This document shows positions 1 through 64,000 of a stretch of DNA of 64,000 nucleotides, one piece after another. This DNA is from Bacteroidia bacterium. GTDB taxonomy: Bacteria; Bacteroidota; Bacteroidia; J057. Made by a program: the position numbers and the translations under genes. The stretch lies in assembly GCA_030430575.1 (NCBI GenBank), contig JAUIKF010000012.1:62001-126000 (forward strand). Reading direction: 5' to 3'. Position 1 is the first letter of the stretch, and each line of letters opens with the position of its first letter. The notes under the pieces were generated by a model, which had not been told where the DNA came from, did no database searches, and worked only from the letters and a program-made list of their open reading frames with translations.

Positions 1-1190
1 AAGCCACCAAAAACCGCACCTTCACAGGCGGTCAAACCACCGACATCAATTCCCGAAACTTCACCCTCCTGGGCGACCCAGGCTTGATTTTGGCCTACCC
101 AGAACTCAAAGCGGAGATCACTACCATCAACCAACGCGAAGTAGACCCCTTCAGAGAAGATACGCTCAAGTCACTGTCCAAAGTGACCATGTCGGGCCGC
201 ATCGTAGATGATCGCGGCATCTTCCAAGCAGATTTCAACGGAGACATGTCCGTGACGGCTTATGACAAGCCGAGTAAATTTGTCACACGCCTGGCGCCTT
301 TCCCCTTCTACTGGCAGACCAACCGCATTTTTAACGGAAATGTCAGTGTAGTAAATGGAGAATTCACCTTTGAATTTGTCGTGCCAATTGACATTTCTTA
401 TGAGGATGGCAGCGGAAAAATCAGCCTCTATTTTGACAATGGGGTACAGGACGGCACAGGCTGCTATGACAATATGTATATCGGGGGGACAGATACCACG
501 GTGGCACCTGATACCGAAGGGCCCAAGGTTGAGTTATTTATGTTTGATGAATACTGGCAGAATGGTGGAAAAACGGGTCCCGACCCTTACCTCTTTGCCA
601 AGCTCCATGACGAAAACGGGATCAATACCGTTTCCAGCGGTATAGGTCACGAGATCATCGGCATCCTTGACGGAGATGAAGAGAATGTCATCATCCTCAA
701 TGACTACTACCGCGCCGAGCGCGACAATTATAAAAAAGGCACCGTCTACCACCAGCTTTCGGGCCTCAGCGAAGGCTTTCACAGCCTGAAGATCCGCGTC
801 TGGGACGTTGCTAATAATTGGGCGGAAGCGACCACGACTTTTGTCGTGGTTTCCGACGACAAGCTCGACATCACCGAGGCCAAGCCATTCCCCAATCCAT
901 TGCTCGCCAGCCACGACGGCGTACAGTTCTTGGTAGGCTTTACCCAGATCGAAAGAGACTTCGACATTCACCTCCGTGTCTACGACCTCGGCGGCAAGGT
1001 CGTCCGCACCCTTGACGACAGTTTCTTCGCCACCGGCAACTATTACAGAGGCCTCCACTGGGACGGACGCACCGCCCAAGGCTTCCCTGTAAGCGACGGC
1101 TTCTATGTCTATGAGGTGACCCTCACAGAGCGTGAAACGGGCATTGCCACCCGCGAGACAGGGAAATTGGTGATGATGACGGGAAGGTAA
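1..1190 (+). CDS. porU: Type IX secretion system sortase PorU, C-terminal part (5' end outside the window)
   Basis: The frame is open from base 3 to the stop at 1188-1190, about 395 codons, so only the C-terminus is here. PorU is the C25-type (gingipain-like) cell-surface protease that removes C-terminal sorting signals from type IX cargo. Visible parts are the end of the peptidase region with LLGDPGL (bases about 66-86), a beta-rich middle with the EGPKVELFMFDE strand, and a C-terminal FlgD-like Ig domain: FPNPLLASHDG, RVYDLGGKVVRTL, LHWDGRTAQG, DGFYVYEV. The GDP motif and the terminal FlgD-like fold are typical of PorU and rarer in ordinary C25 cargo. The catalytic His/Cys lie upstream and cannot be checked, so another C25-type protein remains possible. 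Confidence 0.82.
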   Translation, partial: ATKNRTFTGGQTTDINSRNFTLLGDPGLILAYPELKAEITTINQREVDPFREDTLKSLSKVTMSGRIVDDRGIFQADFNGDMSVTAYDKPSKFVTRLAPFPFYWQTNRIFNGNVSVVNGEFTFEFVVPIDISYEDGSGKISLYFDNGVQDGTGCYDNMYIGGTDTTVAPDTEGPKVELFMFDEYWQNGGKTGPDPYLFAKLHDENGINTVSSGIGHEIIGILDGDEENVIILNDYYRAERDNYKKGTVYHQLSGLSEGFHSLKIRVWDVANNWAEATTTFVVVSDDKLDITEAKPFPNPLLASHDGVQFLVGFTQIERDFDIHLRVYDLGGKVVRTLDDSFFATGNYYRGLHWDGRTAQGFPVSDGFYVYEVTLTERETGIATRETGKLVMMTGR

Positions 1191-1266
1191 GACAACGCCT
1201 GAGTGTTTGAGCGTTCGAAAGTTCGAGTGTTGGGTCTGCTCTTCAATGTCAAATTTGATTTTTCCC

Positions 1267-1349
1267 CTATTGCGACGGACTAAAGTCGCGTCGCAATAGT
1301 TTTTTTTGGCCTCTTTTATTATTGCGACTGGGCTTCAGCCCGTCGCAAT
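1267..1349. repeat. Two related intergenic hairpins (REP-like / terminator)
   Basis: Within the 286-bp gene-free spacer (1191-1476) are two palindromes sharing ATTGCGAC...GTCGCAAT ends. The first (1267-1299, 11-bp arms CTATTGCGACG / CGTCGCAATAG) is followed by eight T at 1300-1307 and would work as a terminator for porU. The second (1321-1349) has core GGGCT-TC-AGCCC. Similar GGGCTGAAGCCC palindromes are common dispersed elements in bacterial genomes, so a REP-type origin is likely. The rest of the spacer contains degenerate words (GAGCGTTCGAAAGTTCGAG; GACGTTCGGACACTCAGAC) that are partial inverted copies of each other. No gene is apparent. Confidence 0.65.
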
Positions 1350-1476
1350 CAGGCAAACCTCCTTTAAAAAGGAGGTTGAAGAGCAGGCTCAAAATATAAG
1401 CGTCAACATACTTTGCTCGAAGCCTAACGATCAGACGTTCGGACACTCAGACTTTCAGACGTTACTCTTTCAGACC

Positions 1477-2844
1477 TTACTCTTCGAGTTTCGGAATCCA
1501 CTCCGCATGCTGCATAAATCCCACTTCCGCAGTAGCCAGGTCCGCTTCGGAGTCCACAGTCGACTGCGGTGGCCGTCCGTTGAAGCCAACGGGGATATTG
1601 GCGAGTACCTCGACACGGCGGGCGCCTGTGCGCTGCTTGTGATCTTCTGCCAGGAAGCGGGCAAAACGCGCCACCATCATGGGATCATGGGCCATCTGCA
1701 CGCGCTGGTCGCGGTTGATGCCAAATGCGTTTAGCACCTTTTCGTCTACTGGAATCTGCTGTTTTTTGTCAAAATCTCGGATCAGGAATTTGATGTCAGA
1801 GAGTTGAAAAGAGCGGTGCTGGATCTTCATGCGCCAGGAGAAGCGTTGCGCTTCGCCCGTCCAGTCCACGTTGCCAGGGATGAGCCAATGCCTGAAGGGC
1901 ATTAGGACTTGGATCGCGAAGTAGAGCGTGAGTAATAGGACTACTGTTTTATTTACCCCAAAAGCTCCTGAAGCCGTTTCCGCCTGCGTATTTTTTGCCT
2001 TTTTGCCCTTTTTGGTCTTGCTGCCCCCAAATTTTGCCAGCGTCTTTCTGATCCATTCAGGTTCCACGAATAGGAATAGGGAGGCCAGCATGAAATAGGG
2101 GAAAATATTGATGTCATTGAAGATCCAGGCGTTGGAGATATTGAAGAATATCGCTGCGGCAATGGCATACTTGCGCGTTTTTTTGATAAATAAAAATACA
2201 CCGACAAAGAGGTCAAAAAGCAGCCCCCCATACGTTACAAAGGCAATCAACAATCCGCTGTGAATGCCTTTGGCTGCTAGGATGGGAATTACGGGCTGCT
2301 GCTCAAACAGCCAGTCGGGGTTCATTTTGGCAATTCCCCCATAAAAATACACCACGATCAACTGCAATTGGAGCACCAGCAGCATCCACCGTGGGATCAT
2401 GGGATCATTAACCTTTTTTCGAAATACCAATGCCTTATCCGCCCAGATAAAGGTCAACAGCAAGGCCAGCAGGCACATCAGGTAGAGGTGGTTATTATAA
2501 TAAGCTTTGTCGAGGAGGAAAATGTAGGTGAATCCCAGGCAAAAGACCGCCATCGCATACCGGTACAGTACCCCCAGCATGATCATCACACAGCAAGCCG
2601 CTAGCACGAGCAAGAGCAAGTTCATCATGCTGCTCGGCAAAGGCGTGATCCATTCGAAGTATTCGTAAGGAAACAGCACCTGCGGTCCCGAAATGAAAAT
2701 GTCGACAAAGTCTATCCGAATCATGTAAAACACCTCCCACAGCATCAGCAGCCCAAAGAAGATCCGAAAGATAGCGACGTTGATCCCATCGACTTTGTCG
2801 AATAGAAAGGAAAATCGGGTGCGAGGAGTAGTGGTTGATTGCAT
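1477..2844 (-). CDS. HTTM-domain integral membrane protein (vitamin-K-dependent gamma-carboxylase-like)
   Basis: A 455-residue polytopic membrane protein. The N-terminal two thirds fit the HTTM domain: a first amphipathic stretch VDGINVAIFRIFFGLLMLWE (about residues 18-37), a FPYEYFEWITPLP loop, then several hydrophobic helices up to about residue 265. A Lys-rich linker (KTKKGKKAKNTQAE) follows, then one more TM helix and a soluble tail. Bacterial HTTM proteins resemble vertebrate gamma-glutamyl carboxylase, but most have no assigned substrate. The ATG start sits just before the first hydrophilic segment. It lies 140 bp downstream of ddl on the same strand with a repeat-filled spacer between, so co-transcription is uncertain. 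Confidence 0.8.
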   Translation of the reverse strand: MQSTTTPRTRFSFLFDKVDGINVAIFRIFFGLLMLWEVFYMIRIDFVDIFISGPQVLFPYEYFEWITPLPSSMMNLLLLVLAACCVMIMLGVLYRYAMAVFCLGFTYIFLLDKAYYNNHLYLMCLLALLLTFIWADKALVFRKKVNDPMIPRWMLLVLQLQLIVVYFYGGIAKMNPDWLFEQQPVIPILAAKGIHSGLLIAFVTYGGLLFDLFVGVFLFIKKTRKYAIAAAIFFNISNAWIFNDINIFPYFMLASLFLFVEPEWIRKTLAKFGGSKTKKGKKAKNTQAETASGAFGVNKTVVLLLTLYFAIQVLMPFRHWLIPGNVDWTGEAQRFSWRMKIQHRSFQLSDIKFLIRDFDKKQQIPVDEKVLNAFGINRDQRVQMAHDPMMVARFARFLAEDHKQRTGARRVEVLANIPVGFNGRPPQSTVDSEADLATAEVGFMQHAEWIPKLEE

Positions 2845-2861
2845 AAAGGTAAATCTAAAGA

Positions 2862-2995
2862 AAAATGATAGAATGATAGAAGGATAGGATGAGAGAATGG
2901 GAATCGCATTAGTAGGTGAATCAATGATAAAATGAGGTATATACGATTCCTACCATTCTATCATACTCTCATTCCCTCATTCTATCATTTCCCCT
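2862..2995. repeat. AATGATAG-type low-complexity inverted repeat
   Basis: The spacer between ddl and the HTTM gene carries tandem octamers AATGATAG / GAATGATAGAAGGATAG near 2864-2890 and their inverted counterparts (CATTCTATCAT, CATTCTATCATTT) near 2955-2990. Together they can pair as a long imperfect stem that runs into the last codons of ddl. The same octamer fills the spacer at 13380-13500. Confidence 0.6.
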
Positions 2996-4052
2996 CCCCC
3001 CACGCCGTCTTCAACGCCTGCTGCCGCTCATGGCGCTCCACCGCAAAGCGCAGCAATTCACTGATCAACGCTGTGTAGCTCAGCCCATTATGTTCCCACA
3101 GTTTGGGGTACATGCTGATGCTCGTGAAGCCGGGCAAGGTGTTGAGCTCATTCACATAGACCTTCCCCTCCGTTGTCAAAAACATATCTACGCGCGTCAT
3201 GCCCTCACATTCCAAGACTTGATACGCTTGCTTGGCGACGAGTTGGAGTTTGATTAATTCTTGGTCAGTGACGGAAGCGGGGATCACGATCTTGGCTGCA
3301 TCAGCACTCACATATTTGGCCTCATAATCATATTCCTCTGGCGTCACTACTTCCCCTACATGCGTGACCTCAGGCAATTCATTGCCCAATACCGCACACT
3401 CGACTTCGCGCCCTACGAGCATCTCCTCAATAATCAGCTTGCTGTCATAACAGAAGGCGTCGTCAATGGCCGTTTGGAATTCCTCGGCTGTACGCACCTT
3501 ATGTACCCCCACCGATGACCCCATATTTGCAGGTTTGATGAAAATGGGGCTTCCCAGGCGATTGGTGATGCTGAGGTAATCGAGACTATCCTTTTCATGA
3601 AGGCGAAAGCATAGCCCTTCCGCTACCAATAAACCCGCTTCGCGCAGCATACGCTTGGCGACGTCCTTGTCCATCGCCGCGGCTGAACCCAGCACATCAG
3701 GCCCTACAAAGGGCAAATTCAGGCACCTCAGCATGCCTTGCAGCGTTCCGTCCTCGCCATTGGGGCCGTGGATGATGGGAAAAACGACGTCTATTTGGGG
3801 GAGGGCTTGGCCATTGTCCATGCGGATGACCTGCCCCTTCGTCTCGCCTGGGACTACCGTCAGTTGAGGCAAGGAAGTATCGACTTCCGTGCCGATGGAT
3901 TCCGCCAGGTGCCAACAGCCTTGGCGATCTACAGCGATGAGGAGCACCTCGTACTGGGTGCGGTCGATGGCTGCTAAGATATTTTTAGCAGAGCGAAGAG
4001 AGATTTCATGTTCTGGCGATTTGCCACCAAAGAGAAGTGCAACGGTCTTCAT
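2985..4052 (-). CDS. ddl: D-alanine--D-alanine ligase
   Basis: Cytoplasmic ATP-grasp ligase making D-Ala-D-Ala for peptidoglycan. The start is taken at 4052 (355 residues) because MKTVALLFGGKSPEHEIS is the standard Ddl N-terminus; an in-frame extension to 4130 adds unconserved residues. Visible signatures are GPNGEDGTLQG, FIKPANMGSSVGV (ATP-grasp loop), the EEMLVGREVECAV strand, and the metal and substrate region RVDMFLTTEGKVYVNELNTL followed by PGFTSISMYP. Length and motifs are normal. It stands alone, not in a division/cell-wall cluster, with a hairpin-rich spacer downstream. Confidence 0.96.
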   Translation of the reverse strand: MKTVALLFGGKSPEHEISLRSAKNILAAIDRTQYEVLLIAVDRQGCWHLAESIGTEVDTSLPQLTVVPGETKGQVIRMDNGQALPQIDVVFPIIHGPNGEDGTLQGMLRCLNLPFVGPDVLGSAAAMDKDVAKRMLREAGLLVAEGLCFRLHEKDSLDYLSITNRLGSPIFIKPANMGSSVGVHKVRTAEEFQTAIDDAFCYDSKLIIEEMLVGREVECAVLGNELPEVTHVGEVVTPEEYDYEAKYVSADAAKIVIPASVTDQELIKLQLVAKQAYQVLECEGMTRVDMFLTTEGKVYVNELNTLPGFTSISMYPKLWEHNGLSYTALISELLRFAVERHERQQALKTAWGEGK

Positions 4053-4186
4053 GAAGCGAAATAGGATTAATCGTTTGTGCGAATTTATTGATAAAGTTTT
4101 GATTTTGTAGCTTTGCCAACTATTCGCCATTTTTATTAGTTAACCCCTTCAGAAAACTGAAAAGGTATATGGCTATTCTAATTGTG

Positions 4187-4248
4187 TAAAGCACTGATAG
4201 TCAGCCCCTATTTTAATTGTAACTTCCATTTTAATTTTCATTGACCCC
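4187..4248 (-). repeat. Copy A of the TCAAAATTAAAAT / CTGACTATCAG intergenic repeat
   Basis: Read on the minus strand this stretch gives TGAAAATTAAAATGGAAGTT, then CAATTAAAAT, then GGCTGACTATCAGTGCTTTA. It matches the same two blocks in the same order at 8473-8533, 22883-22970 and 36213-36288. It lies directly upstream of the small gene at 4251 and may contribute to its promoter or leader. Confidence 0.6.
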
Positions 4249-4250
4249 CT

Positions 4251-4421
4251 ATGCAAGCAGTACTTCACAAAATCCTCATCTACATCGGGCTTCGCAAGCC
4301 TGATCCAGCAGATGCCCAACCCAATTTTAATACACGTCTGATGCACGGGATCAATAAAATCGCCCTCATGGTGTTCGTCCTAGCGATTGTCATCTATTTT
4401 GTCAAGATGATGTTGCGCTAG
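4251..4421 (+). CDS. Small single-pass membrane protein (possibly DUF6728 family)
   Basis: A 56-residue ORF with an ATG start, a hydrophilic N-half (IYIGLRKPDPADAQPNFNTR) and one C-terminal TM helix (IALMVFVLAIVIYFVKMML). The amphipathic start, the KPDP turn and a terminal helix of this length recall the short Bacteroidota proteins annotated DUF6728; that assignment is from memory and tentative. Function unknown. Its TAG stop overlaps the stop codon of the convergent gene at 4418, the two sharing CTAG. Confidence 0.65.
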   Translation: MQAVLHKILIYIGLRKPDPADAQPNFNTRLMHGINKIALMVFVLAIVIYFVKMMLR

Positions 4422-4870
4422 TTTTTCGTGATTTTGATCCAGTTAGCAGCTATTGAAATGAGCAGGCATTTGATAATGATTAATTGATTATCAAAATCAA
4501 TGCATGGAATGGCTAAACCGCTTCCATCGCACATGGTGCAATTTATCATCTTGCTGTTGACATCAAGCATACAGTAAATGGCCAAGGCTGTGAAGAAAAT
4601 GCCTGTGGTTAATAAGCCTCGAAGAATTTTTTGATTGGTAGGCAAATTTACCATCCTCACGCCTCCCACAAGCATCCAAGCCCCAAAAGCCAGTAAGTAA
4701 AAGGGGCTAATAAAATGAAAACACTTTCCGACAAAAGAAATGGGGAGGTCTCCCCAGAGAAACGAGGTGTACATCCATTTCATCAATGTGAGCAGATGGC
4801 TTTCTGCCCAATAGCCTAATGCTAGTCCTAGGGCAAAAAGGCCTATCCACAGCGCGATTTTTTTAAGCAT
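4418..4870 (-). CDS. Hypothetical membrane protein with about four TM helices
   Basis: 150 residues from ATG 4870, five bases after the stop of the upstream gene; a TTG at 4879 is an alternative start. Hydrophobic segments are IALWIGLFALGLALGYW, FHFISPFYLLAFGAWMLVGG, LLTTGIFFTALAIYCML and LIIIKCLLISIAANWI, with a C-x2-C pair (NCTMCDGSG) and another Cys before the last helix. I do not recognise a family. It is probably translated with the upstream gene (4876-5244). Confidence 0.7.
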   Translation of the reverse strand: MLKKIALWIGLFALGLALGYWAESHLLTLMKWMYTSFLWGDLPISFVGKCFHFISPFYLLAFGAWMLVGGVRMVNLPTNQKILRGLLTTGIFFTALAIYCMLDVNSKMINCTMCDGSGLAIPCIDFDNQLIIIKCLLISIAANWIKITKN

Positions 4871-4875
4871 TATAT

Positions 4876-5244
4876 TCAAAGAGTTTCCTGAAGGATAGAA
4901 TCGAACTGGTTCAAACTGTCATTTTGGAGCAACGAGGTATCTACGACAAACTGATTGCCTAAAAAAGGGGATTCCAATATTATTCGAGTAAGGGATTTCT
5001 TATGCCGTGGAATCACCATCGATTTAGTACCCGACATGATCCATGATTCCTCTAAGGTATGGCTAATGGGTTCTTGTTCCAATTGGACGGAATTAGCAGT
5101 TGTAGTATCTACCTTCAGTCCTTTTATGAAGATATGAACAGATTCTTCCTCTTGCTCATAAAATCCGATATGATATACCACAAATCCTGTGACCAGGGTG
5201 ATGAAGAGAAGTAAGGTGAGGATTTTGATAAATAGGCTTTGCAT
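4876..5244 (-). CDS. Hypothetical protein with N-terminal membrane anchor
   Basis: 122 residues. One TM helix at about residues 5-26 (FIKILTLLLFITLVTGFVVY) is followed by a polar, probably periplasmic domain rich in Ser, Thr and Glu. No known motif. It precedes the membrane protein at 4418-4870 by 5 bases, suggesting a two-gene unit of unknown function. Confidence 0.65.
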   Translation of the reverse strand: MQSLFIKILTLLLFITLVTGFVVYHIGFYEQEEESVHIFIKGLKVDTTTANSVQLEQEPISHTLEESWIMSGTKSMVIPRHKKSLTRIILESPFLGNQFVVDTSLLQNDSLNQFDSILQETL

Positions 5245-5273
5245 GGTGATTTTAGGGTAAAAAGTGTAAAAGG

Positions 5274-5315
5274 CCTCGGAAGTTTCATCAACAGTTCTGG
5301 CTAAAACCTCTGAGG
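5274..5315. repeat. Imperfect hairpin CCTCGGAAGTTT...AAACCTCTGAGG
   Basis: Twelve-base arms with two mismatches flank an 18-base loop, in the 124-bp spacer between the start of the 4876-5244 gene and the end of the M28 peptidase gene. AAACCTCnGAGG palindromes are a common dispersed intergenic element; a regulatory role is not shown. Confidence 0.45.
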
Positions 5316-5368
5316 ACTCTCTTTTAGGACTTAACGAAAAACTGCGTCAATCTGCTGCAACAGTCCAT

Positions 5369-6163
5369 TTATCCTTCCCGATCCAACCTCACCAACGTCT
5401 CCCATATCGCATCGGCAGTCATCTGCAATGCCGCCTCAGACAGATACTCACTTCGGTCAGAAGGTTGATGGTAATGTTCAAAAATGGGCGCCTGACTAAA
5501 TATGCCAAATAACGTATTCACATCATCTGTCACTTGCATGGCTTGGTAATACTGGGCAGCTACCGCCACGTCCTCATCACTGATGCAGGTGATCGTAAAG
5601 CTATCTCCCAAGCCCTTTCTCCGAAAGCTCTCATGATCTGCCGAGTTCATCACAATGCGGTCAAGACGACTTGTAGTGACCCCTTGCCGAGCTGCCATAG
5701 CTTCAAAAGTCCGCAGGGCTTGTCCTGCCGCAGTCGCATCCAGCGGCCACAATGCAAATTGGTTCCCCATTCCTACTAGCTCCATATTGATGAAGCCCAG
5801 ATAATCCTGTACGCCGACTTTGTCGACATAGGCAGTTGAGCCTTTCAGGCCTGTTTCTTCTTCATCGAATATGCAGATTTCCAGGCCGATATTTGTCAGG
5901 GGCTCTTGCTGCTGGCGTTTGGCGAGGTCGAGGCATACGGCGATCGCGGAGCCGTTATCATTGGCGCCAGGGGTGCCTGGCACGGTATCGAAATGGGCGC
6001 CTACGCCGATTTTGGGGGAGCGGGTGGTGGGGAGGATGATGTTCCTGCCCGAAGGGTAGGAGTGGATTTCATAATCGATATTCGCTTCTGTAAGCCAGGC
6101 CAGGATTTGGGCATACCTGCCCGAATCGTCAAGGCTTTCTAGGGTTCGGATGTAGGAGAGCAT
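5369..6163 (-). CDS. M28-family zinc aminopeptidase
   Basis: 264 residues. Metal and catalytic motifs of M28 peptidases are present in order: GVGAHFDTVPG (His57, Asp59), GANDNGSA (Asp69), IFDEEETG (Glu101/Glu102), NSADHESF (Asp/His region) and EHYHQPSD near the C-terminus. There is no signal peptide or PA insert, so it is probably cytoplasmic, unlike many secreted Bacteroidota M28 enzymes. Substrate unknown; dipeptide or N-terminal amino-acid hydrolysis is the family norm. It lies 12 bp downstream of the small-gene block starting at 7828 and may be read from it. Confidence 0.88.
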   Translation of the reverse strand: MLSYIRTLESLDDSGRYAQILAWLTEANIDYEIHSYPSGRNIILPTTRSPKIGVGAHFDTVPGTPGANDNGSAIAVCLDLAKRQQQEPLTNIGLEICIFDEEETGLKGSTAYVDKVGVQDYLGFINMELVGMGNQFALWPLDATAAGQALRTFEAMAARQGVTTSRLDRIVMNSADHESFRRKGLGDSFTITCISDEDVAVAAQYYQAMQVTDDVNTLFGIFSQAPIFEHYHQPSDRSEYLSEAALQMTADAIWETLVRLDREG

Positions 6164-6175
6164 GGGGAGGATTAC

Positions 6176-6478
6176 TTAAAGTACTTTTTCGCCTGACCAA
6201 ACTACCGATTTCACCTTCTCAGGATTCCAGTCTCTTAATTCTTCCATTTCCAATTTGTCTACACATTCAATTAAGAGGCCTGTATTTGGTATTCCCTCTT
6301 GTAAAGGCCTTCCCAGTTCGATCCCAGTGACCTTTCTTTTAAATACCTTTCCAAAAGCCGTAAATTCGACATAGTCATTGAGGGAGACAGTTCCTTCAAG
6401 AACAGGTCCTACTAATATAAGGCCTCTCTCGGTAATAAGAAAAGTGTCTACGATTTGAAATATAGCGACTTGGGTCAT
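6176..6478 (-). CDS. Small EF-Tu domain-2-like beta-barrel protein (paralogue 1)
   Basis: 100 residues resembling a free-standing translation-factor domain 2: FQIVDTFLITERGLILVGPV, then LNDYVEFTAFGK, then FKRKVTGIELGRP. The pattern of a regulatory strand, G-x-V/I-L-x-G, and a later V-x-x-I-E matches that fold; the GTPase part is absent. It is clearly paralogous to the protein at 7080-7370 (shared F-Q-I-x-DTF-x-ITxRGL, VxLND/VNDS, KRKV). No function is known for such solo domains. Confidence 0.7.
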   Translation of the reverse strand: MTQVAIFQIVDTFLITERGLILVGPVLEGTVSLNDYVEFTAFGKVFKRKVTGIELGRPLQEGIPNTGLLIECVDKLEMEELRDWNPEKVKSVVWSGEKVL

Positions 6479-6509
6479 TGTTGTCTCAGGTAAAAATTAA
6501 GGGGATAAC

Positions 6510-7052
6510 TTATGGGATAAACGCTTTTACTTGATTCTCATCTTGAAGGCCATAATAAGTGCATTCGAACCAATTGACCCCCAAGAAGCCGAATATATGA
6601 CCAAATTCTATTAATCCAGCTTCCAGTTTTCTTCGATCATTTTCATTTTTCACAAACCCTGTAATCCAGATATCCTCAAGATACCCATTAGAATGTTCAC
6701 AAATAACCGCAAATTGATCCGTCCCAAATCCTAAAGGGACTTTTTCGCCTTCCAAGAGCCGCACACCTTGCATCATCACTTTGGAAATCTTTGCTAAGCC
6801 TACGTCACTAAAAATTTTAATTACGAGGTCAATTGGGATCTTTTTATCTAATGTCTTTACTGGCTTTTCTTGAATGACTGTGATTTCACTATACCCTATC
6901 CCATCTTGGTGTTCTGCTCCAAAATCATCTATTCTTGCCGTTTCTGATTTAAGGAAATCCAGGTTTTCCTTGGGAAGCAATTCGATCATTAAATAGTCGT
7001 CTTCCCACATATGCAAAATCCTTTCTTCCGATTCAGCATTTCGCTTACTCAT
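6510..7052 (-). CDS. Hypothetical protein, 180 aa
   Basis: Soluble, acidic, no signal peptide or TM helix. N-terminus MSKRNAESEERILHMWEDDY; later GFGTDQFAVICEHSN and FIEFGHIFGFLGVNW-like hydrophobic strands, suggesting an alpha/beta fold. I do not recognise a family. It sits between two EF-Tu-domain-2-like paralogues on the same strand, so it may work with them; that is inference only. Confidence 0.65.
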   Translation of the reverse strand: MSKRNAESEERILHMWEDDYLMIELLPKENLDFLKSETARIDDFGAEHQDGIGYSEITVIQEKPVKTLDKKIPIDLVIKIFSDVGLAKISKVMMQGVRLLEGEKVPLGFGTDQFAVICEHSNGYLEDIWITGFVKNENDRRKLEAGLIEFGHIFGFLGVNWFECTYYGLQDENQVKAFIP

Positions 7053-7079
7053 TTTTTATCTGTTTTTGTTGAATTCAAC

Positions 7080-7370
7080 TCAATTCGTCCAAACAGTCGC
7101 TTTCAGACCTTGGGGCTCCCAAGCGTCCAATTCCTTCATCTCTTCGCGGTCTTTACATTCAATCACTAATCCTATATTGTCTTCTCTCGGTTGTGAAAAC
7201 CGAATGAATTCAACCGCAACGACCTTCCTTTTTAAGGTGTTGCCCAAGGCCATAAATTCAATAGAATCGTTGACAGAGATAAATCCTTCAAGGATTTGAC
7301 CTGCCAATACAAGGCCTCTTCCAGTAATGGTGAAAGTGTCTGTGATCTGGAATACTGCAACTTTTTTCAT
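7080..7370 (-). CDS. Small EF-Tu domain-2-like beta-barrel protein (paralogue 2)
   Basis: 96 residues, about half identical by eye to the protein at 6176-6478: VAVFQITDTFTITGRGLVL, then GQILEGFISVNDSIEF, then LKRKVVAVEFIRF. Single domain, no GTPase motifs. The two copies flank an unrelated 180-aa gene, so the arrangement is paralogue - unknown - paralogue on one strand. Confidence 0.7.
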   Translation of the reverse strand: MKKVAVFQITDTFTITGRGLVLAGQILEGFISVNDSIEFMALGNTLKRKVVAVEFIRFSQPREDNIGLVIECKDREEMKELDAWEPQGLKATVWTN

Positions 7371-7384
7371 GCCTATTTGTATGC

Positions 7385-7828
7385 TTATGTCCTTTTCTGC
7401 TCACGCTGCGGATCGTGTGCACGGCACCAGACATTCTTTTCCGCATCGTATACTTTCCCCTTATCATCTTCTAACCTGATCCTACAGTTCATTCGATGAG
7501 GTGCATAATCTCCAAAAGCTTTGGTGGGTTCATTGGGGAAGCATGCAATAGTGATTTCGGCTGTTATTAGAGATTCACGTGGAAGGTCATTTTGAGCTAT
7601 TTGAGTGGAAAGCCATGTTGCATAATGTTCCACCAAGGTGTCAAAATCCTGGGTAGGCGGCTGAATCGTCTTTGTGAGCAAATCGATAGCGACATGGGAA
7701 GCACCTGATTGGTCCATATGGCTATACAACTTGCCGATGCCCCAGTATCCGTCTACATCGTTGTTGCGGCTGATAAAAGTGCAAGCTAGGTTATGGGCGA
7801 TATGTTTAAAGTGCTTTCGGCGTCCCAT
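7385..7828 (-). CDS. Hypothetical protein, 147 aa
   Basis: Soluble; starts MGRRKHFKHIAHNLACTF and ends CRAHDPQREQKRT. Features seen are an N-terminal basic helix, SRNNDVDGYWGIGKLY, and a C-terminal beta stretch with Cys residues. No family recognised. It is first in a minus-strand block (7828 down to 6176) and 14 bp ahead of the domain-2-like gene. Confidence 0.65.
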   Translation of the reverse strand: MGRRKHFKHIAHNLACTFISRNNDVDGYWGIGKLYSHMDQSGASHVAIDLLTKTIQPPTQDFDTLVEHYATWLSTQIAQNDLPRESLITAEITIACFPNEPTKAFGDYAPHRMNCRIRLEDDKGKVYDAEKNVWCRAHDPQREQKRT

Positions 7829-7898
7829 GATTTTAAGGCTTTTGTTTTCTTCTCAGCGGATAATGTACACATTGTGATGCATTTGTTCAATCATCCTG

Positions 7899-7906
7899 TA
7901 CCTTTG
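7899..7906 (+). promoter_or_regulatory. Candidate -7 element TACCTTTG for dcd
   Basis: TACCTTTG matches the Bacteroidota TAnnTTTG element and lies 29 bp before the dcd ATG. A TTTG-type upstream element is present but not at ideal spacing, so this is a weak call. Confidence 0.35.
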
Positions 7907-7935
7907 TGGGGCTTTTACCATCGAAATATCCTTTC

Positions 7936-8472
7936 ATGATTCTCTCAGATACCAAAATCCTCTCAGAAATAGCTGCCGGCCATATTGTCATTGAACCTTT
8001 TGATAGGAATGCCTTGGGCAGCAATAGTTATGATGTCCACCTCGGCAAGTTCCTGGCCGTCTATAAGGATCGCGTATTGGATGCGCGTCGCCACAATCAG
8101 ATTGAAGAAATTGTCATACCAGATGAGGGTTATGTTTTGGAACCAAATACGCTCTACCTTGGCGTCACCCAAGAATACACCGAGTCGCATCGTCACGTCC
8201 CTTTTTTGGAGGGGAAAAGCAGCATAGGCCGTCTGGGCATTCATATCCATGCGACCGCAGGGAAGGGAGATGTCGGATTTTGCAATACCTGGACCCTGGA
8301 GATCACGGTAGTGCACCCTGTGCGGGTATATGCGGGCATGCCAGTAGGGCAGCTCATTTATTTTGAGGTGGACGGAGAAGTGGAAAACCGCTACCAATTC
8401 AAACCCAATGCGAAGTACAATCAGCGCACGGAGAAGCCTGTCGAGTCGATGATGTGGAAGAATAAATTTTAG
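7936..8472 (+). CDS. dcd: dCTP deaminase
   Basis: 178 residues from ATG 7936, the usual Dcd length; a GTG at 7906 would add an unconserved leader. It deaminates dCTP to dUTP in pyrimidine deoxynucleotide synthesis. N-terminal MILSDTKILSEIAAG and LGSNSYDVHLG are family signatures. The catalytic/nucleotide region reads SSIGRLGIHIHATAGKGD, followed by VGFCNTWTLE with the catalytic Glu. The C-terminal AKYNQRTEKPVESMMWKNKF resembles the flexible nucleotide-closing tail. It is divergent from the 7828 block and single-gene. Confidence 0.94.
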   Translation: MILSDTKILSEIAAGHIVIEPFDRNALGSNSYDVHLGKFLAVYKDRVLDARRHNQIEEIVIPDEGYVLEPNTLYLGVTQEYTESHRHVPFLEGKSSIGRLGIHIHATAGKGDVGFCNTWTLEITVVHPVRVYAGMPVGQLIYFEVDGEVENRYQFKPNAKYNQRTEKPVESMMWKNKF

Positions 8473-8533
8473 GAATGAATCAAAATTAAAATGAAAGTTA
8501 AAATCAAAACACCCTGATTATTAGTGGTTTATA
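8473..8533 (+). repeat. Copy B of the TCAAAATTAAAAT / CTGACTATCAG intergenic repeat
   Basis: Begins at the base after the dcd stop: GAATGAATCAAAATTAAAAT, then GAAAGTTAAAATC, a short gap, then the degenerate tail CTGATTATTAGTGGTTTATA. It lies between the convergent dcd and purE genes and is the most diverged copy at its tail. Confidence 0.65.
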
Positions 8534-8584
8534 GCTAATTGACTGATAAATGATTTTTTTTTCATTCCATAATGCCCGTCTTCT

Positions 8585-9064
8585 TTATTCCTCCACTTCT
8601 TCCACCATCTGCATGACTGCAGCCTTGAGAGAATCCTTGTATGCTGCCAATTTCTTGGCGATCCCTTCATCATGCGTGCCCAATATTTGGGCAGCGAGCA
8701 ATCCCGCATTTTTGGCGCCATTCAACGCTACGGTGGCCACGGGTACACCCGAAGGCATCTGAAGAATGGACAAGACCGAGTCCCATCCGTCGATGGAATT
8801 GGAGGACTTCACCGGCACACCGATGACGGGCAAGGTGGTGACTGCAGCTACCATACCTGGGAGATGCGCCGCACCTCCTGCGCCTGCGATGATCACTTTC
8901 AACCCGCGCTCACGCGCAGTCTGTGCATATTCCATCATGCGATCGGGGGTGCGATGTGCTGAGACGACGGTCATCTCATATGGAATGTCAAATATTTTGA
9001 GGCTTTCGACTGCGCCTTTCATGACGGGGAGGTCAGACTTGCTGCCCATTATAATGCCTACCAT
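8585..9064 (-). CDS. purE: N5-carboxyaminoimidazole ribonucleotide mutase
   Basis: 159 residues. Class I Pur[15 protein letters not shown] (phosphate-binding SKSD), [11 protein letters not shown] (catalytic His), [11 protein letters not shown] and [16 protein letters not shown]. It converts N5-CAIR to CAIR in purine synthesis, after PurK. It starts 12 bp after the end of the DUF5131 gene; purK is on the same strand further upstream, so the purK-purE pair is split by a foreign two-gene cassette. Confidence 0.96.
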
Positions 9065-9076
9065 GGGGGTTGTTGA

Positions 9077-9796
9077 TTAAACTGCTGCTAGTATTTTTGG
9101 CATTTCATTGTATGTTTTGCCATCTAAAATTCTTCCGCTTTTCTTTTTGTTTTTTCCGCCCCATTGTTTGAAGAAAAAAGGCACTTTGGCTTCAATACAT
9201 TGTTCATGAATTTCAGTTACCCATTCCTTATCAATTGGGCGTGCTTTGTACCCTGATTCACCTCCTACGATTACCCAATCAATTTTATCTAATTTCAAAT
9301 TTGATAATGGGCCTAATAATGGTTCTAATGATAAAAACTTAACCTGTGCCTCTGTTTTACTCAATAAGTCAATCCGATCAATTACCTTTTCATTCTCAAC
9401 AGAAACCCCCATCCAAATATTAGAAGACCAAGTCAGTTCTTTGGAATAATCTGCTAAAATATTAGCCCTTTTGGTTAACACCTGAAAAGTGTGTGTAGGG
9501 CATTCATTCATTACTGTAAACACTTTTTGGATAAATGAAAATGGAACTTTTGGATGAAAAAGATCACTCATAGAATTTACAAAAACCACCCTAGGCTTTT
9601 TCCATGAATAGGGCGTTTCAAGTGCTTTTTCGTGAAGTGAGATGTCAAAGTTGTTTTTATACTTTTGAAGTCCCATCGCATGTAACCTTCGGGACATAAC
9701 CTCTGCATAACAAAACTTGCAACCAGCAGAAACTTTGTCACATCCTGTAGTAGGATTCCAAGTCATTTCTGTCCATTCGATGCTTGAAGTTGCCAT
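9077..9796 (-). CDS. DUF5131 (phage Gp37/Gp68) family protein, three-Cys-motif protein
   Basis: 239 residues. N-terminal SIEWTEMTWNPTTGCDK, then VSAGCKFCYAE, gives a C-x6-C-x2-C cluster at residues 19, 26 and 29, reminiscent of radical-SAM-like metal sites. Other family marks are FVNSMSDLFHP, FQVLTKRA, IWMGVSVEN, FLSLEPLLGP, IVGGESGYKARP and FFKQWGG. The family is typically encoded next to TcmP, as here (the tcmP frame ends 6 bases upstream). Biochemical role unestablished; a nucleic-acid or defence-type function has been guessed from phage occurrence. Base composition is AT-richer than the neighbouring pur genes, consistent with transfer. Confidence 0.88.
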   Translation of the reverse strand: MATSSIEWTEMTWNPTTGCDKVSAGCKFCYAEVMSRRLHAMGLQKYKNNFDISLHEKALETPYSWKKPRVVFVNSMSDLFHPKVPFSFIQKVFTVMNECPTHTFQVLTKRANILADYSKELTWSSNIWMGVSVENEKVIDRIDLLSKTEAQVKFLSLEPLLGPLSNLKLDKIDWVIVGGESGYKARPIDKEWVTEIHEQCIEAKVPFFFKQWGGKNKKKSGRILDGKTYNEMPKILAAV

Positions 9797-9802
9797 AACA
9801 GC

Positions 9803-10663
9803 TTAATTTTGTTCTTCTTTGAGTTTTTTTCCAATTATTTCATCCCCAATTTTCTTTCCATTTTTATTATTTGTTGCTAACAAAAAGTGATACATGATAG
9901 ACCCTGTGGAATTTCTCATTGGATAAGGTTCTGTCACATATTGGAATATTGTGGTTAGTTTCCTTTTGTATAATTGGGCTATTCGATGAATTGGGTGATC
10001 TTTTTTTACGAACTCTTCCTCTTCACCAAATAAGGTTAAGGTTCTTTTTTCGGCATAGAAATAGTTCTTTATTTGGTCTTAAGTTAAGCCCAAAAAAGCC
10101 TCTAATTTTTTGAACCAAGCATCTGGTATTTCTCCTTTTTTTTGCAGTAACCGATTAACACCTATTCCTGTTGGGACCAATAACCACATATCTAAATCGA
10201 GTCCTTCAAAAGCTGCCAGGGAATTCCAATTAATAGTCATTCCAAAAGGATCAATAAAACACAAGGCTCTACTATATCGATGCTCTCTTAAATAATTAGC
10301 AAGCCCTAACAGTTTTTCGTTACAATCTTCGGCCACTATATAAACTTTGTCTTGGTCTTTTTGGCTGACTTTTATTATAGACTCTAATTGGTTGGCCTTC
10401 TGTTTATCCTTTTCAACTAAATAATAAATAGAAAAACGTTGGGCATGTTCTAAGGCTAAGACACGGATTGCTACACTTTCAATTAAAGCTTCAATATTAC
10501 CTGCTTCTTTTTGAATGGTTCCACAACCTGCAAACCCATCAAAATAGATTAATTCAAACCCCCTATCCTTCATTATTTGTAAATAAGCATAAAGGTATTT
10601 GAGGAAAATTTCAATTTTATCCTCAGTCCAGTGCCCACCGAATTCGTTTAGGTGCTTGGCCAT
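9803..10663 (-). pseudogene. tcmP: Three-Cys-motif partner protein TcmP, interrupted by one in-frame TAA
   Basis: From ATG 10663 the frame reads MAKHLNEFGGHWTEDK, LIYFDGFAGCGTIQKEAGN and ALCFIDPFGMTINW (family motifs), then meets TAA at 10079-10081 after residue 194. The same frame stays open for 91 further codons to TAA 9803-9805 and encodes what looks like the normal TcmP C-terminus: YFYAEKRTLTLFGEEEEF, VTEPYPMRNSTGSIMYHFL, NNKNGKKIGDEIIGKK. Full length would be about 286 codons, normal for TcmP. One substitution (for example from AAA, GAA, CAA or TTA) explains the stop. It could be a young pseudogene, a readthrough codon, a truncated but active protein or a sequencing error. Confidence 0.8.
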
Positions 10664-10745
10664 ATAAGCAATATTAATTAAGATTAATTACATTGCCAAA
10701 AAAATTAGCAAAATAGAAGCGTCGCCAACTATTGATTAGGGATTC

Positions 10746-11885
10746 TTACCCCGACACCACCTTCACCAGCTCCTTTACCTGCTGGACCGTATGCTCCAGC
10801 CTGTTGACATCTGCATCGAGGATCGTGACGTGGCCCATCTTTCGATGCGGCTTGGTTTCGGCTTTGCCGTAAATGTGGGGATAGACGCCTGGGGTCGCTA
10901 GGAGCTGCTCTATGCCTTCATAGATGGCTGGACCTGTATGGCCTGCCTCACCCAGTAAGTTTACCATGGCAGCTGGAGAGAGGCCGTAGGTAGCTCCTAG
11001 CGGCAAGTCGAGGATGGCTCGGAGATGCTGCTCATACTGAGAAGTCGCATTGGCACGGATCGTATGGTGGCCCGAGTTATGGGGGCGAGGCGCCATTTCA
11101 TTGACGAGAATCTTTCCGTCCGGTGTCACAAACATTTCGATGGCCAGCAGCCCTACAAATTTCAGGTCATCCACGATCTGACGTGCGATATGGTCTGCTT
11201 CCGTGGCGAGGACGGGAGAAATATTGGCAGGGGCAAAAAGGTATTCCACGAGGTTGTGGACCGGGTGAAAGACCATTTCTACCACTGGGAAGGTCGCGAC
11301 CTCCCCAGACAAATTTCGCGCTACGATGACGGCGATTTCCTTTTCAAAAGGCACAAATTCCTCCAACAATCCCGGCGCATCAAATGCTTCTTCCACCTGC
11401 TCCGCATCCCTCAGGACTTGCACGCCCCGTCCGTCATAGCCCGCCTTGGCGAGCTTCTGGACCATTGGGAGTCGGCCCATATGTCGATAGACATCGGCCT
11501 TGCTTTCTACCAATACAAATGGCGCAGTAGGAATCTTATAAGACTCAAAAAACTGCTTTTGACTGCGCTTATCCTGAATCATCTTGATGGTCGCAGGATC
11601 TGGGTAAACGCGTTTTCCCTCAGCCTGTAAAGCGGCCAGGGCATCGGCATTGACATTTTCAATCTCGATTGTCAGCACGTCTTTGTCCTTCCCAAAAGCC
11701 ATCACCGCGTCATAGTCGGTCAGTGAGCCTACCACAAAGTCGTGCGCGAGCCAGCGACAAGGTGCTTCGGGATTGGGGTCCATCACGCCAATATGGAGGT
11801 TGTAGTCTACTGCCGCTTGGATGAGCATACGCCCCAATTGTCCCCCGCCGAGGACGCCTATTTTTGTATCTCTATAAAAATGCAT
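10746..11885 (-). CDS. purK: N5-carboxyaminoimidazole ribonucleotide synthase
   Basis: 379-residue ATP-grasp enzyme that carboxylates AIR using ATP and bicarbonate. N-terminal KIGVLGGGQLGRMLIQAA is the PurK signature; TIEIENVNADAL, VYPDPATIKMIQDK, KLAKAGYDGRGVQVL, LLEEFVPFEKEIAVI, EMAPRPHNSGHHTI and YGKAETKPHRKMGHVTI follow in the family order. Length normal. It is upstream of purE on the same strand, separated from it by tcmP and the DUF5131 gene. Confidence 0.96.
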   Translation of the reverse strand: MHFYRDTKIGVLGGGQLGRMLIQAAVDYNLHIGVMDPNPEAPCRWLAHDFVVGSLTDYDAVMAFGKDKDVLTIEIENVNADALAALQAEGKRVYPDPATIKMIQDKRSQKQFFESYKIPTAPFVLVESKADVYRHMGRLPMVQKLAKAGYDGRGVQVLRDAEQVEEAFDAPGLLEEFVPFEKEIAVIVARNLSGEVATFPVVEMVFHPVHNLVEYLFAPANISPVLATEADHIARQIVDDLKFVGLLAIEMFVTPDGKILVNEMAPRPHNSGHHTIRANATSQYEQHLRAILDLPLGATYGLSPAAMVNLLGEAGHTGPAIYEGIEQLLATPGVYPHIYGKAETKPHRKMGHVTILDADVNRLEHTVQQVKELVKVVSG

Positions 11886-11921
11886 GGTTAATGTTGAATG
11901 ATTGAAGGTAGCATGTTGAAT

Positions 11922-12029
11922 GGAAAAGGGACCGCTTCGCTAAGGGAAAAGAGAACAGAGACAGGATTTTTGTTACCGAAGGGTTGTTTATTTATACTCT
12001 CTATTCCCTTTTCCCAACTCCCTGTTCTC
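11922..12029. repeat. Low-complexity inverted repeat (AAGGGAAAAGAGAACAG)
   Basis: AAGGGAAAAGAGAACAG at 11942-11958 faces TTCCCTTTTCCC and CTGTTCTC at 12004-12029, an imperfect stem spanning the purK/LKR spacer. The word set differs from the other spacers but the design is the same. Confidence 0.5.
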
Positions 12030-13378
12030 TACTCCACATAAGCTTCCATATACTGGTAATCAGGGGTAAATTGCCCTTGCCACAAAATCACTGCCCGCTC
12101 CACAGCCGCAGGCAAGCCCGCAACATCCGCCGTTTGAGCTGAATAATCAGCCTCCACAATGCCCTTGAGCAACGGTTTCAGGTTTTCGCTGAACCCTCGC
12201 GAAGCATCGGCCGGAAATTCTGTAGGGAGGTTGGTGACAGCCATGACGGCGATGCCATCGCCGTCCAGTCCAAAATTAGTCGTTCGTGTGATTGGGTGAT
12301 AAATAAAAACGGGATCATCGATCCAGCATTCCTTCGAAAACTCTATCGCTCCTTCTGGGTCACAGGTGATATCTCCCACGACTTCCAGGGATTTGTGACG
12401 TTCAAACCACATCGAGGTGTCTTCGCGTGTCAGAAGTCGTGGAAAATCTGGCGACCAGATGATGCAATTCATCAGCAAAGTACAATAAGGATATACCTGA
12501 TCGAGGTTGCTTTCGAAATGATGTGGCTCATTGAGGTATTTGTCATAGAAGGTCTTCCTATCTAGGTCGGCTATCGAAAAAGGCGCATCTGCCTTGGGGC
12601 GAAACATGGAAGGAATATCTAAAACCAGCTTATAGACGGTATTCCGTGAGCCATGATGAAAAGCCTCTTCCAACTGTTCTATTCCTATCTCCGTGACAGG
12701 AAGCAAGTCATAGATTTCCTGGGCACCCGTACTGGTTTTTCCACTTCCTAAGAAGACTGTGATCAAGGGTGGTTGCTCCACTGAAGTTCCGTGTTCTTCT
12801 ATATAAGTTCCGACTGCCTTGATGATGCCCTTGATCATCTCTAGGTCTTCTTTTTCGATAGATTGGGGAATGCGAAAAAAGGGATTCATAATGCCTTTTC
12901 TGCTCAGGCGCTGGCCCAGCGCCCATAGCGTATCGATCATGCCAGCATATCCCGCAAAATAAGTGAAGGCCGTAATCAGCCGGTTGTCATTTTCATCCCG
13001 GATGAGTTCGTAGTCGATCAGGGTAGCCCGCTGCTGCACCAGTTTTTTGAGCATTTGCCGATTCTTGACCTGCCCTTTGTGGGTATGGGAGAAAAAATAA
13101 TAGGCTTTATCTGGCAGGATAAAGTTTTTGTCAATTTCTTTTAGACCAAAGACGACATTCGCACTATCGATCTCTTCAGAGATGGCCGCACCTGCTTGTT
13201 GGTACTGCAGATAGGGGAAGGCACGTTTGACTTCTGCTGTCTCTGGATGAACCTCGGGCTGCACGATCAGGGGAATCCCCCAGTCTGTAATCAGCTTTGC
13301 AACTTCGGGGACAAGGGCGACGCGGCGTTCACCGGCTTTGCTAAGGTCTTCTCTTCGTATGGCAATTGTATTGGGCAT
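12029..13378 (-). CDS. Lysine-2-oxoglutarate reductase-like protein (AlaDH/PNT N-terminal fold)
   Basis: 449 residues. The N-terminus IAIRREDLSKAGERRVALVP, then EVAKLITDWGIPLIVQPE, is the alanine-dehydrogenase/transhydrogenase substrate domain as used by the LKR half of AASS-type saccharopine enzymes. SHTHKGQVKNRQML, LIDYELIRDENDNRLI, FTYFAGYAGMIDTLWALGQR, VFLGSGKTSTGAQEI and CDPEGAIEFS are LKR-like landmarks. It would join lysine and 2-oxoglutarate as saccharopine. The partner saccharopine dehydrogenase is not in the window. Activity cannot be proven here; another member of the AlaDH/PNT family is the alternative. Confidence 0.78.
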   Translation of the reverse strand: MPNTIAIRREDLSKAGERRVALVPEVAKLITDWGIPLIVQPEVHPETAEVKRAFPYLQYQQAGAAISEEIDSANVVFGLKEIDKNFILPDKAYYFFSHTHKGQVKNRQMLKKLVQQRATLIDYELIRDENDNRLITAFTYFAGYAGMIDTLWALGQRLSRKGIMNPFFRIPQSIEKEDLEMIKGIIKAVGTYIEEHGTSVEQPPLITVFLGSGKTSTGAQEIYDLLPVTEIGIEQLEEAFHHGSRNTVYKLVLDIPSMFRPKADAPFSIADLDRKTFYDKYLNEPHHFESNLDQVYPYCTLLMNCIIWSPDFPRLLTREDTSMWFERHKSLEVVGDITCDPEGAIEFSKECWIDDPVFIYHPITRTTNFGLDGDGIAVMAVTNLPTEFPADASRGFSENLKPLLKGIVEADYSAQTADVAGLPAAVERAVILWQGQFTPDYQYMEAYVE

Positions 13379-13379
13379 A

Positions 13380-13567
13380 GGAGGGGGAAAAGGAGAAAAT
13401 GATAGAATGATAAAATGATAGAATGATAGAATGATAGAATGAGTGGATAGAAAGAGGAATGATTAGATGAGTAAATGATAAAATGAGTAAATGCTTGTCT
13501 TGAATATGTTGAAGTAGGTAAATAGGGTAATTTCTTAGATCTCTTTTCTCTATTCCCTTCTCTCTTT
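13380..13567. repeat. AATGATAG tandem octamers in the spacer
   Basis: From about 13397 the octamer AATGATAG (with AATGATAA variants) occurs five times in a row and then decays (AATGAGTGG, AATGATTAG, AATGATAAAATGAG). The right part (13530-13567) is pyrimidine-rich (TTTCTCTATTCCCTTCTCTC) and is complementary in style to GGGGGAAAAGGAGAAAA at 13382-13398. No gene is credible here, and open frames through it are repeat artefacts. Confidence 0.65.
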
Positions 13568-14389
13568 TCACTTCCCATCCAATATTCGCCGCAATTTCGC
13601 AGGAAAATTTGTAATAATCCCATCTACCCCATAGCTAATGCATTTTTTCATATCTGATTCCTCATTGACAGTATAAGTAAATAGCTTAAAGCCTTTTTGA
13701 TGGGCCTTTTCTACAAGGGGTTTGGTGAGGCCCTTGAACCATGGATTCACTGCCTTTACCCCTTCATAGCGGTACATTCGGCCCCATTGGAGGCGTGTGT
13801 CGAAGTGTAAGGGCAACAGGGGAATATTCCTCACCACGAGTTTGTGAAGTTCGATTTCAGGCGCTAGCTCTATCATCTTGTCAACGACTTTTTGCTCAAA
13901 ACTCTGTACGATAGTCCACTCCAACGCATGATATTGGTAGATCTGATCGATAATTTTCCTTTCAATATCTTTGTAAGGCCCTTTTTTACCCCTTTTGATT
14001 TCGATCAAAAGTATGGCTTTCCCGTCGATGACTTCCATCACTTCCGCCAAGGTCGGAATGGGTTCTCGCTCAAACTTCTCGTCGAACCAATAGCCAGCGT
14101 CCAATTCTTTGAGCGCTTCGAGAGAATGGTCTTCGACTTTCCCAGTTCCATTGGTCGTTCGGTCCAGTGTGGCATCATGGATCACCACCACTTCGCCGTC
14201 AGCTGACAGGTGTACATCAATTTCAATGACATCTGCCTGAGCACGCATGGCATGCATCACGGCAATAAGCGTGTTCTCCGGGGCTGTCCCAGATGCGCCT
14301 CGGTGTGCGATTACTAAAGGAGATTGCTGACCAATCATGGCATTACTCAACATGACAAGATAAAGAAAGGGTAAAGATAACTGCTTCAA
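13568..14389 (-). CDS. Glycerophosphodiester phosphodiesterase, secreted
   Basis: About 273 residues. It hydrolyses glycerophosphodiesters to glycerol-3-phosphate and an alcohol. GDPD motifs: VIAHRGASGTAPENTL, ADVIEIDVHLSADGEVVV (metal-binding E-x-D), IHDATLDRTTNGTG (catalytic His), LLIEIKRG and GVDGIITNFPAKL. Start choice: TTG 14389 gives a good signal peptide (KQLSLPFLYLVMLSNAMIG); ATG 14353 would cut into it; the open frame further upstream overlaps lipB and has no family similarity. Periplasmic location is likely. It is divergent from lipB with about 78 bp between them. Confidence 0.87.
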   Translation of the reverse strand: MKQLSLPFLYLVMLSNAMIGQQSPLVIAHRGASGTAPENTLIAVMHAMRAQADVIEIDVHLSADGEVVVIHDATLDRTTNGTGKVEDHSLEALKELDAGYWFDEKFEREPIPTLAEVMEVIDGKAILLIEIKRGKKGPYKDIERKIIDQIYQYHALEWTIVQSFEQKVVDKMIELAPEIELHKLVVRNIPLLPLHFDTRLQWGRMYRYEGVKAVNPWFKGLTKPLVEKAHQKGFKLFTYTVNEESDMKKCISYGVDGIITNFPAKLRRILDGK

Positions 14390-14412
14390 TTTGGCTTTCC
14401 TTAGGTTGCCTA

Positions 14413-14463
14413 CAAAATTAAGGCATGATTCAAAAACATCTTCTGTTTTATTCCTTAATTTTG
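14413..14463. promoter_or_regulatory. Divergent pair of TAATTTTG elements between the GDPD gene and lipB
   Basis: TAATTTTG occurs on the minus strand at 14420-14413, 24 bp before the GDPD TTG start, and on the plus strand at 14456-14463, 4 bp before the lipB ATG. Both fit TAnnTTTG. If used, the lipB transcript would be nearly leaderless. No clear -33 elements were confirmed. Confidence 0.35.
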
Positions 14464-14467
14464 CCGT

Positions 14468-15166
14468 ATGAATACCGTCCGCTTCCAAGACCTAGGCAGT
14501 ATCGCCTACAAAGAAGCCTGGGACTACCAAGAGTCCCTGCTCAAAGTTAATGCAGATCTCAAACTCGCTGCAAGACGGGCTGGAACTGCGGAGACAGTTG
14601 ATACACAGCACCACTTGCTGTTTTGCGAACATCAACCCGTCTATACCCTTGGCAAAAGTGGGGATCTTTCGAATTTGTTGTTGGATCAAAAAGGCTTGGA
14701 AGCCAACGGCATTTCTTTCTACCCCACCAACCGTGGGGGGGACATCACCTATCATGGCCCAGGCCAGATCACGGGTTACCCTATTTTTGATCTAGAGAAA
14801 TTTAAGCCCGATTTGCACTGGTACTTGCGGATGATAGAGGAATCTGTGATCCAGCTGTTGGCGGATTATGGCCTGGAGGGGGATCGTAGCCCAGGGGAGA
14901 CGGGTGTATGGTTGGATGTAGGGAAACCCACGGCCCGCAAGATGTGCGCCATCGGCGTGCGATGTAGTCGCTGGATCACCATGCACGGCTTTGCCTTTAA
15001 CGTCAATACTGACCTCAATTACTTCCGCTATATCATCCCTTGTGGGATTCGGGATAAGGCGGTGACATCACTGGCTGCGGAAGTCGGCGAGCCGCTCGAC
15101 TTTGATCTGGTTAAAGACCAGTTGAAGGCTAAACTGGCTGCCTGCTTTCAGTATAGCTACCAATAA
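14468..15166 (+). CDS. lipB: Octanoyl-[acyl-carrier-protein]:protein N-octanoyltransferase
   Basis: 232 residues. It transfers octanoate from ACP to lipoyl domains, first step of lipoate assembly. LFCEHQPVYTLGKSG, TNRGGDITYHGPGQITGYP, the catalytic Lys in ARKMCAIGVRCSRWITMHG, FAFNVNTDLNYF and catalytic Cys in IIPCGIRDKAVTSL are all present. Length is typical. A strong terminator follows within a few bases. The pyruvate dehydrogenase complex, a lipoylated target, has its E1 alpha gene 3 kb away. Confidence 0.95.
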   Translation: MNTVRFQDLGSIAYKEAWDYQESLLKVNADLKLAARRAGTAETVDTQHHLLFCEHQPVYTLGKSGDLSNLLLDQKGLEANGISFYPTNRGGDITYHGPGQITGYPIFDLEKFKPDLHWYLRMIEESVIQLLADYGLEGDRSPGETGVWLDVGKPTARKMCAIGVRCSRWITMHGFAFNVNTDLNYFRYIIPCGIRDKAVTSLAAEVGEPLDFDLVKDQLKAKLAACFQYSYQ

Positions 15167-15197
15167 AAAAAACCGCCCGAGAGGGCGGTTTTTTTGT
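15165..15197 (+). terminator. Rho-independent terminator after lipB
   Basis: Stem ACCGCCC / GGGCGGT (15172-15178 and 15183-15189), loop GAGA, flanked by an A-run and seven to eight T. It starts at the stop codon and could act in both directions. Confidence 0.92.
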
Positions 15198-15198
15198 T

Positions 15199-15286
15199 CT
15201 AGGTCTTATGTTTTAGGTTCTACGTTACTACCATAGAACATAGAACATAGAACATAGAACATAGAACCTAAAACTTAGAACTTGTC
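15199..15286. repeat. CATAGAA heptamer array with inverted flanks
   Basis: Five perfect copies of CATAGAA (15232-15266) followed by CCTAAAACTTAGAAC, facing inverted words GTTCTAGGTCTTATG and TTTTAGGTTCTACG at 15197-15226. The whole spacer between lipB and the convergent secreted-protein gene can fold back on itself. Confidence 0.7.
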
Positions 15287-15288
15287 TC

Positions 15289-16584
15289 TTATTGCTTGAT
15301 GACCTTTACGGAGACTGAAAGTCTCGCTGACTCGGCTGTAAGTAAATAAATACCTGGGGGGAATTGCCCTATGTCTATGCGGTGGTCTATCAGGCCGGAA
15401 GGTTTTTTTTCAGTATAAATGGTTTGACCAAGTGAGTTGATAAGGGAAAGGTGGATCGGCGAAGCATGGGCAAGACTGACTGAAACATACATGATATCTT
15501 GTGTCGGGTTTGGAAAAACATGAAGACGGGGCTCCGCATCTACCCACACTTGCTGAATAGCAGATGAGGTACGTTCGCCTTCGCTGTTGATGTATGTCAC
15601 GCGATAGTACCAATTCCCTGAAGTGTGTACCCGATCCTGATAGAAAAAAGGATTTCCCTCCTCTTTACTTTTTTGCCCAATTACTTCAAATGCCCCTCCA
15701 TTGCTCCGCTCGATCAGGAATCCTCCCGCCGTCAATGACTCCCCCATTTTCCATGAAAGCGCTACTTCATCCTTTTTGGCTTCCGCCTCAAAGTACTCAA
15801 ACTCCACAGGGAGCAAAACCGAATGACTCAGGAAAATCTCATCGATCGCAATAGAAGGATCTGTACCAATCCCATCTCCATTGTTTTGCCATTCAAATCC
15901 AAAGCGAAAATTGGCATTATTGGCAGCACAGACAGGCATGGCAAGGCTGATAGCCGCCCAGCGCCCTTGGTCTAGGCCCGAGCAGACCTTGGGCAAGCCA
16001 CAGCAAAGTCCAAATCCTGCACATATAGCAGGAATATTGCAATCACAACACAAGGTAGGGGCTAAAGGACTTGCCCCTGGTAAGTCTAGCCACGTCGTGC
16101 CTCCATTGCATGAATAGACCACCTTGACTTGGTCGTTGGGCGTGGTAGCTTGCGCGGCGATATAGGCAAAATCGAGGGTGATATTGCTAAAAGTAAGGGT
16201 GCTTATCACGGGCGACTCGATGCGTCGCTGGGTGACGTTTGCGGGACCTGACGCATCATAGGCTGCGCCACAGTCAGGGGTGCCACATAAGCCGCCGATG
16301 GCGCTTATATGCAAAGAGGCATCTACATTGGGGCAGGCACTGCCGCAGGTGTTGGGGGCATTGCCACATTCCTCCCCGCTCACATACCACTGATTGGCGC
16401 TTGTTCCTTGGGTACCGATGTCCGTCTGGGTCCAGTTGCCACTTACATCCGCAGGGTAGTTATGAGCCAGAGTTCCACGTAATGCGCTGCCATTGCTGAA
16501 AGTCTCTGTCCAGAAGACAGTTTGGCTTTTGATGGTTCCTGCCATGAGTAGGAAGAGGAGGGGAAAAAGGAGTTTTTTCATCAC
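15289..16584 (-). CDS. Secreted protein with type IX C-terminal sorting domain
   Basis: 431 residues. Signal peptide (KKLLFPLLFLLMAGTIKSQ), an N-terminal galactose-binding-like beta domain (VFWTETFSNG; SPVISTLTFSNITLDFAY), a Cys-rich segment at about residues 178-215 with CC and CxxC pairs (TLCCDCNIPAICAG; LCCGLPKVC), SIAIDEIFLSH, then a fibronectin-like link and a type A sorting domain (LHVFPNPTQD, FPPGIYLLTAES, VSVKVIKQ). Cargo for the PorU-dependent pathway, probably surface-attached. Substrate unknown. The Cys-rich insert is unusual for such cargo. Confidence 0.85.
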   Translation of the reverse strand: MMKKLLFPLLFLLMAGTIKSQTVFWTETFSNGSALRGTLAHNYPADVSGNWTQTDIGTQGTSANQWYVSGEECGNAPNTCGSACPNVDASLHISAIGGLCGTPDCGAAYDASGPANVTQRRIESPVISTLTFSNITLDFAYIAAQATTPNDQVKVVYSCNGGTTWLDLPGASPLAPTLCCDCNIPAICAGFGLCCGLPKVCSGLDQGRWAAISLAMPVCAANNANFRFGFEWQNNGDGIGTDPSIAIDEIFLSHSVLLPVEFEYFEAEAKKDEVALSWKMGESLTAGGFLIERSNGGAFEVIGQKSKEEGNPFFYQDRVHTSGNWYYRVTYINSEGERTSSAIQQVWVDAEPRLHVFPNPTQDIMYVSVSLAHASPIHLSLINSLGQTIYTEKKPSGLIDHRIDIGQFPPGIYLLTAESARLSVSVKVIKQ

Positions 16585-16621
16585 GAAACGAATAAGTTCG
16601 AACGTTTTCCTCTAATATAAG

Positions 16622-16660
16622 AAAAACCGACCACCTATATACAGGAAGTCGGTTTTTTAG
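16622..16660. terminator. Hairpin AAAAACCGAC...GTCGGTTTTTT, left copy
   Basis: A-run, 8-bp GC stem, T-run: a bidirectional terminator shape. It is about four-fifths identical over 39 bases to the hairpin at 18244-18282; the two bracket the XRE/KilA-N module. The remaining spacer to 16808 shows no gene. Confidence 0.7.
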
Positions 16661-16808
16661 TCGATACAGGAAGGGGAAATATCACTGTTGTTTTGTTCAA
16701 ATCCCGTTACTGGAATTCCAGCATCGGAGTTTTTAATGAGGAGTATTACGTTAAGCGCCAACCCACAATCCCGAAATCCTCAACAGCCTGTAATCTTGCT
16801 TGGGTTGC

Positions 16809-17228
16809 TCAATTTCGAGCCTGTTTTAAATGGGCAATCAACACATCTTTTTCCTCAATTATTTTTTCCAATAACTCCACCTCACGTTCTAGCGCGGCAA
16901 TTCGCTGGAGGTAGAGCGTCGATGAGTCATTAGGGGCATTATAGGTGGCTTGAGGTTCTGAAAGGATTTTAGTGTATCCACTATTGTTGTCAAGGTAGTC
17001 TTTCTTGAAAGTTGTCCCAATACTTCCTTTTCCAAGAATCAGCCAGTTGGGGTCGATTTGAGGAAATGCGCTCAAAATCTGTTGAATCATCTTGAAGCTT
17101 GGTGCCCCTTTTCTGTTAATTAAGTTATTGATTGCCTGAGGTTTAACCCCTATTTTTTTGGCAAATTCTCGTTGGTTGCCATTCGTTGTGACAGTAATGA
17201 GGTATTTGATTTGTTGATCTATTTCCAT
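16809..17228 (-). CDS. XRE-type helix-turn-helix repressor
   Basis: 139 residues. HTH at about residues 17-60: NQREFAKKIGVKPQAINNLI, then NRKGAPSFKMIQQILSAFP, typical of phage CI-like and XRE regulators. The C-terminal part is a coiled coil (LQRIAALEREVELLEKIIEE, then KDVLIAHLKQ), likely for dimerisation. No peptidase domain is present. A 16-bp perfect palindrome sits 37 bp upstream of its start and is the obvious operator candidate. It is divergent from a KilA-N gene, the layout of a phage-derived switch. Confidence 0.85.
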   Translation of the reverse strand: MEIDQQIKYLITVTTNGNQREFAKKIGVKPQAINNLINRKGAPSFKMIQQILSAFPQIDPNWLILGKGSIGTTFKKDYLDNNSGYTKILSEPQATYNAPNDSSTLYLQRIAALEREVELLEKIIEEKDVLIAHLKQARN

Positions 17229-17264
17229 GGTAAAAAGGAGCTGGGTGTCGAGTAAGAGGTTAGG

Positions 17265-17280
17265 CTTTTGTATACAAAAG
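17265..17280. promoter_or_regulatory. Perfect 16-bp palindrome CTTTTGTATACAAAAG, candidate operator
   Basis: It lies between the divergent XRE and KilA-N genes and abuts the -33-like TTG of the KilA-N promoter. Symmetric sites of this size suit a dimeric XRE protein. Confidence 0.6.
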
Positions 17281-17311
17281 TTGATAGTATATATTTTTGT
17301 GGGTATATTTG
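17281..17311 (+). promoter_or_regulatory. Candidate promoter TTG-N20-TATATTTG for the KilA-N gene
   Basis: TTG at 17281-17283 and TATATTTG at 17304-17311 fit the Bacteroidota -33/-7 pattern with 20-bp spacing. The palindrome at 17265-17280 touches its upstream edge, so repressor binding would block it. Confidence 0.5.
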
Positions 17312-17372
17312 TGTGATGCTTTTACTTCAAAGCCAACTAAGAATTAATATCATTTATCACATTACTTGAATA

Positions 17373-17396
17373 CCGATATGCAGATTTGCATATCGG
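17373..17396. promoter_or_regulatory. Hairpin CCGATATGCA-GATT-TGCATATCGG in the KilA-N leader
   Basis: Perfect 10-bp arms with a 4-base loop, 23 bp before the KilA-N ATG and inside the predicted 5' leader. It shares CCGATAT/ATATCGG with a second hairpin inside the coding sequence (17583-17614). Confidence 0.55.
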
Positions 17397-17419
17397 GAAA
17401 AACGGGCAAAAATTAACTA

Positions 17420-18133
17420 ATGAGCCAAATTACTCAATTTACTTATAATGAACATCGCATCTCATTTGAATTTGCTGATGGGAATAAGATGATTAATGCT
17501 ACGGAGATGGCGAAGCCTTTTGGGAAATTAGTTGGTAACTTTCTAAGGTTAAATTCTTCAAAATCCTTTATTGAACTGCTCGAAAACCGATATTCACATC
17601 TGAATATCGGTTTTAAAAAAGATGTTTTGCGAGTTGTAAAAGGAGGAGATGCTTATGATAAATTACAAGGCACTTGGATGGACGAAAAACTCGCCCTCAA
17701 ATTCGCCGCCTGGCTGTCGCCAGAGTTCGAACTATGGGTCTATGACCGAATAGAAGAGCTACTCACGAAAGGTCATACTTCCCTTTCTGGAATCCGTCCT
17801 GCAGGATTTGCGGAGACCTTGCGCTTGCTGGCAGCCCAATGGGAACAGCAGGATAAGATCAACTTTCGGGTAAGGAAAGAATTGGACAAAACGGCCGAAC
17901 GACTACTAGAGGTAGAAGCCAAAATCATTAGCTCAGACGAAAATTACTATATCATTGCCGGCTACTGCAATCTGATCAATATGCCTTGTCCGCTACAGCA
18001 AGCCCAAATATGGGGGAAGGCCGCTACTATGATGAGCAAAAGGAAGAAGGTCTCCACTGGACTCGCACATGATGAGCGGTATGGGAAGGTAAGGACCTAC
18101 CATAAGGATATATTGAAGAAAGTGATCCGCTAA
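17420..18133 (+). CDS. KilA-N domain protein
   Basis: 237 residues. The KilA-N DNA-binding domain is visible: FADGNKMINATEMAKPFGK, then GGDAYDKLQGTWMDEKLALK and FAAWLSPEFELWVYDRIEEL (to about residue 115). The C-terminal half is a helical region with a possible regulatory role (KINFRVRKELDKTAERLLEV; YYIIAGYCNLINMPCP). KilA-N proteins are phage and plasmid DNA-binding proteins. It is paired with the divergent XRE repressor and no other phage genes, so it is probably a remnant or a mini-module. Codons 55-65 encode a perfect 14-bp-arm hairpin. Confidence 0.88.
   Translation: MSQITQFTYNEHRISFEFADGNKMINATEMAKPFGKLVGNFLRLNSSKSFIELLENRYSHLNIGFKKDVLRVVKGGDAYDKLQGTWMDEKLALKFAAWLSPEFELWVYDRIEELLTKGHTSLSGIRPAGFAETLRLLAAQWEQQDKINFRVRKELDKTAERLLEVEAKIISSDENYYIIAGYCNLINMPCPLQQAQIWGKAATMMSKRKKVSTGLAHDERYGKVRTYHKDILKKVIR
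17583..17614. repeat. Perfect intragenic hairpin inside the KilA-N coding sequence
   Basis: AAAACCGATATTCA (17583-17596), loop CATC, TGAATATCGGTTTT (17601-17614), then six A. It shares CCGATAT with the leader hairpin at 17373-17396. Confidence 0.75.
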
Positions 18134-18145
18134 CCGCGAAAATCA

Positions 18146-18181
18146 AAAACCCCGATGCGCGAATTCGCGCATCGGGGTTTT
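18146..18181 (+). terminator. Long perfect-palindrome terminator after the KilA-N gene
   Basis: Perfect self-complementary sequence centred on GAATTC: AAAACCCCGATGCGC-GAATTC-GCGCATCGGGGTTTT, with A/T ends. It starts 13 bp after the stop codon at 18133. Confidence 0.85.
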
Positions 18182-18189
18182 CATATCGT

Positions 18190-18355
18190 TCAAGTTCAAG
18201 GGTTCAATCGTTTAAGCGTCGTTCCCTTGAACCCCTATATAGCAAAAACCGACCAACTACGTATAGATGGTCGGTTTTTTAGCTGCCGCTCAAAATAGAA
18301 AGATCAATTAAACAGCGCACGACGCTCGAACCCTGAACGTTCGAACAATCAAACT
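18190..18355. repeat. GTTCAAGG / GTTCGAAC word repeats and right-hand copy of the bracketing hairpin
   Basis: The spacer contains GTTCAAGTTCAAGGGTTCAA and AAGCGTCGTTCCCTTGAAC (18188-18230), partly complementary to GACGCTCGAACCCTGAACG and TTCGAAC (18321-18343). Between them at 18244-18282 lies AAAAACCGACC...GGTCGGTTTTTTAG, the partner of the hairpin at 16622; it can also terminate pdhA on the minus strand. Confidence 0.6.
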
Positions 18356-18361
18356 TTCCCT

Positions 18362-19366
18362 TTACTCCGTCACAAACGGATAGTCCCCGATGTACACATC
18401 TTCATATAGCTCTGAAGGATCTGGATCGGGAGAGGTCTCGGCGAAAGTGACGCAAGCGTCTACAATTTCTTTGATTTCATCTTCTAGTTTATCGAAATCG
18501 GTGTCGTCGGCGAGCTTGTGCTTGTCGCAATAGTGCTTCAATCCGATCAAAGGGTCCTGATCTTTGTATTGGTTCAGTTCATCGCGGGTACGGTACTTCA
18601 TGGGGTCAGACATAGAGTGACCACGATAGCGATAAGTTTTCATCTCGATGAACATAGGGCCTTTGCCACTGCGAACGTGTTTTACAGCTTTTTTCATCTC
18701 CTCAAAGACAGTGATCACATCCATGCCATTGACAGGCTTGGAGGGCATATCAAATCCTCTTGCCATCTTATAGAGGTCGGTGACATTGGACGTACGCTCG
18801 ACGGAGGTTCCCATCGCGTAGTGGTTGTTCTCTACGATGTAGAGGACAGGGAGCTTCCAGGTCATGGCCATGTTGAAGGCTTCGTGGAAAGCCCCTTGGC
18901 GCACAGCACCATCGCCCATGAGGCAGACACAGATATTGCCTGTCTTATTGTATTTCTCGGCGAAGGCGATGCCTGCACCCAGCGGAATCTGACCACCTAC
19001 GATGCCGTGGCCGCCCGCAAAATTATTTTCCTTGGAGAAATAGTGCATAGAGCCTCCTTTGCCCTTAGAGCTGCCAGTGCGCTTCCCGTATAGCTCAGCC
19101 ATGCACTCATTGGCAGACATGCCACGGGCGAGCCCAAATCCATGATCACGATAAGCCGTGATGACGGTGTCATCTTTGGTGATGGCTGCTTCGATGCCCA
19201 TCGCTACGGCCTCCTGGCCGATATAGAGGTGACAAAATCCACGGATTTTGCGCTGCATATAGAGCTGCCCTGCTTTTTCCTCAAAGCGGCGCATCAGGAG
19301 CATTTCACGGTACCAATGGAGGATTTGTTCTTTGCTGTATGTCTTAGTTGCAGTAGACTTTGCCAT
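18362..19366 (-). CDS. pdhA: Pyruvate dehydrogenase E1 component, alpha subunit
   Basis: 334 residues. Thiamine-diphosphate enzyme subunit that decarboxylates pyruvate in the PDH complex. Landmarks: YREMLLMRRFEEKAGQLY, GFCHLYIGQEAVAMGI, TAYRDHGFGLARG, the TPP motif GDGAVRQGAFHEAFNMA ending VLYIVENN, and the loop TYRYRGHSMSDPMKYR. Length typical for the alpha2beta2-type E1 alpha. The E1 beta gene is not adjacent, so the complex is encoded at split loci. Confidence 0.95.
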   Translation of the reverse strand: MAKSTATKTYSKEQILHWYREMLLMRRFEEKAGQLYMQRKIRGFCHLYIGQEAVAMGIEAAITKDDTVITAYRDHGFGLARGMSANECMAELYGKRTGSSKGKGGSMHYFSKENNFAGGHGIVGGQIPLGAGIAFAEKYNKTGNICVCLMGDGAVRQGAFHEAFNMAMTWKLPVLYIVENNHYAMGTSVERTSNVTDLYKMARGFDMPSKPVNGMDVITVFEEMKKAVKHVRSGKGPMFIEMKTYRYRGHSMSDPMKYRTRDELNQYKDQDPLIGLKHYCDKHKLADDTDFDKLEDEIKEIVDACVTFAETSPDPDPSELYEDVYIGDYPFVTE

Positions 19367-19570
19367 AAGATTAAGTGCCTAGATAAATTAGCATGAATAT
19401 AGAGCCGCTAAGATCGGAATACCCTTTCAAATTACAAAATTAGAAGAGGTTCTAGGTCTTCGAGGTTAAGGCTTGTCATTCAGGAAGGGGACGCTTGTTA
19501 CATAATTTTTTTATATTAGACATTAATTGTTTTCCAAAATGGCCAAAATATCATAACAGAAATAATCACA

Positions 19571-20374
19571 ATGAACAAACTTACCTGGAATTTATGGCGC
19601 ATGATTGTACTTCTAGGGGTATCTCTTATCTTTTGTAGGAGTTGTATAGATAAGGATTTAACGATGACCATTGAGTCTATCGATCTTGAATTGCAACATG
19701 TGGGTCTAGACTCTGCAACCTTCATTGGTACTGTAACTACGAATACTCCAACAATCATCGACAATGTGGGCATATGTTTTATATCAGAAGACGACTTTGA
19801 TCCCTTCAACGACAACCTTCCTACTATCTATGACAATGATTATTATAGAGCGGGAGAAGGAGCTGGAAGCTTCACCGTTGTTATATCAGACCTTAAGCCT
19901 GGGAAATTGTATCATGTGAGAGGGTATGCCCACAATCAACGTAACGTCATATATGGTGAAGTAATCCCCTTTATTGCAGGCAACCCAATTTTCACCCCCC
20001 CTTGTAACCCAAAGGCTAATACGGTAACGTTCAATTTTGTTGAGCGAAAATTTGGTAATGAGGTAAGAGAGGTAAACGGAATTGATCATACTATTATAGG
20101 GTCTGATTCCCCTGTAGAAATGGAAATCAGATTTTCTGACCCACCCAAATCTGGAATATATAAAATCGCACATCGCGTAGCGTCCTTAAATGCAAGGACT
20201 TGCAAGATTTGGATAAGTCTTCTTACAGATGATTTTTATGGAGAAGAAGGAGCGGATGTATATGTAGAGAGATTTGGGTTAGACAAGTATAGTGTGACGT
20301 TTTGTGAGATAAGATTCAGCTCTCGTACATCCTCCCATGTGGAAGTTACAAGTGGCAATTTAACCATCGACTAG
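19571..20374 (+). CDS. Putative lipoprotein / secreted protein with fibronectin-III-like domain
   Basis: 267 residues. The N-terminal hydrophobic segment (RMIVLLGVSLIFCRSC) could be a lipoprotein signal although the lipobox is poor. Residues about 30-130 look like the Bacteroidota FN3-type repeat, ending LKPGKLYHVRGYAHN and VIYGEVIPF. The C-terminal half is a beta-rich unknown domain with Cys residues. Base composition is AT-rich. Its TAG stop shares CTAG with the convergent glycosyltransferase. Function unknown. Confidence 0.7.
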   Translation: MNKLTWNLWRMIVLLGVSLIFCRSCIDKDLTMTIESIDLELQHVGLDSATFIGTVTTNTPTIIDNVGICFISEDDFDPFNDNLPTIYDNDYYRAGEGAGSFTVVISDLKPGKLYHVRGYAHNQRNVIYGEVIPFIAGNPIFTPPCNPKANTVTFNFVERKFGNEVREVNGIDHTIIGSDSPVEMEIRFSDPPKSGIYKIAHRVASLNARTCKIWISLLTDDFYGEEGADVYVERFGLDKYSVTFCEIRFSSRTSSHVEVTSGNLTID

Positions 20375-22050
20375 GCCTTCTTCACATTAAGCGCAAATGG
20401 CTTCCTTTTATCAAAAAGGGAATGGTAATAAGGATCCTTAAAATCTGGATATCGCGCTAGAAAATGGGCATATTCTGTGGTTTCAGGCATGCCCTTACGG
20501 CTTTTGCTCTCAAAATGTCGTAAGAGAGCTTGGCTCGCCAAGACCGTGCGTTTGCCAGCTTTCGCGGCTCGTAGACAGAGGTCAATGTCATTGAAGGACA
20601 AGGGGAAATCCTTTTCGTCCAATCCGCCTAACTCGTTGTACAACGCTTTGGAAATCAGGAGACACGCGCCTGTCACAGCGCTGAAATTGGCGCTTACTTG
20701 GGTGTGATAAGGGGAATCTACTTCTTCTTCCGTTTGATTCCTGAAAAAGTGCACAGGCCAACCTGGTTTTTCGCCTGTATGCAGGCCTAAGCCTATGCCG
20801 GCATGCTGAATCTTCCCATCCGGGAACTGGAGTTTGGCGCCCACGATGCCCACGCCTGGCAGGCTGTGATAACCGACCATCTGAGAGAGCCAGTTGGGGG
20901 AGAGGACCTCGGTATCATCGTTGAGCAGGAGGAGGAGTTCTCCGTTGGCGGATTTTGCGCCTTGGTTGTTGATATGGGAAAATGAAAAGCCTTGGGCTTC
21001 ATTGGGGATGGTGATTACCTGAAATGGGGGACGTTCGTCCAATTCCTGTAAGTATTTAAGGTTTTTTTTGTCAGTCGAGTCATTGTCCAGAATCAACACT
21101 TCATAGTTGGTGTAGGTCGTATGTGCGAGCGAATCGATACATCTTTTGAGGGTGCGATAGTGATTTTTGGTAGGAATCATGAGAGTGACCAAAGGACCTG
21201 TGTGTGGCCATTCCAAATGGTAAAGTGGCTGATGAGGCTGGGCAAAAGGAGGCGGTGAGACCACTTTCGCTAACGATTGGAGATGATCCAAATGGGCTTG
21301 AAGAACGGCCTTTCCTTTTGCCCTATCAGCCTCAGAAAGGGCGTCGTCTGGCGCGCTTTTGTGATACAAGATTTGAGGTATGTGAACAAAGCAAAAGTTT
21401 TGCGCCATTGCTCTTAAACAGAAATCCCACCAGGCATTTTTGCCTAAATGTTTATTTTTTCCTCCTAATTCATCCCAACATGCTTTTTTCACTGCCAAGG
21501 GCTGACGGATATAGTTATAAGCCAATAATCGCTCGGGCGACCAGGGCCATTTGAAGTCAGGGGTATGCCTATGTCCGTTTTGTGCCATCACATCCTCATC
21601 ACAGTAAAAGAGGTCTCCTGCTGGGTGTTGATTGAGGTAATCAACAAGGTCAAAAAGTGCCAAAGGAGACAACAGGTTGCCGTTTGGGACAAATACGATG
21701 AAATCACATGGTGGCTGATGGATGGAGTCTAGGATATACCAATCCGTATAGATCTGCGCCTGTAAAGCGTCCATCGTGCGCGCTTCGGGAGGGCCCTCCT
21801 CCAGCCAGATTCCTATTTGGGGTTTATGGGCAAATGATTTTTGCTGTAGGCCTGAATGATGAGGTTGACGAGCGAGCCATTGGGGATACAGCTCATGATT
21901 TTGCTGACCGCAATAGTGCTCGATGGTGGGGATATTGGTGCCTTTGAGCAGGCGAAGGAGGTTGCGAAAGATCTGTCCTGGCGACTCGCGCCGCAAGGCG
22001 CGGAGGAGGGTTTTAAAGTTTTGTTGATTGATGTGGCGGAGCCAGGACAT
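20371..22050 (-). CDS. Two-part GT2-family glycosyltransferase
   Basis: 559 residues. The N-terminal half is a degenerate GT-A-like region with LFYCDEDVMAQNG and FKWPWSPERLLAYNYIRQPL; the C-terminal half is a full GT2 domain from about residue 285: VTLMIPTKNHYRTLKRCIDS, LDNDSTDKKNL, LLLNDDTEVLSPNWL (DxD-like), FSAVTGACLLISKALY, NDIDLCLRAAKAG. This architecture is typical of O-antigen/rhamnan-type transferases. It is a close paralogue of the 806-aa protein at 33798-36218. It probably belongs functionally with the glycan locus despite lying 4 kb outside it. Confidence 0.87.
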   Translation of the reverse strand: MSWLRHINQQNFKTLLRALRRESPGQIFRNLLRLLKGTNIPTIEHYCGQQNHELYPQWLARQPHHSGLQQKSFAHKPQIGIWLEEGPPEARTMDALQAQIYTDWYILDSIHQPPCDFIVFVPNGNLLSPLALFDLVDYLNQHPAGDLFYCDEDVMAQNGHRHTPDFKWPWSPERLLAYNYIRQPLAVKKACWDELGGKNKHLGKNAWWDFCLRAMAQNFCFVHIPQILYHKSAPDDALSEADRAKGKAVLQAHLDHLQSLAKVVSPPPFAQPHQPLYHLEWPHTGPLVTLMIPTKNHYRTLKRCIDSLAHTTYTNYEVLILDNDSTDKKNLKYLQELDERPPFQVITIPNEAQGFSFSHINNQGAKSANGELLLLLNDDTEVLSPNWLSQMVGYHSLPGVGIVGAKLQFPDGKIQHAGIGLGLHTGEKPGWPVHFFRNQTEEEVDSPYHTQVSANFSAVTGACLLISKALYNELGGLDEKDFPLSFNDIDLCLRAAKAGKRTVLASQALLRHFESKSRKGMPETTEYAHFLARYPDFKDPYYHSLFDKRKPFALNVKKA

Positions 22051-22089
22051 GTATTGAGCTATTTTGCGTCAGTGTGGAGGGAAGACAAA

Positions 22090-22154
22090 CCACAGATTAC
22101 ACAGATTCTCACGGATTTTCTTCTTTCATCTGTGCAAATCTGGCTAATCCGTGG
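22090..22154. repeat. Dispersed palindromic repeat CCACAGATTACACAGAT...AATCCGTGG
   Basis: CCACAGATTACACAGATT at the left faces AATCTGGCTAATCCGTGG at the right, with CACGGATTTTC between. CCACAGATTACACAG-type elements are common interspersed repeats in many bacteria. It lies between the GT2 gene start and the response-regulator gene end. Confidence 0.6.
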
Positions 22155-22184
22155 TGAATGTTATATGCTCACTCCACGAAATGA

Positions 22185-22874
22185 TTAATATACCAACTTA
22201 TATCCAATGCCTCTGACATTGAGGATCTCGATCTGCGGATCGTGCTTGAGGTACTTGCGTAGCTTGGTGATGAACACATCCATACTCCGGCCATTGAAGA
22301 ACGAATCATCGCCCCACAATAAGTCAAGGACGTATTTCCGCTCTAGCACCTGATTTTGGTGCTGACACAATAGCCTCAATAATTCGCTCTCCCGATGGGT
22401 GAGCTTTTTCCCTTCGCCTTGAAAAGAGAGCATCTGCTTTTGAGGTTCAAAGGTATAATGGCCGATTTCAAAGCTCGTTGGGGCTGTTTCCTGGGGGTTA
22501 GTGGAGGTTTGCCTCCGTAAGAGCGCCTTGATCCGAACGATCAGTTCCTCCATGCTAAAGGGCTTTTTTACGTAATCGTTGGCACCGATCTCAAACCCTT
22601 TTACGACGTCGGCTGTCTGACTGCGCGCCGTCAGGAAGATCAGGGGGATATGCGGATCTTCTGCACGAATATCCCGCGCAAGGGCAAATCCGTCGCGTTC
22701 GGGCATCATGATGTCCAGGACGCACACATCCGGACGAGCCGTCTTATACGCATTCCACCCTGTGACGCCATTTTCACAATAAATCACCTCAAAATCCCTG
22801 ACTTCCAGGCTTTCTTTCACAATCTGTCCCAGGGTAGTTTCGTCCTCTACCAGCAATAATTTTATTTTATCCAT
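22185..22874 (-). CDS. OmpR/PhoB-type response regulator (RprY-like)
   Basis: 229 residues from ATG 22874 (MDKIKLLLVEDETTLGQIV); an upstream in-frame start at 22895 adds seven unconserved residues. Receiver domain with acidic pocket VEDE, phospho-acceptor in VCVLDIMMPERDGF, and FLTARSQTADVVKG, GANDYVKKPFSMEEL. Winged-helix domain: HRESELLRLLCQHQNQVLER, GRSMDVFITKLRKYLKHDP and NVRGIGYKLVY. It is downstream of its kinase on the same strand with a repeat element between. Confidence 0.93.
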   Translation of the reverse strand: MDKIKLLLVEDETTLGQIVKESLEVRDFEVIYCENGVTGWNAYKTARPDVCVLDIMMPERDGFALARDIRAEDPHIPLIFLTARSQTADVVKGFEIGANDYVKKPFSMEELIVRIKALLRRQTSTNPQETAPTSFEIGHYTFEPQKQMLSFQGEGKKLTHRESELLRLLCQHQNQVLERKYVLDLLWGDDSFFNGRSMDVFITKLRKYLKHDPQIEILNVRGIGYKLVY

Positions 22875-22882
22875 AATTCCTG

Positions 22883-22970
22883 GGGAATAAATCAAAATTA
22901 AAATGAAAGTTAAAATGAAAACTTGTCCTGAGTCTTCGAAGGATCAGAACTGACTATCAGTGTTTTATAA
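22883..22970 (+). repeat. Copy C of the TCAAAATTAAAAT / CTGACTATCAG intergenic repeat
   Basis: GGGAATAAATCAAAATTAAA, then ATGAAAGTTAAAATG, a 27-base insert CTTGTCCTGAGTCTTCGAAG with GATCAG, then CTGACTATCAGTGTTTTATA. It separates the sensor-kinase and response-regulator genes, so it would be transcribed (antisense orientation) in their mRNA. Confidence 0.7.
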
Positions 22971-22974
22971 ATCA

Positions 22975-24441
22975 TCATTTTACTTTATTGATATTCCTGG
23001 GTATTGTGATGGTGAATTCACTTCCTTCACCTAAGGTGCTTTTGAGGGAAATCTCTCCTCCATGAAGGTCCACAATTTTTTTGACATAGCTCAGCCCCAG
23101 CCCAAAGCCCTTGACGGGATGGAGGTCTCCTGTCGGGACGCGAAAAAACTTTTCGAAGACCTGCTTCTGGTGTGCTGGCGAGATGCCAATGCCATGGTCT
23201 TTGACAAGGATATAGACGTTGTCAATATCGTCCCATGCCCTCACTTGAATGAAGGGAGAAGCGCCTGAATACTTAATGGCATTGTCCAATAAATTTGTCA
23301 ATACATGCCCCAATAAGGATTTGTCCACTGATATGATAGGCTGGTTGAGGTCATCTATGAGGCGAACAGTCACCGTCTTCTTTTGTGAAAAATGATATGG
23401 TTCTGCCAAATCTTTCAGCATCTTTCCCAAGTCCGTTTCCACCTTGTTGAGGTGGATTTTGCCTCGATCAAAAGCCGCGATCTGCAGGACTTTTTCCACC
23501 ATTTGCTCCAGTTTCTGGAGCTGCTGTTTGGAGATCGCCAAATACTTTTCGGTTTTTTCGGCATCCTGGAGGACTCCAAAGTGTTGCATAGCTTCCACTA
23601 CCGTAGACACCGTTGCAATAGGGGTTTTCAGTTCGTGGGTCATATTGTTGATGAAATCGGTCTTGATGTCGGAGAGTTTTTTCTGACGAAAGATGAGGCG
23701 AAGCATATAAAATAAGCAGCCCAATGTGATAGCGATCAAAAAAGCAGACAATGCAAGGGCAAGCCACATTTCTCGAAAGAGGTGCCAGGTTTGGGTGGGG
23801 AAATAGACCCGAATGTGCGTGCCTGGAAACATGCCCATGGGACTGAGTTTGATGGCTTCTTCCATCCAGACTTCTGTCTGATAGGGATGAGTAGAGATGA
23901 TCAGGCTATCATCCTTATCAAAAATCGCCAGCTCAAATGGAATGTCAAGTTTGAGTGTATCAAAGGAAAAATGAGCCAAGCTATCTAATGCCCCAATCAA
24001 CCGTTTGGGGTTTTCTTCCCTTGGGTCTATCATGGCGTCAAAAAATCCCTTCATCATTTTGGCCATGAACTGCCAGGAGGTATCTGAATCCATTAGCTGA
24101 TTGATGTCGCCCTTGGTACGGGTACTATCTTTATTGGCTTGGCCAGTAGCAGCAGCTATAAAAGCAGAATCGGCGCCTGTCAGCTCGGCAGTATTTCGCG
24201 AAATAGGGGCCTCATGGGCCACTGTATCCTCTATGAAAGGGTATCCCAATTTCCTGAAGTATTCTGTAGAAGGCGGCACGACAAAATCGAGGAAGGCTCG
24301 ATTCAACACACCCGAGATAGAATCCTCGAAGGAAGCTTGCTCGATCTGAAAGCGATTGTACAGCCAATAGGCTTGTACGCCCAAGACCCCCATGACTGAA
24401 AGGGTCATTAACGCTACTACGTATCGAATTCGCTTTTCCAC
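22975..24441 (-). CDS. Membrane sensor histidine kinase (RprX-like)
   Basis: 488 residues. TM1 at about residues 8-27, a periplasmic sensor region of about 200 residues, TM2 (LALALSAFLIAITLGCLFYM), then DHp domain with FINNMTHELKTPIATVSTV (phospho-His), and HATPase domain with NLLDNAIKYSG, VKDHGIGISP and GFGLGLSYVKKIVDLHGG. Paired with the regulator downstream. It starts 144 bp from the divergent GLPGLI gene. Signal unknown. Confidence 0.94.
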   Translation of the reverse strand: MEKRIRYVVALMTLSVMGVLGVQAYWLYNRFQIEQASFEDSISGVLNRAFLDFVVPPSTEYFRKLGYPFIEDTVAHEAPISRNTAELTGADSAFIAAATGQANKDSTRTKGDINQLMDSDTSWQFMAKMMKGFFDAMIDPREENPKRLIGALDSLAHFSFDTLKLDIPFELAIFDKDDSLIISTHPYQTEVWMEEAIKLSPMGMFPGTHIRVYFPTQTWHLFREMWLALALSAFLIAITLGCLFYMLRLIFRQKKLSDIKTDFINNMTHELKTPIATVSTVVEAMQHFGVLQDAEKTEKYLAISKQQLQKLEQMVEKVLQIAAFDRGKIHLNKVETDLGKMLKDLAEPYHFSQKKTVTVRLIDDLNQPIISVDKSLLGHVLTNLLDNAIKYSGASPFIQVRAWDDIDNVYILVKDHGIGISPAHQKQVFEKFFRVPTGDLHPVKGFGLGLSYVKKIVDLHGGEISLKSTLGEGSEFTITIPRNINKVK

Positions 24442-24523
24442 GAATCAAACTTAACACGATTTTGACAAATGAGGAGAGCTGTTAACAAATGATAACACTT
24501 TATAACCATGTGTTAACCATCAT

Positions 24524-24547
24524 GCCTGGATATCAGGCGTAGGTTTG
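24524..24547 (+). promoter_or_regulatory. Candidate promoter region of the GLPGLI gene
   Basis: TAGGTTTG (24540-24547) fits TAnnTTTG and lies 38 bp upstream of the ATG. It is immediately preceded by the near-palindrome GCCTGGATATCAGGC (24524-24538), which could be an operator. Confidence 0.4.
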
Positions 24548-24584
24548 AGAAACGATTTTTCTTTAACCTATAACCCAACAAATC

Positions 24585-25355
24585 ATGTTATCTCCTAAAA
24601 CGTTTCTCTCGACTTTATTCCTCTTGTTATTTGCCTATACCACTATCGCCCAATCTCTCGAAGAAGGGAAGATCGTATATGCCCAAACAATGAACTATGG
24701 CGCCTGGATGGGATCAGACACGACTCCCGAGCTGTCAGAAAAAGTGACTGCGGTGATGGAACAGTTTTTTCCCTCCATGGACCAACTTCAACTCACCCTT
24801 TATTTTGACGAGCAACAGTATGTGGCCAGAGATGATAATTTTAGTACCCAAAACGCGTTTGGAGGCGTTTTCCAAAAAATGGGAGGAGGGGAGACTTATT
24901 TCAATAAAGAGGCGATGGTATTGACAACTATTCACGTATTTGATGGCCAAAAATATCGGATAGATAGCCTAGTCAATAGCTCTCCCCTGGTCAAAAAAGA
25001 AGATACTACGTGCCTCATTTTAGGCTATACTTGCCACAAAGCCATCATCACCACGAACCACCACACCATGACGGTGTGGTATACCCCCGACCTTCCCGCA
25101 GGCTATTCGCCTACTGGCTATTGTGCCGTGGATGGGCTTGTATTGGCTGTAGAGACAGATGCCATGTCGTATGAAGCGATCGAAATCACTGCCGCAAAAT
25201 GGCCCGGCGTAGATTATTCAGATTGCCTGGTGACTACTCATGCCGAAATGAATGCCCGAGTCATGGAATTGATGAAGGAGGAAATGCCTAAGTTTTTTGA
25301 AAGTGAGCAATTGCAGGCTTTGCTTGACTCACTTGAGCAGGTGAAGGATGAGTGA
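24585..25355 (+). CDS. GLPGLI family secreted protein
   Basis: 256 residues. Signal peptide (KTFLSTLFLLLFAYTTIAQS) and the family core: TTCLILGYTCHKAIITT, MTVWYTPDLPAGYSP, TGYCAVDGLVLAVE. Named for the GLPGLI-like turn, here CAVDGLVL. Bacteroidota periplasmic proteins of unknown role, often beside envelope-stress genes. It is divergent from the two-component system, which may regulate it. Confidence 0.87.
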   Translation: MLSPKTFLSTLFLLLFAYTTIAQSLEEGKIVYAQTMNYGAWMGSDTTPELSEKVTAVMEQFFPSMDQLQLTLYFDEQQYVARDDNFSTQNAFGGVFQKMGGGETYFNKEAMVLTTIHVFDGQKYRIDSLVNSSPLVKKEDTTCLILGYTCHKAIITTNHHTMTVWYTPDLPAGYSPTGYCAVDGLVLAVETDAMSYEAIEITAAKWPGVDYSDCLVTTHAEMNARVMELMKEEMPKFFESEQLQALLDSLEQVKDE

Positions 25356-25370
25356 GATCGTTTTGGTTCT

Positions 25371-25535
25371 TTGCCAAGGTCAAAAAAGAAGCTTTTCTTC
25401 TACGCGCTGATATTCCTTATTGGGCTCAATGTATACGGCTTTTTACTCGGGCTAAAGTATAATACGTTCAGGAATACTTCTGTACAATTGCATGAAATTT
25501 ATTTCTTTTCCATCTTTACCGAGATGGAAGGCTAA
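25371..25535 (+). CDS. Possible small single-pass membrane protein
   Basis: 54 residues from TTG 25371 in the same frame as the upstream gene, 15 bases after its stop. One helix LFFYALIFLIGLNVYGFLLG, then KYNTFRNTS and IYFFSIFTEMEG. No ATG and no homologue recognised, so this could be chance or a decayed fragment. Confidence 0.35.
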   Translation: MPRSKKKLFFYALIFLIGLNVYGFLLGLKYNTFRNTSVQLHEIYFFSIFTEMEG

Positions 25536-25592
25536 ACCCTAAATGCCACAGCTTATGATTTGAAAAAAGACGAAAAACCCCTCCTAAGCACT

Positions 25593-27011
25593 ATGTTATT
25601 TAGTTCGGCACTTTTCCTGTTTCTCTTCCTTCCGACTGTTCTTGGACTGTACTATCTGATGCCTCGAAGAGGCAGGAATGGGTTGTTGCTGTTTGCCAGC
25701 CTGTTTTTCTACACCTGGGGAGAGTTTGAGTTGGTGCTGATCATGCTTACTTCAGTAGTCGTAGACTACTTCGCAGCGCTGCAAATAGACAAGGGTCATA
25801 GAAAGCTTGGACTTTCTATGACCCTTGTCACCAATTTAGGGCTATTGTGCTTTTTTAAATATGGCAATTTTGCCTACGAAAATTACCTCGCCCTTTTAGA
25901 AATATTGGGACAGGAGACGGACGCGCTAGCAGGTTTTCGCAAAATCGCTCAACCGTTAGGCATTAGTTTTTACACCTTCCAGACGTTGTCTTATACCCTG
26001 GATGTGTACTGGGGCAAGGTAAAGGCGACGAGGAACGTTATCGACTTTGCCACTTATGTGACCTTATTTCCCCAATTGATTGCGGGTCCCATCATCCGCT
26101 ATAGAGATGTCCATCTCCAACTTCGCGAAAGAGAGGAAACCAGTTCCAAGTTTGCCGTTGGAAGAGAAAGATTTATTATCGGCTTGGCGAAAAAAGTCAT
26201 CCTGGCCAATTCCTTTGGCATCATAGCTGATGCAGCATTCGATACCCCAGGTGATGAATTGACCATCGGTTTTGCGTGGATGGGCCTCATTGCCTTTGTC
26301 TTTCAGCTCTATTTTGATTTTGCGGGGTATTCTGATATGGCGATAGGGATGGGCAAAATGTTGGGCTTTGATTTCCTGGAAAACTTCAATTATCCCTATA
26401 TCGCTCGGTCCCTTCAGGAATTGTGGAGGAGGTGGCATATTTCCCTCAGCAATTGGTTTCGAGACTATGTCTACTTTCCGCTTCGGAAAACCGCTTGGGG
26501 GCGCAAAAACACCAATTGGTGTATTGTCATCCTATTTGCTGGAATAGGCTTTTGGCACGGTGCTAACTGGAATTTCCTGTTATTTGGATTGCTCCAAGCA
26601 GTCATCATTGTGTTGGAACGAATGGCGTTTAGGAGGAAGATTAAAAGTCCTTGGCGCCTTTTGTCTCATCTATATTTGATTTGGGCGGTGTGTATGTCTT
26701 TATTATTCTTCCGATCTACCTCTATCACCCAGATATGGCAATATGGAAAAGCACTTTATGGGTTTGGCTCACTTGGCTGGGGCGGGACTCATCCTTTCCT
26801 GAATTTGGAGACCCTGCTACTGACCATTTGTGCCATTGTATTATGTATCCCAACCTATCCACGGATTCAGGCTTATGTCCAACAACGCGAATTTACAGCA
26901 AAGCCTTGGCTGAAGATCATCTACCAGGTATTCTTGCTGGTATTATTTGTATTGTGTGCCGCCTATATTGCAGCAGATACCTATAATCCTTTTATTTATT
27001 TTAGGTTTTAA
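25593..27011 (+). CDS. MBOAT-family O-acyltransferase (AlgI-like)
   Basis: 472 residues from ATG 25593 (MLFSSALFLFLFLPTVLGLY); a TTG at 25560 would add eleven residues. Polytopic protein with the MBOAT hallmarks FQTLSYTLDVYWGK, LFPQLIAGPIIRY, LWRRWHISLSNWFRDYVYFP and catalytic His in GFWHGANWNFLLFGLLQ. It moves an acyl group, usually acetyl, across the inner membrane for polysaccharide modification. It is followed by an AlgX/AlgJ-like gene (18-bp gap), the usual partner that places the acyl group on the glycan. Confidence 0.93.
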   Translation: MLFSSALFLFLFLPTVLGLYYLMPRRGRNGLLLFASLFFYTWGEFELVLIMLTSVVVDYFAALQIDKGHRKLGLSMTLVTNLGLLCFFKYGNFAYENYLALLEILGQETDALAGFRKIAQPLGISFYTFQTLSYTLDVYWGKVKATRNVIDFATYVTLFPQLIAGPIIRYRDVHLQLREREETSSKFAVGRERFIIGLAKKVILANSFGIIADAAFDTPGDELTIGFAWMGLIAFVFQLYFDFAGYSDMAIGMGKMLGFDFLENFNYPYIARSLQELWRRWHISLSNWFRDYVYFPLRKTAWGRKNTNWCIVILFAGIGFWHGANWNFLLFGLLQAVIIVLERMAFRRKIKSPWRLLSHLYLIWAVCMSLLFFRSTSITQIWQYGKALYGFGSLGWGGTHPFLNLETLLLTICAIVLCIPTYPRIQAYVQQREFTAKPWLKIIYQVFLLVLFVLCAAYIAADTYNPFIYFRF

Positions 27012-27029
27012 CATGCAGCAGAGAATCTT

Positions 27030-28217
27030 ATGAAACGAGATTTATTCACAACAAACCGCATATTCAATGGCATCTTTATAGCTGTACTGTGCTTACCCAT
27101 AGTAGCCCAGTTTTCTGGGATGGATGATCAACTCGTTCAAAGTTCTGAAAACCGTTTACTTTCCAAACTTCCCTCCATAAATAAAAAGGGGATACGCAGT
27201 TTTGTAGACCAGACAGATGCTTGGTATGAAGACAATTTTGGCTTTAGGAATGTGCTGTTTCGCGGATATAGTACTATGAAGTATCACGGATTAGGGGTAT
27301 CTCCTCTCCCCCAAAAGGTGACCAAAGGCCAAGATGATTGGCTGTATTTGAGCTTTGAAGGAGCTAATTTAAAAAAAACAACCCCCCTTCGTTTTCAAAA
27401 TGGGCTAAAAAATCTTATAGAAACCCTATCCCAAAAGAGCGAGGAGCTAGCAGCTCAAGGCATACAATTTTACTTTGCTATTGCTCCAGGCAAACAGACC
27501 GTTTGTCCTTATTATTTGCCATTGCATGTCCAAGAAGGATACATCCCTAAATTATTCTCTTATCAAAAGGCCTTGCTTACTGACCAGCAAGCTTTTCATG
27601 TAATAGACCTAAGCAAGCAGCTACCTCAAGGTCAGGCGGGGTGTGGTTGTTATCGCAAGACAGACCACCACTGGAATGACCTGGGTGCTTTTTGGGGAGC
27701 CAAAGAATTGTTGGAAACCATACAACGGGATTTTCCGGACGTGCCAGTGCCTGACCTAAGGAATTACCATCAAACAACGGTGCCCCAAAAATGGGGTGCT
27801 CATAACAGGATGCTCAATCTCCCGATTCAAGTTGATGAATTAATCCTTAAACCCAAACACAATCTGACCTATCACCAAGTAGAAAATAAGCACAAAGTCC
27901 TTAAAAAATTTCGGTTAGCCCCAGAAAAGTATGAAACGAGGTATCAATCCACTTCCGATTCCACCAATCACCTAAAAGCTATGATTTGGCATGACTCATT
28001 TATTGATAGAATGAAAATGCATTTAAATGCAAGTTTTGGGGAGACCGTGTACTTTCGGAGAGCAGGGGGTATCAATCTTTGGGATAATGAACTTATCAGG
28101 AAAGAAAATCCTGATATCCTTATTTTGGAGATTAACGAAGGCCCCCTCGCCCGATTTGCTAGGGGAATGTCACGTCCTCGTGCAAAGGAGTTTTTATTTG
28201 AAAGAGATCATAACTAG
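27030..28217 (+). CDS. AlgX/AlgJ-like SGNH acetyltransferase (DHHW family)
   Basis: 395 residues. One N-terminal TM helix (FNGIFIAVLCLPIVAQF), then a periplasmic SGNH-type domain. FYFAIAPGKQTVCPYYLP, the signature KTDHHWNDLGAFWGA (Asp-His pair) and AMIWHDSFIDRM (nucleophile-Ser motif) match alginate-type O-acetyltransferases. Partner of the MBOAT protein upstream. Glycan O-acetylation is the likely role. Confidence 0.87.
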   Translation: MKRDLFTTNRIFNGIFIAVLCLPIVAQFSGMDDQLVQSSENRLLSKLPSINKKGIRSFVDQTDAWYEDNFGFRNVLFRGYSTMKYHGLGVSPLPQKVTKGQDDWLYLSFEGANLKKTTPLRFQNGLKNLIETLSQKSEELAAQGIQFYFAIAPGKQTVCPYYLPLHVQEGYIPKLFSYQKALLTDQQAFHVIDLSKQLPQGQAGCGCYRKTDHHWNDLGAFWGAKELLETIQRDFPDVPVPDLRNYHQTTVPQKWGAHNRMLNLPIQVDELILKPKHNLTYHQVENKHKVLKKFRLAPEKYETRYQSTSDSTNHLKAMIWHDSFIDRMKMHLNASFGETVYFRRAGGINLWDNELIRKENPDILILEINEGPLARFARGMSRPRAKEFLFERDHN

Positions 28218-28237
28218 TAAATTTTTTATTTTCGAAT

Positions 28238-28396
28238 ATGGCAAAACAAGGTAACCTCAAACTAAAAAATCGCTTGATCAATTTTGCCATTTTGGGGACG
28301 ACTTTGCTCATCATATTCATTGTCTATGCAGTTACATTTTCATCCTATGTGAAAGGATTAGTTAACTATGAAAAGGTCAAGAATTACCAATTTTAA
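28238..28396 (+). pseudogene. N-terminal relic of the SGNH membrane-protein family
   Basis: 52 codons: MAKQGNLKLKNRLINFAIL, then GTTLLIIFIVYAVTFSSYVK, then GLVNYEKVKNYQF stop. It matches the first about 50 residues of the proteins at 36386 and 38192 (KLKNRLINFSLTLGTCLIL; YKEGL-Y-W). The rest of the gene is missing; an IS4-type transposase remnant begins about 45 bp later. Likely a copy truncated by transposition. Confidence 0.75.
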
Positions 28397-28439
28397 CAAA
28401 TAATCCTAATTGTTTTCCCTCTATGGCTAAAGTCGAGCT

Positions 28440-28881
28440 TAGGAAGGGATAAATCATACTATGCCAGGCAAGTCGTCGTGGACATGGTGGTGGTCAATAT
28501 CGCCCTGGGCTATGACAAAAAGGGAGAATTGTTGTATCTCATTGGAACGATCCCAGCTCGACAACTTCCAGCAAGCTATCGAAAAAGGTGGACCATTGAA
28601 GTCTTGTTTCAAGCCTTTATAACCTCGAAGACTCCCGACTGAGGTCCCTGGAGAAATATAGAAAGCTATTTGCAGTGGTAGCTATGGCATATACCCTCTG
28701 TTGGGCCGTCGGGATAGAAGACGGAAGATCAAATCCCGTTAGACCCAAAAAACATGGATACCCTCAATATTCGGTCTTTAGAAGAGGATTAAACATCCTC
28801 AGACAGTTTTTTAAATCCAAAATTTGCCCACAGTTTGATAGGGTCATGGCAATGGCTAACTATAGAGCCGCACCTTCTTGA
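28440..28881 (+). mobile_element. IS4-family transposase remnant
   Basis: Conceptual translation gives VVDMVVVNIALGYDKKGEL and the IS4 signature LPASYRKRWTIEVLFQAF (Y-x2-R-x3-E), then after a frame change NLEDSRLRSLEKYRKLFAVV and MAYTLCWAVGIE, ending with SVFRRGLNILRQFFK. Only the C-terminal third of a DDE transposase is present, with at least one frameshift; no terminal inverted repeats were identified. The 670-bp stretch between the AlgX-like gene and the next sulfotransferase gene is thus filled by this remnant and two relics. Confidence 0.8.
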
Positions 28882-28916
28882 TAAACCGTCGGGTAGAGTA
28901 CTTGAGACAATTCCCC

Positions 28917-29069
28917 ATGAAAAAGCAGAGAAATAAATGGCTAAAAAATCGATTCATCAATCTTTCGATTACCTTTGGCACCTTCCTCATTTTATTCCTC
29001 ATATATCCTCGTTGTATTTGATAGCTATAAAAAAAGACTTACAGGTTACAGGAAATTCTCGAAGCATGA
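28917..29069 (+). pseudogene. Second N-terminal relic of the SGNH membrane-protein family, frameshifted
   Basis: Begins MKKQRNKWLKNRFINLSITF, then GTFLILFLIY in the first frame; a shift leads to VVFDSYKKRLTGYRKFSKHD. Aligned by eye with LKNRLINLSITLGTCLILFV and IYLIVFNNYKKNLADYKW at 38192. One frameshift and a missing body mark it as dead. It runs into the 3' end of the convergent sulfotransferase gene. Confidence 0.72.
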
Positions 29070-30221
29070 TTATAGGCTAAAACCTTTAAACATAAATGAT
29101 TTAATCCATTGAGCAATTATCTTCTGAATAGAAGGTGATTTCGATTCTTTTTTTGCCTCTTCTGTAGCCATTTGCAACTTGTGAGAGATCTTTTGTTCCC
29201 AGGCTTTGTCGGAATTTAACCCTGCCTTAATCGCTTCCTGAATCTGTCGAAATACCCTTGGGTCTTCCTCAAGTATATAGCGCGATATTTCCACTAATCC
29301 TTTCTCCCCCATCACCGTATATTGGCGAGGATGAATGGAATCTTGTATCCCCAAAAACAGCTTCCTATTGGGTCGTGAGAGGTATTTTTTGGCTACCTCA
29401 GCGTTTCCTGCCCTGAAAGTCTCCCTAACAGCTTCTCTCTCCGTTTCGGTAAAAAATCGACTACTCCAGTACGTCCCGTTCTTAATCTGACCTTGGACTC
29501 GCTTCTCAAAAAGGTGAACCGTTTTTGTATTGTCTAAAGAGAGTTTATTTAACCAACGTTGGTACCTCAATTCTGGCCTGGGCCAGGAAATGTTGAAGTG
29601 CCTGGGAGGTAACTTGAAATATTGATCTAGAACTACCCCCAGAAGTGATAAAAAATCACTGAATATGTTCCCGCCTTCAAATTGACCTTTCTCAAAAGGT
29701 CGAACGATGACATTTTCTTGTCCAAACTGATCAGCCCATTGATTTACAGTAAATGCGTAGTCCAAATTGTAAAAAGGGCGCTCATAGTCAAATCGATCAA
29801 AGGGCATGTTAAAATAGCCCATTTTGACCCCATGTGCATACAGAGACTCAATCGCCCTATCCTGCGGCCTTAAGTAGATGATCACTTTAATCTGATCAGC
29901 TATTTGTTCAAATTTTGGGAAGTGAGACCATTCAATTTTCTCCGAGAATATCTCAGAAGAAATCAATACATTTTGTTTGCCCTTTGTCTCAAGTCTCAAG
30001 TCCTCCAGATAGCCCTCTATTTTTTGGGTTGGTTCAAAATGGGGATGGGGCTGCATTCGGATGGCACTCACCAAATGGTGATGTGCACCACTCTTAGCAA
30101 GGCCCGTTTTAGGGTAGTAAATCCCATTTTTCTGCAAAAGGGCTTGATTAGCCTTGAAAAACCATTGAAGCGCCGTAGTGGCGGTCTTGTGAAGTCCAAC
30201 ATGCAGGTAAAGTGTTTTCAA
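29070..30221 (-). CDS. Sulfotransferase-family protein
   Basis: 383 residues. N-terminal MKTLYLHVGLHKTATTALQW is the PAPS 5'-phosphosulfate loop; VIIYLRPQDRAIESLYAHG is the 3'-phosphate-binding strand-helix. A long C-terminal helical extension ends IIAQWIKSFMFKGF. It would transfer sulfate from PAPS to a glycan or lipid. First enzyme at the left of the sulfation locus; it follows three glycosyltransferase genes on the same strand (gap 3 bp). Confidence 0.85.
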   Translation of the reverse strand: MKTLYLHVGLHKTATTALQWFFKANQALLQKNGIYYPKTGLAKSGAHHHLVSAIRMQPHPHFEPTQKIEGYLEDLRLETKGKQNVLISSEIFSEKIEWSHFPKFEQIADQIKVIIYLRPQDRAIESLYAHGVKMGYFNMPFDRFDYERPFYNLDYAFTVNQWADQFGQENVIVRPFEKGQFEGGNIFSDFLSLLGVVLDQYFKLPPRHFNISWPRPELRYQRWLNKLSLDNTKTVHLFEKRVQGQIKNGTYWSSRFFTETEREAVRETFRAGNAEVAKKYLSRPNRKLFLGIQDSIHPRQYTVMGEKGLVEISRYILEEDPRVFRQIQEAIKAGLNSDKAWEQKISHKLQMATEEAKKESKSPSIQKIIAQWIKSFMFKGFSL

Positions 30222-30224
30222 AAA

Positions 30225-31268
30225 CTAATTGCTTATGTAGGAAATAGCTGGGATTAATTGTTGAACCGCAAGTTGAGTAAAATGAGGATTAAGTTCTGCA
30301 TCAACTCCTTGGATTTTTGATTCCAACCACCCTTTCAAGAAAAAATAATGAAGGACCGCGTCATAAAAAGCGGATAGCCCAGGATGAAACGCCCACTCAT
30401 ATTGATTGCCGAGCAATAAGGCTTCCTCCTCTAGTTCCTGCCAACTGCGTGCCGACTTGGTTCGACGCTTATGTTGAAGACGGTTGATGGTTTGGTCAAT
30501 CTCATGAAAGCTAGGATGCCTATCCGCATTTTTTTTATACATAAATGCTCCCATTAAGCCCGCACGATATTGTCGTTTCGCAAACGTGAAGATATTGTGG
30601 TAATGGTAATGTTGACATGAAGGGCCTCCCAAATAATGGATTTCCATATGTTCTTCTTGGCAAAGCCTTGAAGCAAGTTCCGCATCCTCAAAAGCTGGAT
30701 ACTTAAAATTTGTGTCAAACCAGTATTCTTGCCGACGAATTAGGGTTGATTTTATAGAGACATTGGACGTATAAAAATGCCGGTAGTCATATATGTGGCC
30801 AGGTTTCATGTGAAAATACCCAAACTGCTGTGCGCCTATCCCATCAATGTGCTTCATCAAACTATTGACTGGCAGGCGATCTGCCCATCGTGTATGGCCC
30901 AGAATGGCCACTTCTTCACGAGGGAAAAGGCGATGCGCCTTCAGGTGCAGATGGATAAAGTCCGGATCAGGTTGAATATCCGCTCCAACAAATAGAATCA
31001 AAGGCGATTCAGCCTGCTCAATCCCCAAATTGCGTGCGGCAGCAGGGCCTTGATTGTCGAGTTGTCGGAATACCTTCAGGTCAAAATGAAGGGGGGTATA
31101 ACTGGCCAATACCTCATAGCTACCATCTGTGGAAGCATCATCTACCACAATTACTTCAAAACCATGATTACCCATCTGCCAATCGTACGCCTCAAGCACC
31201 GTCTCAAGGAGATCCCTGCCATTATAACACGGCATAATCACGCTGATAAGTGGCGAGGATTTATTCAT
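30225..31268 (-). CDS. GT2-family glycosyltransferase
   Basis: 347 residues. SPLISVIMPCYNGRDLLETV, VIVVDDASTDGSYEVL, NQGPAAARNLGIEQAE and LFVGADIQPDPDFIHL (DxQ in place of DxD). C-terminal FEDAELASRLCQEE is the typical ED/D motif. Cytoplasmic or membrane-associated. It overlaps the stop of the upstream GT2 gene by one base, so they are translated together. Confidence 0.92.
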   Translation of the reverse strand: MNKSSPLISVIMPCYNGRDLLETVLEAYDWQMGNHGFEVIVVDDASTDGSYEVLASYTPLHFDLKVFRQLDNQGPAAARNLGIEQAESPLILFVGADIQPDPDFIHLHLKAHRLFPREEVAILGHTRWADRLPVNSLMKHIDGIGAQQFGYFHMKPGHIYDYRHFYTSNVSIKSTLIRRQEYWFDTNFKYPAFEDAELASRLCQEEHMEIHYLGGPSCQHYHYHNIFTFAKRQYRAGLMGAFMYKKNADRHPSFHEIDQTINRLQHKRRTKSARSWQELEEEALLLGNQYEWAFHPGLSAFYDAVLHYFFLKGWLESKIQGVDAELNPHFTQLAVQQLIPAISYISN

Positions 31269-32284
31269 TATTGATTAAAAAAACGCTTAAAGAATCCGGA
31301 AATGGGAGAAAAAACACCTCTTCTGCTAGACTCTATGTCGAGATCATCCAATTGTGCCTGAATATAGGCCAAATAAGTAGCTCGGACAGGGTCGTCTCTT
31401 TGCAGCAAATCCATCGCTTTTTCTGGATGCTGACTGATGCCTTGAAGCAACATCGTAGACAAGACGCGATCCATGCCAAAGGCATAAATCGAATGGAGCA
31501 GCTGAGAAATTCGCTCTTCGGGCGCCTGAGCATACAGCCATTTCTGGCTAATGTTTTTTGGCAAATGAACCGCCAACAGCCATAAGATCTCAAATATCAT
31601 GGCTGCTTCGTTTTCTCGAATCGTATTTCGGTCATGGATACGGTATTTCACTAGAGGCTGAGGAATCAGCCCAATCTCCCCATGCGCTGTGGCATGAAGG
31701 GCAAAGTCCCAGTCATGGACATATCGCAAGGGCTTAAAGGCCAGGCCTGCTTTAAACAGTTTTCGCCGAAAAACAAAATTGGAAGTAGTGGCCAAATAAT
31801 TTTCTCCCCACAAGGCTTCCCGCAAATCTTTCCCTCCCCGAAAACTCTTTTCTACCTTTGAAAGCGGCCAAGGTGGCAGGTCTTGAAAACCATGTTTGAC
31901 GTCTACGCTTTCTCCCTTTTCATCAATGATCTCCAGATAGGTGCCTAATAAGGAAATTTCAGAATGAGATTCTAAATATGGAATTAAGGTAGCTAAACGA
32001 TTAGGGGCAAAGACATCATCCGAATTGAGGACGGAAATATACGCTCCCACAGCAAGGCTGAGGCCGCGATTGAGGGCAGCATGTGCACCTTGATTCTCCT
32101 GAGAAATTACCAGAATTCGCTTGTCCTTAAAGCCTTGAATGACCTCCAGACTCCCATCTGTAGAGCCATCATCCACAATGATCAATTCAAAGGATGCCCA
32201 ATCCTGGTCGAGTACACTCTGAATAGCCTCACACACATATGCTTCGTGGTTATATGAAGGAATGATGACACTGACCTTAGGCAT
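31268..32284 (-). CDS. GT2-family glycosyltransferase
   Basis: 338 residues from ATG 32284 (MPKVSVIIPSYNHEAYVCEA); an upstream start at 32320 would overlap the preceding gene. Motifs: LIIVDDGSTDGSLEVI, NQGAHAALNRGLSLA, YISVLNSDDVFAPNRL (SDD), RYVHDWDFALHATAHG. C-terminal extension about 100 residues, helical. Part of the three-gene glycosyltransferase unit 33711-30225. Confidence 0.92.
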   Translation of the reverse strand: MPKVSVIIPSYNHEAYVCEAIQSVLDQDWASFELIIVDDGSTDGSLEVIQGFKDKRILVISQENQGAHAALNRGLSLAVGAYISVLNSDDVFAPNRLATLIPYLESHSEISLLGTYLEIIDEKGESVDVKHGFQDLPPWPLSKVEKSFRGGKDLREALWGENYLATTSNFVFRRKLFKAGLAFKPLRYVHDWDFALHATAHGEIGLIPQPLVKYRIHDRNTIRENEAAMIFEILWLLAVHLPKNISQKWLYAQAPEERISQLLHSIYAFGMDRVLSTMLLQGISQHPEKAMDLLQRDDPVRATYLAYIQAQLDDLDIESSRRGVFSPISGFFKRFFNQ

Positions 32285-32313
32285 GGGGAAATTATTAATT
32301 GAATAATTATTGA

Positions 32314-33711
32314 TTAGCATATTTCTCGTCCAAAAAATGCTTGATCGTATTGCTGTGCTATTATTTTTGCATCCACCCTTTTGACCACCTTTTCCCGAAC
32401 TTCCGTAGCATTAATAGGCTCTTGAAGCAGTTTGTCTATCGCAGCTATGAGGCTGCCCACTTCTCCGATATTGGGGACTACAACCCCTCCTCCAGTATAA
32501 GACAGGAATTCCTGATTATTCCCTACATCTGTGGCGACCACCGCCTTGCCCATCGCCTGGGCTTCCATGATCACAAGCGGCATGCCTTCATAAGCTGATG
32601 GCAATACCAGTATGTCAATGACAGCAAGGATGTCTGAAGCGGGCTTGTAAAAGCCGCGGCGACAGAAGTTGGAGAGATGAATATCTTCCAATTGTTGTTC
32701 CACTACTTCTTCCATTTCTCCATTCCCCACCATAAAAAAATAGAGGTCTTCTCGTTTTTCCATCCGCCTGGCAAGTTCTACGAAATCTAGTGGACGCTTT
32801 TGAGGGTGAAGCCTTCCGATAAAAGCAATAATGGTTTTGTCCAGGGGTAGACCAAATTGCTGTTTTAGCTGATGCTTCCAAACAGAAGAATATAAATCTG
32901 GTGAAAAAACATGCGTATCGATACAATGCTCGATCAACTCAATCTGAGTTAATGGAATGCCTTTTTGGGCATAGGCCTGGCAGATCAAGGGATTGGCCCC
33001 AATATGAAGGTCAAAATCCATGACCATATGATGGTCCGCTACATATCGCTGAATCCATCCAGCCTGATAGTCATATACTTGATTGACAAAGCGGATTTCA
33101 GGGTGTCGGTTCTTTAGCAATGGGAGAATATCATAGATAAATGCAGACCCATTGGATACATAGCATATTCCGGGGTTGAATTGCTGGAAAAGAAATTCGA
33201 CGAAGAGGGCGTGACGATGAGGTTCCAATAGATCAGCCACCTCAAATACATGGGGAGTGATTTTGCGAAAAGCCTGAGCCATGTTTCCAAGGGAAGAAGG
33301 ACTTGAAACGGTACTCACCAGGACCCACCTGACGGTCGGAAGACATTTGATTACATTGAGGAGCAGGTGCTCTGCTCCTCCGACAGCAAAAAAAGGCAAA
33401 TAAACCAGGGCGGTTTTTTCTATTTTTTTATCTTCATCTAGATCAGGAACTATCAGATGAAAATCGGTCCGATCTTGTTCGCTAAGGGATAAATCCTTAA
33501 GCTTATGTCGAAGTTTATAGGGTATCACTTCCTTTTTTCTGAACCAGGGATGAATCCCCAATTGGGTCAAAAAATCATAGATAAATCTAAATGGACTGGT
33601 AAAGGCCCACCCTAATTTAAAACTCAGCGAATTTCTTACAGCAGTCAATTCCCTCTCATAAGCGCGAATCCTTTCTTCCTGTTTTCTGATGGTATGTTTA
33701 TCTCGATTCAT
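32314..33711 (-). CDS. GT4-family glycosyltransferase with N-terminal coiled coil and SxSF-tag
   Basis: 465 residues. Residues 1-50 form a charged helix (IRKQEERIRAYERELTAVRN) leading into SLSFKLGWAFTSPFRFIYDF, a version of the tag seen at the ends of other enzymes in this locus. The rest is GT-B: FFAVGGAEHLLLNV, VIAFIGRLHPQKRPLDFVEL, and the EX7E region SAYEGMPLVIMEAQAMGKAV. Retaining transferase adding a sugar from an NDP donor. It is first in its unit and divergent from the 806-aa GT2 gene. Confidence 0.9.
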   Translation of the reverse strand: MNRDKHTIRKQEERIRAYERELTAVRNSLSFKLGWAFTSPFRFIYDFLTQLGIHPWFRKKEVIPYKLRHKLKDLSLSEQDRTDFHLIVPDLDEDKKIEKTALVYLPFFAVGGAEHLLLNVIKCLPTVRWVLVSTVSSPSSLGNMAQAFRKITPHVFEVADLLEPHRHALFVEFLFQQFNPGICYVSNGSAFIYDILPLLKNRHPEIRFVNQVYDYQAGWIQRYVADHHMVMDFDLHIGANPLICQAYAQKGIPLTQIELIEHCIDTHVFSPDLYSSVWKHQLKQQFGLPLDKTIIAFIGRLHPQKRPLDFVELARRMEKREDLYFFMVGNGEMEEVVEQQLEDIHLSNFCRRGFYKPASDILAVIDILVLPSAYEGMPLVIMEAQAMGKAVVATDVGNNQEFLSYTGGGVVVPNIGEVGSLIAAIDKLLQEPINATEVREKVVKRVDAKIIAQQYDQAFFGREIC

Positions 33712-33797
33712 TAAAGCTTCCTTTTACCAACCCTCAAATTTTTATTAACATTTTTCGTCATATCACCCTAGCCAATTTTCGCCTTCTATTTCAGGCT

Positions 33798-36218
33798 GTG
33801 AGGCGCGAACCTCTTCAAAAGATTTGGCGCAATTTTATCAGGCTTGTTTATAGGGAGGTCCCAAACAGACCCCTAAAAAAAAGGCTTCAACGGCGAGAAA
33901 AAGTAAACCCCTACGAGCTATTTCTGCAACGTGAAGGTAACTCTACCTATGAGGAAGATGCTCAACTAGAAAATAGATGGCTTTTCTTAACGCCGCCTGA
34001 TGGGCGTTTGGCTGCTGCTGCTCGTGGCGAAGTTGCCAATTTTTTGGCTGAACATCCAACTGCAGAGATCATCTATTGTGATGAAGACCTCTATGATGCA
34101 GAAAAAGGGCGGCATACCCCTTACCTCAAACCAGGCTGGTCGCCTGAATTATTACTTGCTTATAATTATATCCGTAGACCATTGGCCATACAGCGAGAAG
34201 TATGGAAAAAGCTCGAAGGGATAAACCCTCAGATGGACGAACCCGCCTTTTGGGCGTTTCTGCTGAGGGCTATGGAAATTGGGGTAAATATTGCGCATTT
34301 ACCCAAAATTTTGATGCATAAAGAACAGGGGGAAGAGGAAGTTCAAGATCGCAATTTGGTTCAACGACAGTCTCAGATTCTTCAATTTTATCTTCAACAC
34401 CAAAGGATTCCTGCTAGTCCCATCTTTTCCTCCTATTGGGCTTTTCCCAATCAGCCTATTTTCCATCTCCGATGGCCCGATACAGGTCCATTGGTAAGTA
34501 TTCTCATTCCTTCAAAAAATAACCTTCGCTTACTTCGGGCATGCATTCGCTCTCTCAAAAAAACGAGATATCACCCTTATGAAATCATTGTCCTGGACAA
34601 CGCATCAGATGATCGAGCCACTCTGGACTATTTGGACCAAATAAAGCAGGAAAGTCATATTCAGGTCATTCGGATTCCCAATATACATGACCGCTTTTCT
34701 TTTGCTTATATCAATAATCAGGGCGTCAATTATGCTAAAGGGGAGCTACTAGTTTTTCTAAATGACGACACCGAAGTCATATCTCCAGATTGGTTGAGCC
34801 AATTGGTTGGGTATCATCAAATCGAGGGAGTCGGAATGGTGGGAGCAAAGCTCTTGTATAGGGATCGGTCGATCCAACATATAGGCGTAGCGATGAATAT
34901 GTATACTGGGACTTTTGAAGGGTTTCCGCTGCATTATTATTCCGGTCAGAAGTCCCGTCACCCAAAATTAATTCCTCTCACTCAAGCGAGTAGAAATGTA
35001 GGAGGGGTAACCGCTGCTTGTTGTCTGATTAGCAAAAAACTATTTCAAACGCTAGGCGGATTTGATGAAAAAAGCTTCCCCGTTTCTCTCAATGATATGG
35101 ATCTCTGTATTCGTGTCAGGAAAAAGGGGCTACGGATTGTGTTTGCCAGTCAGGCGGTTTTGCTTCATAAAGAAAGTAAAAGTCGAAAGGGACTTTTGGA
35201 ATTGGATGAAATGGTGGCTTTTAAACAAAAATACCCCCAACCAGATGACCCTTATTACCCTGCCAATTATTCGCGGATAAGGGCATTTCAAATAGCGCCT
35301 GTTCCCAAAACCAAGGACCCTATTCTTGCTAAAAAAACACCTCAGGTGTCTTTTGTCGAAAGTGCTTCTGAAACCTGCCTGAGTTGGCATCAATTGAAAC
35401 GGGCACTGGCGAAAGGTAAGCAGTGGGAAGTCAATTCTCCTTCGCTTCAGACTGATGTGCTAGTAGGAAAAGGCACGGTAGCCATTCCTTTGATAAAAAA
35501 GGCTCAGGCCCAGGACATTCCCTTTATTTGGTATTTGGATCACCTCCCACGTGCAGATCATGTGCCCCTTTATGAGGCGGCTTTCTGCCTTATTGCCCCT
35601 TCACACCGCATACGATTATTGGTCGAGCAACTTGCTCCAAATGCCGTCGTCGAAGTAGTCAAGATGGCGATTGAAACAGAAAGGGATTTACCTAATATAT
35701 CCAAAGCAGAAGCCCGCAGGCAGTTGGGGATTCAAGATGGGCAGATAGTTAGTTTACTCAATGATGATCCAGGCGGAGAAAACCTAAAAGCATACCTTCA
35801 TCGAATGACTGCCGGCATGGCTTGTCAATATCTCGAATTAGGTAATCAGGATTCTCTTCCTAAGTCAACGTGGAAAGAACAACTCGCTTTTCGCGCTGCT
35901 GATATATTTGTGAATGCAGCCATGCATAGCACGGACATGAGTTATATCCTTCAAGCGATGAGGTTTGGGTTGCCGATCGTCTCTTATGTCGATATCGGAG
36001 TAGAAGAGTACGTCTGGGAGGACGTAAATGCGCGCCTGGTTCCCACAGGAAATAAACGTTTTTTAGCTAATAAATTAGAAGAAATGGCCAGGAATGAAGC
36101 TGGAAGAGAACATGCTGCCGAAATGTCGAATAAAGTATTCCAATTGAATACTACTTTTGAGGGTATGGTGGGAAGGATTCACACGGTAATGATGCCTGCA
36201 GTTTTGACTAAGGAATGA
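33798..36218 (+). CDS. Large GT2-family glycosyltransferase with C-terminal GT-B-like domain
   Basis: 806 residues from GTG 33798. N-terminal degenerate GT region (IIYCDEDLYDAEKG; LKPGWSPELLLAYNYIRRPL), GT2 domain from about residue 230 (VSILIPSKNNLRLLRACIRS; VLDNASDDRATL; VFLNDDTEVISPDWL; NDMDLCIRVRKKG), then about 280 residues resembling the second half of a GT-B enzyme (FNAAMHS-like, MRFGLPIVSYVDIGVEEYVW). The first two parts are paralogous to the protein at 20371-22050, which lacks the third. It begins the plus-strand unit to 47631. Its stop codon lies inside a dispersed repeat (copy D). Confidence 0.88.
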   Translation: MRREPLQKIWRNFIRLVYREVPNRPLKKRLQRREKVNPYELFLQREGNSTYEEDAQLENRWLFLTPPDGRLAAAARGEVANFLAEHPTAEIIYCDEDLYDAEKGRHTPYLKPGWSPELLLAYNYIRRPLAIQREVWKKLEGINPQMDEPAFWAFLLRAMEIGVNIAHLPKILMHKEQGEEEVQDRNLVQRQSQILQFYLQHQRIPASPIFSSYWAFPNQPIFHLRWPDTGPLVSILIPSKNNLRLLRACIRSLKKTRYHPYEIIVLDNASDDRATLDYLDQIKQESHIQVIRIPNIHDRFSFAYINNQGVNYAKGELLVFLNDDTEVISPDWLSQLVGYHQIEGVGMVGAKLLYRDRSIQHIGVAMNMYTGTFEGFPLHYYSGQKSRHPKLIPLTQASRNVGGVTAACCLISKKLFQTLGGFDEKSFPVSLNDMDLCIRVRKKGLRIVFASQAVLLHKESKSRKGLLELDEMVAFKQKYPQPDDPYYPANYSRIRAFQIAPVPKTKDPILAKKTPQVSFVESASETCLSWHQLKRALAKGKQWEVNSPSLQTDVLVGKGTVAIPLIKKAQAQDIPFIWYLDHLPRADHVPLYEAAFCLIAPSHRIRLLVEQLAPNAVVEVVKMAIETERDLPNISKAEARRQLGIQDGQIVSLLNDDPGGENLKAYLHRMTAGMACQYLELGNQDSLPKSTWKEQLAFRAADIFVNAAMHSTDMSYILQAMRFGLPIVSYVDIGVEEYVWEDVNARLVPTGNKRFLANKLEEMARNEAGREHAAEMSNKVFQLNTTFEGMVGRIHTVMMPAVLTKE

Positions 36219-36288
36219 ATCAAAATTAAAATCAAAGATCCACAAAAGGATGAAAGTTAAAGTATGAGCTGACTATCAGCTAGTTACA
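36213..36288 (+). repeat. Copy D of the TCAAAATTAAAAT / CTGACTATCAG intergenic repeat
   Basis: GAATGAATCAAAATTAAAAT, then CAAAGATCCACAAAAGGATG, AAAGTTAAAGTATG, then CTGACTATCAGCTAGTTAC. Its GAATGA supplies the stop codon of the upstream glycosyltransferase gene. Confidence 0.68.
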
Positions 36289-36385
36289 GTTTTCAAAATC
36301 ACAAGTTGTTTTTAATTCATTCTTAAGTTCCCAAAAGAGAAATAGTTGATTAGCAATTTGATTGATATTTCCTGACTCTATACTT

Positions 36386-38146
36386 ATGAAAGCGCAAAAG
36401 CCTTCTAAACTCAAAAATCGGTTAATCAACTTTTCCTTGACCCTTGGCACTTGCCTTATTTTATGTATCATTTACCTTTTTGTATTTGACAATTACAAAG
36501 AAGGTCTACGAGGATATGAATGGTTCAAAAAGTCCACACAGGCACCTGTTGGAATTGAGCCCTTGACTCATTATGATGCAATCCAACTGGGGAAAGTTCA
36601 TACTCCTAAAAAACACCCTAAGAGTTCTTATTTGAATTTTCCTAAAGAAAAACCAACTGGAACTTATAGGATAGGCATTTTTGGGGGTTCGTTTGTAGAG
36701 GGAATAGGTGCCGCCCAGGGATATGATTTCCCCTCACTTCTTGAGAAAAAATACCTGGAATCAGGGAGAGATGAAGTAGAAGTAGTCAACTTTGGGACAG
36801 GGGCGTACGGAATGAATCGATCTTTTTATCTGTGGAATTGCCTGGGCAAAGGATACAATTTAGATTTGGTGATCTTTAATCCTCGACCTTTTCATCCGCC
36901 CCGAGACCGTACCTTTATTCTTCATTCGGGCTATTATGGAGATGTTCATGGAAGGTATATATGGAAAAATGAAATTATTCAATATATCCCTGTACTGGGA
37001 AGTAATCGAGCTGAGACATCTGCACGGTACTATTCCCCTGTTCCAGCATGGCAATATTGGAGGTACGAAACCAAAACCCCCGTGCCTTTTCGGGCAGTAT
37101 TGCCCAAAGGAAAAGAGCTGAAACGGAATCCTTTTTACTATCATTCAGACCCGGAAGCTGAGTGGAAAGCACTCTATTCGGCTATCTTTGACTCAATCCG
37201 CAAAGTAGCCCCTAGGTTTATGGTATCCTTTTTTGGAGAACAAATGGGTGCCTTTCAAGCGCATCTTGCTTCAAAGAATTTTGAGACATTCACTATAAAT
37301 ACAGATTCCTTAGATCCCGCAATCTATGTCGCTCCTGACAATCATTATACAGGCCTTGGAAATCAAGTAATAGCAGAAGCATTATTTGATTATCTTCAGG
37401 ACAGTATTGACATACAATTTCCTGTTTTTTCATTTGAGAAAAAACACATTGAGTCTACTGATTCCTTCCCCAATTGGGAGGGCCTATCTAAAGTGAAAAG
37501 ACTATTCTTGAGCATTCAAGAAAAAGAATTGGCGGTGTTTTATCATGGAGCAAATGGATGGAAGCAGAGACCTAATATCAGAACCAAACCAGTTATTGAT
37601 TTTGAGAAATTGGGGATAAAGGCCGTAGCTGCCATAAATAAATTCCCCTTTCATCACTATTTACCACTTAGCAAAGCTTTCGAGTTAGGTACCCTTTATA
37701 CCATGCGTGCTCGATTCTGGGTAGCTGGGCAAGAAAAGGTTATACCTCTGACAGAAATTGTCCCTATGACTTCTTTTTGGGGGGTGGGAGACCCCCTTTC
37801 TAATAAGTATCGGGTTGGTGATATCAGTATGACTTTTGCTCAGAAGAACAGAAATTTGATGATGGAGTTTGCAACCCAGGAAAATATATCTCAACTAAGT
37901 ATTGAGTTGGAGGGAAATGTCATTTTGAAAGGCCAGAAAGTAGATAATCGCAGTGAACATCAATTATTTGATCTTTCGCCAGTTATGAGTGATTGGATCA
38001 CGCTCAGAGGAGGCTTCGATCAACGAATCGATATACCTGAAATTCCTTCCAATGGAATAGTTGATTTGATGGTTGAATACAAAAATGGAGAAGTGAAAAA
38101 CCTTCCTTTTCTTAGATATCAAGTCAATTCGGATAAAATAGATTAG
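36386..38146 (+). CDS. Membrane-anchored SGNH/GDSL-like protein, paralogue 1
   Basis: 586 residues from ATG 36386; an earlier TTG frame adds eight residues. One TM helix near residues 15-36 (LINFSLTLGTCLILCIIYLF), then an SGNH-type domain: GTYRIGIFGGSFVEGIGAAQ (block I Ser), FGTGAYGMNRSF (Gly block), VIFNPRPFHPPRDR, and DNHYTGLGNQVIAEALFDYL (D-x-x-H-type). The C-terminal 230 residues are beta-rich and unknown. SGNH enzymes in such loci add or remove acyl groups. About half identical by eye to the next gene. Confidence 0.78.
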   Translation: MKAQKPSKLKNRLINFSLTLGTCLILCIIYLFVFDNYKEGLRGYEWFKKSTQAPVGIEPLTHYDAIQLGKVHTPKKHPKSSYLNFPKEKPTGTYRIGIFGGSFVEGIGAAQGYDFPSLLEKKYLESGRDEVEVVNFGTGAYGMNRSFYLWNCLGKGYNLDLVIFNPRPFHPPRDRTFILHSGYYGDVHGRYIWKNEIIQYIPVLGSNRAETSARYYSPVPAWQYWRYETKTPVPFRAVLPKGKELKRNPFYYHSDPEAEWKALYSAIFDSIRKVAPRFMVSFFGEQMGAFQAHLASKNFETFTINTDSLDPAIYVAPDNHYTGLGNQVIAEALFDYLQDSIDIQFPVFSFEKKHIESTDSFPNWEGLSKVKRLFLSIQEKELAVFYHGANGWKQRPNIRTKPVIDFEKLGIKAVAAINKFPFHHYLPLSKAFELGTLYTMRARFWVAGQEKVIPLTEIVPMTSFWGVGDPLSNKYRVGDISMTFAQKNRNLMMEFATQENISQLSIELEGNVILKGQKVDNRSEHQLFDLSPVMSDWITLRGGFDQRIDIPEIPSNGIVDLMVEYKNGEVKNLPFLRYQVNSDKID

Positions 38147-38191
38147 CCTAAGTTATATCATTTTTTTCTTCAAAATGAGTAGGTTTACCTT

Positions 38192-39955
38192 ATGGAATCA
38201 CAGTCTACTTCTCGCTGGAAAAACCGTTTAATAAACCTTTCTATCACCTTAGGGACCTGTCTGATTCTATTTGTTATTTACTTGATTGTTTTCAATAATT
38301 ACAAAAAGAATTTAGCGGATTATAAGTGGTTGACTAGGGGCACTAAGGAGCAAAAAGAAATAGCCCCCTTAACCCAATATGATGAAGTTCAATTGGGATT
38401 TGTACAATCCCTTAATCACCTCCCTAATAGTTCATATTTGAATCTTCCTACAGAAAAACCAAATGGAACTTATAGGATAGGCATTTTTGGGTGTTCGTAT
38501 GTGCGAGGAGTAGGAGCAGCTCAGGGATATGATTTCCCTTCTCATCTACAGAAAAAATACCAGGATATTGGAAGTGATAGTATAGAAGTAATTAATTTTG
38601 GAGTAGGTACGTATGGCATGAATCGCGCATTCTATATCTGGAATCGCCTAGCCAAGCTGTATGAATTGGATGTGGTGATCTTTAATATACACAGGTTTCA
38701 TTATGAACGAGACCGTACGTTCATTTTTAGACAGGATAGTTATGGACCTATCCACGGAAGATATATTCTTGAAGATGGGAAACTCAAGTATATTGCTGCA
38801 TTAGGAGATAGTCATGCTGCAGCATCTGCTGGCTATTATTCACCGATTCCTGCATGGCAATATTGGAGATATGAAGCCAAGACGCCTGCTCCTTTCCGGG
38901 CGTTTTTACCAAAAGGCAGAGAACTAAAAAAGAATCCCTTTTATTACCACCCTGATCCTGAATCAGAATGGAAAGCCTTATATGCTGCTATCTTTGATTC
39001 TGTGGCAAAGGCTACTCCTAGATTAATCTTGGCTGTAGGCGATAAGCAAACTTTAGGGTTTGTTGAACACCTCACAGCAAAGAATATTGAAGTTCTCCAC
39101 ATGAAGGCCCATGAGTTAAAAAGGGAATACAAGTCTATCTATGAAGCATTTGATCGGCATCCCAATGGTTTAGGGTATCAACTGATCGCAGAAGAGCTGT
39201 ATGCCTATCTTCTTGATAGCACTAATATCCAATTACCTGTTCTATCTTATGGTAAACAGCGACTCATGTCCACCGCCTTTCATGAAAATTGGGGAAATCT
39301 TATAGAGGTCCAAAAACTGTACTTGGGGATAAATGGTGAAGAACTAGCAGTTTTTACAAATAGTAGCTTGACATTAAGAAATCGTGGCAAACGCGATAAG
39401 ATAATCATTTCTGATTTTGATGAATTAGGGGTAAAATCATTAATCTGTGTTCATACAGGAAATGATTACCGATTTATTCCTTTTGGTGAGTCTTTGACCC
39501 AAAAACTCAATATGACCCTTCAGTTTGATGAAGATGGTCAGGAGAAGGTACATCACCTGACAGAAGTAGTTCCTGTAACTCCATTTTGGGGCTTAACAGA
39601 TTCGCTGAATTTGGTATTTAAGGTAGATGAGAAAAGGATAAGATTGAATCTTGGAAGACGCAAACCCTTAATTGTCTTTTCCCAACAAAAAAACATCTCC
39701 AAACTAACTATTAAACTGGGACAGACCACTATTATGGAGGGAAAGCTTGAAAGCACAAAAGGCGGTAGCCAGTGGTTTACCCTCACTCCGACAATTGCCC
39801 CAATAATAAATTTAAGAGGATCATTGGATCAAAAGATGGATGTGAATAAGATTCCATCTAGCGGCATGATAGATTTGATCATTAAATACAAAAATGGCAA
39901 AATGAAAGACATACCTTTTACGAGCTATCAGGTGGATACTTTAAGAGTAGAATAA
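38192..39955 (+). CDS. Membrane-anchored SGNH/GDSL-like protein, paralogue 2
   Basis: 587 residues; tandem duplicate of the 36386 gene, 45 bp downstream. TM helix LINLSITLGTCLILFVIYLI; block I is GIFGCSYVRGVGAAQGYD (GCS instead of GGS, Ser kept); FGVGTYGMNRAF; DRHPNGLGYQLIAEELYAYL keeps the D-x-H pair. C-terminal beta domain conserved in layout. Divergence between the copies suggests separate substrates. Confidence 0.78.
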   Translation: MESQSTSRWKNRLINLSITLGTCLILFVIYLIVFNNYKKNLADYKWLTRGTKEQKEIAPLTQYDEVQLGFVQSLNHLPNSSYLNLPTEKPNGTYRIGIFGCSYVRGVGAAQGYDFPSHLQKKYQDIGSDSIEVINFGVGTYGMNRAFYIWNRLAKLYELDVVIFNIHRFHYERDRTFIFRQDSYGPIHGRYILEDGKLKYIAALGDSHAAASAGYYSPIPAWQYWRYEAKTPAPFRAFLPKGRELKKNPFYYHPDPESEWKALYAAIFDSVAKATPRLILAVGDKQTLGFVEHLTAKNIEVLHMKAHELKREYKSIYEAFDRHPNGLGYQLIAEELYAYLLDSTNIQLPVLSYGKQRLMSTAFHENWGNLIEVQKLYLGINGEELAVFTNSSLTLRNRGKRDKIIISDFDELGVKSLICVHTGNDYRFIPFGESLTQKLNMTLQFDEDGQEKVHHLTEVVPVTPFWGLTDSLNLVFKVDEKRIRLNLGRRKPLIVFSQQKNISKLTIKLGQTTIMEGKLESTKGGSQWFTLTPTIAPIINLRGSLDQKMDVNKIPSSGMIDLIIKYKNGKMKDIPFTSYQVDTLRVE

Positions 39956-39972
39956 GCTATTGAATAGGGGCC

Positions 39973-41943
39973 ATGATGACATCACAAGAACATATACAAA
40001 TAGTAGTAGCTGCCGATAAACACTATTTTGTACCCCTCTATGTAATGCTCTTTTCCTTATTAGAAAATCGAAAAAGTGCCCACCCTATTGTTATTTCCCT
40101 GATTTCCAAAGACTTTATCCCATCCCAAAAAGACCGATTAAATGACCTAGTGCGTGCTTATCCTCATGCTAGTTTTTCGTATCTCCAATTAGAGAAGTCA
40201 GCCTTCTCTCATCTGGATCAGCAGATGCCTGCCTTGAGTGAAGTGACTTATTTCCGTTTGATGATTCCAGAGCTGTTAGGGCCTGAGGTAAAAAAAGTCA
40301 TTTATTTGGACAGTGACATGCTGGTGTTAGACGATATTGCGCAGTTATGGGAAATAGAGTTAAGTGGGAAAGCGTGTGGGGGAGTGCCTGAGCATTATAC
40401 CTTTATGCCTAATACAGATTCACGCAAGGCACATTTCATGAAATTGGGCTTGCCATCAGATGCTACCTATTGTAATGGAGGCGTACTAGTCATGAATTTG
40501 GAGGTATGGCGTAAGGAAAACTTGGGACAAGCGTGTATTAACTTCTTAAAGGACTTCCCAGAACGTGTTACCTTTGACGACCAATGTGCCCTCAATTATG
40601 TACTTCGAGGCAAATGGTATTACCTGCCTATTAGATGGAATGTAACCAATATCTGGTTCCGCTTTAGGGAAGAGATAGCAGATCGACCAGAGTTTCAGGA
40701 AGCAATGGCTGGGGCTATTCTTCACTATACCACTGCCTCCAAACCCTGGCAAGCCAGTTGTAAACACCCTCAAAAAGCCCTTTTTGAGAAATACTATGAG
40801 CAGTCCCCCTTATATGAACAGATGGCAATTGGGGTGGAAGATAAAGAGATTCGCGAAGGGGTTTCGCTGATATGTGTTGTTAGAGATTCCAATTTTTTGG
40901 GGAAGAGTCTCGTCAATTGGAGTCAATTGTCAGAAATTGATGAGATCATTTTGATAGATGGTTCCGGTGAAGAAGCTTGCTATAAATTGGTAGAAGAAAA
41001 TTCAGTTGAAAACATAGTTTATGTCAGGGTCGCGAATCCCGGGGAGGTTTCCGATCCTGCATTGATCAACTTGGCTATAAGGATAAGTAGACGTAAAAAA
41101 ATACTCAAGGTGGACGCAGACTGTATCATCCATCCTCCTTTTTTTGAAACGCATCTATTAGCGGGAAAGTGTTTTTTTTATTTGTCATGGTGGGAGAATT
41201 TATTAGCTACAAAGACCTATCAGGTGACGTGCTTTTTTGCTTTTCGTAAAGACCTTATGTCCATGCAAGGACTGCATGAGCAGCTAAGTCAATTAGAGGC
41301 TGCTGCGCATTTGTTCCAACGCTTGCAACTATCTGGGCTCGCCAGTTCTCTCCTAAATTCGCACTATATGGCTTGCCTTGATTCCTCAAGGCTGCACTTA
41401 GAAGCCTTCCAGCCTTTTCCAGCTTTAGCGATTCCAATTTTACATATAGGGCACAAAGATTACTTATTCGCCTGTAAGTCTAGGGGCCTTGCTAAACTAC
41501 TTCCCTGGGATCTTTTGACTCCTTTTACTTCTTATAAACTCAATACTTCGTCAACCAATACCTGGGATGCAATAGCGTATTGGCCCAAAGACCATCCGCA
41601 ACCTCCTCCTCTCGACCTCCTAAAGCTTGAAAAAGAGACATTGATCGAATGGATTAATCCTTTTGGAATTCCCGAATGGAGCGGAAAGACTGGACGAGAA
41701 AGTTTGGATGATACAGACCTTTCCCTTTCATTTTTTACCCCAGAACGGCTGGAAAAAATGACTATAAAAAAACTGACTCAAGAGTTTCAGACAAATGAAA
41801 AGGCAACCCTTGGGCAGGTCCAGCAGGAATTGGAAGCCGTCTATCAATCTTATTCTTGGAAGATTGGGTCAAAATTGATTAGCATTGTGGCAAAGACCAT
41901 AAGCTGGTTTCCATATATAAAGCGAAGAATCTCCCCAAAATGA
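39973..41943 (+). CDS. GT8-family glycosyltransferase with C-terminal GT-A-like half and tail tag
   Basis: 656 residues. GT8 domain (1-270): IQIVVAADKHYFVPLYVMLF, TYFRLMIPELLGPEVKKVIY, LDSDMLVLDDIAQLW (DxD), YCNGGVLVMNLEVWR and DDQCALNYVLRGKWYYLP. Residues about 290-600 are a second, GT2-like region (SLICVVRDSNFLGKSLVNWS; KVDADCIIH). The end is a tail SYSWKIGSKLI...FPYIKRR after a Gln/Glu-rich helix. A retaining plus an inverting transferase on one chain is plausible. The stop overlaps the next start (ATGA). Confidence 0.87.
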   Translation: MMTSQEHIQIVVAADKHYFVPLYVMLFSLLENRKSAHPIVISLISKDFIPSQKDRLNDLVRAYPHASFSYLQLEKSAFSHLDQQMPALSEVTYFRLMIPELLGPEVKKVIYLDSDMLVLDDIAQLWEIELSGKACGGVPEHYTFMPNTDSRKAHFMKLGLPSDATYCNGGVLVMNLEVWRKENLGQACINFLKDFPERVTFDDQCALNYVLRGKWYYLPIRWNVTNIWFRFREEIADRPEFQEAMAGAILHYTTASKPWQASCKHPQKALFEKYYEQSPLYEQMAIGVEDKEIREGVSLICVVRDSNFLGKSLVNWSQLSEIDEIILIDGSGEEACYKLVEENSVENIVYVRVANPGEVSDPALINLAIRISRRKKILKVDADCIIHPPFFETHLLAGKCFFYLSWWENLLATKTYQVTCFFAFRKDLMSMQGLHEQLSQLEAAAHLFQRLQLSGLASSLLNSHYMACLDSSRLHLEAFQPFPALAIPILHIGHKDYLFACKSRGLAKLLPWDLLTPFTSYKLNTSSTNTWDAIAYWPKDHPQPPPLDLLKLEKETLIEWINPFGIPEWSGKTGRESLDDTDLSLSFFTPERLEKMTIKKLTQEFQTNEKATLGQVQQELEAVYQSYSWKIGSKLISIVAKTISWFPYIKRRISPK

Positions 41944-43181
41944 AATGGTCTGATATAGACACAGCAGAAAAAGTTGAATTCATCCCTGATGAAGCTGTAT
42001 TTGCTTATATTGAAAAGCATACAGAGCACCTTTCCGGACCAGAACGTGTTCAGACGACTGACGAAGAAGTAATTGTGCTTTGCCAGGTCAAAAATGGGCT
42101 TCCTTATTTAGAGGAGTTTTTATCCCACCATAGAACCTTAGGCGTAAAGCATTTTTTCTTTTTGGATAATGGCTCACAAGACCCAACTGTCCCTTATCTT
42201 ACTTCTCAAGAGGACGTTACCGTTTTCCGATGTCTTCTCCCCTTTAAAGTCTTTAGGGTTGTATTTAAACGATTTCTCATCAACCGCATATCGACCGACC
42301 AATGGGTATTGTTACTCGACATAGATGAACTGTTTGATTTTCCCTTTTCTGAAAGCATTTCTCTTGCCAGTCTCCTGGCCTACCTCAAAACCCACCAATA
42401 TTCAACTGTAGTCACTCAGATGCTGGATTTGTTTCGCAAAGATAAAGGGGGCAATTTGGATAAGGCGCCCTCGTTTAAAGCATCGAATCGCTATTATGAA
42501 TTGACACACCTAACCAGAAGACGCTATTTCTGTCCCAATGAAGCGAGCAACCCTGCTATTGCCTTTTTTCATGGAGGGATACGGAATAGAGTCTTTGGAC
42601 TGGATGGCGCTTACCTGACAAAGCATGCTTTGTTTTGGGCAAGTGAAGGGATTCGCTTAGATCATGATCATTGGGTAAAAGGGGCAAAAGTTGCCGACAT
42701 TTCCGCAGTATTGTACCATTACAAATTCCTGGACCATTTTCCTGCCTATGTACGGGAGGCTGTGGAACAAGAATACCACTATGGGAATTCTGTAGAATAC
42801 AAAGCCTATTTTTCTAAACTTGAAGAGGGGGAGAATATGAACCTTTGGAGTGATAAAAGTCAGGAACTCTTACAGGTAAATCAGTTGATTTGGGATCAGT
42901 TTCTTATCGTATCAGCACCTTATATTGAACATGTGATGGGACAATTGGAACATCAGTGGGCGGAAAAAGGGGAAGCTTTTATCGGTCAATTGATAGCCAT
43001 TACGGGGAACCAACAGGTACATATAATAAAAGACAATCTACCCTATCAAAAGGCTTCTAACTCAGGGGAATCCTACCATGAAGCGTACTTGGAAGCGATG
43101 GGGCAATTGAAACATATTCGCCAATCGTACTCATGGCGACTGACAGCTCCTTTGAGAAGAATTGGGGGATGGTTTAAATGA
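41940..43181 (+). CDS. GT2/GT92-type glycosyltransferase (PF13704-like) with tail tag
   Basis: 413 residues. VIVLCQVKNGLPYLEEFLSH, FFFLDNGSQDPTVPYL, WVLLLDIDELFDFPF (DxDE) and RLDHDHWVKGA fit the family that elongates surface glycans. C-terminal tail LKHIRQSYSWRLTAPLRRIG (about 391-410) follows a short helix. Translationally coupled to the upstream GT8 gene by an ATGA overlap. Confidence 0.88.
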   Translation: MKWSDIDTAEKVEFIPDEAVFAYIEKHTEHLSGPERVQTTDEEVIVLCQVKNGLPYLEEFLSHHRTLGVKHFFFLDNGSQDPTVPYLTSQEDVTVFRCLLPFKVFRVVFKRFLINRISTDQWVLLLDIDELFDFPFSESISLASLLAYLKTHQYSTVVTQMLDLFRKDKGGNLDKAPSFKASNRYYELTHLTRRRYFCPNEASNPAIAFFHGGIRNRVFGLDGAYLTKHALFWASEGIRLDHDHWVKGAKVADISAVLYHYKFLDHFPAYVREAVEQEYHYGNSVEYKAYFSKLEEGENMNLWSDKSQELLQVNQLIWDQFLIVSAPYIEHVMGQLEHQWAEKGEAFIGQLIAITGNQQVHIIKDNLPYQKASNSGESYHEAYLEAMGQLKHIRQSYSWRLTAPLRRIGGWFK

Positions 43182-43231
43182 TTAAGGCAAAATGGAATGG
43201 CATTAGACCTCAGGATGTTGGCTAAAAAAGG

Positions 43232-43251
43232 GAAACCAATAGATTGGTTTC
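43232..43251. terminator. Hairpin GAAACCAAT-AG-ATTGGTTTC
   Basis: Perfect 9-bp arms in the 155-bp gap between two plus-strand genes; no T-run follows, so it may be an mRNA-processing hairpin and not a terminator. Nothing else is apparent in that gap. Confidence 0.4.
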
Positions 43252-43336
43252 TGATCTCGCTATTCCCATTATTACCAAATTATCTCTTACCTTGCCTATC
43301 ATACTCCAAAGTATAAACCATTATTCATATTGAAAA

Positions 43337-45250
43337 ATGGCCCTCCCCTCTTCATTTCTCAATCAATACTTTGACCACATATATGTGCTCAATCTCAGGC
43401 GACGTGTGGACCGAAGGATAGAAATGAACAATAAGCTCAATTATCTAGGTATCAAAGCAGAATTTGTGGAGGCTGTAGATGGCTATTCCCCCCTTCCCCT
43501 TTTGGAATATGAAATCTTCGCTAGTCAACCCATAGGGGGTAAAGGGAGCCATCCACTAGAATACCATCGCAAACGCAAGGCCATTGAAAATGCGGGAGCC
43601 TGGGGCTGCCTCAAAAGTTATTTGGGAATGATAGAAGATGCCAAAAATCGAGGCTTTCAACGCATTTTGTGTTTGGAAGACGATGCGGTTTTTCACAGAG
43701 ACTTCGAAAACCGATTTCAACAAGCTATCAGCGTCATTCCTCCAGATTGGAAGCTACTTTACTTGGGGGCTACTCAACGTTTTTGGGAGGTTCCAATAGG
43801 CTTAGCCTACCCTGATAAAAGCAAAATTGAGTTTGACCCTCTCGCCGCCTACTACCTTCCGAAAAAGACAAATGGGTCTTTTTCGATAGGTCTTCACGCT
43901 TCAATATTTGATCTTCTGATTCAGGAAATCCTAAAAATGAATTGTGCCTTCGACTCTGGGCCCTTAAGGGCCGTAAGCGAAGCCTATCCGGAGGCGAGCA
44001 TTGTGCTTTATCCCAATCTTATCATAGCTGATGTCACAGATACCGATATTCGCGGAAAGCGAGATCAGCAAGCATTGGCTGAGAAAGTGAGATGGAACCT
44101 CTCAGATTATGATTTTCAATTTCAATTGAAAAATAGAGAGTTGCCCACTTCCAATAATTTACCAATCATGAAAAAGCTGGAATATCGTCAACACAGAAAT
44201 ATATTGCTGGAAGGATACAAAACGATTTTTTTCATTCTCTCCAAAAACGGATGCTCTTCCATCAAATCTCAACTACTTGAACCCTTAGGCATGGAGGATA
44301 AAAGTGAGGATTTATCCCAAGATATTCATCGTCCAGACTTATACCCATTCCCTTTTGCCCCTCATGATGAACTAAAAACCACCTATAACGACTATATTAA
44401 ATTTACCATTGTCCGGAACCCTTGGAGCAGGTTGGTTTCGTGCTTTAAGGACAAAATTCGGCCTGCGACCTATAATGAAGCAGGATATAAAGACGGAGTA
44501 GCCATGCCTCTTCAGCGGTTTGACGTTTTTTATGGAGGAATGTCTTTTGAGGCATTTGTAGATGCCGTATGTGAGATTCCAGACGCGGTGGCAGATCACC
44601 ATTTCCGATCTCAGGTGTATCAGCTAATTGATGATGAGGCGGAATTGGTGGTCAATTATATTGGGAGGCTGGAAACGCTGGAAGTTTCACTTCAGGAGAT
44701 TTCTCAAAAAACAGGTCTTGAGTTTTCTGCCCACTTTCATATAAACAAAACTTCTCAAAAGCCTTATCAGGCATATTATACTGAGGAACTAAAAGCAAAA
44801 GTCCAGAAACGCTTTTCTACTGATATTGCCTTCTTGGGATATACCTTTGAGGGTCAAGAGGGCCTACCGACCATTGGGATGATTGACGATGCCTGGCGTG
44901 CGCATTTTTCCCAAAAAAATCTTCTGAACCATATCTTAAAAGAAAAAAACAGAGAATTGGGGGCAGAAGTCAATTCTTTGAATAGGGAAAATGAAAAGCT
45001 GGCTCAATTGAGACAAAAAGTTGATGGCCGAAATAAAAAGATGGCTGAGACTATTCAGCAGCTTAAAAAAACCAACCAGAATTTGAGGGCAAGGCTCGCA
45101 AAAGCTATTGAGTCCCAGATCAAACCGTTGACCCAACAACTGGCCCACGAAAAGACAGAAAATGAGAAGATCAAAAAATCCCTTTCCTGGAGAATAACAG
45201 GGCCTCTGCGGAAGATAGGGTCACTTTTTAGCCTCAGAAGAAATGATTAG
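43337..45250 (+). CDS. GT25 - sulfotransferase fusion protein with coiled coil and tail tag
   Basis: 637 residues. Residues 1-265 are GT25 (LPS galactosyltransferase-type): FDHIYVLNLRRRVDRRIEM, GAWGCLKSYLGMIEDA, ILCLEDDAVFHRDFENRF, DWKLLYLGATQRFW. Residues about 285-515 are a type-2 sulfotransferase domain: TIFFILSKNGCSSIKSQLLE (PAPS loop variant without the usual Lys-x-x-Gly-Thr-Ser) and FTIVRNPWSRLVSCFKDK, INKTSQKPYQAYYTEEL. A coiled coil (about 525-600) and tail KKSLSWRITGPLRKIGSLF end the protein. A sugar-adding and a sulfating activity on one chain is inferred. The next sulfotransferase gene overlaps it by 8 bp. Confidence 0.87.
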   Translation: MALPSSFLNQYFDHIYVLNLRRRVDRRIEMNNKLNYLGIKAEFVEAVDGYSPLPLLEYEIFASQPIGGKGSHPLEYHRKRKAIENAGAWGCLKSYLGMIEDAKNRGFQRILCLEDDAVFHRDFENRFQQAISVIPPDWKLLYLGATQRFWEVPIGLAYPDKSKIEFDPLAAYYLPKKTNGSFSIGLHASIFDLLIQEILKMNCAFDSGPLRAVSEAYPEASIVLYPNLIIADVTDTDIRGKRDQQALAEKVRWNLSDYDFQFQLKNRELPTSNNLPIMKKLEYRQHRNILLEGYKTIFFILSKNGCSSIKSQLLEPLGMEDKSEDLSQDIHRPDLYPFPFAPHDELKTTYNDYIKFTIVRNPWSRLVSCFKDKIRPATYNEAGYKDGVAMPLQRFDVFYGGMSFEAFVDAVCEIPDAVADHHFRSQVYQLIDDEAELVVNYIGRLETLEVSLQEISQKTGLEFSAHFHINKTSQKPYQAYYTEELKAKVQKRFSTDIAFLGYTFEGQEGLPTIGMIDDAWRAHFSQKNLLNHILKEKNRELGAEVNSLNRENEKLAQLRQKVDGRNKKMAETIQQLKKTNQNLRARLAKAIESQIKPLTQQLAHEKTENEKIKKSLSWRITGPLRKIGSLFSLRRND

Positions 45251-45818
45251 CCATCACCATCAATGTATTTTTGTTCACTGCCAGAAATGTGCTGGAGAAA
45301 GTATTGAAATGGCTTTAACAGGAAAAGCCGATAAGGGATACGGCGGCGATTTTTTTGCAGGAAGTCCAGAAAAGCATTTTTCTGCTAAGGCATATATCAA
45401 TAAATATGGCCAAGAGCTATGGCAGCAATATTTCACATTTTCTATTGTGCGAAACCCTTGGGATAGAATTATCTCATGGGTTCGTTACCGAGATGTGAGA
45501 CATAAAAGAGCGGGAGAATTAACCCCCGAAAGGATTATAGCAGATGTGAAAATGCCATTTATTCAGAGAAGCTCTTTTGAAGAGCTCTTGTTTGAAGACG
45601 GTCAGTTATTGGTGGACTTTGTGGGGCGATTTGAGAACCTAGGAGCCGATTTTCAGCATATCTGCCATCACTTGAATATTCCTGCTCAGCCCTTGCCTCA
45701 TATCAATAAAACCGACCATAATCCTTATTGGACTTATTATAATGAAGAAGCGATTGAGCTGGTAGGCGAGCTTTTCAAGCAAGATATTGCTTATTTTGGG
45801 TATGAATTTGGAAAATAA
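45243..45818 (+). CDS. Sulfotransferase (sulfotransferase family 2 type)
   Basis: 191 residues. CIFVHCQKCAGESIEMALTG (5'-PSB loop), FSIVRNPWDRIISWVRYRD (3'-PB), LVDFVGRFENLGADFQHIC and HINKTDHNPYWTYYNEEA are diagnostic; the set resembles HNK-1-type carbohydrate sulfotransferases. Single domain, near the family minimum. Translation overlaps the upstream fusion gene (8 bp). Confidence 0.9.
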   Translation: MISHHHQCIFVHCQKCAGESIEMALTGKADKGYGGDFFAGSPEKHFSAKAYINKYGQELWQQYFTFSIVRNPWDRIISWVRYRDVRHKRAGELTPERIIADVKMPFIQRSSFEELLFEDGQLLVDFVGRFENLGADFQHICHHLNIPAQPLPHINKTDHNPYWTYYNEEAIELVGELFKQDIAYFGYEFGK

Positions 45819-45827
45819 AAACAGGAT

Positions 45828-46802
45828 ATGAAAAAAAAGCTACAAAATATACTGGTTTTCACCTTAAGTCTTGTCTTTATTTTTATCACTCTAGAAATCG
45901 TTTTTAGATGCTTATCAATATCTCACAATCACCCTTGGAATCCAGGAACTGTCGAGCAATCCAAAGAGCTTGGCTGGAAGACCATAGCGGACTTTTCTCA
46001 CCAAGGTACTTGGGAAGAAATAGGAACTGTTCATTATTCTACCACCTATGATGGTTTTAGGAAATTTGGAGATACCGCTACCCAAAAAATCAAAATCCTA
46101 GTTATTGGCGATTCTTTTACTCAGGCCGTGAATGTCTCTGATGAGGATACCTATTACCATTATTTACAAAATCAGTCATCCTCTATCGAGGTTTTTGCTT
46201 ATGGTTGTGGGAGTTATGGAACTTTACAAGAGTTTATGATTTTGGACAAATATTTAGCGGTCATCAAGCCTGATTTGGTGCTGTGGCAATTTTGCCCCAA
46301 TGATATATATAATAATCACTACCAACTTGAACCTCGAATTTTTGGCTCACCGAGACCCTATTTGATCAATCATGAGATTGTCTATTTTAAACCGAGTTGG
46401 ATAAAATTATTGGCAAAAAAATCAAAGTTATTGAAATTTGTTGACAATAAAATACATAGGATGCTAGTCAAAAAACTTAACGACCCCTCCATTATTAATG
46501 ATACATCCTTTGTAAATGCAGTAAATACAACTCAAGAGATCATCGGTATGATTAAAGAAAGGATTGGGAATACTCCCTTTGTTGGATTTTCTGTAGGAAC
46601 TAGGCATCAACAGTTCTTTAAAGCAGCGTGTCAAAAGTCCAATTTGGGCTTTATTGATTATGTCCCTGCTAAGATCTCAGCAGCTCGAAAAAAAGGAATA
46701 AAAATAAACGACATGCCCCATGATGGCCATTGGAATGAAACAGGTCATGCCATTGCTGGATTGGCCATTTGGACCTATCTAAAAGATAAGATTTCAAAGT
46801 AA
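45828..46802 (+). CDS. SGNH/GDSL hydrolase family protein
   Basis: 324 residues. One TM helix (QNILVFTLSLVFIFITLEIV), then the SGNH core: ILVIGDSFTQAVNVSDEDTY (GDS-F block I), LWQFCPNDIYNN (Asn block), HDGHWNETGHAIAG (Asp-x-x-His). Periplasmic esterase or acyltransferase is likely. It belongs to the plus-strand run, 9 bp after the sulfotransferase gene. Confidence 0.87.
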   Translation: MKKKLQNILVFTLSLVFIFITLEIVFRCLSISHNHPWNPGTVEQSKELGWKTIADFSHQGTWEEIGTVHYSTTYDGFRKFGDTATQKIKILVIGDSFTQAVNVSDEDTYYHYLQNQSSSIEVFAYGCGSYGTLQEFMILDKYLAVIKPDLVLWQFCPNDIYNNHYQLEPRIFGSPRPYLINHEIVYFKPSWIKLLAKKSKLLKFVDNKIHRMLVKKLNDPSIINDTSFVNAVNTTQEIIGMIKERIGNTPFVGFSVGTRHQQFFKAACQKSNLGFIDYVPAKISAARKKGIKINDMPHDGHWNETGHAIAGLAIWTYLKDKISK

Positions 46803-46803
46803 A

Positions 46804-47631
46804 ATGGAAAAGGGATACCTATACATCGCTACTGGCGAAACATATATCGCTGAGGCTACCGTTTCGGTAAATAGCTTGCGGCGGCACGCGCCCCATATCC
46901 ATGCCACCCTGATCACAGATGAGCCTGTGACCAATGAAGCATTTGACCAAATTCAGGTATTACCCAAAACACAGGTTTACCAAAGAAAACGAAAAGAAGG
47001 GTTTATGTATAAGGTGATGGGCCTACAACATTCCCCTTATGAAAAGACTTTTTTTGTAGACACTGATACTTGGTTTTGTGATCATTGCGAAGAGCTGTTC
47101 CTGCTATTGAATTATTACGATTTACTGGTGGCTCCAGCCCCCGCAGACGTCACCCCCGTGGTAATTGATGGGCAGCCATTGGAAGGGTATATTACCTATA
47201 ATACTGGCATTATTGTATTTAAGAAAAGTCCATTGATGACACAATTTTTGGCAGATTGGCTTCGGCTTTTTGAAGAAAAATACCACCACTGTCAACCTCC
47301 CTTTGTCGATGCACTACTCCATCACAAGGTACACCTATACGCGCTGCAACCGATTTACAATTTTCGGGTGCCTTTCTTTGTGGCTTTACCTCCAAAGAAA
47401 ATAAAGATTATTCATGGGAGGAGTGATGATTATGAGCAACTAGTCAATAAGGTGAATCATAACCCTATCCATCGTGGATGGGACCCTGTAGCTCAACGCA
47501 TGTTGAGGAAAAAAGTAACTTGGAAAGAGCGGGTATTGGAGGATTGGAAGTTTTTGCGAAAAAGCGTTTGGAACTGGTTACATAATAAGGAATCCCCCTA
47601 CCCCATTAAAAAGAGTAATCCCCGCAAGTGA
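46804..47631 (+). CDS. GT-A-type glycosyltransferase
   Basis: 275 residues. GYLYIATGETYIAEATVSVN, KVMGLQHSPYEKTFFVDTDT (DTDTW as DxD), ITYNTGIIVFKKSPLMTQFL. The layout is that of nucleotide-sugar transferases near GT77/GT8. It starts one base after the stop of the SGNH gene. Its 3' end overlaps the convergent sulfotransferase gene by 26 bp. Confidence 0.78.
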   Translation: MEKGYLYIATGETYIAEATVSVNSLRRHAPHIHATLITDEPVTNEAFDQIQVLPKTQVYQRKRKEGFMYKVMGLQHSPYEKTFFVDTDTWFCDHCEELFLLLNYYDLLVAPAPADVTPVVIDGQPLEGYITYNTGIIVFKKSPLMTQFLADWLRLFEEKYHHCQPPFVDALLHHKVHLYALQPIYNFRVPFFVALPPKKIKIIHGRSDDYEQLVNKVNHNPIHRGWDPVAQRMLRKKVTWKERVLEDWKFLRKSVWNWLHNKESPYPIKKSNPRK

Positions 47632-48250
47632 TTTCTTTTTTGAATTTCTGGGTTATCAACATTTTTAATTCATCATCATAATAATGCGTATAGCGTTTCC
47701 TGAATGACTGATTCACAAATGGAAAAGAAGCAAAGGGAATATCTATTAATTCACACAATCTCTGGACATCTTCTTGGAGCCGTTCGAATCTGATGAGAAA
47801 ATCTATTTCGTCAGTGAGAAAATGGGGGCGTTCTGGGATCAAGGAAATGCCTAAGCGTTTGTTAGTACGTGCAGCCCAGTCTGGAGTATTCAGGTAAAAT
47901 TGCGCAGGCTTAGCCTTTTCCACTATCCGTATAAATTCTGACCTGTTCCATTCAGTGTACTTTCTATGAGGAGAAAAATAAAAAGAGATCATACGATCCC
48001 AAGGGTTCCTTATAGTGGCTATCTTAAAAAGACTTTTATACAATTTGGGTTCTATCATTTCCTTAAATTCAGACAATGGAGAGTGTTTGATAAAATGATA
48101 AGAGCCATTGCGGTATCGAGTTTTCCCATCTTTGGGATCACGAAAAACCAACAATTCATCTTCTGAGAAAGGTTGCAAGAATTGTCTCAAGGACGTCCCG
48201 CCAGTTTTAGGAACGTGGATGAACAAAAATCTTTTTTGGATAGAAATCAT
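47606..48250 (-). CDS. Sulfotransferase (sulfotransferase family 2 type)
   Basis: 214 residues from ATG 48250 (MISIQKRFLFIHVPKTGGTS); the frame opens further upstream without conserved sequence. FLFIHVPKTGGTSLRQFL (PAPS loop), FKIATIRNPWDRMISFYFSP (3'-PB) and FLIRFERLQEDVQRLCELID, VNQSFRKRYTHYYDDEL confirm the family. Last gene of the minus-strand run 56714 to 47606. Confidence 0.92.
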   Translation of the reverse strand: MISIQKRFLFIHVPKTGGTSLRQFLQPFSEDELLVFRDPKDGKTRYRNGSYHFIKHSPLSEFKEMIEPKLYKSLFKIATIRNPWDRMISFYFSPHRKYTEWNRSEFIRIVEKAKPAQFYLNTPDWAARTNKRLGISLIPERPHFLTDEIDFLIRFERLQEDVQRLCELIDIPFASFPFVNQSFRKRYTHYYDDELKMLITQKFKKEITCGDYSF

Positions 48251-48279
48251 GATAAATAGAATAGCTATTCGACAACACT

Positions 48280-49176
48280 TCACAATGAGCTAGAAGAGCT
48301 CAAAGCTCTCAAACAATTGCGAAAAGCAGGATTTTTCATATAGGTTATATCTGGACCTGTTTGGGGAAGATAGTGATTGCAAAATTCCTTAAGTGCTATA
48401 GCAAATTCTATTTGCTTTTTTTGATGAATATCAAAGTGACTCAAGAAGTAATCACAGACCTTTATCAACTCTTCATAATTATAGAACCTAATATTTTTTA
48501 TACTCCTCCGTCTAAACCACCGCTTATCATCCCCTAAGTGAAAGGTAAGATGGGCATCTTCCAGCCAAAGAAAATGTTGAGATTGCGATATCATATTTAT
48601 ACAAAAAAACATCCCTACAGGACCAGAACCGATAAAGCCGTTCTCCCAGTGAAAGTGCTTAAGGAAAGCATTGGGAAATACAAAACAGTCGATCCCTACA
48701 TGCCGCTTTCCCAAAGTAGCGTACATCATGTCCAAGGTTGTCAATTGGTCATCTATTGTCCTTCGGTTAATGGCAATAGCATCGTGGCCTTGATTGACCA
48801 AGTCATTGATAGCAGTGTAAAAATAGGGCTGTACCGAAATGTCGACATTGGAATAGATCAAGTATCCTTGATTAGGTAAGAAAGGCAAGACGCTATTCAG
48901 TATATCAGCAATAAGGGGTAATTTTTTATGGCAAGAAGGTCCAAAGACATCTATAATAGAGCGCGTTAGGTCTGGCGTTTTGGTGAAATATGAAGGAATA
49001 ATGGCATGGTCTTCAATAAACTGCGTTGTAAATAGCTGAACCGCCAAATTAGGGCAGGTGGATTTCGCAAACACTTGTGCTCTTCGGAGACTCTCAAAGG
49101 TAATAGGCTGGGCTTTATAGAGGTCTGACTTAGGGCCTGTTTTTACAGGGTTAATGATATGTGTAAAGTGATTCAT
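48280..49176 (-). CDS. Unknown protein, possible GT-A-like transferase
   Basis: 298 residues from ATG 49176, two bases after the stop of the upstream GT2 gene. FTHIINPVKTGPKSDLYKAQ; YLIYSNVDISVQPYFYTAIN (a SNVDI segment that could be a DxD equivalent); GHDAIAINRRTIDD; GIDCFVFPNAFLKHFHWENG; DAHLTFHLGDDKRWF. I do not recognise a named family; the strand-loop pattern and position favour a sugar transferase. Confidence 0.65.
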   Translation of the reverse strand: MNHFTHIINPVKTGPKSDLYKAQPITFESLRRAQVFAKSTCPNLAVQLFTTQFIEDHAIIPSYFTKTPDLTRSIIDVFGPSCHKKLPLIADILNSVLPFLPNQGYLIYSNVDISVQPYFYTAINDLVNQGHDAIAINRRTIDDQLTTLDMMYATLGKRHVGIDCFVFPNAFLKHFHWENGFIGSGPVGMFFCINMISQSQHFLWLEDAHLTFHLGDDKRWFRRRSIKNIRFYNYEELIKVCDYFLSHFDIHQKKQIEFAIALKEFCNHYLPQTGPDITYMKNPAFRNCLRALSSSSSL

Positions 49177-49178
49177 TT

Positions 49179-49925
49179 TCAAGTAATTCCAGGATTTTCT
49201 GTAGTTAGAATAGGATTGATTCCTGCCTGGGGTAGGTATACCAAGTTCTTGCTCCGCCAATTGATCAGCCTACGCTGCTTTTCATAGGCCGGAGCCTTCT
49301 CCGCCGTGAAGGGGTGACGGGGGTGATACAATTTAAGGGAAGGCTCCCACTGAATCGCTAATCCATAATTCCGAAAGCGCGTGTATATATCACGTCCATT
49401 GGCGTGAAAGCCCGTCTCAAAAATCGGCGTCTGATCATATCCATTGATGGCTAGCAGCCATTTTTTTCGGACGGTGAGGCAGCCACCGTAATTGGTGGGA
49501 TTGGTGATGACACATTTTTGTTTCAATTCCTCAAAATTGTGGCTATGGAGGGGGTTGTTTTCCACCTCATTGTATCGGTAGCCGTATGTCACAAGTTTGT
49601 CATAGGCTTGGTGAATATCCCAGACTTTTTGGATAAAATCAGGCTCCACAATGACATCCGCATCGGGAATGATTATCAATTCTCCCTGAGCCTGTTTGAT
49701 GCCTTCATTAAAACAATATGAGGAGTGATATATGGTGTCTGGTGGATTCCCAATACAGATCGTTTTTAACCTTTCTTGATAAGATAATTCAGGATTGGCT
49801 TTTTGATAAAACTCTACCCAAATCACCTCAAAATCCTCCTTCGGAAAATCCTGTTGACAAAAATAAGTGGCTCCAAATGTATTTTCCCTAAAGGAGCCAT
49901 CAATCATAATCACACTTATTTTCAT
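49179..49925 (-). CDS. GT2-family glycosyltransferase
   Basis: 248 residues. ISVIMIDGSFRENTFGATYF (atypical start: MIDGS in place of IPTYN), EVIWVEFYQKANPELSYQE, CFNEGIKQAQGELIIIPDAD (DAD as DxD) and NGYDQTPIFETGFHANGRDI. A short enzyme with a complete GT-A core. It lies between a sulfotransferase gene (1 bp upstream) and the unknown 298-aa gene. Confidence 0.87.
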   Translation of the reverse strand: MKISVIMIDGSFRENTFGATYFCQQDFPKEDFEVIWVEFYQKANPELSYQERLKTICIGNPPDTIYHSSYCFNEGIKQAQGELIIIPDADVIVEPDFIQKVWDIHQAYDKLVTYGYRYNEVENNPLHSHNFEELKQKCVITNPTNYGGCLTVRKKWLLAINGYDQTPIFETGFHANGRDIYTRFRNYGLAIQWEPSLKLYHPRHPFTAEKAPAYEKQRRLINWRSKNLVYLPQAGINPILTTENPGIT

Positions 49926-49926
49926 A

Positions 49927-50505
49927 CTAAAATGTGTAGCGGTATTTTTCTATATCCAATCGATACATTTTATAGACCATCTCCTTGGTCTGCTCATCGT
50001 AATAGGGCCGATAATCTACTTGTCTCGCTGTTTTCCGCTTATGGACCTGGGGATCAAGCGCAATGCCTGTCGTCTCTGCAATATGTGCTAAGTCTTCAGT
50101 TCTATGCTCAAACCTCCCTATAAAATCCACTCCCTCTGTATTGAGGTATTCATAATAATATTTTTTTTCCCAATCAGGAGGTTGATAATGGTGAAGGAAA
50201 TACGCAAGTGGCTTCTGAGAGAGCTGGTTTATGTTGCTAAAATAAGGTTGTTGATACAGTGAAATTATCCTGTCCCAGGGGTTTCTGACAAAGGAGAATA
50301 CAAACGCATTTTTCCAAGCTGCTTCTCCTACTCGCCTTTGGAGATCCTTAGCAGTAAGGTGTTTTTCATCATTTCCCAACTGAAACCCCAATGCCGCCTC
50401 TATACTTGTACCCCCTGTCCGGGGAATATGGATAAAAATCAAATTTTGATAGATCAATGAATTACTTCTTTTGGTTTTTAAATTTGTGAGATAGCTTATT
50501 TGCAT
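49927..50505 (-). CDS. Sulfotransferase (sulfotransferase family 2 type)
   Basis: 192 residues if ATG 50505 is used, which overlaps the upstream giant gene by 44 bp; TTG 50457, four bases after that gene's stop, would give 176 residues and still include the whole domain. LIFIHIPRTGGTSIEAALGF (PAPS loop), FSFVRNPWDRIISLYQQPYF (3'-PB) and GVDFIGRFEHRTEDLAHIAE are clear. The start is unresolved. Confidence 0.88.
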   Translation of the reverse strand: MQISYLTNLKTKRSNSLIYQNLIFIHIPRTGGTSIEAALGFQLGNDEKHLTAKDLQRRVGEAAWKNAFVFSFVRNPWDRIISLYQQPYFSNINQLSQKPLAYFLHHYQPPDWEKKYYYEYLNTEGVDFIGRFEHRTEDLAHIAETTGIALDPQVHKRKTARQVDYRPYYDEQTKEMVYKMYRLDIEKYRYTF

Positions 50506-53500
50506 GGGGAAAAGGCGCGTTAGGAATCGGTTTTTCCAAAAACGCACAAAGCTTCTCCCAGCCATTTTCTTTTGTAATATCAATCTTCAATAGCTTTTCA
50601 GCGGGTTTATCTGCAAAAAATCGATTGACACGCTCGTCAAATGCGTGGTAGGCTGCTTCCCAATTGGGATACTGCGTGTACAGGCTACCATAAGCTGCTT
50701 GATAGATGGGATTATAGTCATGATACAGTTTGTCTAATAGCCCACTTTCACTTTTAGGTTTTGCTAGCCAAGCCTTGAATTCTTTGGTAGTGGTAAACCC
50801 ACGCGGTCTGTAGAGGTTACTACTAGACCTTACCCAGTCTGTGAGATTTCGCTCAGTATAGATGAATATGGCATTGGGGAATAGCGCATATAACTCTTCA
50901 AATCTATAGGAAACAGGAGAATCTGTAAAGGCATCGTAGTAGTAAAAATCCTCCAGGTCCAGGACTTTACGGGTAATGGGATTGATAAAATGGATCACTG
51001 CATATCCCAGGATATTCAATGCGTCAGTTAGAGAAGTCGTTCCAGTCCTGCTCAAGCCAATCCCAAAGACTTTGGGTTGTGCATTTCCCGCACCTCCAAG
51101 ATAGTTCTTTTTCCAGGTCTTGAGCAGTCTGAGAATATAATTGGGGTCTTCTATCTGGGTAGAAGATTGAGTCGGAACTGGAAAGTCTACCATGAAGTTG
51201 CTAGCACGCTCATACTGACGCGCACCAATTAGTGCTTGAGCCAAAAGGCGTTGTACATCCTTTGAGCGCGGGAATTGAGAATAAAGATTCTCAAGCAGTG
51301 TGATGGCTTCATGGTATTGTCCCGCGATGATCCATAGTCCTGCCTTGAAGACCGAGGCGTTATGGCTGCTCCCATGATGAGCCATCATGGCATCTATGGT
51401 TTTGATTCCAGCATCATATTGGGCATGGTTTACGAGAAATTTTGCTTTACGCCTATAGCTAGATTTGGCATGTGTTTGAGCAATAGATTGATTTAACCAG
51501 GAAAGGGCCTCTTCACGTTTATATTGGGCAATTGCCATGGAAGCCATACCCTCATAACCCATGGGGTCTGTGGGATTTACTAAGAAGGATTGAAAGATGG
51601 GTTTTGCAGCGTCAAACGCGCCCAAATTGACCATAGCAAGGGCTGATTCAAATAGAGCCTGGGGATTTTTGGGAAATAATGTTAGGACCTTTTGCCACCT
51701 TTCTTGAGCAAGAGACCATTCTTTTCTCCTGGCGGCGATCGAAGCCATCCCAATATGTCCCTGAGGGCTTTGGGGGAAATCCTGGATCAATTTCTCAAAT
51801 ATTTTGCTCGCGCTTTTATAGTATCTTCGGGATAATAATGATTGGCCGATTAAATTGTATAGTTGTTTTAAATAGGCAGGCGGTTTAGGAGAATTAGTAA
51901 ATACTCTTGTCTTGAAATTTAACCAATAATCAACCACGCTTCCCACATCCAGTGCAATCCCTCCCTTTTGTTTAATGAGATGGCAATATATTTTCCCCAA
52001 AAAACCCGCAGCTACAATAAAAACTTCTCCAGGACCATCGACTGTTAATCTTTCACAGATATCCTCAAATTGCTTAGGGAAATGTGGGCTATCGGTAGAG
52101 GCTGACAATCCCATTTGCTGGGCATATTTATTTTCAGGTGGGAGGTGGAAAAATTTCTGGACATGGATGCCATGTTGTTCTTGGAGAAGGTGAGGCAACG
52201 AGTCATGGCAAGAAATGAGTGAGCAGGATTTTATATTATCTAAAATTAGATTCCAAAAACCTAGTTCTTCAAGCTGGGTATGAATATGACAGGAAGTAAG
52301 TAAAGGAAGACGAGGAGTAACCGTTTTATGGTGTGATTCCTTAAAAGATGCCTGCTTAATCACTCGATTGATAACTGCCAAAAGCCCTCTACTTTCGAAG
52401 GATTCTCCTGCTTTATCTCCTTGGGACCTTAAGGCCACCTTACTACATCTGATCGGATCAGGAATACCGATAATATCTGCTTGTTCCAGGGCGGCTAAAT
52501 ACTGTGGCTCGATTTTTTCCCACGCCTCTGAAGACATTTGGCCTTTTCCCCACCAAATTTTTTGACTGATCAATTGATCAGCTTTCTGAGCATGTCTTTT
52601 CTGCTCATCATACGGTAAGAAATGCCCCTCCCCATCTCCTAGCCTAATCAGGGAATACGGCGTCTTTGAGTTGATATGCGAAAGGATATGATCGACTACG
52701 AGATAGCATTCGATAGGGGAAGTGGCAGTATTTAGATAAACCTGAGGGTACTTTTCTGCCAAAAGGCTAAATTTTTCAAACGCTTCCAGTAGCCAATTCT
52801 CAGACTGACCATGTGCTGGGTGTGCTAGCACAAGAGGCTTAATTTCTTGTAATACAGGGGAGATTGGGGCATATTCTGCGCCATCTAAGCGGGCCTGGAA
52901 ATTAGGCATATTTAACGCTTGCACATGTTTGATTTTTTCCCGCTCAAACAATAACAAAACATGTGTCACCAGATGGTGTTTCAGTGCTTTTCTTTTAAGT
53001 GTTGTATCAATAAAAGCCTCAGCTTTGTGATACTTCCCCTGGTTGACTAATAAATGGCAATACGCCATTACCACATCTCTATTTATGTTCCGAGCACCTT
53101 TGACTTCTTTAAGAAAGGATTCAAGTTTATCGATTTTATTCTGAATAAGTAATATGTCGATATATGGCTTGGCAAATTTGGGATAGATATCTGGCTTAGT
53201 GAAATCCCATTCAGGCTGAATCAATTCATAAATTGTATGAGCCTCATGATAATTTCCCATGAGCCAATAATTATAGGCATGTGCCTGCTTGAGCTGGAAG
53301 TGATGAGGATATTTAGATAAAGCCCCTTCTAATACTGCCTGGGCAGCTTGGTAGTCATACTGATGTTGATAACTCTTAACTTCACCTAACATCATCTCTA
53401 TTTTTTTTTCTATAAGCTGAGTTTGTGGAAACTCAGCTTGACTAAGTATTTTTGAGGGTATTTTTACTGATTTTTGTTTGGTCGTTTTTTTTATTGTTGG

Positions 53501-54247
53501 CGAAAAAAGCCTTCCAGCCTGTTTGTGCACTTTTTCCCACCACCGTACAGGTGTTAGTATCCACTGTATCGCTCGCCAGGATTTACTGGCGTAAATTGCG
53601 TCTAACTCATGTCGAAGTGCTTGCGCTTCGTCTGTAGGATTTTTGCGATTTTTCCACTTTTGTTCGGGATGTACATTAGGGATTTGGTTTCGGGAATAGT
53701 CCATCTGGTTTTGATGAGGAAAAGCGATAGAAGGAATCCCTTGCCCTAAAAATGGACAAAGTTTTTCCCATCCTTCCCCATCACAAATATTGATGATCAG
53801 TAAATCCCCTGGCCGGTCTTTAAAATATGCTTTCACCTCTTCTTCATGCTCATAATAGGTTCTGGTGAACTGTTTCTCATCAAAATACCAACTTCCAAAA
53901 CAAAGCTTGGTGTTGAACGATGGGAAGGTGGGGCCTACATTCACAAGGTGGTGTTGTTCCACACTTTTCAACCAACTATCGAAATCCCTTACCGTCAAGA
54001 CAAATTTGCTGTTTGGATAAGCTTTATCGAGTTCCTGATAGATGGAGGGAATGGGGTTATCCGTGATAGCATCATAATATTCAAGAAGATCTAGGGTAAA
54101 TTGATTTTGGATCAAATGCTGATTGATCTGGTCATGATCTTCCCAGTGAGAGGTACGGTATCCCAATATTTCTAGCGCCCCCGTAAGGCTAGTGGTGCCT
54201 GTTCGGCTCAACCCTATCCCAAAAACTTTATTGATCGGAGTTCCCAT
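50462..54247 (-). CDS. Giant double sulfotransferase with TPR and GT-D domains
   Basis: 1261 residues. Order: sulfotransferase 1 (1-205; KVFGIGLSRTGTTSLTGALE; KFVLTVRDFDSWLKSV); tail-like tag at 221-240 (SKSWRAIQWILTPVRWWEKV); TPR-like helices (about 285-435); GT-D-type domain (about 505-785; IRLGDGEGHFLPYDE at 534-548, ALDVGSVVDYW at 765-775) related to DUF1792 transferases; TPR repeats (about 795-1020); sulfotransferase 2 (1058-1261; VFGIGLSRTGTTSLTDALNI; FIYTERNLTDWVRSS). The two sulfotransferase domains are more like each other than like others here. It is predicted cytoplasmic, no signal peptide. Domain order inferred from motifs only. Confidence 0.85.
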   Translation of the reverse strand: MGTPINKVFGIGLSRTGTTSLTGALEILGYRTSHWEDHDQINQHLIQNQFTLDLLEYYDAITDNPIPSIYQELDKAYPNSKFVLTVRDFDSWLKSVEQHHLVNVGPTFPSFNTKLCFGSWYFDEKQFTRTYYEHEEEVKAYFKDRPGDLLIINICDGEGWEKLCPFLGQGIPSIAFPHQNQMDYSRNQIPNVHPEQKWKNRKNPTDEAQALRHELDAIYASKSWRAIQWILTPVRWWEKVHKQAGRLFSPTIKKTTKQKSVKIPSKILSQAEFPQTQLIEKKIEMMLGEVKSYQHQYDYQAAQAVLEGALSKYPHHFQLKQAHAYNYWLMGNYHEAHTIYELIQPEWDFTKPDIYPKFAKPYIDILLIQNKIDKLESFLKEVKGARNINRDVVMAYCHLLVNQGKYHKAEAFIDTTLKRKALKHHLVTHVLLLFEREKIKHVQALNMPNFQARLDGAEYAPISPVLQEIKPLVLAHPAHGQSENWLLEAFEKFSLLAEKYPQVYLNTATSPIECYLVVDHILSHINSKTPYSLIRLGDGEGHFLPYDEQKRHAQKADQLISQKIWWGKGQMSSEAWEKIEPQYLAALEQADIIGIPDPIRCSKVALRSQGDKAGESFESRGLLAVINRVIKQASFKESHHKTVTPRLPLLTSCHIHTQLEELGFWNLILDNIKSCSLISCHDSLPHLLQEQHGIHVQKFFHLPPENKYAQQMGLSASTDSPHFPKQFEDICERLTVDGPGEVFIVAAGFLGKIYCHLIKQKGGIALDVGSVVDYWLNFKTRVFTNSPKPPAYLKQLYNLIGQSLLSRRYYKSASKIFEKLIQDFPQSPQGHIGMASIAARRKEWSLAQERWQKVLTLFPKNPQALFESALAMVNLGAFDAAKPIFQSFLVNPTDPMGYEGMASMAIAQYKREEALSWLNQSIAQTHAKSSYRRKAKFLVNHAQYDAGIKTIDAMMAHHGSSHNASVFKAGLWIIAGQYHEAITLLENLYSQFPRSKDVQRLLAQALIGARQYERASNFMVDFPVPTQSSTQIEDPNYILRLLKTWKKNYLGGAGNAQPKVFGIGLSRTGTTSLTDALNILGYAVIHFINPITRKVLDLEDFYYYDAFTDSPVSYRFEELYALFPNAIFIYTERNLTDWVRSSSNLYRPRGFTTTKEFKAWLAKPKSESGLLDKLYHDYNPIYQAAYGSLYTQYPNWEAAYHAFDERVNRFFADKPAEKLLKIDITKENGWEKLCAFLEKPIPNAPFPHANKLSHKFKNQKK

Positions 54248-54250
54248 GAT

Positions 54251-55849
54251 TTATCTTTTAAAAATTTCTCCCAACCTCCGGAGAGGTTTTGTAATTCGCC
54301 AACTTATGGATTGTTGCATGGCGCGAAGTTGGGATTCGCAGATGTTTAAAGCCTGAAGTGCTTCGTCATAATTATCCTCATTCGAGGGAATTGGGGCATT
54401 ATCAATATTTTCAAAAGCATAAAAAGAGATTTTGGGATCATCATCTTCTGACCTTAGTTGGGAGTAATTGTAATCCCCTTTCCCCAATAGTCGGTTGCGG
54501 TAAGTTTCCTTAAAGGACACTATATACGCTTGTTTATCAAGGTATTCTACCGTCAAATTATCTTTTTGCCGTTTGCTGGCAATGCATAGAACCTCAGGGA
54601 TAAAGTCAAAAACCCCTCGGATATAGCTCGTTTTTTCAAGATACATTAAGGGCGTTTCCGGCCTTTCTCCAAAATGAATCCCCGTACGGTGATACAAGAT
54701 ACGCTCGATCATCTCGTAATCCTCCGCATAACGAGCATCCCAATATAGGCCCCATTTTTCAAACACTTCTTTCCGAAATACCGCCGTAGCTGGATAAATT
54801 CGCTCGCGATCGTCTCCCCACGGAAAGCCATCAGGCTTTGTACGTGTCCTGCTTCGGGCCAGATCAAGGTTATATGCTTCCGTTTCCAATGACAACTCTT
54901 CTATATAACAATGGCTGCGAATGACTCGCGCCAAGGTAAACAGAACCCCCTTATCATAGAAAGGAAGTAATTGTTTCACCAATCGATCCTTCATCATCAT
55001 GTCATCCGAATCATGAAAAGCGATAAAAACCCCTTTTGCAGCCCTGATTCCATCATTTCGTGCCAGACCTACTCCGCCATTCTCTGCCCTTTGAATTAAT
55101 CGAACGCGATCGTCTTCGGCCATTAGCCCCTTGATGACTCTTACAGTATCATCTGTACTGGCATCGTCTACGACAACAATTTCCAGCCAGGGATAACTCT
55201 GGCCAAGAGAGGATCGAATGGCCTTTTCAACTATGCCTGCCCGATTGTACACGGGCATGATGATACTCACCAAGTCTGGTTTGAATGGATCATCATACGC
55301 TGAAAGGTCTGGCTTTTGGGCAAACGCTTCAGCAAGGCCTCCGATTACCAATGGCGGTTCAAGTCGGGGGCATAGATCAGGATACACGCTTTTGATTTTT
55401 TGAAAATGAACAGCATCTAAAGTACCTGTGACTCGATCCATCATATCAAGTAATCTCTGAAAAATACTTAGATGGATGCCTACAGCAAAGGCACCGAGCC
55501 TTTTGGATGGCTGGCCATCTCCTGTTATGCCTTCGAAGAGATAGTCCCCTAAAAACAATAGTTTCCAGTCTTGAGGGACTGATCGAATCTGAACTGAGAA
55601 ACGATGGTGAAAGTCAGAGTGAAAAATATTATCATCCTGTAGCATCAAGATACGCCGATGGCCTTGGTGAAGGGCATTGGTGAGGACTTGGCGATGAAGG
55701 TCATTGAGGAAAGCAGGTTCCCTTCCTTCTATAATCATACCTTGTATGCCTAGACGATTAAGCTTTTGAAGAAAGAGCAGCTTCTGATGGGGATTCCATT
55801 TAGGACAAATCAGATAAATTTGGTCAAAATAAGTATGAAAATGATCCAT
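54251..55849 (-). CDS. GT25-like plus GT2 fusion glycosyltransferase with tail tag
   Basis: 532 residues from ATG 55849. Residues 1-185 are a shortened GT25-like region (FDQIYLICPKWNPHQKLLFL; RRILMLQDDNIFHSDFHHRF; VPQDWKLLFLGDY) similar to the N-terminus of the 43337 protein. Residues about 192-430 are GT2: LVSIIMPVYNRAGIVEKAIR, VVVDDASTDDTVRVI, LARNDGIRAAKG, FIAFHDSDDMMM. The end reads MQQSISWRITKPLRRLGEIF. The GT25 part lacks the usual NLDRRxDR motif and may be inactive or a docking module. Confidence 0.86.
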   Translation of the reverse strand: MDHFHTYFDQIYLICPKWNPHQKLLFLQKLNRLGIQGMIIEGREPAFLNDLHRQVLTNALHQGHRRILMLQDDNIFHSDFHHRFSVQIRSVPQDWKLLFLGDYLFEGITGDGQPSKRLGAFAVGIHLSIFQRLLDMMDRVTGTLDAVHFQKIKSVYPDLCPRLEPPLVIGGLAEAFAQKPDLSAYDDPFKPDLVSIIMPVYNRAGIVEKAIRSSLGQSYPWLEIVVVDDASTDDTVRVIKGLMAEDDRVRLIQRAENGGVGLARNDGIRAAKGVFIAFHDSDDMMMKDRLVKQLLPFYDKGVLFTLARVIRSHCYIEELSLETEAYNLDLARSRTRTKPDGFPWGDDRERIYPATAVFRKEVFEKWGLYWDARYAEDYEMIERILYHRTGIHFGERPETPLMYLEKTSYIRGVFDFIPEVLCIASKRQKDNLTVEYLDKQAYIVSFKETYRNRLLGKGDYNYSQLRSEDDDPKISFYAFENIDNAPIPSNEDNYDEALQALNICESQLRAMQQSISWRITKPLRRLGEIFKR

Positions 55850-55850
55850 T

Positions 55851-56714
55851 TTAATTCGAATAGCGTTCCCATTGATAAAGTAGGTTTTGAATCCCTTTGC
55901 GGGTGTTTTTGATCCATTTCTCATCCAATGAATCTCTCATCCAAAACTCCCTATCTGGCACCTTATCTGCTTCCAGAAAAGGCTCCATCATTGTCCCCGA
56001 AAAAAGGGTCTGAATCTCTTGGGCATTTTCCAGCCTTTCGTAAATATTGGAAGAATTTTGTTGGATCAACTTTTCTTTCAAAAGGGACTCTGGCATTCCA
56101 ACTTCTAAAAATGTGAAAATATCTGCCAAGGTTGACTGTGAAGGAAAATCTTCGGCAAATAAGAGAAAGTATCGATGACCAGCTTGTTGGAGCTGTTTAA
56201 GGAGTGTTATGTATAAATTAAAATTCCACAAATAATTCCTCAAGAATTCTTTAGGTGAAAGGACTATTTTATGTTCTTTTCGTTCTTGGCCTTTGAGCAG
56301 AAACCATTGTTGGGTCTGTTGTGCAAAAACCATGGAAGAATAGGTAAAAAGAAAATTCCTTATAGGAATGATTTTTTTTATGTAGGAGTTCTTGCCTAAG
56401 TAAGGGATTAATTCGTCACGTTGAGCAAAAAGGAGTTTAAATCCAACTATCTGGTCTTCAAGGCTTTTTTGATAAGCAAATACTTCATCAGTGTATTTAA
56501 ATGGTCGTTGATCCCTGAATTTTTTATCTACTATAAATGTTAATTTTCTATCAAATATCTCTTTTGGATAATTTGTGTACACAATCCGCTTTTTATTAAA
56601 CAATTCTCCATGACATAAAATCTTATCATGCTGATTTAAGTAGGAAACAAGGAGATTAGTCTTACTTCGTGCCGTCCCAATAATGACAAAGTTGTCGCTA
56701 GCCTTTTTGAACAT
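55851..56714 (-). CDS. Stf0-like sulfotransferase-family protein
   Basis: 287 residues. FVIIGTARSKTNLLVSYLNQ, then ILCHGELFNKK, is the Stf0-type PAPS loop region; IIPIRNFLFTYSSMVFAQQ is a candidate 3'-PB, though the Arg-x7-Ser pattern is weak. First gene of the minus-strand run, one base before the fusion glycosyltransferase. Divergent from the GT2 gene at 56772. Confidence 0.72.
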   Translation of the reverse strand: MFKKASDNFVIIGTARSKTNLLVSYLNQHDKILCHGELFNKKRIVYTNYPKEIFDRKLTFIVDKKFRDQRPFKYTDEVFAYQKSLEDQIVGFKLLFAQRDELIPYLGKNSYIKKIIPIRNFLFTYSSMVFAQQTQQWFLLKGQERKEHKIVLSPKEFLRNYLWNFNLYITLLKQLQQAGHRYFLLFAEDFPSQSTLADIFTFLEVGMPESLLKEKLIQQNSSNIYERLENAQEIQTLFSGTMMEPFLEADKVPDREFWMRDSLDEKWIKNTRKGIQNLLYQWERYSN

Positions 56715-56771
56715 TTCGCCAAATTATCATTTTGTTCGCAAAGCCCCACAAAATTATGTAATGTCGCTATT

Positions 56772-57569
56772 ATGAGGATTTTGGCAACAATTACCGTCCG
56801 AAATGAATCGGCCTACATTGCGAAGTGCCTAGCGTACCATATTGGACAGGGAATAGAGATGATCGTGATTGACAATGGGTCAACAGATGATACGGTGAAA
56901 AAATGTGAAGCATTTTTGGGAAAGGGCCTCCGAAAAATCATCGACCTGCCTTATAAAGGGCATTTTGACCTGACAGAAATTCTGGAAAAGGAAGCTGAAA
57001 TTCAGCAGGAGAGTGGTGCGGACTGGCTCATCCATCTAGATGCAGATGAGATCCTTCAATGTCGTAGGCGAAACGAAAAACTAGCTGATGCCATCGCAAG
57101 AGTGGATCGGAAAGGCTTCAATGCCATTCATTTTGACGAATTTGTCTTTTTACCTGAAGACGAAAAGGTAAATTATTGGGGAAAAGACTACCTGAAGGAA
57201 ATGTGCTATTATTACTATTTCCATAAAATGCATCACAACCGGTTAATTGCTTTCAAAAAAGAATTTATTGGAGTAAATATTGCTTCCGGCGGCCATCGTT
57301 TGGAAGGAAAGAAAGTCAAGGTTTTTCCAAAGAGCTTTTACCTTCGCCATTACATTGGCCTTAGTGCTGATCATTTACACCAGAAATACGCTGCCCGAAC
57401 CTTTGCCCCGTCTGACCTCGCCAAGGGCTGGCACACCAATCGTAAGCATTTGGACAAGGTGTCATTTGATCTGCCTCCACTCGAAAAACTAGAGACCTAT
57501 CCCGCTTCGTTTTTGAGGCCATTTCGGAGAAAGAGACCTTATTCCAGTCACTTTTGGGAGTGGGAGTAG
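56772..57569 (+). CDS. GT2-family glycosyltransferase (PF13704-like)
   Basis: 265 residues. RILATITVRNESAYIAKCLA, MIVIDNGSTDDTVKKC, DWLIHLDADEILQCR (DADE). C-terminal SADHLHQKYAARTFAPSDL and YPASFLRPFRRKRPYSSHFW, the latter loosely recalling the tail tags in position. Single-gene plus-strand unit between two minus-strand units; it ends one base from the convergent sulfotransferase stop. Confidence 0.88.
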   Translation: MRILATITVRNESAYIAKCLAYHIGQGIEMIVIDNGSTDDTVKKCEAFLGKGLRKIIDLPYKGHFDLTEILEKEAEIQQESGADWLIHLDADEILQCRRRNEKLADAIARVDRKGFNAIHFDEFVFLPEDEKVNYWGKDYLKEMCYYYYFHKMHHNRLIAFKKEFIGVNIASGGHRLEGKKVKVFPKSFYLRHYIGLSADHLHQKYAARTFAPSDLAKGWHTNRKHLDKVSFDLPPLEKLETYPASFLRPFRRKRPYSSHFWEWE

Positions 57570-57570
57570 C

Positions 57571-58602
57571 CTATCGTTCCTTTTTTCCCAAAAGCACATC
57601 ATATCCCCACCTAAACGGGGCTGTCAGCCACCAGCCCAGCCGCGTGCTAAATGCACCCTGGAGTGCTAGTGCTTCAGCTTCAGCTTCACGTTGCAAGCGC
57701 TGAGCATGTGCTAATTTGGCTGCTCGAATGTGATCATTTTGTAGTATCTCTTTTAATTCTTTTGAATAAAAGAAGTCCATGTAGTGGGAAAAATCAACGT
57801 TTATGGCTTGTATTTGATTTATTGTGGTTGAACGCTTGGAAGGGGATTTGAGGCCTAGCAGGCACTGCCAAAGCGCTTCAACCCAAGGAATTGAATTGGA
57901 GGAAATATCTGTTTGTAAGGCAGCATAATGTTTAAGCGATGGATTCAAAAATTCATCTAATTGGGCTTGATGCTGATCTTCGGGGAGAGAAAAAGTGATG
58001 TCAATTAATTGTGAGATCCTGCGGACTTCCGTTAGTGGAGAAGTCAGTAAATCTTCAAATTCTACCCAAACAGTTGGGTGGTTTTGAGTCACTTGTTCTA
58101 TCGTCAGCATGATGTTCATCCACATCATAAGGACCTTCTCCTTTGACATCTGGTCCCGAAAAGCCATAGATTGACAAATTTCCGTGGGGTGACGTAGGAG
58201 GACGATATATTTGTGAATAATCCCAAGTTCATCTAGCACCCTTTGCCAAAGTGGCAAGGTGATGCCGAGCCTGGGGTCTTTGATCCCTAAGGTATCTGTT
58301 GCTTCAAAATGCTGGAGCAGAAAAGCTCGCATGCGCTTGGCAAAAGGCTCCATATTGGGAGCTTCCTCCCAATTTTTAGGCAGCGGGACAATATTGTCCC
58401 AGGTAGTGTACATAGCTGCCAGCAAGTCATTGCTGATATTCACAGCTTCGCGATGTTCAAAATAGCCTTGGGGATTATACCTATTCCCTGCTATGAGATT
58501 ACCTCCTAACTCCAATCCCAGGGTTTGTAGAGCACCTGCCATGGCAGAAGTGCCACTGCGATGCATGCCTAGAACAAAAATGACGGTTTGGACTCTGTTC
58601 AT
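57571..58602 (-). CDS. Sulfotransferase-family protein with tail tag
   Basis: 343 residues. VIFVLGMHRSGTSAMAGALQ (PAPS loop) and KYIVLLRHPTEICQSMAFRD (3'-PB), NPQGYFEHREAVNISNDLL and TLGIKDPRLGITLPLWQRVL fit the sulfotransferase-family sugar/LPS clade. C-terminal coiled coil (LAHAQRLQREAEAEALALQG) leads into FSTRLGWWLTAPFRWGYDVL. Divergent from the FkbM gene. Confidence 0.87.
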   Translation of the reverse strand: MNRVQTVIFVLGMHRSGTSAMAGALQTLGLELGGNLIAGNRYNPQGYFEHREAVNISNDLLAAMYTTWDNIVPLPKNWEEAPNMEPFAKRMRAFLLQHFEATDTLGIKDPRLGITLPLWQRVLDELGIIHKYIVLLRHPTEICQSMAFRDQMSKEKVLMMWMNIMLTIEQVTQNHPTVWVEFEDLLTSPLTEVRRISQLIDITFSLPEDQHQAQLDEFLNPSLKHYAALQTDISSNSIPWVEALWQCLLGLKSPSKRSTTINQIQAINVDFSHYMDFFYSKELKEILQNDHIRAAKLAHAQRLQREAEAEALALQGAFSTRLGWWLTAPFRWGYDVLLGKKER

Positions 58603-58677
58603 TATCCCAAAATTAGAGATAAATTGAGTTTTTTTGTTCCCTTATAAATGAGATACTGTGGAAAGCATGATTTTCCT

Positions 58678-59712
58678 ATGAAAAATATAGCAGACGTTAA
58701 TCCGTGCAAAGTCGAGATTGTCTTACATGAATACAAAGACTTAGTGCTTCCATTTGGCGTGGTTGGCCAATTCAAAGTCGCTAATTTGCCCCCTAATTCA
58801 CAATACCGAACCTACTTGAAATTTCAAGCAGTTTATTACCCTACGCCTTTTCAAGACTGGACCTATGCAAAGACATTTAACATGTTGCCTGAATCTCCTG
58901 GCGAATACCAATTGTTCCTTGAGTATAGAGGTCGCGATATCATAGGCAAAACAACACTTGCTTTCAGGGTAACTTCAGATGTGAAAAACACTACTCAACC
59001 TACCCTTTTTAAACTGAAGGGTAGAGCAAAAATGTGGGTGCCGAGCACATGGGAACAACATTTTTTTCATAGTCATGAACAAACTGCTTTGAATAAGCTG
59101 ATTGACATCATACAGCCAGGATGGACTGTGTATGATATAGGAGCAAATATTGGGTATTATGCCTATTATATAGCGAAAAAAGTAGGGGATAGAGGACATG
59201 TATATTGCTTTGAAGCAAATCCCTTATTGGCATATTTCACCAATGCCAACTTTGAACAGAATCGTATTCAAAATGCTTCTGTGATTCCGCTTGCCATTTG
59301 TGATTCAGAAAGACAGGTAGATTTTCGGATCAATTATGGAAACTCTCTCATAGGGAGGGGAGATGATTCTGCACCTGATCAACTAAAAAATGGGCTTTCC
59401 TTAAAAGTATGGGGGAATAGTCTTGATGAAACGGTAAAACAATTTGGACTTAACAAGCCTCAATTGATCAAAATAGATATAGAAGGGGCTGAAGAATTGG
59501 CACTCAAAGGAATGCTCAACATACTTAGAAATGTTCGGCCTATCATTCTCTTGGAGGTTCATGGTGGGAAACTAGCCCAATCCTGCTTGACATTGTTAAA
59601 GGACCATCAGTATGTATTTGTCGATGCAATTACAGATGAAGCGTATACCTATGAGGAAGCAGTCAATAAAATCAAAAGACAACGATTAGGGTTATTTTTT
59701 TGCTTCACGTAA
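58678..59712 (+). CDS. FkbM-family methyltransferase with N-terminal beta domain
   Basis: 344 residues from ATG 58678; ATG 58648 adds ten residues. Residues about 1-110 form a beta-sandwich-like unknown domain (VEIVLHEYKDLVLPFGVVGQ; SPGEYQLFLEYRGRDIIGKT). Residues about 140-344 are the SAM-dependent FkbM domain: TVYDIGANIGYYAYYIAKKV, GHVYCFEANPLLAYFTNANF, LIKIDIEGAEELALKGMLNI, PIILLEVHGG. It probably O-methylates a sugar. Overlaps the Wzt gene end by 21 bp, convergent. Confidence 0.85.
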   Translation: MKNIADVNPCKVEIVLHEYKDLVLPFGVVGQFKVANLPPNSQYRTYLKFQAVYYPTPFQDWTYAKTFNMLPESPGEYQLFLEYRGRDIIGKTTLAFRVTSDVKNTTQPTLFKLKGRAKMWVPSTWEQHFFHSHEQTALNKLIDIIQPGWTVYDIGANIGYYAYYIAKKVGDRGHVYCFEANPLLAYFTNANFEQNRIQNASVIPLAICDSERQVDFRINYGNSLIGRGDDSAPDQLKNGLSLKVWGNSLDETVKQFGLNKPQLIKIDIEGAEELALKGMLNILRNVRPIILLEVHGGKLAQSCLTLLKDHQYVFVDAITDEAYTYEEAVNKIKRQRLGLFFCFT

Positions 59713-60474
59713 TTCTCTACGCTCCTTTGCCCTTTTCTTCATCAATTCCTCATATACAGGTAAAACCTCTTCGGTTTTACCCCTTGTCACTTCTTTACCT
59801 TCGTGAAGAAGGACTACCCAGTCCGCATACTTTTTTAAAGGCTCCATCTGATGACTGGCATAAATGATCGTCTTCCCAGCCAGCAATTGATCCTTAAAAA
59901 CGGCATCAGATTTCTTCTTGAAGTTGATATCTCCAACTCCCCCAAAAAACTCATCGATCATCAAGATGTCTGTCTCAGCGTGGATGCCTACACCAAAAGC
60001 AAGCCTAGTCCGCATCCCTTTTGAATAGTATTTTACTTTGGTATCTACAAAATCCTCCAGCTCTGCAAAAGCGATGATTTCGTGAAATTTCTGTCCAATC
60101 TGTTTGAAGGATAGGCCCAAGAGTGAGCCGTTGACATAAATATTTTCGCGCGCTGTCAGGTTGGGGTCAAATCCCAGTCCAAGCGAAAGCAGGATGATTT
60201 TGCCTTGGGTCTGGATGATGCCTCCTTTATCAGGACGCATTGCGCCTAGGATCACCTTCATCAGGGTAGACTTCCCCGAGCCATTGTGACCGATCAGGCC
60301 CACAAACTCTCCTTTCTTGATAGAAAGGTTGATGTCTTGCAGCGCCTTAATCGTATGTAACTGACCTTTTGACCCCAGGTTAAAGATCGTATCACGGATG
60401 GAATCCGAGGCACGGTCTGCGACGCGAAAGGTCTTATGGACGTCTGATATCTTTATGACTTCAGGAGTCTCCAT
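59692..60474 (-). CDS. ABC transporter ATP-binding protein (Wzt/KpsT-like, short form)
   Basis: 260 residues. Walker A in VGLIGHNGSGKSTLMKVILG, signature YYSKGMRTRLAFGVGIHAE, Walker B ILMIDEFFGGVGD, H-loop YASHQMEPLK. N-terminal KISDVHKTFRVADRASDSIR is typical of polysaccharide exporters. It lacks the C-terminal carbohydrate-binding domain of long Wzt proteins, so end-cap recognition is not encoded here. It directly follows the permease gene. Confidence 0.93.
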   Translation of the reverse strand: METPEVIKISDVHKTFRVADRASDSIRDTIFNLGSKGQLHTIKALQDINLSIKKGEFVGLIGHNGSGKSTLMKVILGAMRPDKGGIIQTQGKIILLSLGLGFDPNLTARENIYVNGSLLGLSFKQIGQKFHEIIAFAELEDFVDTKVKYYSKGMRTRLAFGVGIHAETDILMIDEFFGGVGDINFKKKSDAVFKDQLLAGKTIIYASHQMEPLKKYADWVVLLHEGKEVTRGKTEEVLPVYEELMKKRAKERRELREAKK

Positions 60475-61272
60475 CTATATTTTTTCCAAAACTTTATGTG
60501 AGTATTTTCTTGACACAAATATGCCTATTCCCACGATCACCAATGCATACAGAAGATCATATACTAATAAGCCCATGTCAGGTAAGCGCCCATATACCAG
60601 CACCTCCCGCGAATTGAATAGGATTCCCACCATAGGGCTGAGGTATTTTGCAATGGGAATCACCCCTTCAATCATCTCGATTGTGAAGAAGATAGGATGG
60701 GTAAAAAATCCTGCCAGCATCACGATGTCCCAGACATGGGCTATGTCTTTGAGGTAAATATTGAGGGTCGCCAGTAGTGCGCCTAGCCCCAGAATGATGA
60801 TAAACATATTGATCATCAATATCGGAATGAACAAGGCATTCCAGGTAATAGGCGGCCCAAATGCAATTTGAATGAGAAAATAAGCAGTAAAATTGAACAA
60901 AAAACCAAAAAGAGAACTAAAAGCCGAAGCTAGATTGAGGTCAAATTTATTAATCTGTATGCTCTCCAATAAATACCGCTTGGAGTTATACACATTAATG
61001 GCACCCACTGTACCCTCAGAAAAAAACATCCAGAAAATCAGACCCGAAAACAGGTAGAAACCAAACTCTGGGATTCTGTTTTCATAAATATAGGTGAAGA
61101 AAAAAAAGTAAATCACAAACCGCATCAGCGGATTGATAAAGGCCCATACCACGCCCAGGCGGCTATTGTAATAGCGCTTCCAGAAGTCTACTTTGGCCAG
61201 AATCCACAGGCGCTCCAGCCAGTTGTTTTCGGGAAGTCTTTCAAGGACAGGTTTGAGTAATTGATTCAGCAT
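60475..61272 (-). CDS. ABC-2 type polysaccharide export permease (Wzm-like)
   Basis: 265 residues, six TM helices. WILAKVDFWKRYYNSRLGVV, WAFINPLMRFVIYFFFFTYI, FYLFSGLIFWMFFSEGTVGA and HVWDIVMLAGFFTHPIFFTI match O-antigen/capsule permeases. Its stop is followed immediately by the ATG of the ATPase gene. It probably moves the finished, modified glycan across the inner membrane. Confidence 0.92.
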   Translation of the reverse strand: MLNQLLKPVLERLPENNWLERLWILAKVDFWKRYYNSRLGVVWAFINPLMRFVIYFFFFTYIYENRIPEFGFYLFSGLIFWMFFSEGTVGAINVYNSKRYLLESIQINKFDLNLASAFSSLFGFLFNFTAYFLIQIAFGPPITWNALFIPILMINMFIIILGLGALLATLNIYLKDIAHVWDIVMLAGFFTHPIFFTIEMIEGVIPIAKYLSPMVGILFNSREVLVYGRLPDMGLLVYDLLYALVIVGIGIFVSRKYSHKVLEKI

Positions 61273-61399
61273 CTCATGTCAAAAAGAAAGGCTAATATAT
61301 CACTATACTTTAGGATACTGAAAAAAGAGTTGGCAAATATGCTCATTTGCCTTAACTCATATCAAGTAGCGGGTTTGATAAATCACGTCTCTCCAAAAC

Positions 61400-62074
61400 C
61401 TATCCCCGCCACCGCAGCAACCGTAGCGTCATCCGAATGCCCATACTCAGGCTTTGTCCTTTTTTCATAGAAGCATCGGTATAGATGGCTCGGATTGGAA
61501 CTTCTAGGAAGGAAGCACCTTCGCGCTGAATGATGTGGAATAATTCCGTGCAGAACTCAAACCCGGAGAAGTGGAAGGAAACTTTCTTGGCAAAAGATGC
61601 ACGCATTATTTTCATACCTGACTGGCTATCATTCACCAATATTCCCGTCACTAGCCAGGTGAGGTAGTTGGCTATCCGGTTGTAGGTACGTCGCGAAAAA
61701 GGCACCTTCTCAGTCAACTCCAAAAACCGACTTCCAATGACGACATCGGCATTACTGTTTTGAATGGAGGTGATGAGGTCGGCAACATCTTCGACGGCAT
61801 GCTGCCCATCAGCATCCATCGTCAGGACGAAGTCTGCGCCTTGCTGTAGGGCATATTCTATGCCTGTCTGCGTAGCAGCGCCAGAGCCAAGATTGATCGG
61901 GTGTGAAAGAATCGTACTGCCAGCCGCAAGTGCCAGCCGAGCTGTCTGGTCGGTGCTTCCATCATCTACGACCACCAAGTCTTGATAGCCTGAACGGATC
62001 AGTTCAGCTATCAGCGGCCCAATAGTGGCCGCTTCATTTTTGGCAGGGATGACAATAAAAACACGCTTGCTCAT
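61400..62074 (-). CDS. Dolichol-phosphate-mannose-synthase-like GT2 glycosyltransferase
   Basis: 224 residues from ATG 62074 (MSKRVFIVIPAKNEAATIGP). VVVDDGSTDQTARLA, NLGSGAATQTGIEYAL, VLTMDADGQHAVEDVADLI, VIGSRFLE and GMKIMRASFA place it with DPM1-type enzymes that load sugars on polyprenyl phosphate. No C-terminal TM region. It is 4 bp from the end of the membrane glycosyltransferase gene, which would use such lipid-linked sugars. Confidence 0.9.
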   Translation of the reverse strand: MSKRVFIVIPAKNEAATIGPLIAELIRSGYQDLVVVDDGSTDQTARLALAAGSTILSHPINLGSGAATQTGIEYALQQGADFVLTMDADGQHAVEDVADLITSIQNSNADVVIGSRFLELTEKVPFSRRTYNRIANYLTWLVTGILVNDSQSGMKIMRASFAKKVSFHFSGFEFCTELFHIIQREGASFLEVPIRAIYTDASMKKGQSLSMGIRMTLRLLRWRG

Positions 62075-62078
62075 CGGT

Positions 62079-63488
62079 TTATTTGATGCGGTATAGGGCA
62101 AAGGAACCTGCTTTGACTACTTTGCCTTGGTTGAAAAATACGGCTGGGACTACCTGCCCATTTTCATTCATCCTGACGCTACGGTCGGTGGCGACCAGTT
62201 CTACAAGGGGATTTTTATAGAAGACATTTATAAAATCATCAAACTTCCTGGAAAGCGTTTTCCCAGGAGTCTTATCCACCTGAGGTAATTTGAGGTCAAT
62301 AACCATGTAGCGAACCCCCGATGCCTTCAGCACTTGAATCAGTTCTTTTTTATCTGGATATTTTTTGATCAATGCGGCACCAAACCCTAAAAATGGGTCA
62401 TATATAATGCGTGCATCATTTTTCTTAATATAAAAGGGCATCAAAGTCCCTACTTGATAGACCAGAGAGGAGGTCTCTTGGTTGATGGCTTTGAGCGCTT
62501 GGGGATATCCTGAGCGAAATAGACCGAGAACCTCTTCTCCAGTAAAATCGCCATTTCTATACATGGCTAGGGGTTGAAAAAATACTCGCTTGGCAGCATC
62601 TGTTTTTGCTTCAACTGTCTTGCCACCTGGGGTATAGTTCGCCATTTTGAGCGGAAGGCTTACGGCTACCCAAAGCCCTACCATCGCATACAATGCGATG
62701 CGTTGAATCTTTAGAGGTAAGAGAGCCTGTTCCCGTTTTTTTACCCATCCATATACGACCCATAAAGGCCCCAGAGCAAATAACATAAACCCATACCAAG
62801 GAAGACCTGAAGATAATAAAAACCACAAACTGCCGTAGAGGATAAAAAATAACAACAAGCCCTTTTCTTCTGCACGATTCTGTGAAAGCCGAAAGTGAAG
62901 CAGAAGCAAAATTCCTCCTAGCAACACCAAGAGGATCGGGTAGGTCACATAGTCCTTTTCTCCAGAGATTTCTGAGACAATCTTATTCAAGGGAACATAT
63001 ACATGCATAAAGGCTAGGTGTATATTGTATCGAACTGCCTCCAGGGAGCCAGAAGCCATGTCGAGCCGCTTGTCAATATGAGAAATGCCTTCTTCGGGTT
63101 CAAGGTTAAATTGGTTGAGGTAACTCGAAGGAAGGGAAATCGTCAAGACCAGGATTAAAAACAACACCCAAACACCTAGCAAGCTACGGGGGGGAGAGAT
63201 AGATAATAGAAATACTAATGGCAAGAGGAGTAGAAGGAAAAAACCTACTTCTACCGTAAAGGTGCGTAGGTTTGCAGTCATCGCTACATCATACGGAAGA
63301 GAGAGGTAGCGGAAAGGCAAGGGCGACTCATAACCCATATAGCGGTGTATGTCCTCCTGAATAGACGTATTACCCGATAGGTTTTTCTTCCTGAGAGAAT
63401 CTGTACGCTGCGCAGACACTAGGCCAGCAGTGATTATGAGTAGAAATAATAGCACAAAGTGCTTGGTATATTTGATCCAACGCTGCAT
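62079..63488 (-). CDS. Membrane glycosyltransferase (GT39-like), C-terminal part as separate ORF
   Basis: 469 residues. Starts with a TM helix (HFVLLFLLIITAGLVSAQ), then SIQEDIHRYMGYESPLPFRY and LSLPYDVAMTAN, residues normally found in the middle of bacterial GT39-type enzymes; then several TM helices and a soluble C-terminal domain (DARIIYDPFLGF; GVRYMVIDLKLP). The start overlaps the stop of the upstream ORF (TGATG). Together they look like one gene split in two by a stop and restart. Confidence 0.75.
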   Translation of the reverse strand: MQRWIKYTKHFVLLFLLIITAGLVSAQRTDSLRKKNLSGNTSIQEDIHRYMGYESPLPFRYLSLPYDVAMTANLRTFTVEVGFFLLLLLPLVFLLSISPPRSLLGVWVLFLILVLTISLPSSYLNQFNLEPEEGISHIDKRLDMASGSLEAVRYNIHLAFMHVYVPLNKIVSEISGEKDYVTYPILLVLLGGILLLLHFRLSQNRAEEKGLLLFFILYGSLWFLLSSGLPWYGFMLFALGPLWVVYGWVKKREQALLPLKIQRIALYAMVGLWVAVSLPLKMANYTPGGKTVEAKTDAAKRVFFQPLAMYRNGDFTGEEVLGLFRSGYPQALKAINQETSSLVYQVGTLMPFYIKKNDARIIYDPFLGFGAALIKKYPDKKELIQVLKASGVRYMVIDLKLPQVDKTPGKTLSRKFDDFINVFYKNPLVELVATDRSVRMNENGQVVPAVFFNQGKVVKAGSFALYRIK

Positions 63489-64000
63489 CAGTTAAGCTTC
63501 TTTTTTTGGTTTTCCCAATTTTTTTCCAAGGACTCAAACGTTACTGCTGGTCCTGTATTTTTGCCATAGATGATCGAGTTTTTATCCAATTTGCCGGTTT
63601 CACTTACATTTTTGATGATCCATGGTGAGAAAGCAAGCAGGAAAAATGAACCATATATTACCGAAAGGAGCAGCTTTTGGCGAACGACTTGCCAGTGCCT
63701 GAAGGCTTGCCAGCCTAACAGAATCCCTCCAATGGCTGCCAAGAGCCATTGAATCATATTGGCCCCTAAGTGCCATTGTCGCAGGGCTGCTTGTGAATCC
63801 AGTTGTAAGAACAACACACCAAAAAGACTCAAGCTCAGCATGCCAAACATCAATGCATACTGATTATTTTGGTACCAAATCACTACCAGAATCGGGAAAA
63901 ACAGCATCAAACTGGTCAGTTTTATGCCCAATGCAAAGCCTGTGAACAAGCCTAGCCATACGACCAGTCCCTGCCCTTTCAATATAGCAGGAGTGGCGCG
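63488..64000 (-). CDS. Membrane glycosyltransferase (GT39-like), upstream part, cut by window edge
   Basis: The frame is open from base 64000 to the stop at 63488, so the 5' end is outside. ATPAILKGQGLVVWLGLFTG, FALGIKLTSLMLFFP and LAFSPWIIKNVSETGK are typical of the GT-C membrane core. It ends ENQKKKLN and overlaps the next ORF by TGATG. The missing start prevents judging whether the N-terminal catalytic Asp region is intact. Confidence 0.78.
   Translation of the reverse strand, partial: RATPAILKGQGLVVWLGLFTGFALGIKLTSLMLFFPILVVIWYQNNQYALMFGMLSLSLFGVLFLQLDSQAALRQWHLGANMIQWLLAAIGGILLGWQAFRHWQVVRQKLLLSVIYGSFFLLAFSPWIIKNVSETGKLDKNSIIYGKNTGPAVTFESLEKNWENQKKKLN

Follow-up and report, generated by a model that had tools for sequence, protein, structure and literature searches.

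To our knowledge, few of the sulfotransferases that act on bacterial sulfated polysaccharides have been characterised. The sugar modified by each sulfotransferase is rarely revealed by sequence alone. The streptococcal enzyme dGT1 combines a GT-D and a GT-A domain in one chain (PMC5063993), and its acceptor is the glycan of a serine-rich adhesin. The GT-D domain, DUF1792, coordinates Mn2+ through an Asp-X-Glu motif, which is absent from the GT-E enzyme TagA (PMC6493773). N-deacetylase/N-sulfotransferase (NDST) is a known case in which a sulfotransferase is fused to another glycan-modifying domain (PMC13353177); it shares the principle of fusion with the protein studied here, whereas the partner domain and the origin are unrelated, and no homology is claimed.

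Here, we analysed a stretch of 64,000 nucleotides from a Bacteroidia bacterium (hereafter the window), in which we found a large protein that is real and uncommon, yet assembled from known parts through an identifiable fusion. Its central domain resembles the DUF1792/GT-D domain of dGT1 (PDB 4pfx and 4phr) in the predicted fold, the Asp-X-Glu motif, and the fusion to other glycan enzymes, but the two are only about 15% identical, and the window domain has no PF08759 match and is located between TPR solenoids and sulfotransferases; moreover, no acceptor of the adhesin type is assigned to it. The terminal domains share with the Sulfotransfer_4 (ST4) family (PF17784; SmSULT-OR and SgdX2) a profile score far above the cut-off, the PAPS-binding motifs, and a significant sequence match, whereas the window protein differs in carrying two non-identical copies in one chain within a glycan cluster.

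Architecture of the protein

The open reading frame on the minus strand (50462..54247; ORF call and Pfam) encodes 1261 residues without internal stops. Pfam searches, together with an AF2 model that revealed the N-terminal TPR-like helices, gave the order Sulfotransfer_4, linker, TPR, GT-D-like, TPR, and Sulfotransfer_4 from the N- to the C-terminus, which bore out the domain content and order proposed in the first-pass annotation. The PF17784 profile matched twice (E 1e-77 for the whole protein), with the best stretch at residues 7–181 and the second at about 1059–1250, and the single-domain scores of 135.1 and 129.6 bits exceeded the curated cut-off of 22.8 at both ends. TPR models also scored far above their cut-off, chiefly at residues 800–1020. 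In the literature searched (open PMC library only), no enzyme with the order ST4-TPR-GT-D-TPR-ST4 was described, in agreement with the annotation, which had known of none.

The first TPR solenoid (residues 283–495; 52763..53401, minus strand) was visible in the AF2 model of residues 283–1261 and, as the alignment indicated, is shortened at its N-terminal side, the TPR part of relatives starting about 100 residues earlier. The second (residues 790–1040; 51128..51880, minus strand) was supported by Pfam and the AF2 model. In the model of residues 283–1261, two helical solenoids flanked the GT-D domain, and the ST4 part was placed with low confidence, so we make no claim about how the active sites are oriented towards each other.

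The N-terminal ST4 domain (residues 7–182; 53702..54229, minus strand), assigned by PF17784, by the solved relatives SmSULT-OR, SgdX2, and 9kf1, and by an orthologue in a sister genome, carries SRTGTTSL at 14–21, TDNP at 62–65, and RDFDSWLKS from 87. The C-terminal ST4 domain (residues 1059–1250; 50498..51073, minus strand), assigned by PF17784, solved relatives, and a tree, carries SRTGTTSL at 1066–1073, TDSP at 1108–1111, and RNLTDWVRS from 1133. Both retain the PAPS motifs, namely the P-loop SRTGTTSL for the 5ʹ-phosphosulfate, the TD-P aspartate, and the RD/RN..W..S motif for the 3ʹ-phosphate, and both matched the SmSULT-OR and SgdX2 structures significantly by sequence. Neither domain looks degenerate, and both probably catalyse PAPS-dependent sulfation.

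Predicted fold of the central domain

The central domain (residues 500–782; 51902..52750, minus strand) was matched by the GT-D-like profile PF22882 at residues 517–599 (6.2e-8; 32.7 bits against a cut-off of 27), covering the N-terminal part of the profile only. The profile search detected no match to PF08759 (DUF1792) in the protein or elsewhere in the genome, and when the GT-D alignment was compared with one PF08759 protein using hhalign, only the C-terminal signature was aligned, at low probability. A search of PDB sequences with the GT-D profile returned nothing significant, so a comparison of folds was needed. The AF2 model built for residues 480–800, with six homologues in the alignment, reached a pLDDT of 84 and a pTM of 0.86. 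With this model, the top three Foldseek hits were DUF1792 structures (E 6.6e-4 to 2.6e-3), and in the VIA comparison DUF1792 gave Z 11.9–12.4 (the best over 214 residues with an rmsd of 3.6), compared to 9.3–9.8 for the GT-E enzymes TagA/TarA and 3.6 for unrelated folds. RLGDGEGH (residues 535–542), including the putative metal motif D538-G-E540 of the Asp-X-Glu type, was invariant in all seven homologues aligned; a further motif, ALDVGSVVDYW, lies at 765–775 (DVGS at 767–770). Since DUF1792 ranked first among folds and Asp-X-Glu was invariant, placement of the domain among GT-D-fold transferases outside PF08759 is supported by the model. The annotation had proposed a GT-D fold for residues 505–785, and the predicted fold was in line with this. 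Glycosyltransferase activity of the domain is probable.

The fusion seam

The annotation had placed the TPRs directly after the N-terminal sulfotransferase. Instead, a segment of about 100 residues intervenes (residues 183–282; 53402..53701, minus strand), which we identified as the fusion seam from the stand-alone homologue, which ends at the same tail, and from frame analysis. The seam retains internally the old C-terminal tail of an ST4 enzyme, with SKSWR (SWR-type) at 221–225 and TPVRWWEKV. This tail is followed by an A-rich and Lys-rich linker of about 40 residues. The 129-base linker is open in the frame of the protein only, with several stops in the other two frames, and shuffled sequences of the same length and composition keep the frame open in about 4% of cases, indicating that a chance join is possible and not likely. 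Within the linker, we also detected an 11-bp perfect inverted repeat (hairpin; 53414..53439, no strand assigned; z −2.9), which occurs as a single copy in the window.

Split relatives and the course of the fusion

A sister genome of the same genus (G001) contains both orthologues unfused, on different contigs. The TPR-GT-D-TPR-ST4 part is a separate protein of 1028 residues there (L024 7065–10151), which is syntenic with the window protein, has the same order, and is 45–47% identical over 960 residues, whereas it has no N-terminal ST4 and its N-terminal TPR region is about 100 residues longer. By domain, the identities were 52% for GT-D, 68% for the C-terminal ST4 (68–71% across comparisons), and 29–37% for the TPRs, so that the catalytic domains are better conserved than the TPRs. 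The N-terminal ST4 domain was 73–75% identical to the stand-alone ST4 of the sister genome, of which it is, by identity and synteny, the orthologue.

The N- and C-terminal sulfotransferases shared 36–40% identity. In the tree, from which L036 (not a true ST4) and L056 (long branch) were excluded, the C-terminal domain formed a clade (support 100/100) with the TPR-ST4 proteins found in Moorena and in another Bacteroidia, which indicates that this clade extends into cyanobacteria. Both this genome and the sister genome contain exactly two ST4 matches each, and those of the former both lie in the window protein. Judged from these comparisons, the two domains are old paralogues, and the pair is older than the fusion. 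Internal duplication of one sulfotransferase was ruled out by the tree and orthology, because the N-terminal domain pairs with the stand-alone enzyme of the sister genome and the C-terminal one with the TPR-ST4 clade. The annotation had described two similar sulfotransferases capping the chain; ST4 domains do occupy both ends, with 36% identity, but a symmetric design or internal duplication runs against the tree and synteny.

In the sister genome, a sulfotransferase-like gene, a GT25-like/GT2 gene, and the stand-alone ST4 gene form a triplet on one contig, and no large glycan cluster was found around it within the stretch read. The cluster with TPR-GT-D-TPR-ST4, for its part, contains homologues of the window GT2 gene (56772), the ABC exporter (59692 and 60475), and several genes at 36362–45250. 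In the window, the triplet lies between the GT2 gene (56772) and the TPR-GT-D gene, and its last gene is fused to the latter, so the seam falls exactly between two loci of the sister genome. A third Bacteroidia genome (L025) encodes a TPR-GT-D protein of 682 residues and a TPR-ST4 protein of 425 residues in separate genes; Moorena (L026) likewise has the two as separate genes, which are neighbours. As these more distant relatives keep the parts apart, the simplest reading is that the parts started out as separate genes and passed through a two-part fusion to the three-part fusion of the window. The split and partly fused relatives thus suggest that the window protein is the end of a stepwise fusion: on the tree and synteny, the N-terminal ST4 has only recently ceased to be a gene of its own, whereas the C-terminal ST4 comes from the older TPR-GT-D-TPR-ST4 protein. 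That relatives hold the same pieces as separate proteins points to a recent fusion of genes for enzymes that probably cooperate.

Gene neighbourhood

The neighbouring genes encode glycosyltransferases of several families, GT-sulfotransferase hybrids, sulfotransferases, and an ABC exporter. On the minus strand, a GT25-like/GT2 enzyme (54251..55924; Pfam for the GT2 part only, with the GT25-like part assigned by homology to neighbours) and a sulfotransferase-like protein of 287 residues (55851..56714; a weak Sulfotransfer_3 match below the cut-off) belong to the triplet by synteny, and their matches are contiguous with that of the N-terminal sulfotransferase elsewhere in the sister genome. Also on the minus strand are a GT2 gene (49179..49925; Pfam), whose 70% homologue directly adjoins the TPR-GT-D gene in L025, a Sulfotransfer_2 gene (49927..50457; Pfam), whose 58% homologue is near that gene, and the ATPase and permease of an ABC transporter (59692..61272), Wzt/Wzm-like by sequence and 65% and 58% identical to those of the sister cluster. 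The downstream Sulfotransfer_2 open reading frame overlaps the large gene by 122 bases; the likely start is a TTG at 50457, where the L025 homologue starts, so the gene most likely has no overlap. Eight of the nine Sulfotransfer_2 matches of the genome lie on this contig. APS kinase, which makes PAPS and is common in bacteria, is also encoded in the genome, which shows only that the sulfate donor can be made.

Proposed function and alternative explanations

We consider it rather probable that the protein is a composite glycan-assembly enzyme, built up in a cluster for a sulfated polysaccharide (or glycoconjugate) as genes fused step by step. Comparison with relatives supports a scenario in which an older TPR-GT-D-TPR-ST4 protein would have been joined N-terminally to a separate ST4 as two loci came together, with removal of the stop of the first enzyme and the N-terminal TPRs of the second. 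In the cytoplasm, the putatively Mn-dependent GT-D domain (DXE) would move a hexose from a nucleotide sugar onto the growing glycan, and the two ST4 domains would sulfate the added sugar or neighbouring sugars with PAPS, probably with different regiospecificity as they belong to different lineages. The TPR solenoids may hold the acceptor or partner enzymes ahead of ABC-type export, and fusion would keep enzymes that already share one pathway close together and in a set stoichiometry. Most likely, the protein would be a cytoplasmic multifunctional enzyme that performs one sugar transfer and adds sulfate to two positions of an exported glycan. The annotation's proposal of an enzyme that adds a sugar and sulfates twice is plausible in this respect, and nothing in our analysis supports its other suggestion, a two-sided action on a repeat unit. 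A recurrent, stepwise fusion of one GT-D subfamily with sulfotransferases would tie sugar addition to sulfation and offers a testable pairing; within one genus, it also traces the path from separate glycan enzymes to one large multifunctional protein.

A passive fusion, in which a chance deletion or rearrangement joined the N-terminal ST4 to pieces that act independently on different substrates without coupling, appears unlikely, albeit a serious contender. The three-part form occurs in one genome only, the linker is A-rich and intergenic-looking with a hairpin, and the ST4 triplet of the sister genome is on a different contig from the cluster. Against this, GT-D meets sulfotransferase-like domains repeatedly (ST4 in this genus and another P-loop domain in Moorena, Roseomonas, and Caulobacteraceae), TPR-ST4 adjoins TPR-GT-D in Moorena, and all the catalytic motifs are intact. 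We also doubt, somewhat more strongly, a tighter form of coupling, in which the protein would be a one-chain assembly line: its TPR solenoids would shuttle a bound glycan among the GT-D and both sulfotransferases, and every added hexose would leave with a defined double-sulfate pattern before export.

Two further explanations were considered. The central domain might be no sugar transferase, and might instead be a GT-E (TagA-like) or inactive relative that serves as a binding module, as the TagA/TarA match (Z 9.8) and the missing PF08759 match would allow; the leading rank of DUF1792 in both fold comparisons and the invariant DXE motif, which separates GT-D from TagA, render this improbable. 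Even less credible is an assembly or sequencing error that lost a stop, so that an ST4 gene and a TPR-GT-D-TPR-ST4 gene are read as one: A runs are abundant at the seam and both component proteins are separate in the sister genome, but the low frequency of open shuffles and the stops in the other linker frames argue against it.

Distribution of the GT-D subfamily

The complete order was absent from every other genome searched. A full GT-D-like domain was detected in two of 22 genomes of the order, and in samples of 395 class-level and 395 phylum-level genomes it was present in the window's genome and the sister genome only, plus one fragment at a contig end elsewhere. When about 85,000 species genomes were scanned with two peptide patterns, an approach that may miss divergent relatives, six relatives of this GT-D were found; an N-terminal ST4 was seen on none of them, the contig of one (L028) beginning inside the gene so that its N-terminus was not visible.

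The TPR-GT-D proteins of Moorena, Roseomonas, and Caulobacteraceae belong to the same GT-D subfamily and, like the window protein, join it to a probable sulfotransferase; unlike in the window protein, the C-terminal domain is not ST4 but another kind of P-loop domain, in which motifs resembling those of sulfotransferases occur. Searches of Pfam families and PDB chains gave no match for this domain, and it is from these motifs that it is read as a sulfotransferase. Since GT-D is followed by a different P-loop domain in these lineages, this GT-D may have become linked to sulfotransferases on more than one occasion.

No relatives of this subfamily were found on viral contigs, and the patchy spread suggests horizontal transfer. 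Distant GT-D relatives (27–32%) occur on alphaproteobacterial plasmids, with no ST4 on those read through, and the one on pSymB of Sinorhizobium meliloti Rm41 is located near a Capsule_synth gene.

Fusion of glycosyltransferase and sulfotransferase domains is recurrent in the window cluster, where the second case is a single 637-aa chain (43337-45250) that combines a GT25-like domain, Sulfotransfer_2 and a coiled coil. This hybrid is conserved (54%) in the third Bacteroidia genome (L025 12689-14560). Several cluster enzymes also have a common C-terminal tail, S-W-R-(I/L)-T-x-P-L-R, which is carried by the proteins at window 41940-43181, 43337-45250 and 54251-55924, at L025 3935-5776 and, in the sister genome G001, at L046 18775-19827. 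The tail may dock the enzymes to a shared partner or to the membrane. In the 1261-aa fused protein, a diverged form of it is now internal.

Two neighbouring window proteins of ~590 aa (36362-38146 and 38192-39955), neither with a confident Pfam family, were both homologous to the same G001 protein (L024 11658-13646; 34% and 38%), and the pair is probably a tandem duplication.

Downstream of GT-D, a conserved domain of ~250 aa was found in Moorena (L026 8901-9680) and at two further loci (L027 8862-9641 and L028 1229-1978), with zero matches in Pfam and PDB. Its motifs, GHPRCGSG, YVRxPxDAxxSI and FRRxHIL, suggest a sulfotransferase-like domain. On Sinorhizobium meliloti Rm41 pSymB, a 1024-aa protein (L052 6721-9795) has GT-D of the fused-protein subfamily at its C-terminus and an N-terminal part lacking a Pfam match; it is possibly a new capsule enzyme fusion. 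A Capsule_synth gene lies close to it.

Finally, G001 carries a three-gene glycan cassette of sulfotransferase-like, GT25-like/GT2 and Sulfotransfer_4 genes (L046, G001:C75:105001-125000, and L048). The cassette is isolated, with a DNA methylase and a helicase-like gene close by, as well as genes that may be phage-like, as judged by eye; the cassette may therefore be mobile.
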